Assembly (NCBI RefSeq): GCF_964355755.1 | Contig: NC_092675.1 | Location: 10,245,312-10,309,311, forward strand | DNA from: Antedon mediterranea | Taxonomy: Eukaryota > Echinodermata > Crinoidea > Comatulida > Antedonidae | Length of the DNA: 64,000 nucleotides | Direction of reading: 5' to 3' | Shown here: positions 1 to 64,000 of the stretch, one piece after another | Numbering within the stretch: the stretch's first letter is position 1 | Layout: every line of letters starts with the position of its first letter | Program-made: the position numbers and the translations under genes | The notes under the pieces: generated by a model | What the model was told of the DNA's origin: nothing | The model's input: only the letters and a program-made list of their open reading frames with translations | Database searches by the model: none

Positions 1-354
1 GATTCGAGAATATTAATATGATCATCTATATTTTCTAATAAAACAAGTGATGAGCACGGTGACGATACGTCACTAACAATCGGCCTGGTGCTAAAACAGT
101 AGTTCAAACACCAACGACTAATTGAATATACATTTGAATTAAGAAAATGTTTAGTGTATTTCGTCTCTACTGTATTACGAATATTATACGATCTCAGTTT
201 CGTGAAAAAACATATAAATACAAGGAATATTTTGACATGAATTTATGCCTATACGGTATAACAAACCGGCCGTTTATGCTCTTAAAGAGGTATTTTTTAT
301 TTTGCTCTCATAGGTAATAGGGTCGACGTAGCCACGGAGCACTATACAATAAAG
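1..354. other. AT-rich sequence without a recognisable feature
   Basis: No coding region, repeat or RNA gene is visible before the inverted-repeat arm begins. Confidence 0.5.
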
Positions 355-1575
355 CTACTTACTCTAGTAGCTAGATCAACTTTCGTATGCACTTTGAGGT
401 CCAGAGAATTTGACTTCAGAAATTGGTTTAGGGTGGTAAAACAATCATTTTTGGCTTGGTTACACATTTTGAAAATGTGGCGAAAGGTCAAAAGGTCAGG
501 GTGAAAGGTCATAAGACCAAACACCAATATGTCCTTAAATCTCAACAACCACTGGTCACAGCGAAGTAATTTTGGTCTCAAATTGATCAGAAGGTATACA
601 TTTATATTCAGTCTAATGGGACATTTTAGTTTAAAATGACCGGAAACGCTATTTCTGACCTTTGACCCACAACCCAGGGCATGTATTTATCTCCGTAACT
701 ACTGGTCGTAGACACTTGAATTTGGTTTTAAATTGTTCGAAATATATATTTTGTTATTTGAAAAACATTTTGAAAAATGTTACAAAAGGTCAAAGGGTCA
801 GGGTCAAGGGTTATATAAACAAATAAATAAAGGTACTTGTATCTCGGCAACCACTGGTCGCAGCAAGTCAATTTTGGTCTCAAAATGTTCAGAAGGCATG
901 CATTTATATTCCGTCTAATGGGGCATTTTAGTAAAAAATTATCAGAAATGCTATTCTGACTTTTGACCCACATACCAGGGCATCTTCATATCTCTGTAAG
1001 TACTGGTCGTAGAAACTTAAATTTGGTATCAAATTGTTCGAAATATACATATTTACATTCATTGTAATAGAAAATGTGGTTAAAAGATGAACAGAAAATA
1101 CTATTACTAATGTTTCAAACAAAAAACATATCTCTACACAACTTATCCTTAGACAGTAATGTTATGCAATATGATACTTTAAATTGTTTCAATTTCAAGT
1201 AGGCCTACTAGTTTTTATTGCTGTCCACGAGAACATTTTGATATAAACGTCAAGCTCAACAGTTCTTTTCAGAATGCTAGAAGTAACTTGCCATGTGTAT
1301 CCGATTAAACGCCCCGGGCATTTATTGTTCAAAAGGGTTTTTAGGGGGAGGGGAGGCATCTTTATTTGGGGTATAATATGGTAACATGTATATTCAAACA
1401 AATACCACCTAGATGTAAAAAATACAGCACAATTAATATAAAAAATGATAACATTATGTCAAAATGCTTGGTAATTGTAGATTATGGTAATTAATGAAAT
1501 GTGTTGTGATACAATTATTTTGTAAATGCATGTGGCGGAGCGTTTATTCCACATGATGATCTATTGGAGGGAATG
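355..1575 (+). repeat. Left arm of a long inverted repeat
   Basis: This arm is nearly identical, in reverse complement, to 2437-3528. The match runs from the outer CTCTAGTAGCTAGATC block through to the inner block around GTGTTGTGATACAATTATT. Inside the arm are two to three degenerate tandem copies of a unit with GGTCAAAGGTCA, CTGGTCGTAG and AATGGGACATTTTAGT. The left arm has about 130 bases that the right arm lacks. The open frames at 342-581 (minus) and 3305-3538 (plus) are the same repeat read from each arm and start on non-ATG codons, so they are not genes. Confidence 0.9.
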
Positions 1576-2436
1576 GAGGCTTTTATTCAAAGCGGGTGTT
1601 AATTCGAATAAATACTCGAGCTCAACAGTTAAGAATGCTAGAAGTAACTTACTATAGTTACCCGAATAAAAGGTCCGGGCATTTAGTTATTTATGGAAGG
1701 CGTTTATTTTGTTTGGGTGTAATAATGGTAACATGTATAATCAAATAAATACACCCCAGATAAAAAAAAAAAAATTAATATAATAAGAATAATAACTGGA
1801 TTAAACCTCATTCTATCCTGTTGCAAGTACAATCATGTAATAAAAGGTATCACAGACAACTATAATAGACCAATTCATTGTCATTATTCCGTAACACTGT
1901 TGCATAATATTTTTGAATGTTACCGACAAAACGTATACATAATATGTATAAGTTTTGTCGGTGTATATTATACACGTCTGTTCCCAGTGTAGATAATAAA
2001 ACAATATATGTTTCTGGAGATTTATTATCAATACCACTAGAAACTTTGACATGTTTTAGGTACTGAATTCATTGACAATAAAAGCATCAGAAGTTATCAT
2101 GATAAAATCATACTACAACACTGTACTACAGTACACAAGGGTGTTTTCAGGAAAGCTGGACATATTGTACAATAGTAATGAAGCTATGTATTGGCATTTA
2201 AAAATATGCAAAAGATTGTCAAATTGTAGTCACAAACAAACAGATGATAGAATGAAGATCCATTATGAGTGCAATTGTGTCAGGATAATGATATTTCATT
2301 GTTTTATATCATTATACTGGCACCTGGAAGAGAAGATCCATTTAATGTTATCTATGACAGTGTCACTTTTATTCTAAAAGACAGAAACATTTCGTTAAAA
2401 AGCATAAAGAAGAATACGAATCTCTCAAATAAACGG
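1576..2436. repeat. Spacer of the long inverted repeat, with a second copy of an AATAAACGCC-type repeat
   Basis: The part at about 1617-1770 is a diverged direct copy of 1250-1440 within the left arm; both have CTCAACAGTT, GAATGCTAGAAGTAACTT and CCGGGCATTTA. The rest is AT-rich. The 101-residue plus-strand frame at 2072-2377 has no recognisable motif and I do not call it a gene. Confidence 0.6.
1922..1962. repeat. 19-bp near-perfect hairpin in the inverted-repeat spacer
   Basis: Arms at 1922-1940 and 1944-1962 pair with one mismatch around a 3-base loop. The outer part is ACCGACAAAAC against GTTTTGTCGGT. Confidence 0.85.
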
Positions 2437-3528
2437 CACCATTCCCTCTTAGAACACCATGTGGAATACGCCCGCCATGCATTTACACAATAATTGTATC
2501 ACAACACATTACATTAACTACCATAATCTACAATTTACCAAGCATTTTTTTCACTTTTTGATATTAATTGTGCTGTATTTTTTTTTACATCTAGGTGGTA
2601 TTTATTTGATTATACATATTACCATATTATACCACAAATAAAGATGCCTCCCCTGCCCTTTGAACAATAAATGCCCGGGGAGTTTAATCGGATACACATG
2701 GCTAGTTACTTCTAGCATTCTGAAAAGAACTGTTGAGCTTGACGTTTCTATCAAAATGTTCTTGGGGACAGCAATAACTAGTACTTGAAATTGAAACAAT
2801 TTAAAGTATCAGTTATTGCATAACATTACTGTCTAAAGATAAGTTATGTAGAGATATGTTTTTTGTTTGAAACATTAGTAATAGTATTTCTGTTCATCTT
2901 TTAACCACATTTTCTATTACAATGAATGTAAATATGTATATTTCGAACAATTTGATACCAAATTTAAGTTTCTACGACCAGTACTTACAGAGATATGAAG
3001 ATGCCATGATATGTGGGTCAAAGGTCAGAAATGGCATTTCTGATAATTTTTGACTAAAATGTCCCATTAGATTGAATATGAAAGCATGCCTTCTGAACAA
3101 TTTTGTTGTAAAAATGTGCTACAAATAATAAATATTTATTTCAAACAATTTAAGACCAAAATTAAGTGTCTACGATCAGTACGGTAGTTATGGAGATACA
3201 TACATGCCCTCTGTAGTGGGTCAAAGGTCAGACATGGCATTTCCGGTCATTTTTGACTAAAATGTCCCATTAGACTGAATATAAATGTATACCTTCTGAT
3301 CAATTTGAGACCAAAATTACTTCGCTGTGACCAATGGTTGTTGAGATTTAAGGACATATTGGTGTTTGGTCTTATGACCTTTCACCCTGACCTTTTGACC
3401 TTTCGCCACATTTTCAAAATGTGTAACCAAGCCAAAAATGATTGTTTGACCACCCTAAACCAATTTCTGAAGTCAAATTCTCTGGACCTCAAAGTGCATA
3501 CGAAAGTTGATCTAGCTACTAGAGTAAC
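2437..3528 (-). repeat. Right arm of the long inverted repeat
   Basis: Reverse complement of the left arm, with few substitutions and a roughly 130-base deletion in the middle. The two arms could fold into a hairpin of about 1.1 kb around a spacer of about 0.86 kb. Confidence 0.9.
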
Positions 3529-3897
3529 TATAAAATAACACATTTCAAATTAGGCATAGAAAAAAAACCAGAGAGAAATATTTATCAGTTCCGTAAAGGA
3601 AACAAGTAGATTCTGAAAATGGTTTATTACAACGATACTGTCAATGTTACGTGGTTCTTGTTCAAGGGTTATGACATTTAAGGGACTGTGTTGTAACCTA
3701 TAACCATGCGCCTTTTGTGAGGACATTTTTTTTCCAACTTCTTATGTGAAATGGTTAGAGAGTGTAACATAGTTTGTAAGTTTTTTTATTAAATTGAATC
3801 TTACACTCATACACGCTTCTGGATCTTCTCCAGCTGGTTTACCTGTTCCTGCGTAAGACATGTAAACACAAAGGGGATACATATATTTCTGACACAT
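3529..3897. other. No recognisable feature
   Basis: AT-rich sequence between the inverted repeat and the LINE tail; nothing coding or repetitive is seen. Confidence 0.5.
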
Positions 3898-4600
3898 CAT
3901 CATTTAGGTATATTTATTCATAAAAAGACATCAAAATACAACGGCAGCCAAAAGGCTGAAAAGTAGTATTTTACAAAATTTGATAAAAATATATAAATAC
4001 ATTATGTATAAAAGGTAAAACTAGTTTTAAAAAATTACCACATTAAAATTGGTCAACCTGTAAGTTAAAATAGTGCCAGCCTATTCAATATTCATCATTA
4101 ATGAGTCGGACTAAAAAAGGGACTTAACTAACTGGTGAAGATCTAAATCTTTCTGTACGACCAAACGGGATTTCGAGTAGAGGCTTACTCGCAGACCTCA
4201 GGGTTCTGCTAATGTCACGAACAGGGGGAAGAATGCTTCTAAATGTATCAGACTTTATTATTCCTTTACCAAATTTCAGTAAGAGTTGGACTCTTCTGTT
4301 AACCAGCGATGGAAGGTCTGACAATTTAAGAGCAGACTCGTAGGATACATAGTTCATGCCATAAATGATTCGTAGAGCTCTTTTTTTAACTCTTTCTATT
4401 GACTTAGTTTGGTCTTTCGTAATTGAACTGTGCCACACAGGGCATGCATATTCAACTAAAGGACGTATATAGCAAGTATATACTTGTAGTAAATCTTTAG
4501 AAGGCGCCTTGGCTTTCTTAAGTATAATCAAAGTGTACAAACGTCGACATGCTTTAGCAACGATATCATGAATATGCATCATGACCAAGTCTCCTTAATA
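3898..4600 (-). mobile_element. 5'-truncated non-LTR retrotransposon (LINE) 3' end
   Basis: The minus strand holds the last 150 or so codons of a LINE reverse-transcriptase protein, then an AT-rich 3' untranslated part that ends near a GAATAAATATACC motif at about 3905. In-frame sequence stops at a TAA at about 4600, so the 5' part is missing or broken. I saw no target-site duplication. It looks like a dead-on-arrival insertion. Confidence 0.75.
4124..4588 (-). pseudogene. C-terminal fragment of a LINE reverse transcriptase
   Basis: About 154 residues match the C-terminal region of Jockey/CR1-type LINE proteins. The order of motifs is ACRRLYTLIILKKA, DLLQVYTCYIRPLVEYACPV, then RVKKRALRII and LPSLVNRRVQLLLKF. 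The family signature RP-LEYACPVWHSS is clear. The catalytic FxDD core lies upstream and is absent. The frame opens on TTG, not ATG, so no intact protein is implied. The exact clade is uncertain. Confidence 0.8.
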
Positions 4601-7600
4601 GATAGAAGCAAATGTAGGCCTAAATGTAATGAAGTCTACTTTAATGCTGGACTTCTAGACCGTTGCAGGCAGAGGAGATATGGTAGGCTAAGTATTTTCT
4701 GTAGATTTTTCGTGATATTTAAAGCTAATTAAAAACAAAAATAGATGAATGTATTTTTAATCTATGGCAGGCCGACGATCAGAGCTCCTGCTTTCGGGAA
4801 TATTACGGTACGTTGCACCCTTCTGAGATTTAATACGAGCTTACAGCTTCCGGATAGTTTTAATTGTTTGTGGTTGCTTGCTTCTGTTCATCATGGACAT
4901 TCACGCTGCGTACGTTATATTTGAAATGTCATTAAAAATGTCAAACACGTTATCATGGAAAATGCTACTGAGATCATCACTGTTATATCATTTATAACAT
5001 CAACGTTACCCATCACTTGCTAGCAGACGCCCCCACTCAACCCCACAACATGATCAGCAGCCGAGGGCCCACTGAAATTACTAAACCACTTTTACTTTTA
5101 AAAAATAATTAGCGTTGATATCCCACCGTATTGTTCATCTTTTTTTTTTAAATTATAATAAATCAGAGACGATTTTGATTTATATATAATTCTGATAGAA
5201 CGACGGAAACGATGATGACGATTCTTATTTCGTTTATATAAATACAAATTCTTTTTGATACATGCACTGTCGCTGTTTACGTCTTATAATCACGTACTAA
5301 TAATACAAATCCCCATTATAAATAGTAATTATTACTTCGTCTGAAATTGTTTCAAAACCAATTAAAATTAATAACGGAAATATGGTTGGAAACAAGGCAA
5401 TGATACAACATTTTGGAATATCCATACATTGATAAACAAACTTAATTAATGAATAAATTAATTAGATAAATTGTATTACTGGTGGAATTTAAGCTGAGCT
5501 TGTTTACTGGTGCTATATCGTCTACGAATTTGTTTTATGGCAAGTTGTAAACATACATGGCATGAATAATTACATATTAGGCCTATCACAAAACCTAGAA
5601 ATTATACATCTTAGGTTACCCTGCTTAGGATGTACCGTACCCATGCCGCCTGATTCTCTGTTAGTACTGTATCTCCACTTGTCGCATTGTCCAGTATCAT
5701 AGGAGGCAAATTCTGTACAGTGTCATGTGTCTATGTATGATCACATGGCTGACGCGTCATCGCAGACCATTACCCATAACGTAACCCTCATTATACAGAG
5801 GTAGCATATACATTATGTGATACTGTATAAATAATGCCTATGATAATTATAGACACAATATCTGCTACACTGTATGTTATTATATTGAAGACTTAAACAA
5901 GATTTAAAAATGCACAGGCAATCACCAGAGAGTGCATTAAATGTCATCTGTCTAATTACAGCAGGAGACGAACAAAACAGAGTGTGTTTCAAAATAAAAC
6001 TCGTTCATTTCACAAACGATCTATATACAATCGATATTAAAAATACTAGAAATACACACAAATGGGACACGTAATTAATTGTGAATTAATGTAAAGTAAT
6101 CACACTACTAGTCTAAAGGCTATAAATTACATTGCTGAATAGTCATAGTAACATCGTGTTGCTAGCTTGCTATATATAGATCATTATTACATTAGATCAT
6201 CTATTAGAAGTTATGCATCTATTTGTAGGATATTAATTGTAGGCCCTAAACTAAAGCAAGTCATGTTTTTTAGATTAAATATTTGAAAAGAAAACGTATT
6301 AATCGTCAACGGGATAACAAAATGTCCGATATGACTACAAACAACAGCACAGCGAGTAGTCAACCAAATTATGTATTAACATTACAGTATATGATATTCA
6401 ATAATGATGATTAGGCCTACTGAATGATTATATGTATAATACTAAAATGCCTATCATCACTAGATAACAAATCAAAATTTAAAGAATTAATTTTACTCAA
6501 ATAACGTACTTAGCGAGTATTAACCCAATTATTTGGAATAAAACTAACGACTAATCAACCACTTTGCGTCATCAGGATCAGGGTTAATTACAAAGATAAC
6601 AAATTATTTAATAATCTTTCACTAAAACAATAGTGCATTGAAGACAAGATTAATATAATCACGTTACAGAAAACCAAAGACTAATTTAAAGATGCTGGGT
6701 TACTAAACAACGCCATAAATCAGACGTGAGAATTCTATAGATGAAACCATTATCTGTAAATTAGACATTAAGGATATACTTCAGCCGTTTTGTCACATTG
6801 ATGAATCAAAGTGTAGCCTATGGGTCCCGCTTGTATTCTAGTACACGCACATTATCATTCAGTAACTTTCTGAACATTGAATAATGTTAAATCACCAATT
6901 ACAGAATTTGATAAATTTCTTTCTGAAGCTTGGTTGTCACATGGACGACGTCACGTTGGCGTATAGGCGCAACGCATTTTAGTCGACTTTATTGGTAATG
7001 TCAATTGCGATGCGCTTACGTCCTCTAGCGTTTCGTCCAATGGGCAGCAACATTTAACACTGTAAGGTATATTGGCACTGTTCATGAAAGACAGAAACCA
7101 ATAGCAATCTTAATAATAAAACCTCTATGAGAAGGAAACTAAATTTGAAATATTGAAAGAAACCATGTAAACAATTGCTACAATTTATAATACATTATAA
7201 TGTATGCGTTTAGTCAGACTCTCGGCACACGCATGCAATTATACAATTCGACAATATAGGAGCCGGCTCATTCGATTCATACAATAACATTACGAGAACG
7301 TAATTTTGATAAGGTAACTTGATATTTAGAAAATCGTCATCGAAATCGAAATAATCTAATTCAAGATTTCATTTCATTACACATTTTAATTAAACCGGAA
7401 GGAAGGCATCGGATGTTGACGACGGACACAAACCTCGAGAAAACTAGTGGGCTTATTCACTCCCACGTCGTGCATTTCACATCGTTTGTTAGTATCAAAG
7501 TCCTCCTACGGAACCTAACAATTTATATTTTGGAGTATTCGAGGACGTAAGCGCAACGCAAGGGATTTGGCAAATCACCAGCGATGGATTCTTCAAATTG

Positions 7601-8062
7601 CGCTCATGCTGCATTGGTCAACTGGATCAGTCTCTTGAATCAATCTAAACCAATTTTTCTTGTGTCCAGTTTAACATTTTTTAATCAATCGGTGATCAAT
7701 CAAGTTACATCCAATGATTAAATAATGAATATTCACAATTCAATCAGTAGTTATCAATCTATTAACAAATACGCAGCAAAAGAATAAATATGCATACATA
7801 AATCTTTTACATGATTCATCACTTTCGTTCGCCGTATAAATTATAAAAAAAGAGGCTATAATAGCTGTGAGCACTAAGTTTCAATGCATAAATATTGTAT
7901 ATGACATAATATGACAAATATGCCTAAAATAAAGTTCGTGAAAGCAAAGCAGAGTGGCTGATTGATACAAAAATGATGATTGATCGAGGGACTGCCTAAT
8001 GACATTGACTGACCAGCAAGATACCACAATATTATAATAATTATTATTTTTTCAACTACTGG
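4601..8062. other. Intergenic AT-rich stretch, no gene recognised
   Basis: About 3.5 kb without a convincing open frame on either strand. The part around 6950-7050 is richer in CpG and holds ATTGG and CCAAT motifs, so a promoter is possible, but no gene beside it can be supported. Confidence 0.4.
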
Positions 8063-8876
8063 CTAACCATTGATAACAGACCGTGACTGACTAATAATAG
8101 GATGACTTACCAGATCAAACTGATTGGCCCCATAATAACTGACCTGATTGCTAGAGATGGCAGGCTGATCAGTTGAAACGATAACGGACTGATTGACACG
8201 AAACAGACTGACTAAACCCGATAACAGACTGATTGACAGGATATCAGACTGACTATACCAGATAGCAGACTGCTTGACACGATAACAGACTAATTGACAC
8301 GATAACAGACTGATTGACACGATAACAAACTGACTAAACCAGAAAGCAGACTGATTGACACGATGATAACAGACTGATTGATACGATAATGGAATGATTG
8401 ACACGGAAACAGATTGACCAAACCCGATATCAGACTGATTGATATGAAAACAGACTGATTGATACCATAACGGAATGATTGACACGAAAACAGACTGATT
8501 GACACGAAAACAGACTGGCTAAACCAGATAGCAGACTGATTGACACGATAACGGACTGATTGACTCGATAACAGAATAACTAAACCAGATAGCAGACTGA
8601 TTGACACGATAACAGACTGATTGATACGATAACGGAACGATTGACACGGAAACAGACTGATTGACACGAAAACAGACTGGCTAAACCAGATAGCAGACTG
8701 ATTGACACGATAACCGACTGATTGACACGATAACGGACTGATTGACACGATGACAGAATGACTAAACCAGATAGCAGACTGATTTACACGATAACGGACT
8801 GATTGATACGATAACGGAATGATTGACACGAAAACAGACTGACTAAACCAGATAGCAGACGGACTCACATGAGAAG
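8063..8876. repeat. 21-bp minisatellite (CAGACTGATTGACACGATAA type)
   Basis: About 35-38 tandem copies of a 21-base unit with variant types (GACACGATAAC, GACACGAAAAC, CTAAACCAGATAG), arranged in a loose higher-order pattern. Because 21 is a multiple of three, two minus-strand frames stay open (8063-8485, 8290-8868) and read as seven-residue repeats such as QSVCYRV and NQSAIWF. They have no other coding sign, and I treat them as by-products of the repeat. Confidence 0.9.
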
Positions 8877-8997
8877 AGTATCCAAATAAAAGATTGACTG
8901 ACCATATAATTAAGAGACTGGCCTTACTTATAGATAATTACAGATCTGGTGATCTGATAGCAGACTGATTGATGCGAAGGAATTAATGATTCACAGA

Positions 8998-9290
8998 CCT
9001 AAATCGAGTGGTCACGCGGTTAAAACAGGGCGCCGCACATCATAGCTATAAAGTCAGGTTCAAATCACTCCTCGATCATTGTTCTGTCGTGGTAGAACAA
9101 GTCTTCACGGTCGGTGTACATATCTGGCTCGTGTGGGGTAAAGAACCCAGTTCTTAATTTTGGAAGAGAGTTAGGGCCTACACCATTGTGAGTCCATTTA
9201 GCTCCTGTTGGACAAAGACTGGGCGCAGCACTTAACACGAAGGCCAGTTAGGCTGAGCTGCAAGTCATATGTTATTCCCCGACATGTATT
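8998..9290 (+). mobile_element. tRNA-derived SINE
   Basis: The first part looks like a tRNA gene: an A-box-like GTGGTCACGCGG at 9008-9019 and a B-box GGTTCAAATCA at 9058-9067, about 40 bases apart. It does not end in a cloverleaf but continues for about 200 bases of unrelated body, including GTTGGACAAAGACTGGGCGC. That is the layout of a tRNA-headed SINE transcribed by RNA polymerase III. The exact ends and the target duplication are not clear. Confidence 0.7.
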
Positions 9291-12200
9291 TTTACCTCAT
9301 GCAAATATCATGCTACGAAGGTATGTTTTTTGTTTTTGTTATCAAAATATACGACTACAGATAGATGAAATATAATTTAAATTGATAATTTAGAATTTAA
9401 AGGAAACATCATGACTGATTTGGCTATTATTAGAAGAAAAAAAAATATAATGATGTAAATACTCAACCCCGCACAATCAGCAAATTACAATTATAGAACA
9501 GTGGAAAATAATGTCTAATCATAATAGGGAATTAGGAAACAAAATGTTTACAATTTCATGGACACCCACACACGAAATAAAAACGTAGCGTACTTCTAAG
9601 ACTAAGAGCCTGGATTGAACGATTCGTGTGTCCACATTAAGAAAAAACATTTAGGGAAAAACATTTCTATTGATCATACATTCCAACATTCGACATTATC
9701 GATCTATAGTTTCCCCTATGTTTCATAATTTTTTGGATGTTATTTGTGTTACACGAGCTTGTTGAAAATAAGCACTTTCTTATCAGTGATAGCTCAAATT
9801 ACACAGTAAAATCTCTATTCTTTTGTACATACATTTTGTAAATAGAGACTCGAGGAATTTTAAAAAGCTATAAAAAAAACAGTGTGGTAAAAAATGTTAT
9901 CAGATGACTAAATATAGGTAATATAACTGGAATATTACATTTCTGGTATTTTTGTTCAACTTCAGATTTTTATTTTCATAAGTATAGCAAAAATTATCCA
10001 CCGTATATCCACCATCTTTTTTCACCTTCTGGGGAGTCACCAGACATGTTATTACACTAGGTTAACTACCTAACTACTGAAAAAAGGTCTTCCTGTTTTT
10101 TATGGCAGCATTTTGCCCAATTTTGTATTTTACCATATTAAGGAAAATTCATGTTTTTTTGTCTTGATTTCTGTTACAAATATTTAATTTATGTACAATT
10201 AACCAGATATTATATTTAAAATTCATGCCTGTACCTGAGCTTTAAGATTCGGAAAGAAAACAATTAAAGCAGTGAAAGAAAATCCTTGCATAAGTGGAAG
10301 AAGACTAGGAATTAAAGCCTATACCAAATGATACCTTGTGCCGCGAAAATAGGACCTATAACAAATAACATTTTCCTATAGGTCCTAATTTTGACCAATC
10401 CTGCACAGTGACCTGTTCGGTTAATCCAAAAACTAATTTTAATTAGTAATAACAGGGGAAATGATATGGCAAGAAAGTTTGAAGGAAATTTCCTTCCCAC
10501 CACCAACGCGTTAAAATCGAGTTACTCTTGACCTATGCGAGATAAACAACTCTGGATATAATCCTGTATACTTATCGTCTTCAGTTGACCTTATCAACAC
10601 AAATTAGGAATTAAATACCGATCGATAGCGTTGAAAACAACAACAATCATCTTATCTATTATTGTACATCTTTACATAATATACAACACAAATAACATAC
10701 AGCAAGATCTAACGGTCAAAGACAGCTTCACATTGCATTATTTAAATTATTACGTAGAACAAAATAAAGTGAGCTTGCTCTGTTCTTGTGCATCTTTCGA
10801 TTAAATTATTTTATTTCGTCAAGCACTCTGGATCGAAATTTGTCTTGCTTGCCACATATAAAAAACATAATAAAATATGATAGAATGTGTAAAAACACAA
10901 AAAGGTTAACATACAAATACCAGGAAAGAGTTAAATTAAAACATGGCAAGTAAAAAAAAAAGTGTCTACAAAAGTTGCATCAAAAAACCTCGTAACATAT
11001 TGGAGGAAAGGATTATGTAGGCCTAATCAATTTGTCAAATCGTTATTGTGAAAGCAAATATAGTTCGGGAGTTGACAGGACTATAGTAACGCATACCGGT
11101 ACTGTTACATTCCTTTACAGGATAACTTAAACAGTTTAAACTGGTTTTCATCATTCATCATCATTATTATTATTTGGTAAAGGCGTCTATTAATTCACTT
11201 TCAATCTATAAGTATAGCAAGGAGAAAACAGGCATTTAATATTAGCTAAAAAATAATCATCCTACTATAGATACAAGTGCACGCTTTCTAACAAGAAGAC
11301 ACATCATAATGCCATTCATATCTGTTTAGTATTTTCAATTAAATAATTTCTCTGATGGAAGTCTATAAATTAAAACCAGAGTTTATAGAGAGCGGTCTAA
11401 AAATATCAAATCTTCCTTTTAAAAACAAAAAAAAGTTGTCTTTTTCAAAGAAGGTTATTGATAATATGTCAACTATAAATAAAATTAAACTGAAGCCCCT
11501 GGCATAATAGTCAATACACGTGCATAATTATTTTTGGTTGTGTGTATTAGGCCTATTGTGTACACACTTGTAGACACTGCATCATAACTCATCAATGTCG
11601 TCAGATAAGCTGAAGGTTTCTTGTTATTCTCAATTAAAAATAGTAAGCTAAAAGCATAATAACAACAACGTTAAATGTATCATTCATTAAAACGTGTCCA
11701 GACTAAAAAGTTAAAGGTACACAAGAAATTAATTGTAATAGTTTTATTACGCTGTTTTTAATTTGGTTCGTTTCTGAGAAGCTACGTAATTTTATTATTA
11801 ACGTTTTCAAGATGAACGTCAGGAACAGTGTTGACGCTTGTTTGTGCACAGAAGAGAAGCCCGTTTATACTCGCACAATAAACGGCGACGATATACAATA
11901 ACACACACTCAATAACATCGTTGTATCGTAACGATTTTATGGTTTTTACTGATCATGACGTCATTTGATTGGATTTTGTTAATATTATTTTTCACCGAGA
12001 CAGTATGAATGAATATTCTTCTATAGTTGAGATAAAAACTTTTCTAATTTCTTTTGTTTTCAGTAGAAAATGTATTTATCTATTTATCGAAGACATTCGT
12101 GGGTATTCGTCAGTATAAACGAGCCTACATAGTCTTCGCTCATCCATCATATAAAACAACATTATTAAATGTGTTTTGAAAACACTTATGATATTATGAT

Positions 12201-12633
12201 TAAGGCGACAAAAGGAGAGTTAAGCGTTAATTAATGCTCAAACATAGGATTTGGTGGGTATTGGTTGTGTACTGCAAGTCTTGAAATATGTTTACATAAG
12301 GTCTATTTTATTAGGAAGAAATAAAGACCTTTGTACTAATATAACGAATATAGGTTTATGTTAACATGTAAATAGAACAGAAATAAATGATGTTATGATG
12401 CAAACACATGGTTAAGAATGAGATAAATGTATATGACTTTATGCATTCAATGTCTCATAAATAATTATTACATAGTTTCTATAAATTGTCTACCCTTTTT
12501 ATTTTGTGTTTTTTTAAACCTCATTTATAATCTTAACCTTTAATATCATACATTATGACTTTGAAAACGAAGAAGCGTCGAATGGTCCGGTTATTGGATA
12601 TGAGATGAATGACATTCTTCGATATTCTATTGT
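9291..12633. other. Intergenic AT-rich stretch, no gene recognised
   Basis: No supported coding region. There is a short ATC/ATT microsatellite near 11150-11180. The 64-residue minus frame at 10312-10506 has no recognisable motif. Confidence 0.45.
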
Positions 12634-12892
12634 AGATGATGATGAATGATGATGATAATGATGATGATGAATATGATAATGAATGATGATGATGATAATG
12701 ACGATGATGAATGATGATAATGATGATGAAAATAATTGATAATGAATGATGATAATAATGATGATCATAATGAAAATGATGATGATAATGAAGGATGATG
12801 ATGATGACGATTATGACGATAATGATAATGATGATGATAATAATGATGATAATGAATGATGATGGTAATGATAAGGATGACAATGATAATTA
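12634..12892. repeat. GAT/AAT-rich microsatellite
   Basis: Imperfect tandem GATGAT, AATGAT and GATAAT units over about 260 bases. Two minus-strand frames across it read almost only His, Ile, Tyr and Ser and are not genes. Confidence 0.9.
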
Positions 12893-15240
12893 TTAATAAT
12901 TCACTTAGCTTTTACAATCATTGCCGTTAATGTATCATTTTCGTGTTTTCTTAAAATAGAAATAATCCATAAAATATCACGCATATATAATTAATAAATC
13001 TGTGAATTGATTAGAAACGAATGTAGTAGATGATTGCACGCCATAGGACAAAAACAACTCGAGAGTATTTGTAACATTACAACACGTCCTGACAATTATG
13101 AAGTTTTGAATATTCTCTAAAACATCGATTAAAAAACGTATTTTCTTAAAATAGAAATAATCTATATAAAATATCGCGCTTACATAATTAATAAATCTGT
13201 GAATTGATTAGGAGCTAATGAAGCTTGGAGATTATCTATTTCTGCTAATAATAAAAATAGCACAGATCTCGGACTATTATTGTAAAGTTTAAATGTTTTC
13301 AAAATCAATTTAAAATGTACGTACTGTCGTTGTTTCAAGTAGTACAGTATAATTATTCATACACACAACAAGCAATGCAACACGACAAAACATTTTTAAC
13401 GTTTAATAATACTGTAGCTTATATAAAAATATACTTAATAAAGAGAGAATAATAAACTATGAAGGGTATTCCGTTAATCCACCCGAACTTTTACCATCCG
13501 GTGCGTTGCTACCTGGCCCTCTGCCACATTAGGTTATTTGCCAAGACCGGGTGAAAAAGGGCCAGATGACAACGGGCCGCCGAAATCCAGTAGTCATGTG
13601 TATAGCATATTCTTAGCCGATATAGAATATTTAAAATGCACACACATAATATACACAGACGCAATTATTTTCCTAAGTGCTACATTTAGGGATCGATTTT
13701 ATATAGAATGTGGAGTGGACAAGGCGCAGAGCACTTTAATCAGTCGACGAGTTAAAATACACATTGCGCATTTAAATCGATAGTTCAACAAAAGTTCGAA
13801 GTTTGGGAGCTCATTTTAGAAAACATATCATTCACTTGAAAACAAATGATTACTTCGTAAATGAGTCAACTAAATCCACTTAAAAGTACTCTTGAGATGA
13901 GTTTAACAAATAAACGTGTACTTCAACATCGACATTTTTATCGACCCTGGTACATCACTCCTTCACCTTCAATGGCATTAAATACATAATAAAATCAGCA
14001 ACAATATTCATTAATATTATAATGATACGCTTGGTTAGCTGCTGTTGACGTTTATGTGGACATCATCAAAATCAATGTAACAAATAATACGTCATCGTAT
14101 TAACAACATTGGCATTGAAGTTTTGTTTCATTTTAACTGTTACATTAATAAAATTGATTAACAATCGCGAGTTGTGATACATACGAGTAAACACTGATTT
14201 ATATCTTTAACAAAAATATAGAAATAATAAGTAATATTCAGAAATTTTATTTCTTAAATTAATACAGCTACAACATTCAAGTCTTGATAATAATGTCATA
14301 AAAGTTGTCATATACAGTATTTATTTACTTAATGTATAATAAATATTAGAGGTCATATTACATGATTCGCAGGAAAATGGTACTTCTCCACAATTAAAAT
14401 TTTCGATAGGATTTCTAAGGTATGCAATACAGGAGGAATCCACTTATATCTTTCACTGAGTACGTAACTATTGTTGAAATGTTTGCATGGTGAACTGACG
14501 CTTCCTAAAACACTACATACTAATAATAGTAACACTAATACATGAACATACAGGAACTCTAATACATAACCCTTTAATAGAGGTATAGACATTGACATGT
14601 TAAAATGGTTGTGTCTTTTTAACAGTGTGCCCCCTGAATGACAGTTTCCCAAAAGGAGGGAGTTCTACTGTATAATATGATTGATGTCTCAATATCTAAA
14701 TTATTCACTTAACATGTTAGTTTTTTTTTTTAAATATAAAAAAATAATCAATGTTAAATTTTGTGTGATAAGAATATTTGTTAGTTTCTCAATGTGTAAT
14801 ATAAAAAAAAACCAAAAACATTATTACTGCAGTTTAGCTATTGTATTATATTATTCTACAACAATGGAATATAAAAAATACTGAATGAAATGAGTGAGTG
14901 GCAACTCGTATAGCAGTCAATATGAACATGAACAACGGTATCAATAGCAGAGTCAATGTAGTAATGTATTTCAAATGATTTCCAATGATAAGTAATGCTT
15001 GTTTAATGATGAACATTTTGTTTTAGTTTTGTTCAATGGGTTTCAGCCATCCATTTGTGTCCGTAAAAAATAAATTAAATGAATAAGAAATCAAAATTGC
15101 CCTTTTTGGTTAGCATTGTGTGGCTTTTTATAATAATATACAACAAAGTTTCAACAGTACACACAAAAAGAAAAACAGTACTATTATAGAAAAATACAAC
15201 AAGCAATTTGTAACCAACCATCTAATATAATTGACATTAC
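12893..15240. other. Intergenic stretch downstream of NAF1
   Basis: No gene can be supported. The segment CTTAAAATAGAAATAATC...ATAATTAATAAATCTGTGAATTG occurs twice (about 12949-13014 and 13143-13209), a local duplication. The 99-residue minus frame at 14353-14652 has a hydrophobic stretch but opens on TTG and has no homologue I recognise. Confidence 0.4.
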
Positions 15241-15260
15241 AATCGATAAAATGCATTCAT

Positions 15261-15266
15261 TTTATT
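15261..15266 (-). terminator. Poly(A) signal of NAF1
   Basis: AATAAA on the minus strand, about 37 bases past the NAF1 stop codon. It is the nearest canonical signal; longer 3' ends are possible. Confidence 0.6.
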
Positions 15267-15302
15267 GTCATATATATATCTTAGAATATACTATTTAAAA
15301 TG

Positions 15303-15826
15303 TCAATTTGTGGGCGGAGAAGATGGGGGTGGAGGAGGTGGTGGAGGGAGAACACTTAGAAAAGACAGTACATTTATGGATTGACTGTCACCAGAAACTG
15401 AAGGCGGGTTAGGAAAATTTGTTGTGGTACTAGAAGGAACTTGTAATAATGATGGCGGTGGCTTGGATGTGTCTATAAAAGGAGGCAAGCCTTGAGGAAA
15501 AGGTGGATGAGGCGGCAGTGTAAAAGAATAATGGCCTGGATAGTTCTGTCCATATGCTGGTTGCATGTTGTAGGAACATTGCGGTGATGGAGGGTACATC
15601 GGTAGTCCATGGCATTGATTATCATACTGCTGGTAAAAATGTCTCTGTTGTGGAGGTTCATATTGTTCGTATTTGTGGCATTGTTGCCATACATTTCCAG
15701 AAGATTGGCTACCCTGTTGGTTCCAATTATGGCTACCCTGTTGGTTCCAATTATGGCTACCCTGTTGGTTCCATTTCTTCCAATTTCTATCATTCCTGAT
15801 TTTGTTTTGATGGCATTTTGAATTGT
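15303..15826 (-). CDS. NAF1: NAF1 last exon: Gln/Pro-rich tail
   Basis: Joins in phase 1 to the previous exon. It encodes three tandem GSHNWNQQ units (24-bp repeats around 15712-15783), a Tyr/Gln/Pro-rich stretch and a terminal run of eight prolines before PSSPPTN and the stop at 15303. A Pro-rich C-terminus is normal for NAF1. Confidence 0.93.
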
Positions 15827-18800
15827 CTATAAAAAATAAAAAACAAACAACATTTTGTAATTATTTTTTTTAAATGTTTTTTTTTATTATCATAGGCCCT
15901 GGTTAGAAGTACATGCTATTATCACTTGAGGCCTATTGCCCACCGCTATTCAGGGGACAAATATTAAGGGAAAATTTTTCCCAAAAGTATCCCCTTAATA
16001 GGGGAAATTTTTCCCAAAGCTGTCCCCTTAATAGGGGTTCACTGTACTTCATGGTTGCCACCAATACAGATACTGTTTACAACCATTTTAAAAAAAACCT
16101 GAAACTGGCATATTCAGCACCATTATAAATGTATCAAATAACCCTTTGAAAAGCTTTTATCAATTTATCTTTTTAAATACGTACCATTTTCACTAACATA
16201 ACCTTTCTCTTCATCAATCAATCCTTTTTGACCTGTCCTATAAAAAAAGAGTGGAAATGTTAACAGAGCTATTAATGTACTGTAACTCTTCATTCTACAA
16301 CTCATACCATTTAAATTGTTTACATTTTTATATCTCTTTTTATGGTGATTTAATTTTCAGTATTTTTTATGTCACATCATTAAATTCCAAACATTCTTTA
16401 GAAAAGTTTGTGTCTATGAAATATTACTAAAAAATAAATAATCATATGTTTAATATGTATTATTTATATTCAAGATCACTAAAATAATAATAATAACAGT
16501 GTATGTTGACGTCATTTGAAGTCATATGATATTAATGTCAGAGTATAGAAATCCTAATATTTGCATAACAGTAATAATAAATGCATTATTCATTATCAAG
16601 ATGGCTAATAGAATGTAGTAATTAAATTTTAATAAGGATGTAATAAAGCAGAACACATTATGAATTAAAACATTTATATTATACAAATATTTATGGTGGA
16701 GGAGTGTCAAAATTAAAATCGTAAAGGGAAAGTAGATGCGAGTGAACATTCATGAAAAATGGATAAATATGTAAAAGGACACATTTTGACATTGTGATTT
16801 TAATTTGCATTCAGTATAGACATCACAATTAGGATCCAGACATTAAAGTAATTCCTGTAAAATTCCTTAGTTCTTTAATTAGGGAAAGCAATATATACAC
16901 CCCATTCCCTTCAGCCAAGTGAAATGAGTATGTCTACTCTATTGAACTCTTACATCATCAAGAGTGCAATGTGGATGTGTGTTCTTTCTTGTTACACAGT
17001 GATCGACCATGCTAAACACAAGGCTAAAACATTCAAAATTCAATCTGTGTAACCTGCACCGTCTCTGCATACAAAATTGGTTTTCTGCTTTTCTAAATGT
17101 TTTAGGCCTTGGCTTAACCTCCCTTTAAAGTAGTTGTGTTATAACACAAATAATTAATGCTTTATATTTGTGCAATAGAACAAATAAATTCATTCAATGA
17201 AAGATGAAATGTTGTATTATTACCTCATGATATTATTTGAAATTTAAAACTTTAATTATTTGCAAAATATGAACTGGCAATGTTAACATAATTTTGTTTC
17301 CATATGTATTAAACACACCTTTGCGATGGAAGTTTCCTTTTCTGAGGATCTTTAGCCTGCTTTCTTTTAGCCTTTGCAGCCTTCTCTTGTTCATCATCAC
17401 TGTAATCCAATAATTCTGCAGGAGGCTCCTCGTCACCCTTCCATGATGCATCGGATCCTTTCATTCTGTTTAGTAAAACAGGAAAAAAATACCGTGTTTA
17501 TTCTAATAAACGTCACACTTTGAATAAACGCCCTCCTCGAATGGCTCCCTCTCAAATAAACGCCCGTATGCCGTTTTTTCCCTCCAGTAAACGCCCAGTC
17601 ATATGTAAATACACACAATATTGTATTAATGAACACATTTCACATTTCTATTTATAGTAGAATTCATTGACTTCCATGATCTACAACTGACCATTTTTTA
17701 TAAAATTTTTACTGTATTTTATCATTTCTTGATATTAATTGTGTTGTATTTTTTATATTTAGGGAGAATTTATTTGATTATACATGTTTCCATATTAGTA
17801 TTACACCAAAAAAAAAAACACCGAACAAATATGAATGTAAAAAATGTAAAACATATTTCTGGTAGATAACTCAATAGAATAGAATAGAATAGATTGAAAT
17901 TCAATTAAAACCGTAATAGATATTGAATTTCTATTAATTATATCTTATTTCTAATCTAATCTAGATTTCATCCCCAAGGCCTAGTTCATAACAACTGCAG
18001 TAAAAAAAATAACAGAAGCCTTACTTGAGTAGTTGTGAGGTAAACACATATGACGTAATTTCTAATGAAGAAGGAGCATAGTACAGGGTGCATTGAAGAC
18101 GAATAGCAAGTTTCATTATATCTTCAACAGAGTTGAACCTCATCGAGTAAAGAGGGTTTTGAACTGGTCCAAATACTTCAAATACCTGAAACAAATTATA
18201 AAATTACTAATGATATACTTTTGATTTCTGTATCTTCTAATCAATTGATACAATGTATAATTAATACTATAGATATCATAGATATCAAAATTCTAGTACT
18301 GCATGTCTTTATATACTTATATATTTATATACTTATATATTTATATACTGATTTAGGAAATATAATAATTTATACATATCAAATAGTATTTAGGATAATC
18401 AGCTTGACTCACCGTTCCTAAAGCTTGTCTATCTTCTTTAAACAGAACAGTTTCTATATCAAGAGCTGGAGTATTTTCTAAGGATTTTATAATTACTATC
18501 AAAGAAATATGAGAGGTTTACTTTAAGAAAATAAAAATTGTTGGTATAACAAACAAAATGTTTATGTTTTAAATGAACCCAGACATTTAATTCCTAGTAT
18601 TGATGCATAGCATATTTTAGTATGTATCTGATACACAATGTCTTGAGACTGTGGAGAAAAAGACCTTTACAAACAGTGAAGAAGAACACTTTTTTTTTAA
18701 ATTTACCTTTCATAACTCTATAGACACAAATATTAATTGGCAATCAAAATCCACAAAATACATCAACAATAGTGTTTTTGTTAATTTTGCAAATCGGTCA

Positions 18801-21800
18801 TAATTTATACAAAACTCGCCAATAATATGTGCAATATTCACATGCAATTGTATTAAAATGCATATATTGGTTATTTGGATAACAAAGGGCATCTCAAACA
18901 AAAATTCATGTTCAAGTGATGTTAATTAATAATAATGCTTTTAAAATACAAAATACTATATGGATGAATCAATGCAGAAATTCCACATGCATCATAATAA
19001 TTAATTAAAGCCAATTTCATTTACTAAAGTACTATTACATTGATGACTATGATATAATCTGGTTAGTATCTTCATCACAGACACTAATTAATTACATCAT
19101 GTGTTCTTTCTTGGAAGAGAAAAGCTTATCGAATGCTAATGTTTTGAAATTGTAATTGGATTTTTACATCACAATTATTATATTAAAAGTCAATTCACGG
19201 AAAACCACACTCAGTTTAGTTTCAGTAAGTGACATTTTCACCAAACAAAGATAATATTTCAATGATATTAGACAAATTGTTTTAGATAAAATTTAAAGTA
19301 GATTAACAAAAAATAGAGTCTTGTGCTGAAGATTAAGGTATTCTTCATGAAATAGTATGTTATTATTGATACTGTTACGGTGTTCATACTAGAGAGAAGG
19401 AGTTGAAATAGACTTGTCCACTATAGTGTAACACTGTATACTGTCCTCTCAAACTCCCTCAATCCACTCTCCTCACCTTTCATTACACCCCAGAGCACAG
19501 GCTTGTTTTAACCTAATTTACAGTGCTGTACGTCTACGTATCATAGAATTGTAAGGTATATAAATACCCACATAGAAAAAATAATTCAAATTAATAATCA
19601 ATATAAAAAAAATCGGGTCAATAAAGTTGATAATCAACAACACAGTGATTTATATAACAAAAATATATCTTGTAATTATGGCTGCTATTGCTGGGAAATC
19701 AATTATTTTTGTGTAGGCGATACATATGTCAAATTTGTTTCTTATGTAATATAATTAAATATGATCCCTATTTTAGGGGACAACTTCAAGACCAGAAAAA
19801 TTGTCAGTCTAGAGTGTCCATTAAAATAGGGTTGGCTGTAGTGTTAAAACATATATTGGCTATGTTTGTTTCACAGAAAAGTGTTCCCTTAATAGGGATG
19901 TCCAAAGGACCTGTACTAATCTACAAAAACGTGTACAATTTTTCAGGGATCTTTCCAAAAGACATTTCAAAATTATGCGATAATATTGTTTCTGGACATA
20001 TATTGGCTTATCATTGTCTTATGGTGTCATAGGACCAATGTATGTTTAACAAATTGGAGAAAATTGCATTCAAATTATTAGGCCTGCAAGTTTATAAATA
20101 TACTTTAATTTAAATATAAAATACAAATAAAAATTACTCAAATAATTCAACAATCTGCCCTATAAAATGATATGGTTAAAATATACAGACATCACTAATT
20201 ATAAACATATACTTTCTTTTGTCTAAAAATACAAAGTACCTAGTATTTACGTCACATTTGTAATAAAGTTTAATAGAATACTACTGTAATGCTTTAAGCA
20301 AACCAAAATGACTGTAAATGACATGATTTGTGTACTGCTAAAAATGATGAATTTATATGTTTTAACCTTTAACCCAACTGTTATAGAAAATTCTATAATT
20401 ATATACTCTATAAAGATGTTGAAATAATCTAATAGTTGTAGGTTATTTATCGTAAAAGCTAAGAAATGTCTATTCACGTAACTCATCATACTTTAATGCC
20501 TATAGCAGTGAATGTTGGCTTTATAAAATGCATTTGGCATTAACAAAACCCCACAATTCAAAATAAAACAAGAAATATTTCTTATAAAAATGCAACAATT
20601 TAATTATTGTTCTTTCATTAAATGATGCTTTTGTAACTGATATTCTATAATTTAAAAAATAATGATTTACCAACTATATTTGTTTAACAATCAGTAGTAA
20701 AGATTTTGTATTATAAAATAAATATAGTCTGAAATGCTCTATTAATTATAAATTAGGGCCTATCGGGTATACATAAATGTTTTGAGCCTGATGTATATTA
20801 TGATTGGATTCATTTTCCTTCTGTAGTTGTACCTATCAATCAATCAATATATCAATCAATCAACTTATATTTCAGAACTGTACAGAACAAAAATTATACT
20901 AAACTACTGTATCTGTACTGTGCATATTGCGGGGTAGGGAATTACTTCCCAAGGGAGGTCGTTAGTGACCCACATACTCTAACATTTCAGTAAACAACAT
21001 TTTTAATTTCCCACGAACCGTTGTACAGCCACCACAAACGTACTCACTAATCCCTTTTTCACACAGAACTTCGGCAATATTGCGGTAAGCATAAAATAGA
21101 GGTCGCACTTTTTTAGAAAAAAAAAATGGCGGGCACCGCCGCCGGCGACAAAACATGCCATGTGCTGCTCCTATTTTAGCTGCATCGTTCCTTTCCGAGA
21201 GAGGGCGTATGTAAATAGGATCCATGTTATAAGTTTCGCATTGACTACATGTGTTCTAGAGTTCGGCTTCTAAATGTCTTATTGTGCCGAGATAGTGTGT
21301 AATTTACTAAACTAGTAGGCCGCACATTGCTTGTAAGTTGTTAGAGTATTATATTACAATAATTAGAATTATATGAACCCCAGTAGTGGCCTAGATTATT
21401 AATGCTATACTACATTGTGGTCGTAGGCCTAGGCCTGCGTAGATTGAATCGTATACGATCGCTCGAACAGCATGGCGATAAACACGAGTCTCCGTGTTCT
21501 ATTTTGTATGCCGTATCCATAGAAGTATGTCCGTATGAGGGCGCTGTTGATTATTTGATGACTTTGTTTAATAAGTTCTTTAGGAATGTACACCTCCGTA
21601 AGAGGGCGCTACGTTTGATCTGTTTTGCAGATAGTTTTATTTATTTATGTTATGTTTATTATTACTATTTGGAGCTGGATTTAAGTATGCTTAATTTCAG
21701 TTCACCCTGTTTATGGCTGAATTTGCTGTATTAAAGAGTCAGTCAACAAGTGATTGTGTTGCAGTATTTTTTGTCGTGGATTGGGTTTATCTACTGAATA

Positions 21801-24800
21801 GCGAGTTTGACGGTTCAAGCTTGTGAGGTCAGCCCAGCGCACATGTTTGCTGATGTTGTTTTGTGTGTCCGCCGTTTAGTTTTATTGGTTTTTATTTACG
21901 ATGCATAAAACCTATATTTTTTCCCAACACCACTCCATGCTAATAACTGCCCGATCGTGATGGCCATTCTACAGAAACAAAATCTATTAGGCCTACACAT
22001 AGACGCGAATTTAATTATCAGAAGCTGTTATGAGCTAGCACCGGGCGCGCGCGCCGGAGGATGTTCTTGCTAGAACTATACTAACTAGGGCCTAGGCTTA
22101 CGTACGTTACAGCAAGTTAAATAATCTTTGGACCAACATCTGTTATATTTTTATTATTATTGGCCGTATTCTTCCATTGTATTATTAACAAACTAATCTA
22201 AAAATATATATATATAATATGGATATAAATCTAATAATTTGGCCTAAAGTAATTGCCACAGTCTTTCTCAATCAAGGAAAATGTCCCGAATTTATCCTTG
22301 CTTCACTGTGGAAGCAGGCGTTATATCGTGGACTCTTTCACACAGATCAGGCTTACGACCGTGACGGTAATATTACCGCAATTTTACTAGGTCCAGAGGC
22401 GGTCTAACGGAAGCCGGCATTAAGAGGTTTTTACCCTTTCACACATAAGCCGGCGTTCGCGAATTACCGCAATATTACCGTCTTACAGCTCTGTGTGAAA
22501 GGGGCTTAATAAACAAATTCTTCATCTATACACACCAATCAGCAAAAATATTTACCATAGATGAAAGATTGTTTTGACCATTATTGAATGATAACTTGAT
22601 TGGCCAATTGACAGCCAAAACAAAAACATTGTTAAAAACGAACATTGTTTAATACAGAACATTGTTTTACAGACTGAGTTTACGAATTCCCATTTTCTAA
22701 GCCTTAGTAAACTAAGCTTCCCCATGATACGGTTTCCTAAACCCACAAAGTCATAAATTTAGAATATTAAATTTATGGATTTTTTAATTCTAAAAAAAAA
22801 AAACAAATCTAATCAATCCTTTATCAATACAAATCTGCTCATCAATAGTTTTATAATACTATAGACTTGAAAAGCTGATATTTTCTATAATATTTTAAAA
22901 CTTAAAAGTAAAAAAAAAAAATTGTTTGCTCATCAATAATGATCAAATAGCATCAAAATATAAAATATATTCATTTATACAGTACTAGGGTAGTAGCAGA
23001 TTTAGGTAAAATAAAAAAAATTCATTCATTGTTTCATTACATAATTTCTAAACATTTTCTACCTTTTTTTCATTATTTTCTGTATTTCCCTTAATTAATA
23101 TCATAATTTTAACCTTTAGTATCATACCATTAGTAAACACTGGCATTTATTTAGATTTTTGTTTTCTGAATTAATACTAAACATTAAGACAAAGTATTTA
23201 CTTCTTCACATTCTTTTTTTTTTGTTAATTTAAATCCACTACTTCCCTACGTTTTTTAGATCTTATTTAGGTTCACAAACTATATTTATTGTAAAAATAA
23301 TATTATATGGTCCTATTGCGATAACTTTTTTCGTCGTTAAACGGTAAAAAGTCGATTCTAATAATTATAGCGGCCCGCTATAAATCCCAAAATGCATTGC
23401 GCACCGATTGATATTTTTGTTTTTTTTCTGTAATTCACCCACTTTTTGATTGATCGTGAGGCCAAAACTAATGGAAGACTCCTAACTTTTTCAGCAAAAA
23501 TTTGTATCAACGAAGTCTGGCAAAAAATAGAAAGACAATTAAATGCAACTATACAATGTCAGGCTAGGTATATAGCTAGCGTACGATGTTCGTACGTTAC
23601 CGATGTTTACCAGCTTAAGGCCTAAAAAACTAAGCCTATAGCTAGGCTAGGCCTAAAGACCATCCACGAGAGGTCATTCGCTGTGAGCTACTTAGGTAGT
23701 GCATTATTTCTCACTTTTTATCATAATTTACCATAAAACTTACAATTAGGACAAGGAATGACCTGGTTTAATGTTTTTAAAGTAATATATGTATTATTTT
23801 TACAAAATGTCACAAATTGTAGGGAAGTCTTTAACTACATACATCAAATGCATTGTTTGGTGTACACTGATAGTATTAAAGATGATATGAAACGATTTTG
23901 AAAATTTAAATAAATTAGTGTTTATGAATCTGTCTAATGTAAATAACTAACACACCAGAAATTAGGTTTAAATACCTCATAAAACTCGAAAAATAAACAA
24001 ATTAAGTTTTAAAGAAAATCCTCCGGAAAATGGCCGACCAACTTGCACGCCATATTGGTTTTCACGATCGCTCTAAACACACGTACGTCCGATCACTCAG
24101 CTGATTTGAAATACCCGCGGTAGTAGCCACGGCAGCCGTTGTTATGTGATTGGTTACTCTTTTTCAACCTAGGCGAATCGTGATTGGTTGATTTAATGCA
24201 CTTTGACAGAGACACAGCGAGCTTGACGTTTCATGCATGACGACGAAAACAACATGTGCGACACAATCTCACCATCATTATTTTCGCAAGATGCCGAGTG
24301 CTTGTTGTATCGGACTGGATCAACACACCCAAATGTTTCTTTTTTTTTATTCCCCGACAAGTTAAAACGCAGTGAAACGTTTAATAAATGGACTGAATTT
24401 GTTAAGTTAACTAGAAAGGGGTATGTGTGGAAGCGGACTAACAGAATATGTAGCGCCCATTTTTTAAACGCGGACATCGACAATTTTTTCCATATTTCTG
24501 AAATGAAGAAGACGGGGGTGGTGGTAAAGCCGAGACTAAAAACGGATGCTTACCCCACCATAAAAGCTCCGGTAAGTGAGGAAGAAGGCCTACCACCCCA
24601 ACCCAAAAAACGGAAAGTGCGGCCTCGGACTGCGGCGTGTCGAAGACGCGAGGTTGAAAGGGTAAGAAATATTTTTATAAATTAAAATCCCCTGCGTGGA
24701 CGGTTGCCTACGTACGTAACGTTGTCGTTCAAATCTAGGCCTAGCCTGATTATACTATCATAATCGTTTGATTTAGTTTATGAAAATAATAATAAAATAT

Positions 24801-27800
24801 TTAAATTAAAATATTTCCTTTTAAATCTGTGGGCCCAGAGGCCCAGACTATCTAGGTAACTATATAGGTCCTCGTTGGTGAACCATTATACATAGGCCTA
24901 TTATTAGGCCTAGTGTAACCAGGGAGTTGTCCTGGTGTAACACTCTGACCATCATCAGGTCAACAACCCTTCAATCACTATTTCTCCCTACTCCATCTAT
25001 TAACATTCCTAGTGGTTTTTTCCTATCTCTAAGGGTATGTTCAGACCTACGGAGTTATGCTTTCGTATCACAGCCAAGGTCATATTTTAATGAGCGTCGT
25101 ATTGGAGCAAAGTGTTCGGATTCATTGCAACGAAGTTGCGTTACAAACGGATATGATGTCACTCGCTGGCGATTAACCAAACTCTAACACACGCATAGAC
25201 CTACCTTCGTTGTTATTAAAAGTAGTAGTGGTTGGTTTAGGAGTTACAAGCCTAGACCGAACACTTGGGCTCGGCATTATCGATTGGTTGTCAGGCATAC
25301 AAACCAGCCGATCGTTTTGGGGTTTGGGTTTATATTTGGTCTATGACCTAAAATATCATTTATGGCAGAAAAATGTTCAAATCCCGTACTTGCACCGGCT
25401 CCAGATTTATTTACTCGGTCTTTCGCCGCTTTATATGACGACCCCTTCAATTTCGTTTGGATATTAAATCCTTCTTTATGAGGATGGCCCATCTGCTAAC
25501 GTGTCCGCCATCTCGTTGAACACAGACATCTTGTTGTCGGTGCCTTTACGCCAGTTTTTCACTTCCAACCGATCTCTGAACTCAGGGCTTCCCCACAATG
25601 AAATAAGGTATTTTACTTCGGTTTCTCGCCAATGCGCACGCTTCGATGACATTTTAAATTAATTAATATAATAATATTAATAATAATACTGTATAGTGTA
25701 ACAACAAAAGGTATGATTTTTTCGCACGTTCACCGATCACAACAAATGGATCAGCTTGGCTATACGATGAGGAGCACATGTCACGATGTGATGTGGCGAA
25801 TATTGTAATTTGATTGGCTAGATATCTAACCTAGGTCATATTCATCGATGCGTGACTTTCGTATTGTAAGCGACGTCCACTAAACTCATACCTTGAGCTT
25901 TCGTAGCGTACGAAATATCAGTGTCGTACGAGGTGGCTTCCACTAATCTTTTCCTGGTTCAGACCTATGAACTTGTACGCCGCGTACAATACGAAAGCAT
26001 AACTCCGTAGGTCTGAACAGGCCCTAAGTACTCTTTGTTCACTGGCCTATAAAAACCCACATCCTTAATCAATTAGTGTTTCCTCCTCATCATCATCAAG
26101 GAATGTTCCCCCAGGCTTGGTATGTTAGTTTTAACAAAAACATTTTAAAAGTTTATTTTATAAAATTGTATGACAATTTTTTTAATTCACACCAGTTGAT
26201 AATTTTAATAATTGTTATTGCTAAGAATACCCAGGTAAGCCATGGAGGTACCTCCATGGAAGCTTGGCCTAGTCTAGACCTGGATACTGGTTAGTTCTGT
26301 TTTGTTATCATCAAGGAGCTTTGTTACCAAACAAAGAATGGAAAGTTTCCAACCTATGTATTCTTACTTTTCATTTTATATTTGATTTCAGATTCTGATT
26401 GAAGAAGAATTGCCTGGTACATCATCGGTATGTATTTTTTTTTATTATACCTGTATAAAAAGTTGGACCAGTCCCAATTTTAAAATGTGATAACGCATTG
26501 AATGCCTTAGTCAAAATTGGTGTAGTCTACCCTTTATTATTAATTATATGGATGTTGAAATATTTAAAATAGTTTACCTGTTAATCTTTTAATCTCTGTG
26601 TGTTAAAGCCATTAATTGAAATCATTAGTTGTCTACTTTGTGTATAAAGTAATTAAATTCAGATGTTGGTGAGTATTTACTACTGACCTATTGCATCGAT
26701 TTATTGATTTGCTCGTTATACAATTGTTTTTAAATATCTACTCAAGTGTGCAATTACTACTGGGGCCTGTTCGTAGGGGTTGAAAATACCAGCTTATTCC
26801 CGATTTCCGTTCGCGTGATCCAATTAACTTTTGCCTCAGGCTACAAAAAATTCGAGACAAAATGTTCACCAAATTTGCAGGTTATTTCAGCGATAATCCA
26901 ATTATACTCGGCCTTCGAGGATAATAAATCTCCGATAGAGGCAATGTGTCAAATTTTGACAAACGTTCGCTGCCTAGGCCCGTCATTTCTCCTACGAAGC
27001 TCTTCCATACACGCTTCGAGAGCGATCGTCAGCTGGTGCTGTCCTTGTTGGTGTAGACCGCTTAGGAATACACCCCGCTTAGTAGGCCTAGCTGGTCGGT
27101 GGTGTTTCCGTCGTGTAACATTGGGCTCAAATTCTTCGTCAATGAGTAAAATAATGGTCGTCAGGAGAAGGCATATTTCGCCAGGATTATCGGCGTTAAG
27201 AGGCATAAGGTTTGTCGCAAGGATAAGCAGTGTAAAAGGTAGCAAGTAATTGTTATTGTAAAGAAAGATCGCGAGTAAAAAATATACAACACGAAACTAG
27301 CGTGCGAAAATGGGGTCGTAGGTTGTAAAGACAACTGACCTTTAAACGTAATTTCCGGTTTGTGATTCGTCGATTAAGCATTTAAGCGGTTAAATATTTC
27401 AAGTACGAACAACGCTCAATTTATAACCCGAGGCATGGGTGAAATTAAGCGCTTACTTTTACCACCGTACGAACACGACCCTGTACATTTGTTTTTGTTT
27501 TTGTTTTTTTTCAATGTAAGTTAATTATGTAAGTTTTATCATCATTTACCCTTTATATGTTGTATATATTTGTATGGACGCACCACCGAAAGGTGTGTGC
27601 CACTGATTCGAAAGTGAGTACCAATAAATACTGAATAACTGAGTAAAAATAATCTGGTCACTAGATATGTTGTACTTTTAATCCAGGCCCAAGGACAGTG
27701 TCAACAGTCAGCAGGTATTAGATGTTGAAAAATAAACAAAGTCATTGTTTTGTTGGTTATGTAATAATACAGAAATATTAAGTCATGTTAAAATGATCAG

Positions 27801-30800
27801 TTCTTGTTCATGCATGTTTTTGTGGAGTTAAAGCCCCATTCCCTACGTTTTTTAGATCTAATTTAAGATCACAAACTATATTTAATGTAAAAATAATACT
27901 ATATGGTCCTATTGCGATAACTTTTTTCGTCTTTAAACGGTTAAAAATGTGAAAAATAAGTCGATTTTAATAATTATAGCGGCCCGCTATAAATCCCAAA
28001 ATGCATTGCGCGCGGATTGATATTTTTGTTTTTCACCTGTAATTCGCCAACTTTTCGATCGATCGTGAGGCCAAAACAAATGGAAGACTCCTAACTTTTC
28101 AGCGAAAATACCAAGTTTTCCCCAATTTGTATCAACGGAGTCTGGCAAAAATAGAAAGACAATTAATGCAGCAACTATACAACGTCAGGCTAGGTATATA
28201 GCTAGCGTACGATGTTCGTACGTTACCGATGTTTACCAGCTAGGCCTACAAAACTAAGCCTAGCCAGGCTAGGCCTAAGACCGTCCACGAGAGGTCGATC
28301 GCCGCGAGCTACTTAGGTAGTGCATTGTTTCTCACTTTTTATCATAATTTACCATAAAACGTACATTTAAGACAAGGAATGACATGGTTTAATGTTTTTA
28401 AAGTTATATATATGTATTATTTTCCAAAAAACGTCCAAAATTGCAGGGAAGGGGTCTTTAATTATTTTTTTTGAAGCCATGTTCTGATCTGTTTTGCATG
28501 ATTTTACTGTTAATTTCCATCTTTTTTTTCATGAATAGCATGCAGTTCAGTAGACGTTGATCATTTCCATATTTCTATTGCAAACTACTTTGCATGATGA
28601 TTACATCATAACAATTATACACAGTACAAACACCATACCATTTACTTATATTTTTATCAAATAATTTGTTTTTTTAGAGCATGTACTTAAGCAAGTTTAT
28701 TAGGGAACATAAACCCCACCGTTACCCCTTTTTAAAAAATTATCTTTTTCATATTTCATGGTACCAAAAACAGACGACGCAGCGGTAACACACAAAATAA
28801 ATATAAATTTATAATTATATAACTTATATAATTTATTCAGTTTCCTCAAGTTTCGAAGAAACTGGGGGAAGCAGTAATGAAGACGGAGATAAACGTGACA
28901 TACATTTATACAAAGAAGCGGACAGTAACAGTGACCATGATGATGCGGATCCAAATTACATCCCTCATGAAGGATCATCTGATGAAGAATCACTGTAAGT
29001 TAAGCAACCTTCTTGAGTGATGTTTATAAATAAATATATACTGTACATTTATATTATTAAACAAACATTTCTTTTTTGTAGCACTGATAACATAGAATCT
29101 GGAGAGACTGTTCGTGGACAGAGGAAATATATTGTAGGTCAGGATGAGCTTCTGACATTGTTTGACAGATGTCGTGAATGTGGAAGTCAAGCCGACAAAA
29201 AAGAGAATGTGGAACGGCAGTGGAGGTGATGGCCACTTGCACAAACAGAGCATGTAGACATGTTTTTGAATGGTCAAACCAACCAAAAAGTGAAAATATG
29301 TTCCTATTCAACATTTTGTTGTCCGCTGCAATCTTGGTATCGGGTAAGACTTTCAAAAATATTTTTTTGTAATTCAATCTATTTTGATAATTTTTTTTAA
29401 AAATAATTATTTATAATCAAAACATACTTCAATCGTATTGACAAAGAATTCTTTTATTTCAAATTGTAGGATGTTGTATTACCAAGTTTTTGAGGGCACT
29501 CCGATTTATTAACATCGCTGTTTTTAGTGATCGGACATTTTTTTATCATCAAAAATGGTAAGTTCAACATTTCAATAATGTCTATGTAGCAATCTAATTT
29601 TGGAAAAAAATGGGTGTCTATTGATGTTAACAAATTATATGTTGCTATCTGAATTTTTATCTTCAAACAAAGTATTTTACTGTACAAAAATATTACTGAG
29701 TAGTGGTGTATTCTTTTTAAATATGTGACATAGTTAACTGAATATTATCTTCAATATATTATTTAGGTATTTGCTGCCAGCCACTTCATGTATATTTGGG
29801 GGTCAAAGAGAGAAACACTTTAAAAGTGAAATGAATGTATCTTGCGATATGCGTTGTGACAGCCCCGGTTTCACAGCTAAGTTCGGTACCTACACAACTA
29901 TCGATACAGACACTCAGAAAGTTTATTCACGTAGAAGTTGTGCAGGTATTTTTTTTTCATTTGTTGTTTATTTATAGCACCTCAAGGCTATAGGTCCAAT
30001 TTATAAATTAATAAATTGTTAGTTATACAGGTAAAAATAATAATTCAGATATAAAATTCAAAATAAAAAACCTAAATATATCGCAACATTATATTAACCC
30101 TTATCTTTATTAGAATCTATGTTATTTTTGTTCATTATTCAAAATTTTTACCCATAAATTTTTCAGCAATTTCTTACAAATTTTAAAGTCATTTATATAC
30201 AAATTTTACTAATACAGTACACCATAAACTAGACATGCTTTGAAAATAAATAATTTATAAATTTTTACTTAAATATTTCTATTATAGAAAGACGAATGCC
30301 CCAATTCACCAGCTATGGAGTTAGAAGGGCTGAAACGAACGCTGTCTGTTCTGCAAGGCTATGGTGTTACAATCAAGCGTCTTGTCTCGGATCGCCATAG
30401 TAGTATTGCAGCATTTTTAAAATCCACAACCATCATTCATTACTTTGATGCATGGCACATTGCCAAGGGTAAGTAATATGTCTTAATAGTTATTTTATTC
30501 AAATTACCACAAATAAAAGGAATCAATGTATGTCAAATGATGTAAAAAGGTACGACTTTTTTCGTCTTACTGTAATTTTGTTTTTTTTTATATATATTCA
30601 GGAATAAAGAAAAAATGCATAAAAGCCAGCAATAACAAAGAATTACTCCATGATGTGACAAAATTGGCAAATGGATACCATCCATTATCAGGATGGTATA
30701 TTGGATCGGAAATACCACACAAGAAACGGAGGACTTGAATGCCGATGGTGAACTGAGGAAGCAAAAATTCCAAAGCATATATAATCACATACGGGGTATT

Positions 30801-33800
30801 CATAATCACGAAACCACACTATATCCCAAATGCCTTCATGGAGGGCTGGAACCTCGAGACTACATTCAACCAAGTAAGTTGTAGTATTGATTTTGGTGAA
30901 GATTATTGACAGTTTTTTTTTATTTTGCTAAAATTGGTTATCCGCACTTGGCGGATAACCTCTTGTTATTGTCAGGATCTTTTTTTTTTTTTTTTTTTTT
31001 TTCTTTATTAGTTATCCGCTTAGTAGCGGATAACTCCTTGTAATCGTCCTGTTTCATCAAATTTTTTTTTTCCTGTATTATACTTCTTTCTTTCTGTCAT
31101 TTTTGTGCGTCGCGTTTCTCTAAAACGTGTAAACAGAACATATCGTAACTTTGTCAACATATCGACATTTACATGAACTTGTGCACCTCCTATTTTTGAA
31201 TGACGTCAGAGTTGCGCAACGTGACTTACGCGCGATTTTATGAATTTCAATGATTGATCATAGACTAAAAACCAAACATAATTTTGTTTTGACACTTTGT
31301 GAAAATTTAAGTCATATCAAGCGCAAACTTTCTATGGATTAAAAATAGCATGTTTAACAAGAAGTTACGCGCGTACGCGCGTTTAAAACTTTAGAAAGCG
31401 AAAAATCAACTTCTGATCAACTTTCTATGCGTTTCATGTCATTTTGAGCATGTCAAAAATTCCCACGCGCGCGAAAATTTTTACGCACGCGGTGCACACG
31501 TAGCGTTAAAAACATATTTTTTTCGCGTGATTTATGTTTTTTCAGCCTTTTCTAGTAATGTTACCAAATTTTAAACAATTTCGACTTAAAATTACGTCAT
31601 ACGAGCACGTCGAATTAGATAATTTGCACGCGTTTTTGGTGAAAAAGTTCAAAAATTCGTCCAAATTATGCCTATTTTTAAACATTCATAGATTCTAAAC
31701 TACATGGGGAACTTTTTTTTAATTACATATTCTGGAAGTTGATGAGTTGTAGATATCGGATCATACATTAATATGGCTAACCGGACATTGTGACGTCATC
31801 GTATGGCCACGCGAATATAAAATATAGGATTTTTGTCTCTTTCGTCATAGCTCATCACATTTAATAGAGCGCATCTCCACTTATTCGTTGTCCATTTTCA
31901 CCCCGATTTTAATATATTCTAGGTCAATCAACTAACTTTTGCATGAATTAAAATTTTTTTAACGTCATCATGCCTAAAAATTTAAATTACTTTGGTCATT
32001 AATTTCATCTTTACAGTAAATTTTAATCTGTTATAGCTCGTAAGAATAAAATGTGATAATCACGATTAAAACGTTTTCAGGAAGCTATTGTATTGTAGAT
32101 ACAAAATCATGTGAAAATTGTGCCAATCGAATGTTGTGACGTCATCATATGGCCAGTTATATAAAAAAAGTCGTATTTTCATCTTTTGCGTTATATTTCA
32201 TTACATTTAAAAGAGCGTGCATCAATATTTCACGTATTCAAATTTCTTCTACACGTTAATATGTTGTTGCTGAGATAATTTCATTCTGAAATTTCTACTT
32301 TTGCATTTCATTTTGAAACCGTCAAGATGTTAAAAATTACAACAAAATACGGGTCCCGTAATTTCACCTATTTTACACCGTTTGTGATATGTATACAGAT
32401 TGTACTGTGTATACTATGTATATGACACAAAATAACAGAATTCAGAAATAACATATCATATTCTTCAGTTCAGGTCATAATGCCTTAATATTTTTCTGTG
32501 TGCAATATTCTAACGTATGACGTGCACGTGGCGTTTGTCGAGCGGATAACTAACTCGTCAAAGTGACGAGTTTCATGTCTAGTTCTTCTTTCTTTCCACG
32601 ATTTTTGTTCGCAGCGTATCTCTAATTCTAGCTAACATAAGATTCTATAACTTTGTCATAAGATTGCCCTGTAGCTGTAGATGTGCAAGAAACTTTTTTT
32701 AATGAATTTCGAGTCGCGCAGCGTAAGTTACGCGCGATTTTATGAATTTAAATGATTGATCATAGATTAAAAACCAAAAGTCATTTTGTATTGAAACTTG
32801 GTGAAAATTTAAGTTATATAATGCGCAAACTTTCTATGGATTAAAAATGGCATGTTTCACATAAAGTTACGCGCGCACGCGCGTTCAAAATTTCAAAATG
32901 CGCAAAATTCATTTCTAATCAACTTTCTACGCGTTTCATGTCATTTTGTGCATTTCAAAAATTCCCACGCGTGCGCAATATTTTTACGCGCGCGTGCGCA
33001 CGTAGCGCAAAAACGTCTTTTTTTTGCTTGATTTTTGTTTTTTCAGCATTCTCTAGTAATTTTACCAACTTTCAAACAATTTCGACTTAAAATCACGTCA
33101 TACGAGCACGTAGAATTGGATAATTTGCACGCGTTTTTTATGAAAAAGTTAAAAAATTCGTCAAAATTAGACCTTTATTTAAACAGTCATAAATTCTAAA
33201 CTACGTGGTGAACTTTTTTTTAAATTACATATTCTGGAAGTAGATGAGTTGTAGATATCGAATCATGCATAAATATGGCTAACCGGACATTGTGACGTCA
33301 TCGTATGGCCACTCGAATATAAAATATAGGATTTTTGTCTCTTTCCTCGTAGCTCGTCACATTTAATATAGCGCATCTCCACTTATTTGTATTCCATTTC
33401 CCCCCATTTGTTTATGTTGTCTAGGTCAATCAATTATCTTTCGCACGATTCACCATTTTAAAAATTGTGATGACGTCATCATGTTCAAAAGCGCCAATAA
33501 CTTTGGTCACTTATTTTCACATATTCTGCACTGTATGTAGTACGTATACAGTATAGTGTATACTCAGACGTGACGAAAAATAGAGAGCACACTGAAATTG
33601 TTTCAATGCCTTAATCGTTTTTCTGCGCGCAATATTCTAACGTATGACGTGCACGTGGCCTTTGCGCTGCGGATAACCTAACTCGTCCGTAGTGACGAGT
33701 TCAAATCTAGTTTATATTTTTTTTTTCCAGATTCAAAAGCGGAAGAAGTAGTTTCAAACATCCTGAATTCACCTTATTTGTTGAGATCTATTAAGCAGTT

Positions 33801-36800
33801 GTCACCGACTATCCAGACCTATTCAAATGAATCGTTTCATCAAATTATTAATCATTTTGCGCCAAAAATGCACCATTTCCGATTTAAGGGCATGCTTGCA
33901 AGGTATAATTTGATAGAATAGCATATTGTATAATTTAATGATAGAGAACCAATTAAGTAAGGTCTTTATAATCTATGATTTACACTAATTAAGCCTGAAG
34001 CCTTTAACAATCAATGTAATGTGTTGTAATTCTATATTGTGCATTTACTTCAGAACCTACCTTGCAGCCTTGCATTGAGATGTTGGCAGGCCACAAAGGG
34101 TCAACAAAAAAGGGGACACAGAACACTCTTTGTGGTATTCCCAGGCAAAAAAGGACTGGATGGCCAAAAAACATCTTGTTGATCCCACATTTGGTAAGGA
34201 CCAGTTACTATTAATTGTTACTAAGTTATGCCATAATTGAAAGTGTTTGTAAGCAAAATGTGGAACTAATTTATAAAATAGTTAAATATCCTATTACATT
34301 AAACAGTAATATGTTTGTCTTTGCAGTTTATGCCATCAACACCATTGAAATGGCGATGTATATGGCCAAAACTAATACAAAAGGATCATATTACACGGCA
34401 GAAATGATGTGTGATCCTGGTACAATTACAGAAAAACTGCCAAAACCAGACAAGACAGACTTTGTTGCAAAGTTAATCTCTAGATTTAAGCATTAACTTT
34501 ACACTGCTTCACAGAACTTGTGTCATAAATTTAGAATATTTTTATTTTATCACTACCTTGATCACTGATTTTATATCTCGGAGAAAAAGAATTGTTTAGT
34601 TGTTAATTTATTCCTTTGTTTTAGTTCATTGTATTTTGTTCATTGTATTTTGACATGCATGCTTCTGTTGTTCACAAAAAAAAACCAGGTATTTATTCAT
34701 AAGGTAACTACTGTACATTTATTCTTATACGGCAGGAACTACTGTACATAGATTTGTATTTATATGGAGTGTTAATTCATAAAATAAACTAAACTAGTCT
34801 TCATCCAATCGAGGATATGTAAATCCTGTATATTTTGTTCAGGGTCAGGAAAAGCTTCTCTGATTTTATTTATTACACAGGATGTAATTGGGACACGCCT
34901 GTCTCGCCCAAGATACCTCCAACACCAACGCACAAACTGTCGATACGCTGTATACCTGTATTTCCTGTGCAAACAAAAATAACTTGTAGAAAATGATTTT
35001 TTGAATAAAAATAAAGGCAAATCAGTTACAAATTACTACTACTACTACTGCAAAAACATGGTGTTTACCTTTCTTTTCTTCCTTCCACAACGAGTTCATC
35101 ATATTGAGATGCATACTGCCAATACGCAATTTGGAGGGTTGCCGGATTAAGAATGGCAGCTTGGAACCAGGGATGGGTGGTGATACATCCATTATGTTCA
35201 TTTTCCTTATTTTTATCCATTATTTTCTCTACCTGTTTATTTTTTAAAAAAAGGTGATATTTTCACTAATGGAATTTATTTACTATCAATCATACAAAAT
35301 GTATGGTTATGACAGTTTTAATATGGAGCAATTTTATTTTAATACATAATTTAACACTGCTTACTTCTTGACAACAATATCTATTTTCCCACATCTCCTC
35401 TACAACACAGTTTCCACACCCACACCTGTTGTAGAAAAAGAAGGAATATGAATATGATTATTATGTTGTTAGAATGTCTCACTTCTTAAAATATGAAGGT
35501 CTAGGCCTAGTTAGGCTAGTAGACTAGTTAGTAGTACGCTTACTACTTACTAGCCCTAAAATAAAGCATTAATATATTACTATATACTAGCTAGGCCTAG
35601 TCCTAATTAATACTAGGCCTATATGCTAGGCCTACTACAGACGTTCCAACCTAAATGAATTAAAAATCGGGAGGGTATACCGCCACCAACGTTAACACTG
35701 TGATGTCTGTTGCCACCAACGTTCAATAATAAAACTATACTGTACTACCAACACGAATCTTAAGACAGCTCTTTGCAAATCAGAGTAATACAAACAAAAA
35801 GAAAAGAACTTGTTTGGTGATTATAAATCAAACTTTATCTATATATAAATTTACGTAAGGGCAAAATTCGGTAAATCGCGCCTTACTTCTATAATTTTTA
35901 CTCGATGGTATATAAAGTTGGTTCGTACTTTCGGTACTGATTTTAACCACCTGATGTAACCCTGTTTACTAATTAAATTAAGTTAGATAATTAGTTATTG
36001 ACGGTTAAAACGAATTTAGGTTCTAAGATTTGCCCCAAATAGGGGTGTTTTCCGATCGTGGTATACACTGTCTAATGGATGTCCGTCTTGAAAAATACCC
36101 GCCACAAAAATGCGAGGAGGCTTCGCATTTTCCTATCTCCTCCTACGATAATTGTTTTTAATGGCTGAAAACCGGTTGAACAGCTAGAGTACACCATCAT
36201 AATGTTGAAGACAGGCCGATTTTCTTTAAAAAATACTATTTTGATATATTTAATATACGATTATACAAATCTATTGATTTGCGATGAATGGAACATCCCA
36301 ATCTCTCAGTCTGCCAGAGTTTGGTTTAACACAAGTACTGTAGGTAAATTTATGAGCCCTTGGTTTAACACATACGGTAGGTAAATATATGGGCCCTTTG
36401 AGAATAAACTTGCGAGATTGTGGATAGGCTCTACTGTTAGATATATAAACACATTATTATATACAAATAAACTTTATACTGACAGTTCTTTCTCAACGTT
36501 TGTATTAATTAATAATTACCAAATATAAACGTCGTAGTGGTGTATCGTGACATGGTACTTTAATATTTCAATCGATTATGACAGTGACAGTTTTAACTAA
36601 ACTAAATAAAGAATGTTCTCTAATATAATTAGGAATCTCTTGCCATACACGGGGAAAATTAGTGTACAATGAATATTTAAAAGAAATAAATAAATAAATA
36701 AAATAAAAAAAGTATTATATCGCAAATGTTTTACTGTATTTAGAGGTATATTATTTATAGGCCTATAAAACATGAAAAAAATATTTCGTTACTGAGTGGA

Positions 36801-39800
36801 TAAAGAATATATTTAAAAATTGTTCCTCTTTGTACCTATCCGCTTTCCCATCCCTCAACCCTAATGTTACATACAAAACACAAATTGGGTTTCTTTAAAT
36901 GAGTCCAAATCAAAAACTTGGACTCATTTTGTGATAAGTTTCTCCTTCGGAAGTAATTCCCAGGGTGCTAATTTTAGTTGACTACATAAATCATCGTGTC
37001 TATTTATTTGTTTCTGTAAACGACAATGTATAGGCCTATAGTCCTGCGGTACGTACATTTGAAATCGCCAGTTTTGTTACGCTGAAATTACTGTGTATTC
37101 GAGAACCATCTGTGGGAACGACCTAGATGGTACGCGAGCGAAGCGAGCGTACCATCTAGTTTACTAAATTTATATTGTTGTATACACTTAAATAAAAAGC
37201 CATTCACAGTACAAATCAAATCTGTACTAGTTGTATTAATTCATTAACAAAAATACTAATTAAAACAAACAACTTGGAGTGTAGTGTACAGCAACATCGT
37301 TGATTCCTCCCTGTGAGCATGACAAATTCACGTTACAAATAGTGCAAAAAAACTTGTATTCACTCTCGGTAACGTGTTGATTACTCGCACTAACAAACGG
37401 AAACGTATTTTTCCATTCATTAGAAAATCTAGTTTTATATTTTTTCTTTTTACAACTTTCTTTAGTCTCTAAAACTACGCTACTACGTTTTTCCGACATA
37501 CTGTAAAACCAGAAAATTTCACGAGTGATTGCAATTTGCGAAAGTATGTACGCAAAATACAGTACTACAAGTACTTTTCCGGTACATGCGCAGTGAGAAT
37601 ACATACAGTACTGTACGATGGTACGATCGATGCCTGGGCATTGGAATTGGGTCAAAGAACTTTGTAACTAGCAATTTCAGTACACGCGCGCCTACTACTG
37701 ATACTGTAGATTCATCGCGTACTGTCGGTAAACACAAAGGACGTCGCATAGTACTACTACTACTACTACTACTACACTGACGATGATGCCTTCCCTGGGC
37801 ATGGGAATTAGGTCAAACTTGTAACCAGGAAAAAGTTTCAGTACATGTGCGCCTACTCTACTGATAAAGCGATACTATAGCTTCATCGCTAAAGGTAAGA
37901 ATCGCGTACAGTCGGTAAACACAAAGGACGTCGCCTTACAGTACGCTGTACCATCCATGGCTGTACTATGCTATACAATCTTTACATACATTACATGTTC
38001 GTTGTATCATACGGGGTGGTACGTACGACGTGTGAGATTAAATTAATTTGCAATATTAACTTTCGTGGGAAGATAGATTTTAATTTAATGCAATAATACT
38101 GAATTTTATAGAAATGTGTGAAATCGGGAGATATATTTAAAATTCGGGAGACCGGGAGGTGATGTTAAAATTCGGGAGACTCCCGGATAAATCGGGAGGG
38201 TTGGAACGTCTGCTACTAGCCTAGGGACTCCCTAGCCTAGTAGTCTAGTAGTACTCTAGAGTCTAGTAGGCCTAGTACTAGGAGGCCTAGCTAGGATATT
38301 ATTAATACTAGCTAGGCCTATATAGTTTTAGGCCTTATTAATTATACAGTACTTTATCCCCAAACCTAGACTACCACTTTACTCCCTCCTTACAAATAAA
38401 TATACCTACCAATCTCGTCCTTGTCTCAAATGAAGATTTTGTGGTAGGCCCATCGCTGCGAATCCATGTGCTCTAGCCCGATCTCGGTGGTGTGCAGCAT
38501 CGCCGCCGAGTGGCCCACTTCTCCCTCCGCTCCACCAGCGGGCACCCTTGGATCGTTTTCAAACACTCCTCTCCAATTCACTGCAACAATATCATGCTCA
38601 TCTTCGGATGATGCCGAGGACGATAAAGACGACATATCGCTATCCATTTAAAATTATTGTAAATATCAGATAGTATATAGTAGAAATAAAACGTAAAGCT
38701 ATCTAGCGATTGAAAAATTAAATGGCGTCCATACACAACAAACGAACGAGTCTAGAAAGTGTATCTGACGCATGCGTATTATCGGTTCGTGTACCTAGCT
38801 TGTGTAGGGTTTGACTGAATGTTTCGGAGAAAATGAGCGTGAAAAACGAAATTAAAAATCAATTTATATAAAAAAATTAAGGAAATATTCCATAATTTCA
38901 ACGATTTACGATGTATTAATCATTTAAGAATGAAACTGTAAAGCAGATAAGTTAATATCGAAATAGTTTTGGCGCAGTGGAAAATTAACCCAAAAATTCA
39001 TATCTCCTCCTGTACAAAAGTTTCCGCTTGTGACGTCACAGGCGGATTTTTTTTCATTTCTTAGGGCTGTTTTCTATGCGTCATCGTCATCTCTGAAATG
39101 TACTCTAACAGTCAGCTGTATGTAACAGTATATACTACGTGTTGAAAACATAAAATCAAACTTTTTGGAATCCTTTCATATCATCTTTAACCTGCTAACC
39201 CACATAGTGACACGCATGTAAACATACACATTCATTTATATATATAGTTTTCACCAAAAAACGTTTTAGTTTTAGGAAATTTAGTATAGCCTTCTCTTCT
39301 TATTAAGCTTATAGAGTATCACGGTGTGATGTGACAACGATAGAGGGCGCTGCATGGTTGCTAGCCAATCAAAAAATGCGTTCAACGCTACTAGTTGATA
39401 AACAGTAAAGATCTGTATTTCTATCAAATTATGTATCTTAGCTTGATTTTTAAACTTAAACTGTAGTTGAAGAATAAATAGATTATTAAAAACAAATATT
39501 TAGTGATCTTTTGAAATTTTAGTTTGTTTTTATTGAAAATTATTAAGTTTTAAAATGACTACTTCAATAAGACTATTCCAAACCATTGGTGACCTTTGAG
39601 TCACTCATGCAGGTTTAACGCATTTTTGGTTGTGCTAGCAACCACGCAGCGCCACCTACAGTCGTGACGTCAGCACCGCGATAATCTATAAACATAATTA
39701 AACAGCTATAAAATTAAACAGCATATGACATCAACAACCAAACACAACAAATTTTCCCCAGTCAGATGCTGATTCATATCAGGATAGTGTAAATGACATT

Positions 39801-42800
39801 TAATAGAACCTTCTATGCATGTCAAGTACAGTAGTGACTGCATTCTTTACAAATATGTTTTTTGGGGGTTATCCACCTTCCCTTCACATTGCCGTCATAC
39901 ATAATGAAATCCTAAAACCTACATATTCTTAATGGTAAGATTTTGCCATTATTTCATCAGTTTTTACCATTGTAACAAACATATTTACAACACAGAAAGT
40001 GATGCAGTTAATTAACAAAAACCTAGTCCATTTAAACCTTAACTGCATTATCCTATAAGTCGATCTGTCTCACTGCTAAATGAAAATGGCACTTTCGAAG
40101 AATCAAACCTATTAATTAACACTAAAATAGGCCAAACAATCTAAAGTTTCAACAACAATCAACATCTACAAAGAGACTAAAAATGAATAATGACTGTAAG
40201 GATTCAATCAATCACCTTCCACTAACAATGAGAACATTGAGTTTCACCACAAAAATGATAATGACTGTATATATGTATGGTACTGCTAAAAATGATGAAT
40301 TTCTATGTTTTAACCTTTAACCTAACTGTTATAGAAAATTCTATAATTATACTGTACTCTATAAATATGTCATTGAAATAATCTAAATAGTTGTAGGTTA
40401 TTTATAATAAAAGCTGAGAAATATCTATTCACATATAAACTTTATTCTTTATTTCAAACCAACAGTGTAAAACACCAATAACAGGTTGAAAATAAATAAC
40501 TAAACTATAAAATATGAGCCAATATAATATATACAAAATGAAAAAAGATTATTTAAATAAGTTCATTATCAGTAAATGCTGAAAGAAACTCATCAAGAAA
40601 TTAAGTGACTTATCCACAGTGCTCACTGAAATATTTGTTCTAAATACCTTCAAACTACATAGCTAAAATTGTACATTATTGATTTCTTAAACTAATATAA
40701 AATTTAGATCACAAATTTACAGTTATGAAGATCATATTAATATTCATAAGAATTCATTAAAAAATTAATACAGTGGTGTGATCAGAGTAGAGCCCAAGGC
40801 TTGAATTTTTAATCATGTTTTTGTATAAAGATTGAATCTTCCATGCTAAAATCCGATACTAATTTTTTTCTAGTGCCGTATGGTATTAGTTCTACTTAAA
40901 ATGAATTGTCTAATAAAAAACATGAAAAATAAAGTTTAAAATAGGTTAAAAAGATAATCATTTCCACTCAAAAAAAAATGAAAAAAGGTTTATGTTTTCA
41001 CAAAAGACAAAACAAATGGTTCAATTCAACCTAAAACCTGGCAGCCAATATGACTATGTTTCTTTAAATTACAGGTTCTTCATGTCAATCCAATTTTTTG
41101 TCAAAGTGAATATTAAACTATTATGTAACAATAAAAATACATATTCAACAACAATTTTAAAAAGATCTTTTATCAAGGGGACAACATATCTTTAACGTCA
41201 GAATATTTCTATTTAATAGTTCTATTCATTCGTTCAGCTTTTCGTGACATTTTGAGAATGTTATCCAACGCAAGTCTGCATTCGAAAAGAAATGAAAAAT
41301 CTTTTGTGTGCTTGGTTTATAACTGCTCTACTTAGTGTATAATTGGACCAAATCTAGTCTTCAAAATTAATGAAAGCAGTGGATTAATTGAACAAAAGTT
41401 TATTTTACAACAGTGGATGTGTTTAATAAAACAAATAATGGTATATTTGTTAAATGATAAAGGATATTGGATTCATTGGAAGACTGCCTATTCTACTTTC
41501 AACTCATAAACATTCATCAGTTGTAAACTATTGACGAGTGCAGTATGATGCCGCAATACAAGTACAAAAAATGATCAGATTTTAGGAACTTCTGAAAAAC
41601 ACAGAATCCCTCAATCTATTTGGTAAGTATTATGTATTTCTCAGATTTTCTGCTAGTCTCTAGATTTTCTGCTAGTCTCTAGATTGTCTGCTAGTCTCTA
41701 GATTGTCTGCTAATCTCTACATGTTGTGCTAGTCTCTAGATTTTGTGCTAGTCTCTACATTTGTGCTAATATCTAGATTTTGTGCTAATATCTAGATTTT
41801 GTGCTAGTCTCTAGATTTTGTGCTAGTCTCTAGATTTGTGCTAGTCTCTAGATGTTGTGCTAGTCTCTACATTTGTGCTAGTCTCTAGATTTTGTGCTAA
41901 TATCTAGATTTTGTGCTAGTCTCTACATGTTGTGCTAGTCTCTACATGTTGTGCTAGTCTCTAGATTTTCTGCTAGTCTCTAGATTTTCTGCTAATCTCT
42001 AGATTTGTGCTAGTCTCTAGATGTTGTGCTAGTCTCTACATTTGTGCTAGTCTCTAGATTTTGTGCTAGTCTCTACATGTTGTGCTAGTCTCTAGATTTT
42101 CTGCTAGTCTCTAGATTTTCTGCTAGTCTCTAGATTTGTGCTAGTCTCTAGATTGTGTGCTAGTCTCTACATGTTGTGCTAGTCTCTAGATGTTGTGCTA
42201 GTCTCTACATTTGTGCTAATATCTAGATTTTGTGCTAGTCTCTACATGTTGTGCTAGTCTCTAGATTTTCTGCTAGTCTCTAGATTTTCTGCTAGTCTCT
42301 AGATTTGTGCTAGTCTCTAGATGTTGTGCTAGTCTCTACATTTGTGCTAGTCTCTAGATTTTGTGCTAATATCTAGATTTTGTGCTAGTCTCTACATGTT
42401 GTGCTAGTCTCTAGATTTTCTGCTAGTCTCTAGATTTTCTGCTAATCTCTAGATTTTGTGCTAGTCTCTACATGTTGTGCTAGTCTCTAGATTTTGTGCT
42501 AGTCTCTAGATTTTGTGCTAGTCTCTACATTTGTGCTAGTCTCTACATTTGTGCTAGTCTCTAGATTGTCTGCTAATCTCTACATTTTGTGCTAGTCTCT
42601 AGATTTTGTGCTAATATCTAGATTTTGTGCTAGTATCTAGATTTTGTGATAGTCTCTAGATTGTGTGCTAGTCTCTAGATTTTGTGCTAGTCTCTACATT
42701 TTCTGCTAATCTCTAGATTTTGTGCTAGTCTCTACATTTTCTGCTAATCTCTAGATTTTGTGCTAGTCTCTAGATTTTCTGCTAATCTCTAGATTTTGTG

Positions 42801-45800
42801 CTAGTCTCTACAGTACATTTTGTGCTAGTCTCTAGATTTTCTGCTAGTCTTTAGATTTTGTGCTAGTCTCTAGATTTTGTGCTAGTCTCTACATTTTCTG
42901 CTAATCTCTAGATTTTGTGCTAGTCTCTACAGTACATTTTGTGCTAGTCTCTAGATTTTCTGCTAGTCTTTAGATTTTCGGCTAGTCTCTAGATTTTTCT
43001 GCTAGTCTCTATTATTATTTATCTTTTATTGACAACTGGGGATAACAGTGTCCAACATGGCATACAAATAGTAGGTGATACAAGCATTAAAATAGCAATA
43101 ACAAACTTAAATAATATTTTCACTAACTTTAAGAACTTCATACATCGGATGAATATCAAGAGAAGGATTTAATGTGAAACAATATTTACTAAGTTTAGTA
43201 CTCGTGGATTCTAACACACGGTTACGAATTCTTGTTATATCATTATTACGATGATCAGGAATCTCTAAAATACTACAAACATAACGATAAAATGGAGTTT
43301 GAGTAAGTTGACATATTGACCATGCCAACATGAACGGGTCGTCATTCATATTCTCCCTTTCATTTAATATTTTATTAAAAACTAATATTGAACTAATGCA
43401 TCACAATTTACTTAAGATTTTTTCTACCCTAAAAACATACAGTGGATGTGCAGCTGATTCTACAGTATAAAGTTGCTATTAATTAAAGTAGTAAACATTA
43501 GTTTGGAAGGAAAGGGCCTGCCACAGCACAATACAACCTAACACATGAATGTAGATCAATTATTTCATGAGATTGATGTTTTGTTAAGTCTAATTTTGTC
43601 TTCAAGTTCATTGAGAAATAGATCACTTACTGAATAAGTGGTGTAATTGTATACAAATAATGAATGTTTATGAGTGAAATGGTACAAATAATTTCATGAG
43701 GTGAAAGCTGAATGGTCTAATATTGATCTTTATTTGATTTTGATTTTTAAGTTGATCGAACATGATCAGTCAATAACAGTCTCTTGTCGCTTGTGGTTGC
43801 TCACAAACAATTATTTATTATCGTGTAACTCAAAATCCTCCAATCAAATAAAAAGAATCTACTAGGTATGTTATCTATATATAAATTTACGTAAGGGCAA
43901 AATTCGGTAAATCTCGGTTTATTTCTAGAATTTCTACTCGATGGTATATAAAGTTGGTTCATACTTTCGGTACTGATTTTAACCATCTGATGTAACCCTG
44001 TTTACTAATTAAATTGAGTTAGGTAATTAGTTATTGACGATTAAAACGAATTTAGGTTCAACGATTTGCCCCAAATAGGGGTGTTTTTCGATCGTGGTAT
44101 ACACTGTCTAATGGATGTCCATCTTGAAAAATACCCGCCACAAAAATACGAGGAGGCTTCGCATTTTCCTATCTCCTCCTACGATAATTGTTTTTAATAG
44201 CTGAAAACTGGTTGAACAGCTAGAGTACAGCATCATAATGTTGAAGACAGGCCGATTTTCTTAAAAAAATACTATTTTGATAGATTTAATATACGATTAT
44301 ACAAATGTATTGATTTGCGATGAATGGAACATTCCAATCTCTGTTTCACAAGTGTCTATTCCCTCAGGCGTCGTAAAGGCAAGTACAGCACTGTATACTC
44401 GAAATTCGATCCATTTTTGTTTTCAATCTGTGCTGCAGAGGTTGGATATAATTTTTTTTTAAACGGATAATGAGCTAGCGTTTTCACTCGCCGTATATTA
44501 TGTACAAATCTTTATTATTGCAGTTAAACCACCCACATCATCACCTTTCCCTCACTGGCATGAGTAGCGTTGTAAAACCAGTAGAGAATAGGCCTACGGT
44601 ACATCACATGCCCTAAACGCAGAACAACTTTGGTGGGTAGGGTAGGAACCAACTTAAGTATGAATTGGCTCTAAGAAACAATTGAAAACCATTAGGCCTA
44701 CTAATTAAGTTGAGTTAGATAATTTAATATTTATTGACGATTAAATCGAATTTATGATTTTCCCCGAATAGAGGTGGTTTTCACAAATTGTTTTACATTA
44801 TATTATAAACATATACACGTCGTAGTGATGTATCGTTACATGTGCTGTACTATTTCAATCGACTAGGACGGTGATAGTTTCAACAAAGTATTACATCGCA
44901 ATGTTTTACTGTGTTTAGTGGTATATTATTTGTAAAACATGAAAGCAATTAATATTTCGTTACTAAATGGATAAAGAATATATTTTAACATTGTTCCTCT
45001 TTGCACCCATCCTCTTCCCCATCCCTCAACCCTAATGTTACATACAAAACACAAATTAAGTTTTTTTAAATTTGACTTAAACAATTGGTCTTATTTTGTG
45101 ACAAGTTTCTCTTTCGGAAGTAATAAGGTGCTAATTTTAGTTGAGTACATAAATCACAGTGTCTATTTATTCGTTCCTGTACACGACATGTATTATTGTC
45201 CTGCGGTACGTACATTTGAAATCGCCAGTTTTTTAACGCTGAAATTATTATGTATTCGAGAACCATCTGTGGGCACGACCTAGATGGTACGCGAGCGAAG
45301 CGAGCGTACCATCTAGTCTATATATAAATTTACGTAAGGGCAAAATTCGGTAAATCGCGCCTTACTTCCTGAATTTTTACTCGATGGTATATAAAGTTGG
45401 TTCGTACTTTCGGTACTAATTTTAACCACCTGATGTAACCCTGTTTACTAATTAAATTAAGTTAGATAATTAGTTATTGACAATTAAAACGAATTTAGGT
45501 TCAATGATTTGCCCCAAATAGGGGTGTTTTCCCGATCGTGGTATACACTGTCTAATGGATGTCCATCTTGAAAAATACCCGCCACAAAAATGCGAGGAGG
45601 CTTCGCATTTTCCTATCTCCTCCTACGATAATTGTTTATAATAGCTAAAAACTGGTTGAACAGCTAGAGTACAGCATCATAATGTTGAAGACAGGCCGAT
45701 TTTCTTAAAAAAATACTATTTTGATAGATTTAATATACGATTATACAAATGTATTGATTTGCGATGAATGGAACATCCCAATCTCTCAGGCCCTGTTCAG

Positions 45801-48800
45801 ACCCATGGCGTTAGACCGTTTTAGCGTACGACGCTAAAAGAATGTGTGTCTGAACAGTTGGGGATTAGCGTACAACGCGTCGTACAACGGTTGTAGCGTT
45901 GTAGTGGAAAACGGTTGATAGTACCGTTTTAGCGTGCGACGCTACTGTAAGTCAACGTTGTATCCAATCAGAACGTTTCCTGTTATGACGCGAAACAAGG
46001 TTTGACCTAGGCTGACATCTTGTATCGTCACTGTGTGTAATGGATTTCAATAACAAAAAGGCCAGAATAAATAAGGCCTAACTACACTACAAATACAACT
46101 GTTACAAAGGCTACAAACTATTATCAACTGATTACCATTATATTTTCTAACAAATGACATAAATACATGCACCTTGTATTTAAACATAGGGACTACGATC
46201 CCATCTGCTTTTAGGCCTAGCTAGGCCTAGAGCCATTCACGCATTTCATTCAAACTAAAAACTAGCGTGGGACATCAAGTCACTCATTGATACAAGGCAG
46301 ACTAGACTGGACAAGTTTAATGCTGAAACCCCCTAACTCCTAAAAAAGATCAGTAAACAAACAAGGGGAGCTGTGTCCCTTTTATTAGCAAGTTAAGGGT
46401 TATTTTCAACCGACTGGACCAAAGAATATATATCTTTGACTGGACTGGATAGACTAATCACAATCATTTTTTTCTTCATCATTATTACGAGGCCTGCTTT
46501 ATTTTCGGTGACTACTTCTTCGCATGCAGCTAAAGTAAAATGACGTCACGTTAAAGTGTGTCGTCACAGAGTCTCATGCATATGCAAAAGAAATGTTTTC
46601 TCTCTGCTTCTTGATTGCGCGATGATGATTTTACAGAAGTAATTCCCAGGGTGCTAATTTTAGTTGACTACATAAATCATCGTGTCTATTTATTCGTTTC
46701 TGTAAACGACAGTGTATTGTCCTGCGGTACGTACATTTGAAATCGCCAGTTTTGTTACGCTGAAATTACTGTGTATTCGAGAACCATCTGTGGGCACGAC
46801 CTAGATGGTACGCGAGCGAAGCGAGCATACCATCTAGTAAAAATAATTATATTAATTCTGAAAAACATGCTCATTAGCCTTTTTTGCAAACAATTCTTAC
46901 ATAATTAGGCCAAAAAAAAAAAAATAGTTGTCATCCGCCGCCCCTAATTTCGCCAAAAATTTGGGGCGGAGATAAGAAAAAGTTTTTTTTTACGTTGAGG
47001 GCGCTTTAAAAAAAAAAGGTTTTTTATGATTTTTTTGGGCCGAAAAGGTGTAAAAATCGAGTGTGCGAGGATGAAACAATAAAAATAATAACGTAGCGTA
47101 TATTTCGGTGTATAATCGCACTTTTGACACGCAAATTTAACCTCTAAATTAAGGGTGCGTCTTTATACACCGAACATAAATGCCTCAACACACAGATATC
47201 GCCACCTCGTTGGCTAGGCCTGGGCTTTTTAAGGTAAGGCCTAGGCCTATTAGTATTACTAAAGTCTAAAGAGAGGCCTAGCCTAGCTACAGTGTACTAG
47301 CGTAACAGCAACCTGCTAGTTTTCAAGGCATTTTAGCGTGATTTTGAACTAAATATGATGAAAAGATTTGTTCATTATGGAGCTGTTTTAGGCGCTCCGA
47401 TAAAATTTCATTTGTAAACGTTTACGATTGGAATAGTATTATAGTTATACGCACGACCGTCGTACCCATAGCGCGAGCGAGCCCTTCTTGGCAACCACAT
47501 TGTGTACACAGTATTCGACTAGTATCTCCAGTTGATTATAGCAAGACCTAGCGTACACACTTCTAGGATACATAGATACTAATCGAATACGATTGTCCGT
47601 GAAAACGTGCGCCTCTCGATAAAAGGATCGAGCGATCGAGGCTAGCCCACACACACGTGCGGTCATGCACTCAATGTTGCGGGTGCGAAACTCATGAATA
47701 ACAAGTTAGAAAGAACTGACGGAATGGGGGACTTCCCTTCTTGTTGAGGCTGGGCGCGGCCGTCTTATACATCGACGATATACAAAACACCGATATTTTA
47801 CTCTCAGTTAGGGGGTGCGTCTTATACACAGGTGCGACTTATACACCGAAATACACGGTACACTAACTTCTAAAATATTTAATTAGGCCTGCTAACAACG
47901 ACCTACTGTGTAGTAGTAGGCCTAGCCTAGGCTAGTTTAGACACAGGGCCTAACACGCCCAAAACAGAATTAAAGTGTGAACCAAATTATGAATAGATGT
48001 TTGAGCTCGTTGTTTTATTCAGTGTGTTTTGTTACTCTCAAATTCGCGTACAATTAACAGAGAAATTAACATTAAAAAAACAAAAACAAAAAACAAAAAC
48101 ACTTTTTTCCACCCGCCCCCACCCCCCCCCCCCCTACCAAAAAAAAAAAAAAAAATTTACAGCAAACAAACAATTTTTTTTTTAGGCCTTACCACAAAAT
48201 AGATTTAAATGAAGTAGAGCAGACCGTATTCATTAATTGTTGATTGTGTATAATCTAGGAATTTTGTTTAAATAACAACAAATTATTTAATAAATTTCAT
48301 TAGATACTAAATAATATCACGTCATTTTAGACCAGGTGTCTCTTTTAAAGACATTCAATATAATCTATTTATGAAAAAAATATTGAACTTTAGGAATTAT
48401 TGAATAATTACTACACTGGCCATTATTATAATATTCACTATGATAATAAATTATTTTGCATAAATAATTAGAAAAGGCTTACAATACGAGTCATTATTTT
48501 TAAACAATTCATTACTTTAAACTGGTATTGTTTCTATTTAGAGTAATAATGTCAATAATCCATAGACACACAGTAATTTCCATATGTAAAACAAAATATA
48601 ATACATTTTTAATTTGTCTTTTCCAAAATCCTATCTCTATTCTTCTAATATCTGACTATTAATAATCAATACATATAAAGTGCATACATAAAGTGCATTA
48701 TTTTGTAACTGATGTATTTTGTAATAATATTCAACTTTTATTTAAAAATCTTTTATATTACATAATTCATATCTTATTGTTATTATTTTCAAGACCTTTT

Positions 48801-51063
48801 TTGTCTTCTACATTTATTATTAAACCAGGTCGTTGTTGTAAGAGTTGCCGTCCATTGTACAATGTACACAATGAAGTTTGATGGTACTGTAGGTAAATAA
48901 ATGAGGTGAAACAAAGTAGTTTAAAGATGGAATTCTTCAACTAAGTTGATGCCATCTATCAATTACATTGTAATAAGTTTGTCATGTTTAAATAGCTTAC
49001 AAAGCATAGAAGATACATCACTATCAAGTAGTAGGACAAACAGCCAGACGCTATCCAGTTGTATTTTAATGCAATAAGATACTGTATTGGTGGATATTTT
49101 CTATATTTCAAATTTTCTTATTCAGATTTTTATTCTTATGTAATTAATTTAATTTTTTTGGTTTTTGTTTTTCTTTAACCTTTCCGTTTTTGATGTATTT
49201 TGTGTATTGTATCTGTTCTGAGGGTCCCAAATGATCCAGATGCTGGATGGATCACCCTCATTTAATATGGTTAAAATAAAAAATAAAATTAAAAAAAAAC
49301 AATGTTACTTTGTTTCTTCTATATACATGATTGGGATTATTATAGGCCATGTAAATATTTGAATGTGTCTAAAAGATGATTACCATTTGGAGGATTTTAA
49401 ACGTTATGAATTCCCGAAGACCGTGAATATATCGCCAATAAATCATTAATTAGTAATTATTTGCCTTTATACTCGGGGATTTAAAAAGTTATATTTCACC
49501 TCTAAACAGGCAATAAATATAATAAACATAAATCAATATTTTTTCTATACAATAAAAAAAGGAAGGAGAAAAGTTAATACATGTGGATAATTTATACAGC
49601 AAATAGACATTAGGAGTTGTTTTATTATCTGTAATTCCGTTTATGAAGGTTCTGTAACAAGTACGGCAAAGCTTATTAACACTAACATTTTACAGCATTA
49701 GCATCCCTGGAGAGATGTACAAGTTTAATTGTTGAGAGAGACAACCTAAATACTAATGTAGTATTACTGTTTTGTCATAGGGACATTGTTGAATATGTCT
49801 TCAGAAAAATTTTAATTCATCTAGAATTTATAATGCAATTTCTTCAAGGTTATTAATAAAAGTAGCTAATAGTTACACAAATAAATAATTTAATCAATAT
49901 TTTAAAAAATTAAATATATAATATTAAAATACTAACCTACAACAGCGGAACATGGGGTTTAACCAAAGAAGAGGAAACTAAATTAGATACATCATAGACG
50001 CCAATTAAGGCATATATTAAGAGTTTTGCATCCACAAAGGATTTCTAACATACATTTGTATATAAAAGATGCAACGCACGACCCTTATCTTTAGAAATCG
50101 TCGAAGCGCGATGGAAGCTTTTCGGACATATTATTGAGACAAGATAGGAATACACCAGCAAATCTGGCCATAAAGTTCTAGTTTACAAACACAAAACACA
50201 AAAAATACAGAGGTAGGTCTAATGCACACTTCCAGTTACTTTAAACAATGACATAAAAAAGGTGAACTCCCCTAGCATGATGAGGCTGGAGACAATGAAA
50301 GATGTTGACTATTTTAGAAAGTTGGCCAACAAACGAAAGGAATGGAGAAATCTGGTACAAAGACTAATAGTAGAGAGGCCAAATACACAAAAGTCCTCTA
50401 TAAAAAGTTTGGGGGGCATTTTTTGTTAATAGCAGGCAACCATGTTGAATGTATCCTTTGTGGGGTGACAAAAACGATAGGGGTGGATGCCATCTTCAGT
50501 TTTGGGTTTTAAGGTCAGTTTATGTGGTCAAGAGGTCAAACAAGGTCAAAATATAGGATTTTTTTTTATTCACGGAAAATCATCTACATCATCAGATCTA
50601 TCCAAAAAGGTATATCTGAAGATCAACTGATGCTTCATATTATAGTAATTATGAGATAAACATTTAATTTTACACATAAAAACATAGGAAATTAAATATA
50701 AAAGTGTCATTTTCTCAAAATGTTGTTTTCACATATTTCTGTAAAGTACACACAGTTTTTTAATAGGCTTTTCCCAGTCATTGTAAATTTGTCTTTTTCA
50801 TGTTGTCCACCAGTCATCGTTTTGATTTTTGTCGGAAAAAATAGGTCAAGTGTTATATGTATGAAACGCCATATGTGCCAAAAGATTGGTCTTTTACTAT
50901 AATATTAATATTACCTATAATAATTAATGTAATACAGTAATATTTAGAAATTTGTTTTTAGAAAAATTATTAATATTACCTATAATAATGTAATAATACT
51001 TAGAATTTGTTTTTAGAAAAATTTCGAAAACAGAGACCCCCTATATGAACAAGTTTTTATTGA

Positions 51064-51096
<33 letters not shown>

Positions 51097-54000
51097 TGAA
51101 CACTTTCATATTTAAATTTAAAAAATAGCTTAAAATAATAACACTTTCTTATTAATAGTAATACACAATATAAATAATAACACTTTTTAAATAATAATAA
51201 TATATAATATACATTTCTCTTAAGAACAAACTATAAATAATTTCATGATGTAATAAATATAAATCTACTTTTTCTTTTTTCTTAAAAACAAAGTCTATAA
51301 ATAATTTGTTGTCAATTTTTTTTTTTTATAACATATTTCAACTAAATAATTTAATTAAACATAAAACTTTCTTATTCAAATATATATTTATAACTTACTA
51401 AATAAACAGATCATAAAAGTGTATAAATAATTCAGGATTAAAAAACATATTATAAAAAACAGTACTAAGTCCTTTTTTTTTTAATGCAAAGTTACCAGTC
51501 AATAAGTTCATGTTTTTCCTAGAAAGGACTCCATTTGTTTAAGTAAGTATGATGCTCCCCTTTGGTTTTCAAAATAAATTCTTCTTGTTTAACGTGTAAC
51601 TTAATCTCATTCACGAATCGAACAATATTGGGCTTAATTTTTCTCATTTTACAGCTATATATGTAGTGTCGACAAATTAGTAAAATAGTATTTAGGGCTT
51701 TAAATGGTTTTTTTCTAACTCCAAAAAGGCATAATTCGGGGTTGATAATTACATTTATATTAAAATATGATTTCAACCATTGTTTAATCTTTCTCCAAAA
51801 TATTTTAATTTCACAGCATTGTGCAAAAATATGTATTAAGGTTTCTGTTTCTGCTTTACATAAAGCACATAAAGGTGAGTCAATTTTCCCAATTTTATAC
51901 AAAAAGGAGTTATTACCTAAAATTCTATGCACAATTTTATATTGAAACCAGATTAGTGGTGTGGACATAGTAAGTGAGAAAAACATGGTATTAATAATTT
52001 CCCACTCTTTATCAACATATAAAGTATCCAATGCCTTCTCCCACTTAATTTTAGCTTTCGATTGTTTTTTTCTAGAGTTGATTAGAGTATTATAAATTAG
52101 CTTTGATCCTTTTTTATTTTTTATTACTACGCTAAGGTTAAAAGGTAGTAGTGGGCTATTTATTTTTCCTTTTGGAGAAATTTGATATAAAGACGTATGT
52201 TGTCTGACCGCATGTATTAGGCCTTCATATTGAAGAAAGTTGATGTTAAGATTATGACGTTTACTAAGTTGTTTTAATGGAGTTATTCCATGTCTATCAA
52301 CTAAATCATTTATAAAATTCACCCCATGATTACTCCAGTTTTTATAATAGATACTTTCTCCGCCGACTTTAATATTATCATTCATCCAGAGTGTTTGTCT
52401 ACATATCGATTCGGTGCTCATAGGAGTGTTGTGTTTCACAAATACGCACCACGCCTTTATTACATCCAGCCAAAATGCACTAACCGTCTAACCCACGTGA
52501 TTTTTACCGATTGAATATATGCGTTTATATCGACCATTCGTAAGCCTCCAAATTTATTTTCTTGTATAAGTTGATCTCTGGATATTCTATCTATTTTTAT
52601 TGAAGTTTGTTGTTTCAAGAAATCTCGAAAGAGAAACCTGGGTATCGAGTCTTTGCTTTCAAAAACCCTAACTATTGGACTTTATCAAGGTTGGAAGGAG
52701 TGGTAATTGGGGACTTCTTCTTGAGGCCTTCGCATCTATGCTATCATGGCTGACGGTGATAACAAATATAAAACTCCTTAAGTAATTAAGAAGTCCTTTA
52801 TACACATGGATAAAGACGGTTTTAACGTTATTTACAAACATTACGTTACGTACTGTGTCCAGGTATGAAATCCATTTCTCCAAAAAGACATAAACGCACT
52901 TGAAGAGGACAACGTCATGCGACAAATCAAATTCCAGCTATCTATTCTTATTCATATGAAGATTGTTTAAAGTTTCTTGGCCTAACAACCCTGTATGACA
53001 GACGAATTCATGGTGACTTGATTGAAAATTTTCAAAAGATTTCGAGGGTGTAGCCAAGGAAGACTTCCTTCAAATGAGATGCAATCTAAGCAGAAATACA
53101 CGAGGACATCAGCTTAGACTTTTTAAACCTAAACTTCACAAAGGACTGATAGGAGATCCACTTTTTCACAATTAGTAATTATATATTTTAATAGTTTGCC
53201 AACCAAAGTCGTCATTTCTGAAACTACCAACACATTTAAAAACCGATTGGATTCGTTGTAGAAATGAGGTTAAAAGGGTAAACAAATTTACCTATCTAAA
53301 CTATCAGAACCAATATTCTAAACACTGAGTGGATGATTGATCAATTCAAAATAGAATCATTGGTATAACATGAAACGCTGTTAAATTCATTGATAGGTTC
53401 TGCATGACATAGTCAGACTGATCACGAATCACACATAATACACAATATTCTTTCGAACTGACAGATGATAAGGAAGATCTTATATTTAAAGTAACAACTT
53501 ATTGGAAGAAAAAAAACAGTAGAACTTAGAACTTCATGAGCCACTGAGAAAGCATCGCTCTAAACCTTTGCGGATTTCTATAAGGCAACAGTTTCGATAA
53601 AGTATATAAAAACTGACAGAAAATCTGCTGATCAACCATTGGAGTATGATCATAGCCCAATTTTAATATCTTTAACCAAATATGACTTCACATATCTTGA
53701 TGGATGGCGTTGAAATACCGACAGATGTTCCAGAAGAAAACTTACAGTAAAAACATGATGGTCATGCACTATAGGATGCAGTAAACATGGCTGTAAACAT
53801 TTGGTGACTATGCAAGTATTTATTCAAGTTACCTAGATATTTCATCATTTTGTTGTATTTGATCATTACATTGGAAAGGGGTGGATAAAAGCAGTGACAC
53901 GATTGAAAGGATAGTCCCAATGTACTAATCTGTACTTCCGTATGTGTTTTGGGCCACACTCATCGGTTTGAAGGAGAACAAATATCACAAAGTTTTTAGA

Positions 54001-57000
54001 CATTCTTTATGTCAATAACAAAGAGCTTGCAATTATACATGAAAGTTGATGTTAATTAATGATATGCACTTTGTAACAGTAGCCTTAAAAGTATGGACGA
54101 TGTCTGGTATAGTGAACAATAAAGTGGTTGAAAACCTATTAAGAATAATCTAACCAGGTTCCATGCTATTACAGGTTGCAGCACGTCATTATTTGCTGGT
54201 TATGGGAAGAGGTCATACTAGAAATCATTTGTAACGCATCCACTCCTTGTAAATGGAATTGATTAAGATTAAGACTTTCCACGTACAGTGTACACTAAAG
54301 TTTAATATTGCCAAATATATGGTACTCTTGAGCAGAACTGTATAATAACAGACTACTCTTTGGTGCTACCTCCATCTAGACTCAGTGACCATATACCATT
54401 AACACTAGTGATATATATTTCCCTTAAATATTAAGTATTTCACTTCACTCAATAAATATTTAAGTACCTGTATTTCTACTTCGGGAAACACTTAAAATTA
54501 AAAAAACTCGCCTATGGTGAATACAGACATCATAGAACCTAAACATACGAGCCAACTATCAGGCAGAGCTATCAGTAGGCCTATGTGGCCTAAATGAATC
54601 GGGTCGTTTGGAAGCCCCTAACCCAGTAGTCAGTTTGGAACTTGTTACATGTGTATGTAAACTAAAGAGCCAGATGAAGTTGTTACAGAAAGCATGCATA
54701 TGTGGTTGTGATTCAATCGTTTGCCGTTACCCAGATGGCTAGTAGGCATTATATATCAGTGCTTGAAGGAATACCCACCTCAGAGCGTTACCTCCTTCCA
54801 TCCCAGAAAAATTTCGAATATTGGCATGTGCCCATGCCGCCCATTACTCCCAACCCACAAACCCTCTGTGACCGTTTTTAAATGAAATTTAAGACATTCC
54901 AGTAGGCCTCCAATTTCGGTTATTTTGATACTCTAGGACTCATCCTCTCCATTCCTTGAACACCTTCCAGGAGTGACTCAAAAAGTTTAAAATCTTCCCA
55001 GTACAATTCTGGTCTTTTTGACACCACACTATAACCATCAGCTCCAGGCTATCATGAAAATTATATTTATTTCAATTATTAATACCGATAATTAACAGGT
55101 ATGTGCTCTATTTGACCTTATGACCTTGAAAATGACCTTTAAACTTGTAAGTTGAAAAATTGATGAACTTCAGCATCTACAGCAATATGTCAATAATGAT
55201 CAAATAATGGTTACATTTCTTTTAATTAGCTTATATGTTGTTGAAAACAGCTTAAACCTCTATTTTACCATATTTGACCTTATAACCTTGAAAATGACCT
55301 TTGACCTGAAATTTGAGAGCGGCATCCACCCCTATCTTTTTTGTCATCCCATAAGGGATATATTCCACATGGTTGCCTGCTATTAACAGAAAATGCCCCC
55401 CATGATGAAAAAGCTCACATTGGCCGCCCTACTATAAGCATGGCAGGCAGCCCAGGCAAAGAAATCAGACGATTACTTGGCGAAAAGGCACTAAATATAT
55501 ATATCAATATAATATTAAAATGTCTTAAATTCTTCTCTTCTTATATATAATTTCCCAGAAGTATACCAAAACAAAATTGAATGAATGTAAAAGATAATTA
55601 CTGTATTATATTAGGCGTCATCTACAAATTATTTCAGACCACAAATCAGCGTCCAGACGCGTTTTCTATTGTTTACCCAAAAACACATCTCAAAACCCTT
55701 CTGATTTGGCTGCGTCTAGACGCCAATATGCATGTTCGACTATGGCCCCGCCCCTGTATACGGCTGACTGCACATTGTTATACTGTGTACTGGTGTTAAA
55801 GCGCTACATACAAGTGAATTCATTGAGAGCGTGATATTAAATTATTATTTAGAACCGGCAGTAAGACAAACAAATCAGTACAGGTATACCCTTTTACCGC
55901 CGACAGAGTATACTGTAAAGCGCAAATTTTCGTTTCTATTTATTCGCGACCTTTTATTTTTGCGATTTTATTTTTCTTGTGCTAAAGAGTCCATTTACCA
56001 CATGCAAAAACGTTAAAGTTAACTTTTGGAACATGGAATCACTCAAACTATTGACCTACAGTACAGAAAGAAAATACTGCAACTTTACCTACGAAGTAGC
56101 TTCGTAGGCTACGTTGTTGGCTTTGTAGGTTCCATTGTTTGGCTTTGTAACCTCAATAAACAACTTTCAATGAGCTACGTTCTGAACTTCGTAGGGAGTT
56201 CGTAACCTAAATAAACAACCCTACGATGTTCTTAGTGAAGAAAGAAGGTGTGAAATGAATGTGTTAAATTTAACTGCCGGAGGACCAAGTTGTAAATATA
56301 TAATATTTTTTAATCGTAATCGTTTCCTTTGTGCGTGTTTACCTACTCAACGGCGAATATAAATATAAATTTCCCACGATGTAAACGTAGAGACACGCGA
56401 TCCAACACAGGTGACCCTCAACGAACAGGCCAATTAATAAACATATTATAGCGAACGTCCAGTCCATCCAGAACGATGCCGAGAAAAAAAGATCGTAAAC
56501 AATTCATTCTAAATATAGTATCAGAACATTTTCAGTCAGTCGCTCAAAATTTCGCTCAAAAAGACTGCCGACAGAAGACCGTAATAAATACAGACCTAGT
56601 TTTTTTGGTCACATGGCATGAAACGCGATACTCTGGTGGCTGCCGTCTGATGATGATAAAACAGTAATTAAGATCGTGTACCTGGATTTTGTGTCACATG
56701 ACATGAAACATAATACTCTCTCTCTAGCTCTAAACTGCTCACATGTTTTTTCCCCTCCAAATTCTGGTTGAGCCTTTTTCTTTACACATTTTAAAAGGCC
56801 TAGGCCCTAGGCCTATGTTAAATCTTAATATGGAATATATATTTATTTTTCATATCCTAGCCTACCCTTTGCAAAAAAACCGTATACGAACGTATACGAT
56901 TTACCATGGAGTAACATACGTTTCGTATATGTTTCGTATAGGAAGTCCACTTCGTATACGAAACGTATACGTCAATTCGGAAGTTCCTGCCCGCATAATA

Positions 57001-60000
57001 AACATATACGAACCGTATACGATCATTTATAAACAATTTCCTAATTATACGCTCCGTATATGATCCGTATACGACGACGCGTGTATACAAACTGCATCGT
57101 ATTACCAAGCGAAAAGGGACTGTCCCTCTTTTTACAAGACGACGATAGCATACGTTTACGATCGCAGGAGCATCTTGACTTCAATAATTAGTGTACAATT
57201 TAGTTTTTTTTCAGTCGGTATATGTACATTAAATTCCCTATGATGATTTAGTTCATAGTTTTCGCGAATGAAAATTTGGTGCTGTCTTTTACTAGACGTT
57301 GTTTTTCTAGCAAGCATAAAAACCCACCCAGGCTGTTCTGCCTTGTTTATCCCCTCTGCTATTTCTTTACCTTTTGTATGTTCCATTAATAATTGAATCA
57401 CACAAAATGTGCTGTTATTAATTTGAAAGTGCTTTAAATAATATTAATGTACTTGGAAATAAATAAGTAAATATTAAATTGGGCCCGCAGTATATTAAAT
57501 TTAAAACGAGTAAGTAAAATCCATAAATTACGATTTAATAAAAATGTAGAATACATGTGGCTCCCTATTATATATATGGAATGATCCAAATAAATTCGCC
57601 CAAAACGTGCCTGTGTTATGTGCCCTGCATGCATGCATCACATGGATGGATCAGATTTCATTCATTTTCAATCATCATTGTTGATTTTTTGGCTACGGGT
57701 TTTGACTCACCATAAAAAAAAAAAATAAAAAATGGGATGTAGGCCTAGTTACAGTAGGCCCAGGTAGATAGTAAATTCGATGACTTCTAGCTAGCTAGGC
57801 TATTATATAGGCATATTGTAATTGTATATATCGAATATGCAGTATATAGCTACTGCAGCAGCTCTAGTAAACTAAGAGTTAACTAGGCCTGGGGAAAATA
57901 CGCCAAGGAAAAGAGTCTGTGGTACACTCATTGTGAAAATAAGCTAGCTAGCTTTCCCCCATATATTAGATTTGGTTATATTGTATTATTTTAATAACCT
58001 ACTCTAGCTAGTAGTATATCAACAACGGTGAAATGGAAATACGATGCATTATGGATATCATCGTTGCAGAGTTAGGGGGTGCCAACAAAACATTACACAG
58101 CCAGAAATACAAAAAAGAAGCTCCGACGTTTTTATTTAGAGCATTTTACTATTTTAGGCATACAGAACTAATTGCTGTAAATTTCCTAGAGTTGTCACTG
58201 ATAAATACAATTTAACATAACCTACATATAACTTAAAAAATCCAAATGATAAATTGTACGCGAACGCAGTAAAACCAACCAGTTAAATGTTTGTTAAATA
58301 ATTATTTTACGTCTCCCTGGTAAAATGGTACCCTACGCCCCCATTTTTATGCCTCCATCATTGACAAGCCCCCTCTGTACACACGCCTGCCGGCTATTTG
58401 TTTATCATTTTAATGAATGTAGTACGTACGAGTCTAACTCCAAATAAAGATATAGAACACATTTTAAGAAGTGTTGATCTTTTTAATAAGAATCTGATAT
58501 ATACCATGAATCATGTTTTTACATAATATACAGCATAAGCATGTACAATCCAATTTAATTGTCACACAATTGAATTAACAAAGGACAAGGATTTCAAATA
58601 AACTGTTACAAATAAACAATTATTAATGAAATAGTTGGGGTATTGTTGGGTCCATGGGAAATCAACAATGTTTAGTAGACTTATTTAATTTGTTATTTAA
58701 AGTTGAGGGTAGTTATTTTTTAAACAATTATTGGAATACCATGAAAATAAAGAAAGATATGTTTTATGATTTCTTAATCTCCAAGCAGAAATAATGAAAG
58801 CAATTCAATCTGTTCGCTACCGGGAATAAATTGAGATTCGATATAATTGTATTTACTATCACCACAAATTGTGTTTTTTTTTTATTCATATATAATTCAT
58901 AATTCATACAATTTATATATATTCAAAATCCGAATGTATTCATCGTTAAATAATAATTATTATAATGACCTTATTTCTGTTTTGGGTCATGGTTTTCCTC
59001 TTCGGCATTGCCGAATTATTGTTACTCCATCTCCATTGCTACAACCATGGAGAAATCTCCATGCTACACAACACACGTCGCGGAATAATATCGCTTAACA
59101 TAACGATGTAATTTGACCACCCAAAGCTCGCACGTGGCGTGACGAATTGAGAACGACGAACCCGATGATTCACCCGATGATATGCATGATTGGCCACCAG
59201 GGAGCCGAGTCGACCACGAGTTGGAACTGTAGGCAACCGAGCGACGCTCGGTCGTCGTCGGCGGCTGCACTTACTGACCTCTGTCATATTTTATAAAGGA
59301 AAACTGCAAACAACATCGTCGATTTGTGAAAATGGCCCCTTGTTTTTTCTAGGCCTACCTAGTAGTATACCTGTTTAGCGTACTTTATTTACTTGCGAAA
59401 AACGTTGTTTGAATTTTATCGGTAGCCTAGGCTATCTAATAAATATAGAAATAAATATGATGCTCCTACTACTTATTAATAATTAATACTACTAGACTAG
59501 GCCTATCTAATGGCTGGTGCTAGCTAGAGGCCTAGCCCTAGGCCAGAGCCTACGTACGTATTTGTTGTAATGACAATTTAAATGTTTTATTTAGCTCTAT
59601 TCTACTCATTACTGCTATTATAATTTATAAAATGGCCTAGTTTGTTCGTATATGATTCGTATACGTCCCGTATACGATATTCTTATCATGAATAAACAAC
59701 GTATACGTTACGTATGCTAAACGTATACGACGCCAACTCTTTGTGGAGCAACAGAGTGGAAATAATGTAAACAGTGAAATCGTATACGATCCGTATACGT
59801 CGTATACGTTTTCAGCGTATACGGATCGTATACGGCTTTTTTGCAAAGGGTAGGCCTAGGTGTCATTGTTTTTATAATTCGCTAACCCAAGGTAGGAGCG
59901 TTAAATAATTTATAGGCCTAGTGTAGGCCGCCGAAACTAGGCTAGCCTAGACTTTCTTTCTCTCTGCATGAGCTGAGGTTCACAGGCCCGATGTCGTCTC

Positions 60001-61976
60001 ATCGGCGAATTTCCGTCCAAATTAGGATAACCTAGGCCTAGTCTCAGATTTGTTGGTTCTGTGAAATGATACCAATGTTGTTTCACCATACAAGCAATAC
60101 AGACGGGTTTTAATCACTCAGACGCGTTTTCTATTGTTTTACCTACTAACAGCGAAGACGGGTTTTAATCACAGACGCGTCTTCGCCACGATTGGGTAGC
60201 TCATGAATATTCATAATAGATCGTTAATGAGGTTCAGCATTGGACAGACGCGTCTGATGGGTTGCAAGTTTTCAGACGCGTCTCTGTGGTCTGAAATAAT
60301 TTGTAGATGACGCGTTAAATGTATAATATTCTGAGAAACATAATTATCGTTAAAGCTTTTAGCATAATTCATGCTCATGGGGACTTAAAAGCAGATGTCC
60401 TTGTCTATCTGAGTGGTGATATCACATTGATACATTCAACTCATTCAATTACCCGTCTCCTAAGAATGTTATTAACACTCACCAAGCTGGCCAATGATGC
60501 TGGATACCAAACCTAGAGGGCGCATTTCAGCTTTCTCATCAAGAACCATGTTAAGATACTGTATTTCGGGTAACTCCTGTAACAAAGTATAGAACATGAT
60601 TAAACTGATATGATCAAAAATATAATCAACTATTACAATATGTTCCATTCTCAAAAACTTTTCTTTTAAAACATTTGAACTTAATTATATACAGTAGAAG
60701 CTCTCTTTTGGGGCATCCCTGTGGAGACAAAATTCATTTGAAGGTTAAACAAAAATGTAGGAAAATTATCCATTAAAATTTCGTCTTGGATTTCTTCCCA
60801 CAATCGCGGGAAAATATGAATTACTGATTGATGCAGGCAGTTAGTCCGTACATAAAAGTGTCTGAAATGACGTGCATTGATGCAAACATTTTTACGGATA
60901 CTTTCACAATCTATGTACCAATCTCGGTGATTCCACCACGCTCACAATCTATGTACCCCATTAGCGTTTTATAGAGAAACACTAAGAAAACCGTTCGGAG
61001 CCACCGGTAGCCCAGCAACCCAGCGAGGGGGAGATGTCTCCCTGAGAAAACCCACACCGCCGGGCCACACCCCTTAAATTGCGTGTGTGAAGCAAAGCAA
61101 AGCTCTCGGTGATTCCACCACGCTCGGTTTCGCGCTAAGTACACCTCATCACTCACTTTTTTTTTTGGCTTATCTTAAATGACGAAGTAAGGGCTTATCT
61201 TAAATGATGAAATAACATATTTCTTTTAGTTTGTTTTCCATATCTATTACCAATCGAGTTCTTAAAAATTGATGAAAACTATTTATAGCTTTTTCTTCAC
61301 TCTAAATAATATTATTAAATGAGAACTTACATCAACTTTAATTTCTTTGCCTGTCATAAGTGGTGGTGGTGGTACGGTTAATTTCTCTGCAGTTCTAAAA
61401 CAAATAAAACTAATAAAATTAAAACACTATAATACCGTAAAACCTCCAAAAGAAGCCCATGGGCTTCTTTTTTTAGGACTCTTGGTTGGGCTTCTTTTTA
61501 AGATGGGCTTCTTTTCGAGACTGGCTCCTTTTCAAGATGGACTTCTTTTCGATGTTACTTTTGCAAACTGAGATGGGCTTCTTTTCGATATGGGCTTCTT
61601 TAGGGAAGAATCTCAGGGGATTTCATTTCGAGGGTTTAATTTAATTTATGTTTATGTAGGATTTTCTTTCTTTCAATGTATAATTTTTTACGAATTGTAA
61701 TACAATATTAGACACGTTCTGAAATTCGTTGTAGTATAATTACCATTAGTGAAAGATGGTTAGTGTTTTAATACTTTCTTTAATTTAATTATAATATATA
61801 ATATATATATAACTCAATATAGATTACAATAATATGGATTTTTACCTTTTCCCAAGCTGCTCCTCCTCATCACTGTAATCATCATCATCATCATCATCTT
61901 CTGATGAACTTATCTCAGATGAAGACAATTCTGATTCATTGCTAGAATCCACATTACTGGAGGAGCATGATACAGA
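15303..61976 (-). CDS. NAF1: NAF1, H/ACA ribonucleoprotein assembly factor (8 exons, 5' end outside or unseen)
   Basis: NAF1 is the non-core factor that binds the dyskerin (Cbf5) complex during H/ACA snoRNP and telomerase RNP assembly and is later replaced by GAR1. Exons on the minus strand are 61976-61846, 61394-61331, 60576-60483, 18495-18413, 18185-18025, 17465-17319, 16237-16185 and 15826-15303. All have AG/GT borders and all phases join without a shift, giving 418 codons plus stop. Order: Ser/acidic tract, PPPPLMTGKEIKVDELPE, the Gar1/Naf1 beta-barrel core (ETVLFKEDRQALGT, VFEVFGPVQNPLYSMRFNS, YAPSSLEITSYVFT), KGSDASWKGDEEPPAELLD, a basic segment, then a Gln/Pro-rich tail. Human NAF1 has the same order. 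The N-terminal exon was not found up to 64000. One intron spans about 42 kb and holds other genes. Confidence 0.95.
15950..16045. repeat. Short tandem repeat with CCCCTTAATAGGGG palindromes
   Basis: Two to three units of about 34 bases (AAATTTTTCCCAAA plus CCCCTTAATAGGGG) lie in a NAF1 intron. Related GGGACA and CCCTTAATAGGG pieces recur near 19775-19905. Confidence 0.75.
16185..16237 (-). CDS. NAF1: NAF1 exon (53 bp)
   Basis: Encodes TGQKGLIDEEKGYVSEN between a TTTTATAG acceptor and a GTACGT donor; enters in phase 2 and leaves in phase 1, matching both neighbours. Confidence 0.85.
16238..17318 (-). other. NAF1 intron, no other feature seen
   Basis: AT-rich sequence. The 75-residue minus frame at 16522-16749 is hydrophobic low-complexity sequence without homology I can name. 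Confidence 0.5.
17319..17465 (-). CDS. NAF1: NAF1 exon with the KGSDASW motif
   Basis: Encodes KGSDASWKGDEEPPAELLD followed by YSDDEQEKAAKAKRKQ. The KGSDASWKND-EPP-E-LD-SDDE block is the hallmark just after the NAF1 core domain. Acceptor AAACAG, donor GTGTGT. Confidence 0.95.
17490..17820. repeat. AATAAACGCC-type dispersed repeat in a NAF1 intron
   Basis: Three AATAAACGY-type units (17515-17565), a TTGATATTAATTGTGTTGTATTTTT block and TATTTGATTATACATGTTTCC match the inverted-repeat arms at 2555-2640 and 1240-1440. It is a third copy of the same repeat family. Confidence 0.75.
18025..18185 (-). CDS. NAF1: NAF1 exon: Gar1/Naf1 core beta-barrel
   Basis: Begins VFEVFGPVQNPLYSMRFNS and ends VFTSQLLK, the most conserved part of NAF1. 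Acceptor TTTCAG, donor GTAAGG; phases fit both neighbours. Confidence 0.95.
18285..18350. repeat. TATATACT/TATATTTA microsatellite
   Basis: Tandem copies of about 20 bases built from TTATATACTTATATAT, in a NAF1 intron. Confidence 0.7.
18413..18495 (-). CDS. NAF1: NAF1 exon directly after the giant intron
   Basis: Encodes IIKSLENTPALDIETVLF and KEDRQALGT. The first codon is split: the G at 60483 plus TA here gives Val, matching the QLVV-ES-AGTPPLNEETVLFKEDR layout of NAF1. This phase match is the evidence that the two halves belong together. Confidence 0.93.
20330..20480. repeat. Dispersed repeat, copy 1 (partner at 40280-40440)
   Basis: About 150 bases beginning GTACTGCTAAAAATGATGAAT and including ACTGTTATAGAAAATTCTAT are shared in the same orientation with 40280-40440. 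Confidence 0.8.
21045..21095 (-). repeat. Fragment related to the 22.3-22.5 kb MITE terminus
   Basis: The minus strand reads TTACCGCAATATTGCCGAAG then TTCTGTGTGAAAAAGGG, like the terminus at 22465-22502. It lies inside an 87-codon ATG frame (20962-21225, minus), which I therefore do not call a gene. Confidence 0.55.
22330..22510. mobile_element. Small MITE-like fold-back element
   Basis: CTCTTTCACACAGATC...GACGGTAATATTACCGCAATT at the left faces AATTACCGCAATATTACCGTC...GCTCTGTGTGAAAGGGG at the right. The inverted termini are about 45 bases with mismatches and the element is about 180 bp. Family and target duplication are unclear. Confidence 0.7.
22511..23229. other. NAF1 intron sequence, no feature seen
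   Basis: AT-rich with several poly(A) runs; no coding region or clear repeat. Confidence 0.5.
23234..23830 (+). mobile_element. TTAA-flanked MITE, copy 1
   Basis: 597 bp bounded by TTAA at 23230-23233 and 23831-23834. The ends carry ACTTCCCTACG and its partner TAGGGAAGTCT in inverted orientation. The body matches 27832-28457 along its whole length, including TATAGCGGCCCGCTATAAAT. It has no coding capacity. TTAA duplication is typical of piggyBac and Kolobok families. It ends only 45 bases before the 15.3-kb transposon. Confidence 0.85.
23880..23900 (+). repeat. Left terminal inverted repeat of the 15.3-kb transposon
   Basis: AGATGATATGAAACGATTTT directly after TTAA (23876-23879). Confidence 0.8.
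24050..24200 (+). promoter_or_regulatory. Probable promoter region of the THAP transposase gene
   Basis: Three ATTGG (inverted CCAAT) motifs lie at about 24054, 24150 and 24182 in a CpG-richer stretch just before the first ATG at 24233. This is suggestive only. Confidence 0.4.
24233..24661 (+). CDS. Transposase exon 1: THAP zinc finger
   Basis: 143 codons from ATG. VSFFLFPDKLKRSETFNKW and RICSAHFLNADIDNFF fit the THAP C2CH finger (SFxxFP, W, then CxxH). Only one Cys (AECLLY) is seen where the family has two, so the finger may not bind zinc normally. A basic PKKRKVRPR stretch follows and may be a nuclear signal. Donor GTAAGA. Confidence 0.85.
25033..26024. mobile_element. PIF/Harbinger-like element carrying only a Myb/SANT-type gene
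   Basis: Flanked by TAA on both sides (25030-25032, 26025-26027), the target preferred by PIF/Harbinger. Inverted termini of about 36 bp: GGGTATGTTCAGACCTACGG at the left and GGGCCTGTTCAGACCTACGG at the right, continuing AGTTATGCTTTCGTA in both. Inside is a broken Myb/SANT gene but no transposase. It sits in intron 1 of the THAP transposase gene. Confidence 0.85.
25277..25652 (-). pseudogene. Myb/SANT-like DNA-binding protein, frameshifted
   Basis: From the ATG at 25652 the frame reads RAHWRETEVKYLISLWG and FNEMADTLADGPSS, then stops. The domain continues in another frame with GFNIQTKLKGSSYKAAKD, RVNKSGAGA and DILGHRPNINP (to 25277). This matches the tri-helical Myb/SANT-like protein that autonomous PIF/Harbinger elements encode next to their transposase. 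One frameshift near 25490-25500 splits it. Confidence 0.8.
26240..26259. repeat. 20-bp perfect palindrome
   Basis: CCATGGAGGTACCTCCATGG equals its own reverse complement; it lies in intron 1 of the transposase gene. Confidence 0.9.
26392..26427 (+). CDS. Transposase exon 2 (micro-exon, 36 bp)
   Basis: Encodes ILIEEELPGTSS between TTTCAG and GTATGT; phase 0 at both ends. Supported only by splice sites, phase and its acidic character. Confidence 0.65.
26761..27480. mobile_element. Second Harbinger-like non-autonomous element
   Basis: GGGCCTGTTCGTAGGGGTTG at the left faces the reverse complement GGGTCGTGTTCGTACGGTGG at the right end (about 27479), in intron 2 of the transposase gene. The 98-codon minus frame (26949-27245) includes TRRKHHRPARPTKRG, loosely like the basic N-terminus of Harbinger transposases; that reading is weak. 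The overlapping 167-codon plus frame opens on GTG and looks spurious. Confidence 0.5.
27687..27714 (+). CDS. Transposase exon 3 (micro-exon, 28 bp)
   Basis: Encodes AQGQCQQSA plus one base, between ATCCAG and GTATTA. The phase fits exons 2 and 4, but such a small exon needs transcript support. Confidence 0.55.
27832..28457 (+). mobile_element. TTAA-flanked MITE, copy 2, inside the transposase gene
   Basis: 626 bp flanked by TTAA (27828-27831 and 28458-28461). Termini AGCCCCATTCCCTACG and, inverted, AGACCCCTTCCCTGC. Closely similar to copy 1 at 23234-23830. Lies in intron 3 of the transposase gene, so it inserted after the 15.3-kb element. Confidence 0.88.
28841..28994 (+). CDS. Transposase exon 4: acidic linker
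   Basis: Encodes an Asp/Glu/Ser-rich stretch including SSSFEETGGSSNEDGD and DPNYIPHEGSSDEESL; acceptor TATTCAG, donor GTAAGT. Confidence 0.8.
29082..29343 (+). CDS. Transposase exon 5, with a net -1 frameshift
   Basis: Starts LTDNIESGETVRGQRKYIVG and has LFDRCRECGSQAD. After the six-A run at 29197-29202 the reading shifts and continues RECGTAVEVMATC, RHVFEWSNQPKSE and LLSAAILVSG. One missing base in the A-run explains it. Confidence 0.85.
29470..29557 (+). CDS. Transposase exon 6
   Basis: Encodes GCCITKFLRALRFINIAVFS then DRTFFYHQKW, equivalent to the SGxxPTKVLRLLxxMNVxxISxxTF block of the family. Donor GTAAGT. Confidence 0.82.
29767..29945 (+). CDS. Transposase exon 7: first catalytic Asp region
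   Basis: DMRCDSPGFTAKFGTYTTID corresponds to the GDGRCDSPGHSAKYGSYT signature of this family. Confidence 0.88.
30292..30468 (+). CDS. Transposase exon 8: second catalytic Asp region
   Basis: Encodes DECPNSPAMELEGLKRTLSV then VTIKRLVSDRHSSIAAFLKS and HYFDAWHIAKG. The reading frame needs the AG at 30290-30291; an earlier AG at 30286-30287 would shift it. Confidence 0.88.
30602..30873 (+). CDS. Transposase exon 9, with a net -1 frameshift
   Basis: Starts KKKCIKASNNKELLHD, then after a shift near 30655-30665 continues KIGKWIPSIIRMVYWIGNTT and GIHNHETTLYPKCLHG. Donor GTAAGT. Confidence 0.85.
30936..32582 (+). mobile_element. Helitron-like element, copy 1 (second family)
   Basis: The 3' end has a hairpin AACTCGTCA-aag-TGACGAGTT (32552-32572) followed by CTAG (32579-32582) and then T, the Helitron 3' signature. 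The body from about 31080 is repeated at 32583-33710. Upstream lie two perfect hairpins, GGTTATCCGC/GCGGATAACC (30936-30960) and GTTATCCGCT/AGCGGATAAC (31011-31034), which mirror a GCGGATAAC near each 3' end. The true 5' end is uncertain. Confidence 0.65.
32583..33710 (+). mobile_element. Helitron-like element, copy 2, head to tail with copy 1
   Basis: Starts directly after the CTAG of copy 1 with TTCTTCTTTCTTTCCACG and ends with the hairpin AACTCGTC...GACGAGTT and CTAG (33707-33710) before T. Several blocks, such as TTACGCGCGATTTTATGAATTT, match copy 1. No helicase reading frame is visible. Confidence 0.65.
33731..33902 (+). CDS. Transposase exon 10: catalytic Glu region
   Basis: Encodes SIKQLSPTIQTYSNESFHQI and INHFAPKMHHFRFKGML, matching the LSP-xQTSxxExFHSxIxHFAPK signature. 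Acceptor is a T-tract plus CCAG. Confidence 0.9.
34054..34193 (+). CDS. Transposase exon 11, with an in-frame stop
   Basis: TYLAALH is followed by TGA (34076-34078) and then DVGRPQRVNKKGDTEHSLWY. The family has an open AALHYNEN-GR-Q block here. Confidence 0.85.
34327..34496 (+). CDS. Transposase exon 12 (last)
   Basis: Encodes VYAINTIEMAMYMAK... and ends FVAKLISRFKH with TAA at 34494-34496. The nearest plus-strand AATAAA (34783-34788) lies inside the convergent gene's coding region. Confidence 0.75.
34692..34723 (-). terminator. Poly(A) signals of the P2X7-domain gene
   Basis: Two AATAAA hexamers on the minus strand (34718-34723 and 34692-34697), 50-80 bases past the stop codon at 34772. 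Confidence 0.55.
34772..34964 (-). CDS. P2X7-domain gene, last exon
   Basis: KYRYTAYRQFVRWCWRYLGR then SCVINKIREAFPDPEQ, stop TAA at 34772-34774. Matches the P2X7 tail pattern YRxFxxWxxxxLGRxxRxxxPSCVxxxIRxxFP. Confidence 0.88.
34772..38647 (-). CDS. Stand-alone P2X7-type cytoplasmic ('ballast') domain protein, 4 exons
   Basis: Exons on the minus strand: 38647-38410, 35425-35365, 35232-35069 and 34964-34772, with AG/GT borders. Exons 2-4 join in phase and give WCGCGNC...RYCCQE, GCITTHPWFQAAILNPATLQ and RQFVRWCWRYLGRDRRVP, ending SCVINKIREAFPDPEQNI. This Cys-rich pattern is that of the zinc-binding C-terminal domain of vertebrate P2X7 receptors. No transmembrane segment or channel part is present. 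From the ATG at 38647 exon 1 reads a Ser/acidic start, but its frame is one base out of step with exon 2; the frame that joins ends LHLRQGRDW. Either a base is missing or another start is used. The role is unknown. Confidence 0.83.
35069..35232 (-). CDS. P2X7-domain gene, exon 3
   Basis: VEKIMDKNKENEHNGCITTH followed by PWFQAAILNPATLQIAYWQY; phase 0 in, phase 2 out. Confidence 0.87.
35365..35425 (-). CDS. P2X7-domain gene, exon 2: Cys-rich block
   Basis: CGCGNCVVEEMWENRYCCQE, the CxCGxC...CC signature; acceptor ACAACAG, donor GTAAGC. Confidence 0.87.
35838..37159 (+). mobile_element. Helitron A (1322 bp, non-autonomous)
   Basis: Starts TCTATATATAAATTTACG after A and ends with the hairpin GATGGTACGC...GCGTACCATC and CTAG (37156-37159) before T: the standard Helitron termini and A/T insertion site. 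No Rep/helicase frame. Same family as B and C at 43.9-46.8 kb. Confidence 0.9.
37260..37499 (-). pseudogene. BED-like zinc-finger N-terminus of a hAT-type transposase
   Basis: From ATG at 37499: YKTRFSNEWKNTFPFVS then SEYKFFCTICNVNLSCSQGG and INDVAVH. This resembles the N-terminal finger (W-xFPW, FCxxCxxxxSxxxGGxxDVxxH) of hAT-related transposases. Homology ends after the finger and no catalytic part is present. Confidence 0.7.
38410..38647 (-). CDS. P2X7-domain gene, exon 1 (frame problem)
   Basis: ATG frame: MDSDMSSLSSSASSEDEHD, then open to a TGA about 20 bases before the GTAGGT donor. Only the +2 frame (ending QNLHLRQGRDW) completes WCGCGNC with exon 2. A single-base change within the exon, or a start elsewhere, is needed. 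Confidence 0.65.
39166..39186 (-). repeat. Right terminal inverted repeat of the 15.3-kb transposon
   Basis: Reads AGATGATATGAAAGGATTCC on the minus strand, directly inside TTAA (39187-39190). Confidence 0.8.
39310..39690. mobile_element. MITE with about 75-bp inverted termini
   Basis: TATAGAGTATCACGGTG...GGCGCTGCATGGTTGCTAG at the left pairs with TATAGATTATCGCGGTG...GGCGCTGCGTGGTTGCTAG from the right end. It may be flanked by TA, as in Tc1/mariner elements, but the edge is ambiguous. Confidence 0.8.
39691..41630. other. NAF1 intron sequence, mostly without features
   Basis: AT-rich. It includes copy 2 of the dispersed repeat at 40280-40440 (partner 20330-20480). The 67-codon plus frame at 40992-41195 has no recognisable motif. 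Confidence 0.5.
40280..40440. repeat. Dispersed repeat, copy 2
   Basis: Shares GGTACTGCTAAAAATGATGA and ACTGTTATAGAAAATTCTAT with 20330-20480 in the same orientation. Confidence 0.8.
41640..43012. repeat. Minisatellite of about 19-20 bp, GCTAGTCTCTAGATTTTGT type
   Basis: About 70 tandem copies over 1.37 kb. Variants differ at three points (TTTTCT/TTTTGT/TTGT, CTAGTC/CTAATC/CTAATATC, TAGAT/TACAT) and form larger blocks; for example the run at 42000-42120 recurs near 42300-42430. There is no open frame. Confidence 0.93.
43013..43380 (-). mobile_element. LINE 3' fragment
   Basis: The minus strand encodes the last about 80 residues of a LINE-type ORF (43349-43107: DDPFMLAWSICQLTQTPFYR, LEIPDHRNNDITRIRNRVLE) followed by a short 3' part ending AATAAAAGATAAATAATAAT at the edge of the minisatellite. 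The protein match is to LINE C-termini as I know them; the clade is uncertain. Confidence 0.5.
43381..43873. other. NAF1 intron sequence, no feature seen
   Basis: AT-rich, between the LINE fragment and Helitron B. Confidence 0.5.
43874..45316 (+). mobile_element. Helitron B (1443 bp)
   Basis: Starts TCTATATATAAATTTACG after A; ends with the GGTACGCGAGC...GCGTACCATC hairpin and CTAG (45313-45316). Matches Helitron A at both ends; the middle differs. Confidence 0.9.
45317..46837 (+). mobile_element. Helitron C (1521 bp), directly joined to Helitron B
   Basis: The TC start at 45317 follows the CTAG of B with no base between; it ends CTAG (46834-46837) before T. The terminal parts match A and B. 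The middle, 45790-46635, is unrelated to them. Confidence 0.9.
45790..46635. other. Foreign segment inside Helitron C
   Basis: Helitron A and C agree up to ATCTCTCAG and again from GAAGTAATTCCCAGG; between them C has about 846 bp of other DNA. It opens GGCCCTGTTCAGACCCATGG, like a Harbinger terminus, and soon meets an inverted GTGTCTGAACAG. Either capture by the Helitron or a later insertion would explain it. Confidence 0.65.
46914..46976. repeat. Hairpin CCGCCCCTAATTT/AAATTTGGGGCGG
   Basis: About 13-bp arms with one mismatch around GCGA-type loop sequence, in low-complexity surroundings. Confidence 0.6.
47096..47860. mobile_element. Element with TTTCGGTGTATAA inverted termini
   Basis: CGTATATTTCGGTGTATAAT at the left faces CGTGTATTTCGGTGTATAAG from the right. 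Sub-repeats GTGCGTCTT(T)ATACAC occur next to both ends. No transposase is visible; the minus frame at 47445-47666 is not recognised. Confidence 0.6.
47861..49180. other. NAF1 intron sequence, low complexity in part
   Basis: Holds an A/C-rich low-complexity stretch (48070-48185) with a long C run and A runs. No gene recognised. Confidence 0.5.
49190..49310 (+). mobile_element. Possible LINE 3' tail
   Basis: GGGTCCCAAATGATCCAGATG...GGATCACCCTCATTTAATATGG then an AATAAAAAATAAAATTAAAA tail looks like a LINE 3' end. No coding part remains. Confidence 0.35.
49935..50400 (+). pseudogene. Degenerate LINE reverse-transcriptase C-terminus
   Basis: Across three frames one can follow YNSGTWGLTKEEETKLD-like sequence, then CNARPLSLEIVEARWKLFGH and a frame-shifted RQDRNTPANLAI. 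The LFGHxLR-D--TPA motif is typical of LINE C-termini. Several stops and shifts. It ends where the 50.4-kb inverted-terminus element begins. Confidence 0.65.
51069..52593 (-). mobile_element. 5'-truncated L1/Tx1-like LINE with perfect 15-bp target duplication
   Basis: TTTTTATTGAAGTTT occurs at 51054-51068 and 52594-52608, directly flanking the element. On the minus strand the element ends in poly(A), seen as a run of about 29 T from 51066. It keeps only the C-terminal part of ORF2 and a 3' untranslated region of about 450 bases. Confidence 0.9.
51519..52590 (-). pseudogene. LINE ORF2 C-terminus with zf-RVT-type finger
   Basis: From about 52590 the minus strand reads RISRDQLIQENKFGGLRMVD then ITWVRRLVHFGWM and a stop; after a one-base shift it continues for 306 codons (52439-51519). 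Features: the Trp/Phe block WFQYKIVHRILGNNSFLYKI, then the finger LCALCKAETETLIHIFAQCC. This layout is that of L1/Tx1-type LINEs. The catalytic core is lost by 5' truncation. Confidence 0.85.
52800..53262 (+). pseudogene. Second, older LINE C-terminus
   Basis: Frames give YVTYCVQV*NPFLQKDINAL, then KFLGLTTLYDRRIHGDLIEN and TRGHQLRLFKPKLHKGL, ending TNTFKNRLDSL with a stop at 53262. These are the L-TL--RR-RGDLIE and NTFKNRLD motifs of Jockey/CR1-type LINEs. Many stops and shifts. Confidence 0.75.
53560..54266 (+). pseudogene. Decayed gene of the 'FHAITGCDTTS' invertebrate family
   Basis: With several stops and frameshifts one can follow GVEIPTDVPEENLQ-like sequence, KHDGHAL (about 53755), GLKENKYHKVF (about 53970) and RFHAITGCSTSLFAGYGKRS (54156-54215), then SFVTHPLLVNGID. 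I know this order from large, uncharacterised, multi-copy invertebrate proteins that are probably mobile-element encoded. It may be the original gene of the 50.4-55.4 kb element. Confidence 0.55.
54273..55320. other. Interior of the 5-kb element, no gene recognised
   Basis: AT-rich, with repeated TGACCTTATGACCTTGAAAA blocks (55098-55137, 55272-55311) next to the right inverted terminus. Confidence 0.5.
56040..56230. repeat. Short fold-back with CTACGAAG/CTTCGTAG motifs
   Basis: CCTACGAAGTAGCTTCGTAGG (9-bp arms, 3-base loop) at about 56089-56109, followed by degenerate repeats of GGCTTTGTAGGTTCCATTG and TTCGTAACCT. Confidence 0.6.
56861..59854. mobile_element. 3-kb element with CGTATACG arrays at both ends
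   Basis: CCTACCCTTTGCAAAAAAAC and, inverted at 59835-59854, CCTACCCTTTGCAAAAAAGC form the termini. Next to each end lie about 200-250 bp with many CGTATACG palindromes or one-base variants (56880-57075; 59645-59835). The interior is AT-rich; the minus frame 57156-57401 and the plus frame 58033-58215 are not recognised. Confidence 0.7.
60483..60576 (-). CDS. NAF1: NAF1 exon before the giant intron
   Basis: Encodes ELPEIQYLNMVLDEKAEMRP and LGLVSSIIGQL, matching the ELP-xxxLxxxLPExxxxKPxGxVSSIIEQL block of NAF1. Ends in phase 1 with a GTGAGT donor. Confidence 0.95.
60900..61145. repeat. Direct repeats in a NAF1 intron
   Basis: CTCGGTGATTCCACCACGCTC occurs at about 60923 and 61106, and CACAATCTATGTACC at about 60906 and 60942. 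Between them is a GC-richer segment with GGGAGATGTCTCCC. It could be a small inserted element with target duplication. Confidence 0.5.
61331..61394 (-). CDS. NAF1: NAF1 exon (64 bp)
   Basis: Encodes TAEKLTVPPPPLMTGKEIKV with a final Asp; enters in phase 2, leaves in phase 0, acceptor TTTTAG, donor GTAAGT. Confidence 0.85.
61435..61615. repeat. Degenerate GGGCTTCTTTT tandem repeat
   Basis: About ten irregularly spaced copies of GGGCTTCTTTTCGA or variants in a NAF1 intron. The 74-codon frame across it (61347-61571) is not supported. Confidence 0.7.
61846..61976 (-). CDS. NAF1: NAF1 exon: Ser/acidic tract (first exon seen)
   Basis: Encodes SVSCSSSNVDSSNESELSSS and EISSSEDDDDDDYSDEEEQL. Begins in phase 0 after a T-tract and CAG, so an upstream exon is expected. 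Human NAF1 has a Ser/Asp-rich tract at the same place. Confidence 0.88.
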
Positions 61977-64000
61977 CTGAAAAAAAAAACAAATTTACAT
62001 TCTTAGTGTTATGTTGTATTATTCATTCTGCTTAATATCAATCTGTTTGTTTAAATTAGGTTATATGCATTATCATGCATATACTAGCAGTAGCAGTAAG
62101 CCGGTGCTCCACATGGTCTTTTTCCGCCTTAATATAATACAAGCACACTCTGATAAAAGTACTTTGACAAATTATTGGAAAAAAAACAAATTGTATCAAG
62201 AAAAAATGTTTACGGCCATTGATTTTGTATACACACTATCCTTTCATTTTGAAATATATGTAAATAAACTAAAAAATGAAAGCAATACTGGATATGGAAC
62301 TTCTGACTGTTCAGACTTTTATGAAAATAAAAGACCCTAAAGAAAAATTGTGCTGTGTGAATTAGATAATGTGCGCAACACCTTATAAAATGCCAAAATA
62401 TATTAATTATTATTTTGGGTATTTTTCATGGTGATAATTATTTGATACACATGAAATAAAAAAGTAGACATAAATCGAATGAAAAACACATTGCTACGGA
62501 AAAACGAATTGTTAACTTGTTTTCTTGTTCAATCAAACCATTTGGAATCGTTTTGTTTGAGTGTGTGTTCATTTTTATTCATTTACAATTTTTTTTTTTT
62601 ATTTCAATGGTTTTGATATTTTGCAATGTTTTTTGTGTGGGAGATTTGTTAATACCTATTTGCTATTTTTATAATTAAATTGTGGTCTAGCAGTAACCCG
62701 GCCCCAAACAAATTAAATTGTCAAGAATAAAATTCGGAACTATTTACGGACATTGATTTTGTTATAAACAAAGTACGTCGAAACATGACACCCTTTTGGA
62801 TTTGTTTTATTTTTGTGTGTTTTTTTGTTAACTTACATTTTTTTTTATTTCAATGGCTTTTTATACTTTGCAATTTTTTTTTGTGGTTGGTATCTTTTTT
62901 GCTAGTTTTGTAATTACATTGTGATCTAGTTTTGATTTTTTTGCTTTAAGCGGTAATACATATTTACACATATCATGGATTCCAGATCGAACGTACTAAG
63001 CATTTATATCAATGGCCACAACGTTTGACTCACTGAGCAAAACCGTGATTTACGAAAATAATTCTGTTCAAAGGATAGGTGTAATTAATTAAAACTTTAA
63101 CAACGCGATCATTCGATACAGTTGACCGGCTGCCAAGCATACACTGTCTTAATTTTTCGGCCCGGCATGGTATTTGTAGATCTGGCCATGGCAGTACACA
63201 ATAGGAGGATGTTGCGTAGTTTATACAGTGACGTAACATGGTCGCTGAGACGTCAAATTACTGTCATTTTTTGCCTTTTTAACTGTTTATCCTTAAAATT
63301 CAGGATAAAGTGACATACAGGTAGTCTATTGTGTACAGCCCCTCAATAAACATCAGTGTGCCAAATGTGAGCATGTACAGTACCATTCATTGGTTTCGGA
63401 GGATTAAAATTACGCAAACAATTTAATAGCATTAATATATGGATAATCTTATTGATTTTGTCAGAATCTTTATGTTGTGATTCGATTTGAGTATGATCCG
63501 CTATTGAATAGGTTAGCTTCAACCAAGCAGATTTGAGCGTGTGAGGCCCGCCTCTATGAAGGGATAACCGACGCAGAAATTATTCAGACACACTGTGTTG
63601 GTTGCCACACAAGACTTCATTCATCTCCTTCCGTATGTGCATATATTCACGTTATTCTTACAAGAACAAAAAAACCCTGAATCGAATAACTATGTTAACT
63701 TGTACATGTACATCATAAGCACCTTTCAACCATTATAATCGACGATTATAATGGTATAAAATGTTCAAAGAATCATCGTAACATTGATAAATAGAATTAA
63801 ATACTTCTTAGACTTAGTACATAATAACTTTCTGAAAATTAAAAGTCTTCTACCGACGGCAACAAACAACAAGCCTTATAACGGAAGAGACTCATGGTAT
63901 GCAAATTAAGTTTACATTCCAACGCACGCCACCAACCAATTCTGATATAGCAAACAGAATCGAACCGTGACATATTCCCCGCTTGAAGGACCCTTTTGAC
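61977..64000. other. Upstream of the first NAF1 exon seen; nothing supported
   Basis: AT-rich with T runs. I looked on the minus strand for an N-terminal NAF1 exon with a good donor and did not find one. The minus frame 63030-63239 has no recognisable motif. Confidence 0.5.

Follow-up and report, generated by a model that had tools for sequence, protein, structure and literature searches.

A degenerate, probable Kolobok transposon with a convergent P2X7 ballast-domain gene in the crinoid Antedon mediterranea

The Kolobok transposons of Xenopus combine a THAP domain, a DDE transposase and an H2CH motif with AG ends and TTAA target sites, and the THAP DNA-binding domain is usual in Kolobok (PMC6004289, in the sections consulted). 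The Kol0 lineage encodes a second protein, KolX, which has a P2X7 ballast domain and was proposed as the source of the P2X7 ballast domain (Kojima & Bao 2022, PMC9587614, in the sections consulted, here and below). The Nanor-like proteins, known here from that paper alone, also have the ballast domain, and KolobokP, KolobokD, KolobokE and KolobokH likewise join a Kolobok transposase to an accessory gene, but their accessories are nucleases or helicases (PMC9587614). The ballast domain of P2X7 contains a zinc cluster and a pocket for guanine nucleotides (Rump 2020, PMC7016195, in the part consulted). The pairing of a transposase with a P2X7-domain gene, presented as undescribed in a preliminary description of the present locus, is real and recurrent, yet was already described in 2022 as the KolX of Kol0.

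The window analysed is a 64,000-nucleotide stretch of the A. mediterranea genome, and the element occupies positions 23876-39190 within it. TTAA borders both sides (23876-23879 and 39187-39190), directly outside perfect 13-bp inverted ends, with AGATGATATGAAA exact at 23880-23892 (+) and 39174-39186 (-); with TTAA counted in, the imperfect inverted repeat is 32 nt long at 84 % identity, and the termini are AG...CT. A THAP domain was found in the ORF at 24227-24685 on the + strand (Pfam, E 3.6e-10) and a P2RX7_C domain in the ORF at 34772-35032 on the - strand (E 3.5e-6). The THAP/DDE transposase on the + strand and the P2X7-ballast gene (KolX), named 'P2X purinoceptor 7-like' by NCBI, on the - strand lie tail to tail with about 280 bp between their stops, so that the matching ends inside TTAA and the two convergent genes first reported were recovered. 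A direct repeat joining both ends of the element was looked for and none was found; KolobokP differs in having long direct repeats, about 450 or 660 bp, at its termini (PMC9587614, in the sections consulted). The parts of the element are as follows, with frames compared to L009, an open copy elsewhere in the genome.

23876..23879, TTAA target-site copy, left (sequence)
23880..23892, +, left terminal inverted repeat AGATGATATGAAA (exact match, genome-wide copies)
24291..24661, +, transposase exon 1, with the THAP domain (compared to L009, the frame is broken close to the start)
28837..29558, +, transposase middle exons, with an acidic stretch and a Cys-containing region (tblastn with the L009 transposase; frame broken)
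29768..29923, +, transposase exon with the first predicted catalytic Asp, CDMRCDSPG (match stops early; frame broken)
30288..30875, +, transposase exons (frame broken) with the second Asp in SDRH, a DAWH motif and an H2CH-like zinc finger
33727..33927, +, transposase exon with the predicted catalytic Glu, NESFH (match extends slightly beyond the exon)
34052..34493, +, final two transposase exons, the first of them with an in-frame stop (gene end near 34496)
34772..34964, -, KolX exon 4, C-terminal part of P2RX7_C (frame shift near its end relative to L009)
35069..35232, -, KolX exon 3, GCITTHPWF (comparison with L009)
35365..35425, -, KolX exon 2, zinc-cluster cysteines CGCGNC...CC (comparison with L009)
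38410..38647, -, KolX exon 1 (reading frame interrupted in comparison with L009)
39174..39186, -, right terminal inverted repeat (exact match)
39187..39190, TTAA target-site copy, right (sequence)

The 13-bp match alone is not decisive, because further exact TTAA-adjoining 13-bp inverted pairs occur in the window, one at 50426/55383 and four inside a large inverted repeat (0.4-3.5 kb), as would suit two unrelated genes standing between matching repeats by chance. The other genomic copies are decisive. The sequence TTAAAGATGATATGAAA (TTAA plus the terminal repeat) occurs exactly 22 times in the genome, 11 times on each strand, and the reversed control 0 times. Four head-to-head pairs of exact ends were obtained, the window copy included; all four are bounded by TTAA and hold sequence of both the ballast gene and the transposase, with the transposase internally deleted in two. 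Boundaries and contents identical in kind in all four paired copies refute the chance arrangement, which is scarcely conceivable. Copies with the transposase only, which the preliminary description had named as evidence to the contrary, were not seen among these four, while 14 of the 22 ends are unpaired; the latter lie in 13 loci, and at L018 and L019 a matching end is present with otherwise no match to the core. The copy L009 is 7,350 bp long with both genes open. L010 and L011 are 99.0 % identical with differing flanks, and joining the flanks of L011 at a single TTAA restores an uninterrupted open frame of 101 codons. In both, KolX exon 1 is interrupted by an in-frame stop and the first two predicted catalytic Asp residues are missing, so a copy need not encode an intact version of either protein to be carried.

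Gene models were built from splice choices made on sequence alone, giving 12 transposase exons and 4 KolX exons in L009; the NCBI model P0019 agrees at 100 % across 57 % of the modelled transposase. At E up to 1, the L009 transposase matches just two Pfam families, THAP (PF05485, E 1.1e-11) and the Mutator-like transposase PF20700 (E 1e-9). D347, D414 and E560 (L009 numbering) are unchanged in 9/9 aligned transposases, and DAWH and an H..H..C.H stretch were read by eye in the L009 protein. L009 KolX has P2RX7_C (E 3.2e-16) as its sole match above that family's cut-off, and it aligns to residues 471-595 of P2X7 chain 6u9v (E 2.1e-13); the P2X channel domain was not found in this protein by domain search. 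Eight cysteines are invariant across 11 rows of the KolX alignment, and a single one in A3, a wider alignment of 16 rows that takes in fragments; in alignments read by eye, cysteines of the P2X7 ballast align with seven of the eight. KolX is predicted to be a protein of about 210 amino acids with a zinc-coordinating P2X7 ballast domain.

The Kolobok assignment first proposed from TTAA targets and a THAP transposase is borne out by the ends, the TTAA and the THAP/DDE transposase. A 4-bp TTAA duplication borders the window copy and the three other paired copies, the termini have the form 5'-RR...YY-3', and the transposase has a predicted DDE triad, a D/CxxH motif, a zinc finger ahead of the Glu and a THAP domain. 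The second protein, with its ballast domain and conserved cysteines, corresponds to KolX of Kol0 by comparison with the published description only, and Kol0 of the Kolobok-1_XT type also shares the TTAA, the RR...YY ends and the DDE transposase with DxxH and zinc finger (PMC9587614, in the sections consulted); unlike it, the window copy is dead and enlarged by nested inserts. The piggyBac transposons also target TTAA, and a few of their families carry a KolX-like protein without most of the cysteines (PMC9587614, in the sections consulted); membership there is nonetheless negligibly probable, with no piggyBac domain among the transposase matches at E up to 1, cysteines retained in KolX and ends of AG...CT. 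The window element is, with high confidence, a degenerate Kolobok DNA transposon of Kol0-lineage layout with the convergent second gene KolX, the Kol0 placement being based on the presence of KolX and the arrangement of domains. No report of Kolobok in a crinoid was found in the literature searched, making this a new host class so far as searched. The occurrence in another animal class, across one genome, supports the transposon origin of the P2X7 ballast domain proposed in 2022.

A genome search with P2RX7_C gave 70 exon-level matches, some representing two exons of one gene; this is a lower bound, because the search missed the window copy, L010 and L011. The ballast loci read numbered 36 (30 returned and six picked from the remaining places, with L009 and L023 counted apart), and P2X7-domain genes proved to lie near transposases, as first suggested: at 34/36 loci a convergent Kolobok transposase match lies on the opposite strand no more than 3 kb downstream. 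A match within 1.5 kb was present at first look at 26/30 and 5/6 loci, and longer flanks added one at three of the five initial misses, where in two cases just the THAP part was matched (E 1.3e-4 and 1.8e-16). L034, a 35th ballast locus, has a weak convergent match solely when searched alone (best E 1.7e-5), and L035, with no transposase match in 1.5 kb, resembles L036-L038 at 96.6-97.7 % across about 1.5 kb. L060 has one match on the opposite strand and another on the same strand. L052 and L053 have a common flank, and L025 and L026 are alike along almost all of the sequence retrieved, so each of these pairs may represent a single insertion. At least seven groups contain the convergent pair (L009, L057, L025, L028, L036, L039 and L052), and these groups show no mutual clustering at the DNA level or are clearly distinct in protein. 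In four further families the flanks diverge exactly at TTAA and the ends are TTAA-AG; the far end of L055 has TTAA and six matching bases, below the 7-base rule.

The ballast gene and the transposase are similarly constrained in a comparison of one pair of families, covering the alignable 130/211 KolX and 296/688 transposase codons with synonymous sites saturated. The ballast gene had been taken as either cargo or an accessory; it lies inside the element in 4/4 paired copies and tail to tail with the transposase in several other families, and 'accessory gene' fits better than 'cargo' because in that family pair the constraint on KolX resembles that on the transposase. This is further evidence for selection on KolX together with the transposase. 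Recent capture of a host P2X7-like gene as passenger cargo by a single transposon copy would account for the resemblance of the KolX domain to P2X7 and for the NCBI label; it is very improbable given the convergent pair in at least seven distinct groups, the constraint in one family pair, the lack of a P2X channel domain in L009 KolX and the prior description of KolX in Kol0 (PMC9587614, in the sections consulted). L009 KolX, lacking the channel part of the P2X7 receptor, is a transposon gene.

The THAP-DDE transposase would cut at the AG...CT ends of the element and insert it at TTAA, with the THAP domain probably binding DNA. KolX travels inside the same boundaries, selected as part of the element, and probably serves transposition as an accessory subunit that might, for example, assemble or regulate the transposase-DNA complex. 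PIF/Harbinger elements follow a similar two-gene logic, pairing a transposase with a Myb-like protein, but differ from Kolobok in superfamily, target site and partner protein. On balance, a transposition accessory is favoured over passenger cargo. KolX could instead be kept for another role, such as countering host silencing or regulating copy number, as constraint indicates that KolX matters to the element and not how; the nucleotide pocket and zinc cluster of the P2X7 ballast could suit such a role, while of five GDP contacts named for rat P2X7 (Rump 2020, in the part consulted), two (R546 and R578) align with identical residues in L009 KolX and three do not, and this alternative is considered rather unlikely. 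Extending the accessory reading, KolX may tentatively be viewed as an obligate Kol0 subunit, with essentially every stand-alone crinoid 'P2X7-like' ballast gene a Kolobok gene, dead or alive. If so, a zinc/guanine-nucleotide domain later captured by P2X7 would have evolved for DNA movement, and perhaps most invertebrate stand-alone ballast genes would be Kolobok genes too.

The two gene models of the preliminary description stand as a convergent pair and fail as working genes: compared to L009, the frame is broken in the THAP exon, in a number of transposase exons and at either end of the ballast gene, in its first and its last exon. Judged from these breaks, the window copy is dead with both genes broken, and its annotation calls for caution, as the 'P2X purinoceptor 7-like' gene is a broken transposon gene and not a receptor. 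Against the first description of an interior with no other old genes, other old sequence does lie between the ends; the copy is 15.3 kb long because of five nested insertions, seen as gaps in the alignment to L009.

about 25029..26028, insertion 1, with 40-bp inverted ends and a Myb/SANT-like ORF (PF13837, below cut-off), taken here to be Harbinger-like
about 26676..27639, insertion 2, unclassified (gap relative to L009)
about 27829..28460, insertion 3, a short TTAA-flanked element (gap relative to L009)
about 30936..33710, insertion 4, two direct repeats of about 1.5 kb (gap relative to L009), presumably Helitron-like from its CTAG end
about 35600..38212, insertion 5, inside KolX intron 1 (gap relative to L009)

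The insertion 3 element has a second copy at about 23243-23807, in the left flank. Insertion 5 is partly a dispersed repeat that recurs in L014 and, within the window, at about 43.9-46.8 kb.

The Kolobok-type element is bounded by TTAA at 23876 and 39187, with AGATGATATGAAA immediately inside both in inverted orientation and a longer, imperfect terminal repeat of 32 nt (84 %). The preliminary description had placed inverted ends directly inside TTAA on both sides, with two convergent genes between them, and both points were confirmed, the genes by Pfam:

24227-24685, plus strand, ORF with a THAP domain
34772-35032, minus strand, ORF with a P2RX7_C domain (KolX)

The frame is broken in both genes of this copy, which carries five nested insertions, and a database protein entry named 'P2X purinoceptor 7-like' (P0002) has a shifted C-terminus identical to that of the window copy. 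P0002 is one of three proteins, with P0001 and P0019, that match at 98-100 % and are entries of the crinoid Antedon mediterranea. The nested insertions are missing from copies elsewhere in the genome that span those points (for example, the first from L012, the second and third from L016, and the last two from L010, L011 and L023).

A search of the genome (354 Mb, 18 contigs), in which the window occupies C6:10245312-10309311, for the element ends gave 22 exact occurrences of TTAAAGATGATATGAAA and none of the reversed control. The ends form four head-to-head pairs (the window copy, 15,315 bp; L009, 7,350 bp; L010, 4,835 bp; L011, 4,812 bp), all of which contain KolX and transposase sequence. 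The middle of the transposase, with the first two catalytic Asp residues, is deleted from L010 and L011; these two copies are 99.0 % identical in different flanks, and the deletion form was therefore moved or copied after the deletion. L010 is inserted among tandem repeat units, which can be aligned across its flanks once these are joined, and joining the flanks of L011 gives one open frame over a single TTAA. By eye, the flanks of L010, L037 and L046 seem to place different Kolobok families in TTAA sites of what may be one and the same tandem satellite. Around the 14 unpaired ends, 13 further loci were fetched: L023 retains the right half and, in it, portions of the two genes, L015 has a single KolX exon together with the right end, and L012, L016 and L017 have left parts; L013, L014, L020, L021, L022 and L024 match the core at the right end only, and L018 and L019 have no core match apart from the end itself.

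A genome search with the ballast family gave 70 exon-level matches, which fall into many groups of equal score. Tail-to-tail recurrence of the two genes was found at 34 of the 36 ballast loci read, where a Kolobok transposase match lies on the opposite strand within 3 kb downstream. A match was present within 1.5 kb at 26 of the 30 loci that the search listed (opposite strand in 26/26) and at five of six additional loci, with a second match on the same strand at one of these; longer flanks, fetched for the five misses, added three, two via the THAP part only. A further match, at L034, is weak, and L035, which groups with L036-L038 that have one, has none within reach of the fetched stretch. 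Flanks of four further families diverge at TTAA-AG. The five loci L028-L032 each have a different flank yet share about 2.3 kb at 99.8-100 % identity, which points to recent movement. L052-L054 likewise form a ballast and transposase family, with copies 99.8-100 % identical over the compared stretches, and L052 and L053 have a flank in common; both families suggest very recent transposition. L056 is a compact complete element with TTAA ends at 130 and 4883, 12 matching terminal bases and both genes inside.

In L009, the copy open in both genes, the transposase has 12 exons, 11 GT-AG introns and 688 aa, and KolX has 4 exons and 211 aa, with splice sites chosen by the author so as to keep the frame open and to follow homology. 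Pfam matches of the transposase are THAP (1.1e-11) and PF20700 (1e-9), and D347, D414 and E560, invariant across nine aligned transposases, are the putative catalytic triad by family motif. KolX matches P2RX7_C (3.2e-16) and, among P2X7 structures, 6u9v (E 2.1e-13, residues 471-595). Eighteen related proteins were found, four of them from Antedon; among the rest are proteins of a second crinoid, a sea urchin, a fish, an abalone, a tubeworm, a sea anemone and a ribbon worm. Eight cysteines are invariant in the 11-row KolX alignment, and seven of these coincide with P2X7 ballast cysteines, as read from alignments.

When L009 was compared with a related family, that of L057, pN and pS over alignable codons were 0.156 and 0.778 for KolX (130 codons) and 0.149 and 0.828 for the transposase (296 codons); no ratio is given because synonymous sites are saturated. 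On this comparison constraint is strong, and much alike, on the two genes, which argues that KolX is a working part of the element, although the constraint is silent on which job it does. From family membership, the THAP-DDE transposase would cut and paste the element at TTAA, and co-inheritance and constraint point to KolX as a probable accessory transposition factor; the main alternative is a role related to silencing.

The pairing had been thought undescribed, and this did not hold: Kolobok elements of the Kol0 lineage code for a transposase and KolX, the latter showing the seven-cysteine fold that forms the cytoplasmic ballast of P2X7, its cysteines being conserved, and P2X7 and Nanor are probably KolX-derived (Kojima & Bao 2022, PMC9587614). 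The central claim was thus already known. Ballast proteins across Metazoa were reported earlier by Rump et al. 2020, whose main text has no word beginning 'transpos'. The additions here are the crinoid case, the tail-to-tail recurrence over one genome and the parallel constraint, parts of which may already be in print, for example in the supplements of either paper.

Other repeats were observed in the window. A TTAA-flanked short element of about 0.6 kb (AG...CT), possibly a Kolobok-type non-autonomous element, lies inside the transposon at 27829-28460, with a second copy just left of the transposon (about 23243-23807) and a 98 % copy in L020. The 1-kb insertion at 25029-26028 is bounded by inverted repeats of 40 bp and contains an ORF that is Myb/SANT-like (PF13837, E 2.8e-4, below cut-off). 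The insertion at 30936-33710, which we take to be Helitron-like, consists of two direct repeats of about 1.5 kb in tandem (86-88 %) with a hairpin and CTAG at the end, and related sequence is present in L018. Parts of nested insertion 5 (35837-37147) are a dispersed repeat, found again at about 43873-46825 and in L014. A large interrupted palindrome at 356-3530 has arms of up to 347 nt (96 % complementary), and at 50410-55402 two inverted arms of 112 bp (83 %), separated by about 4.8 kb and containing an exact TTAA-TAGCAGGCAACCA pair, enclose a 322-aa minus-strand ORF that by eye resembles a retrotransposon fragment.
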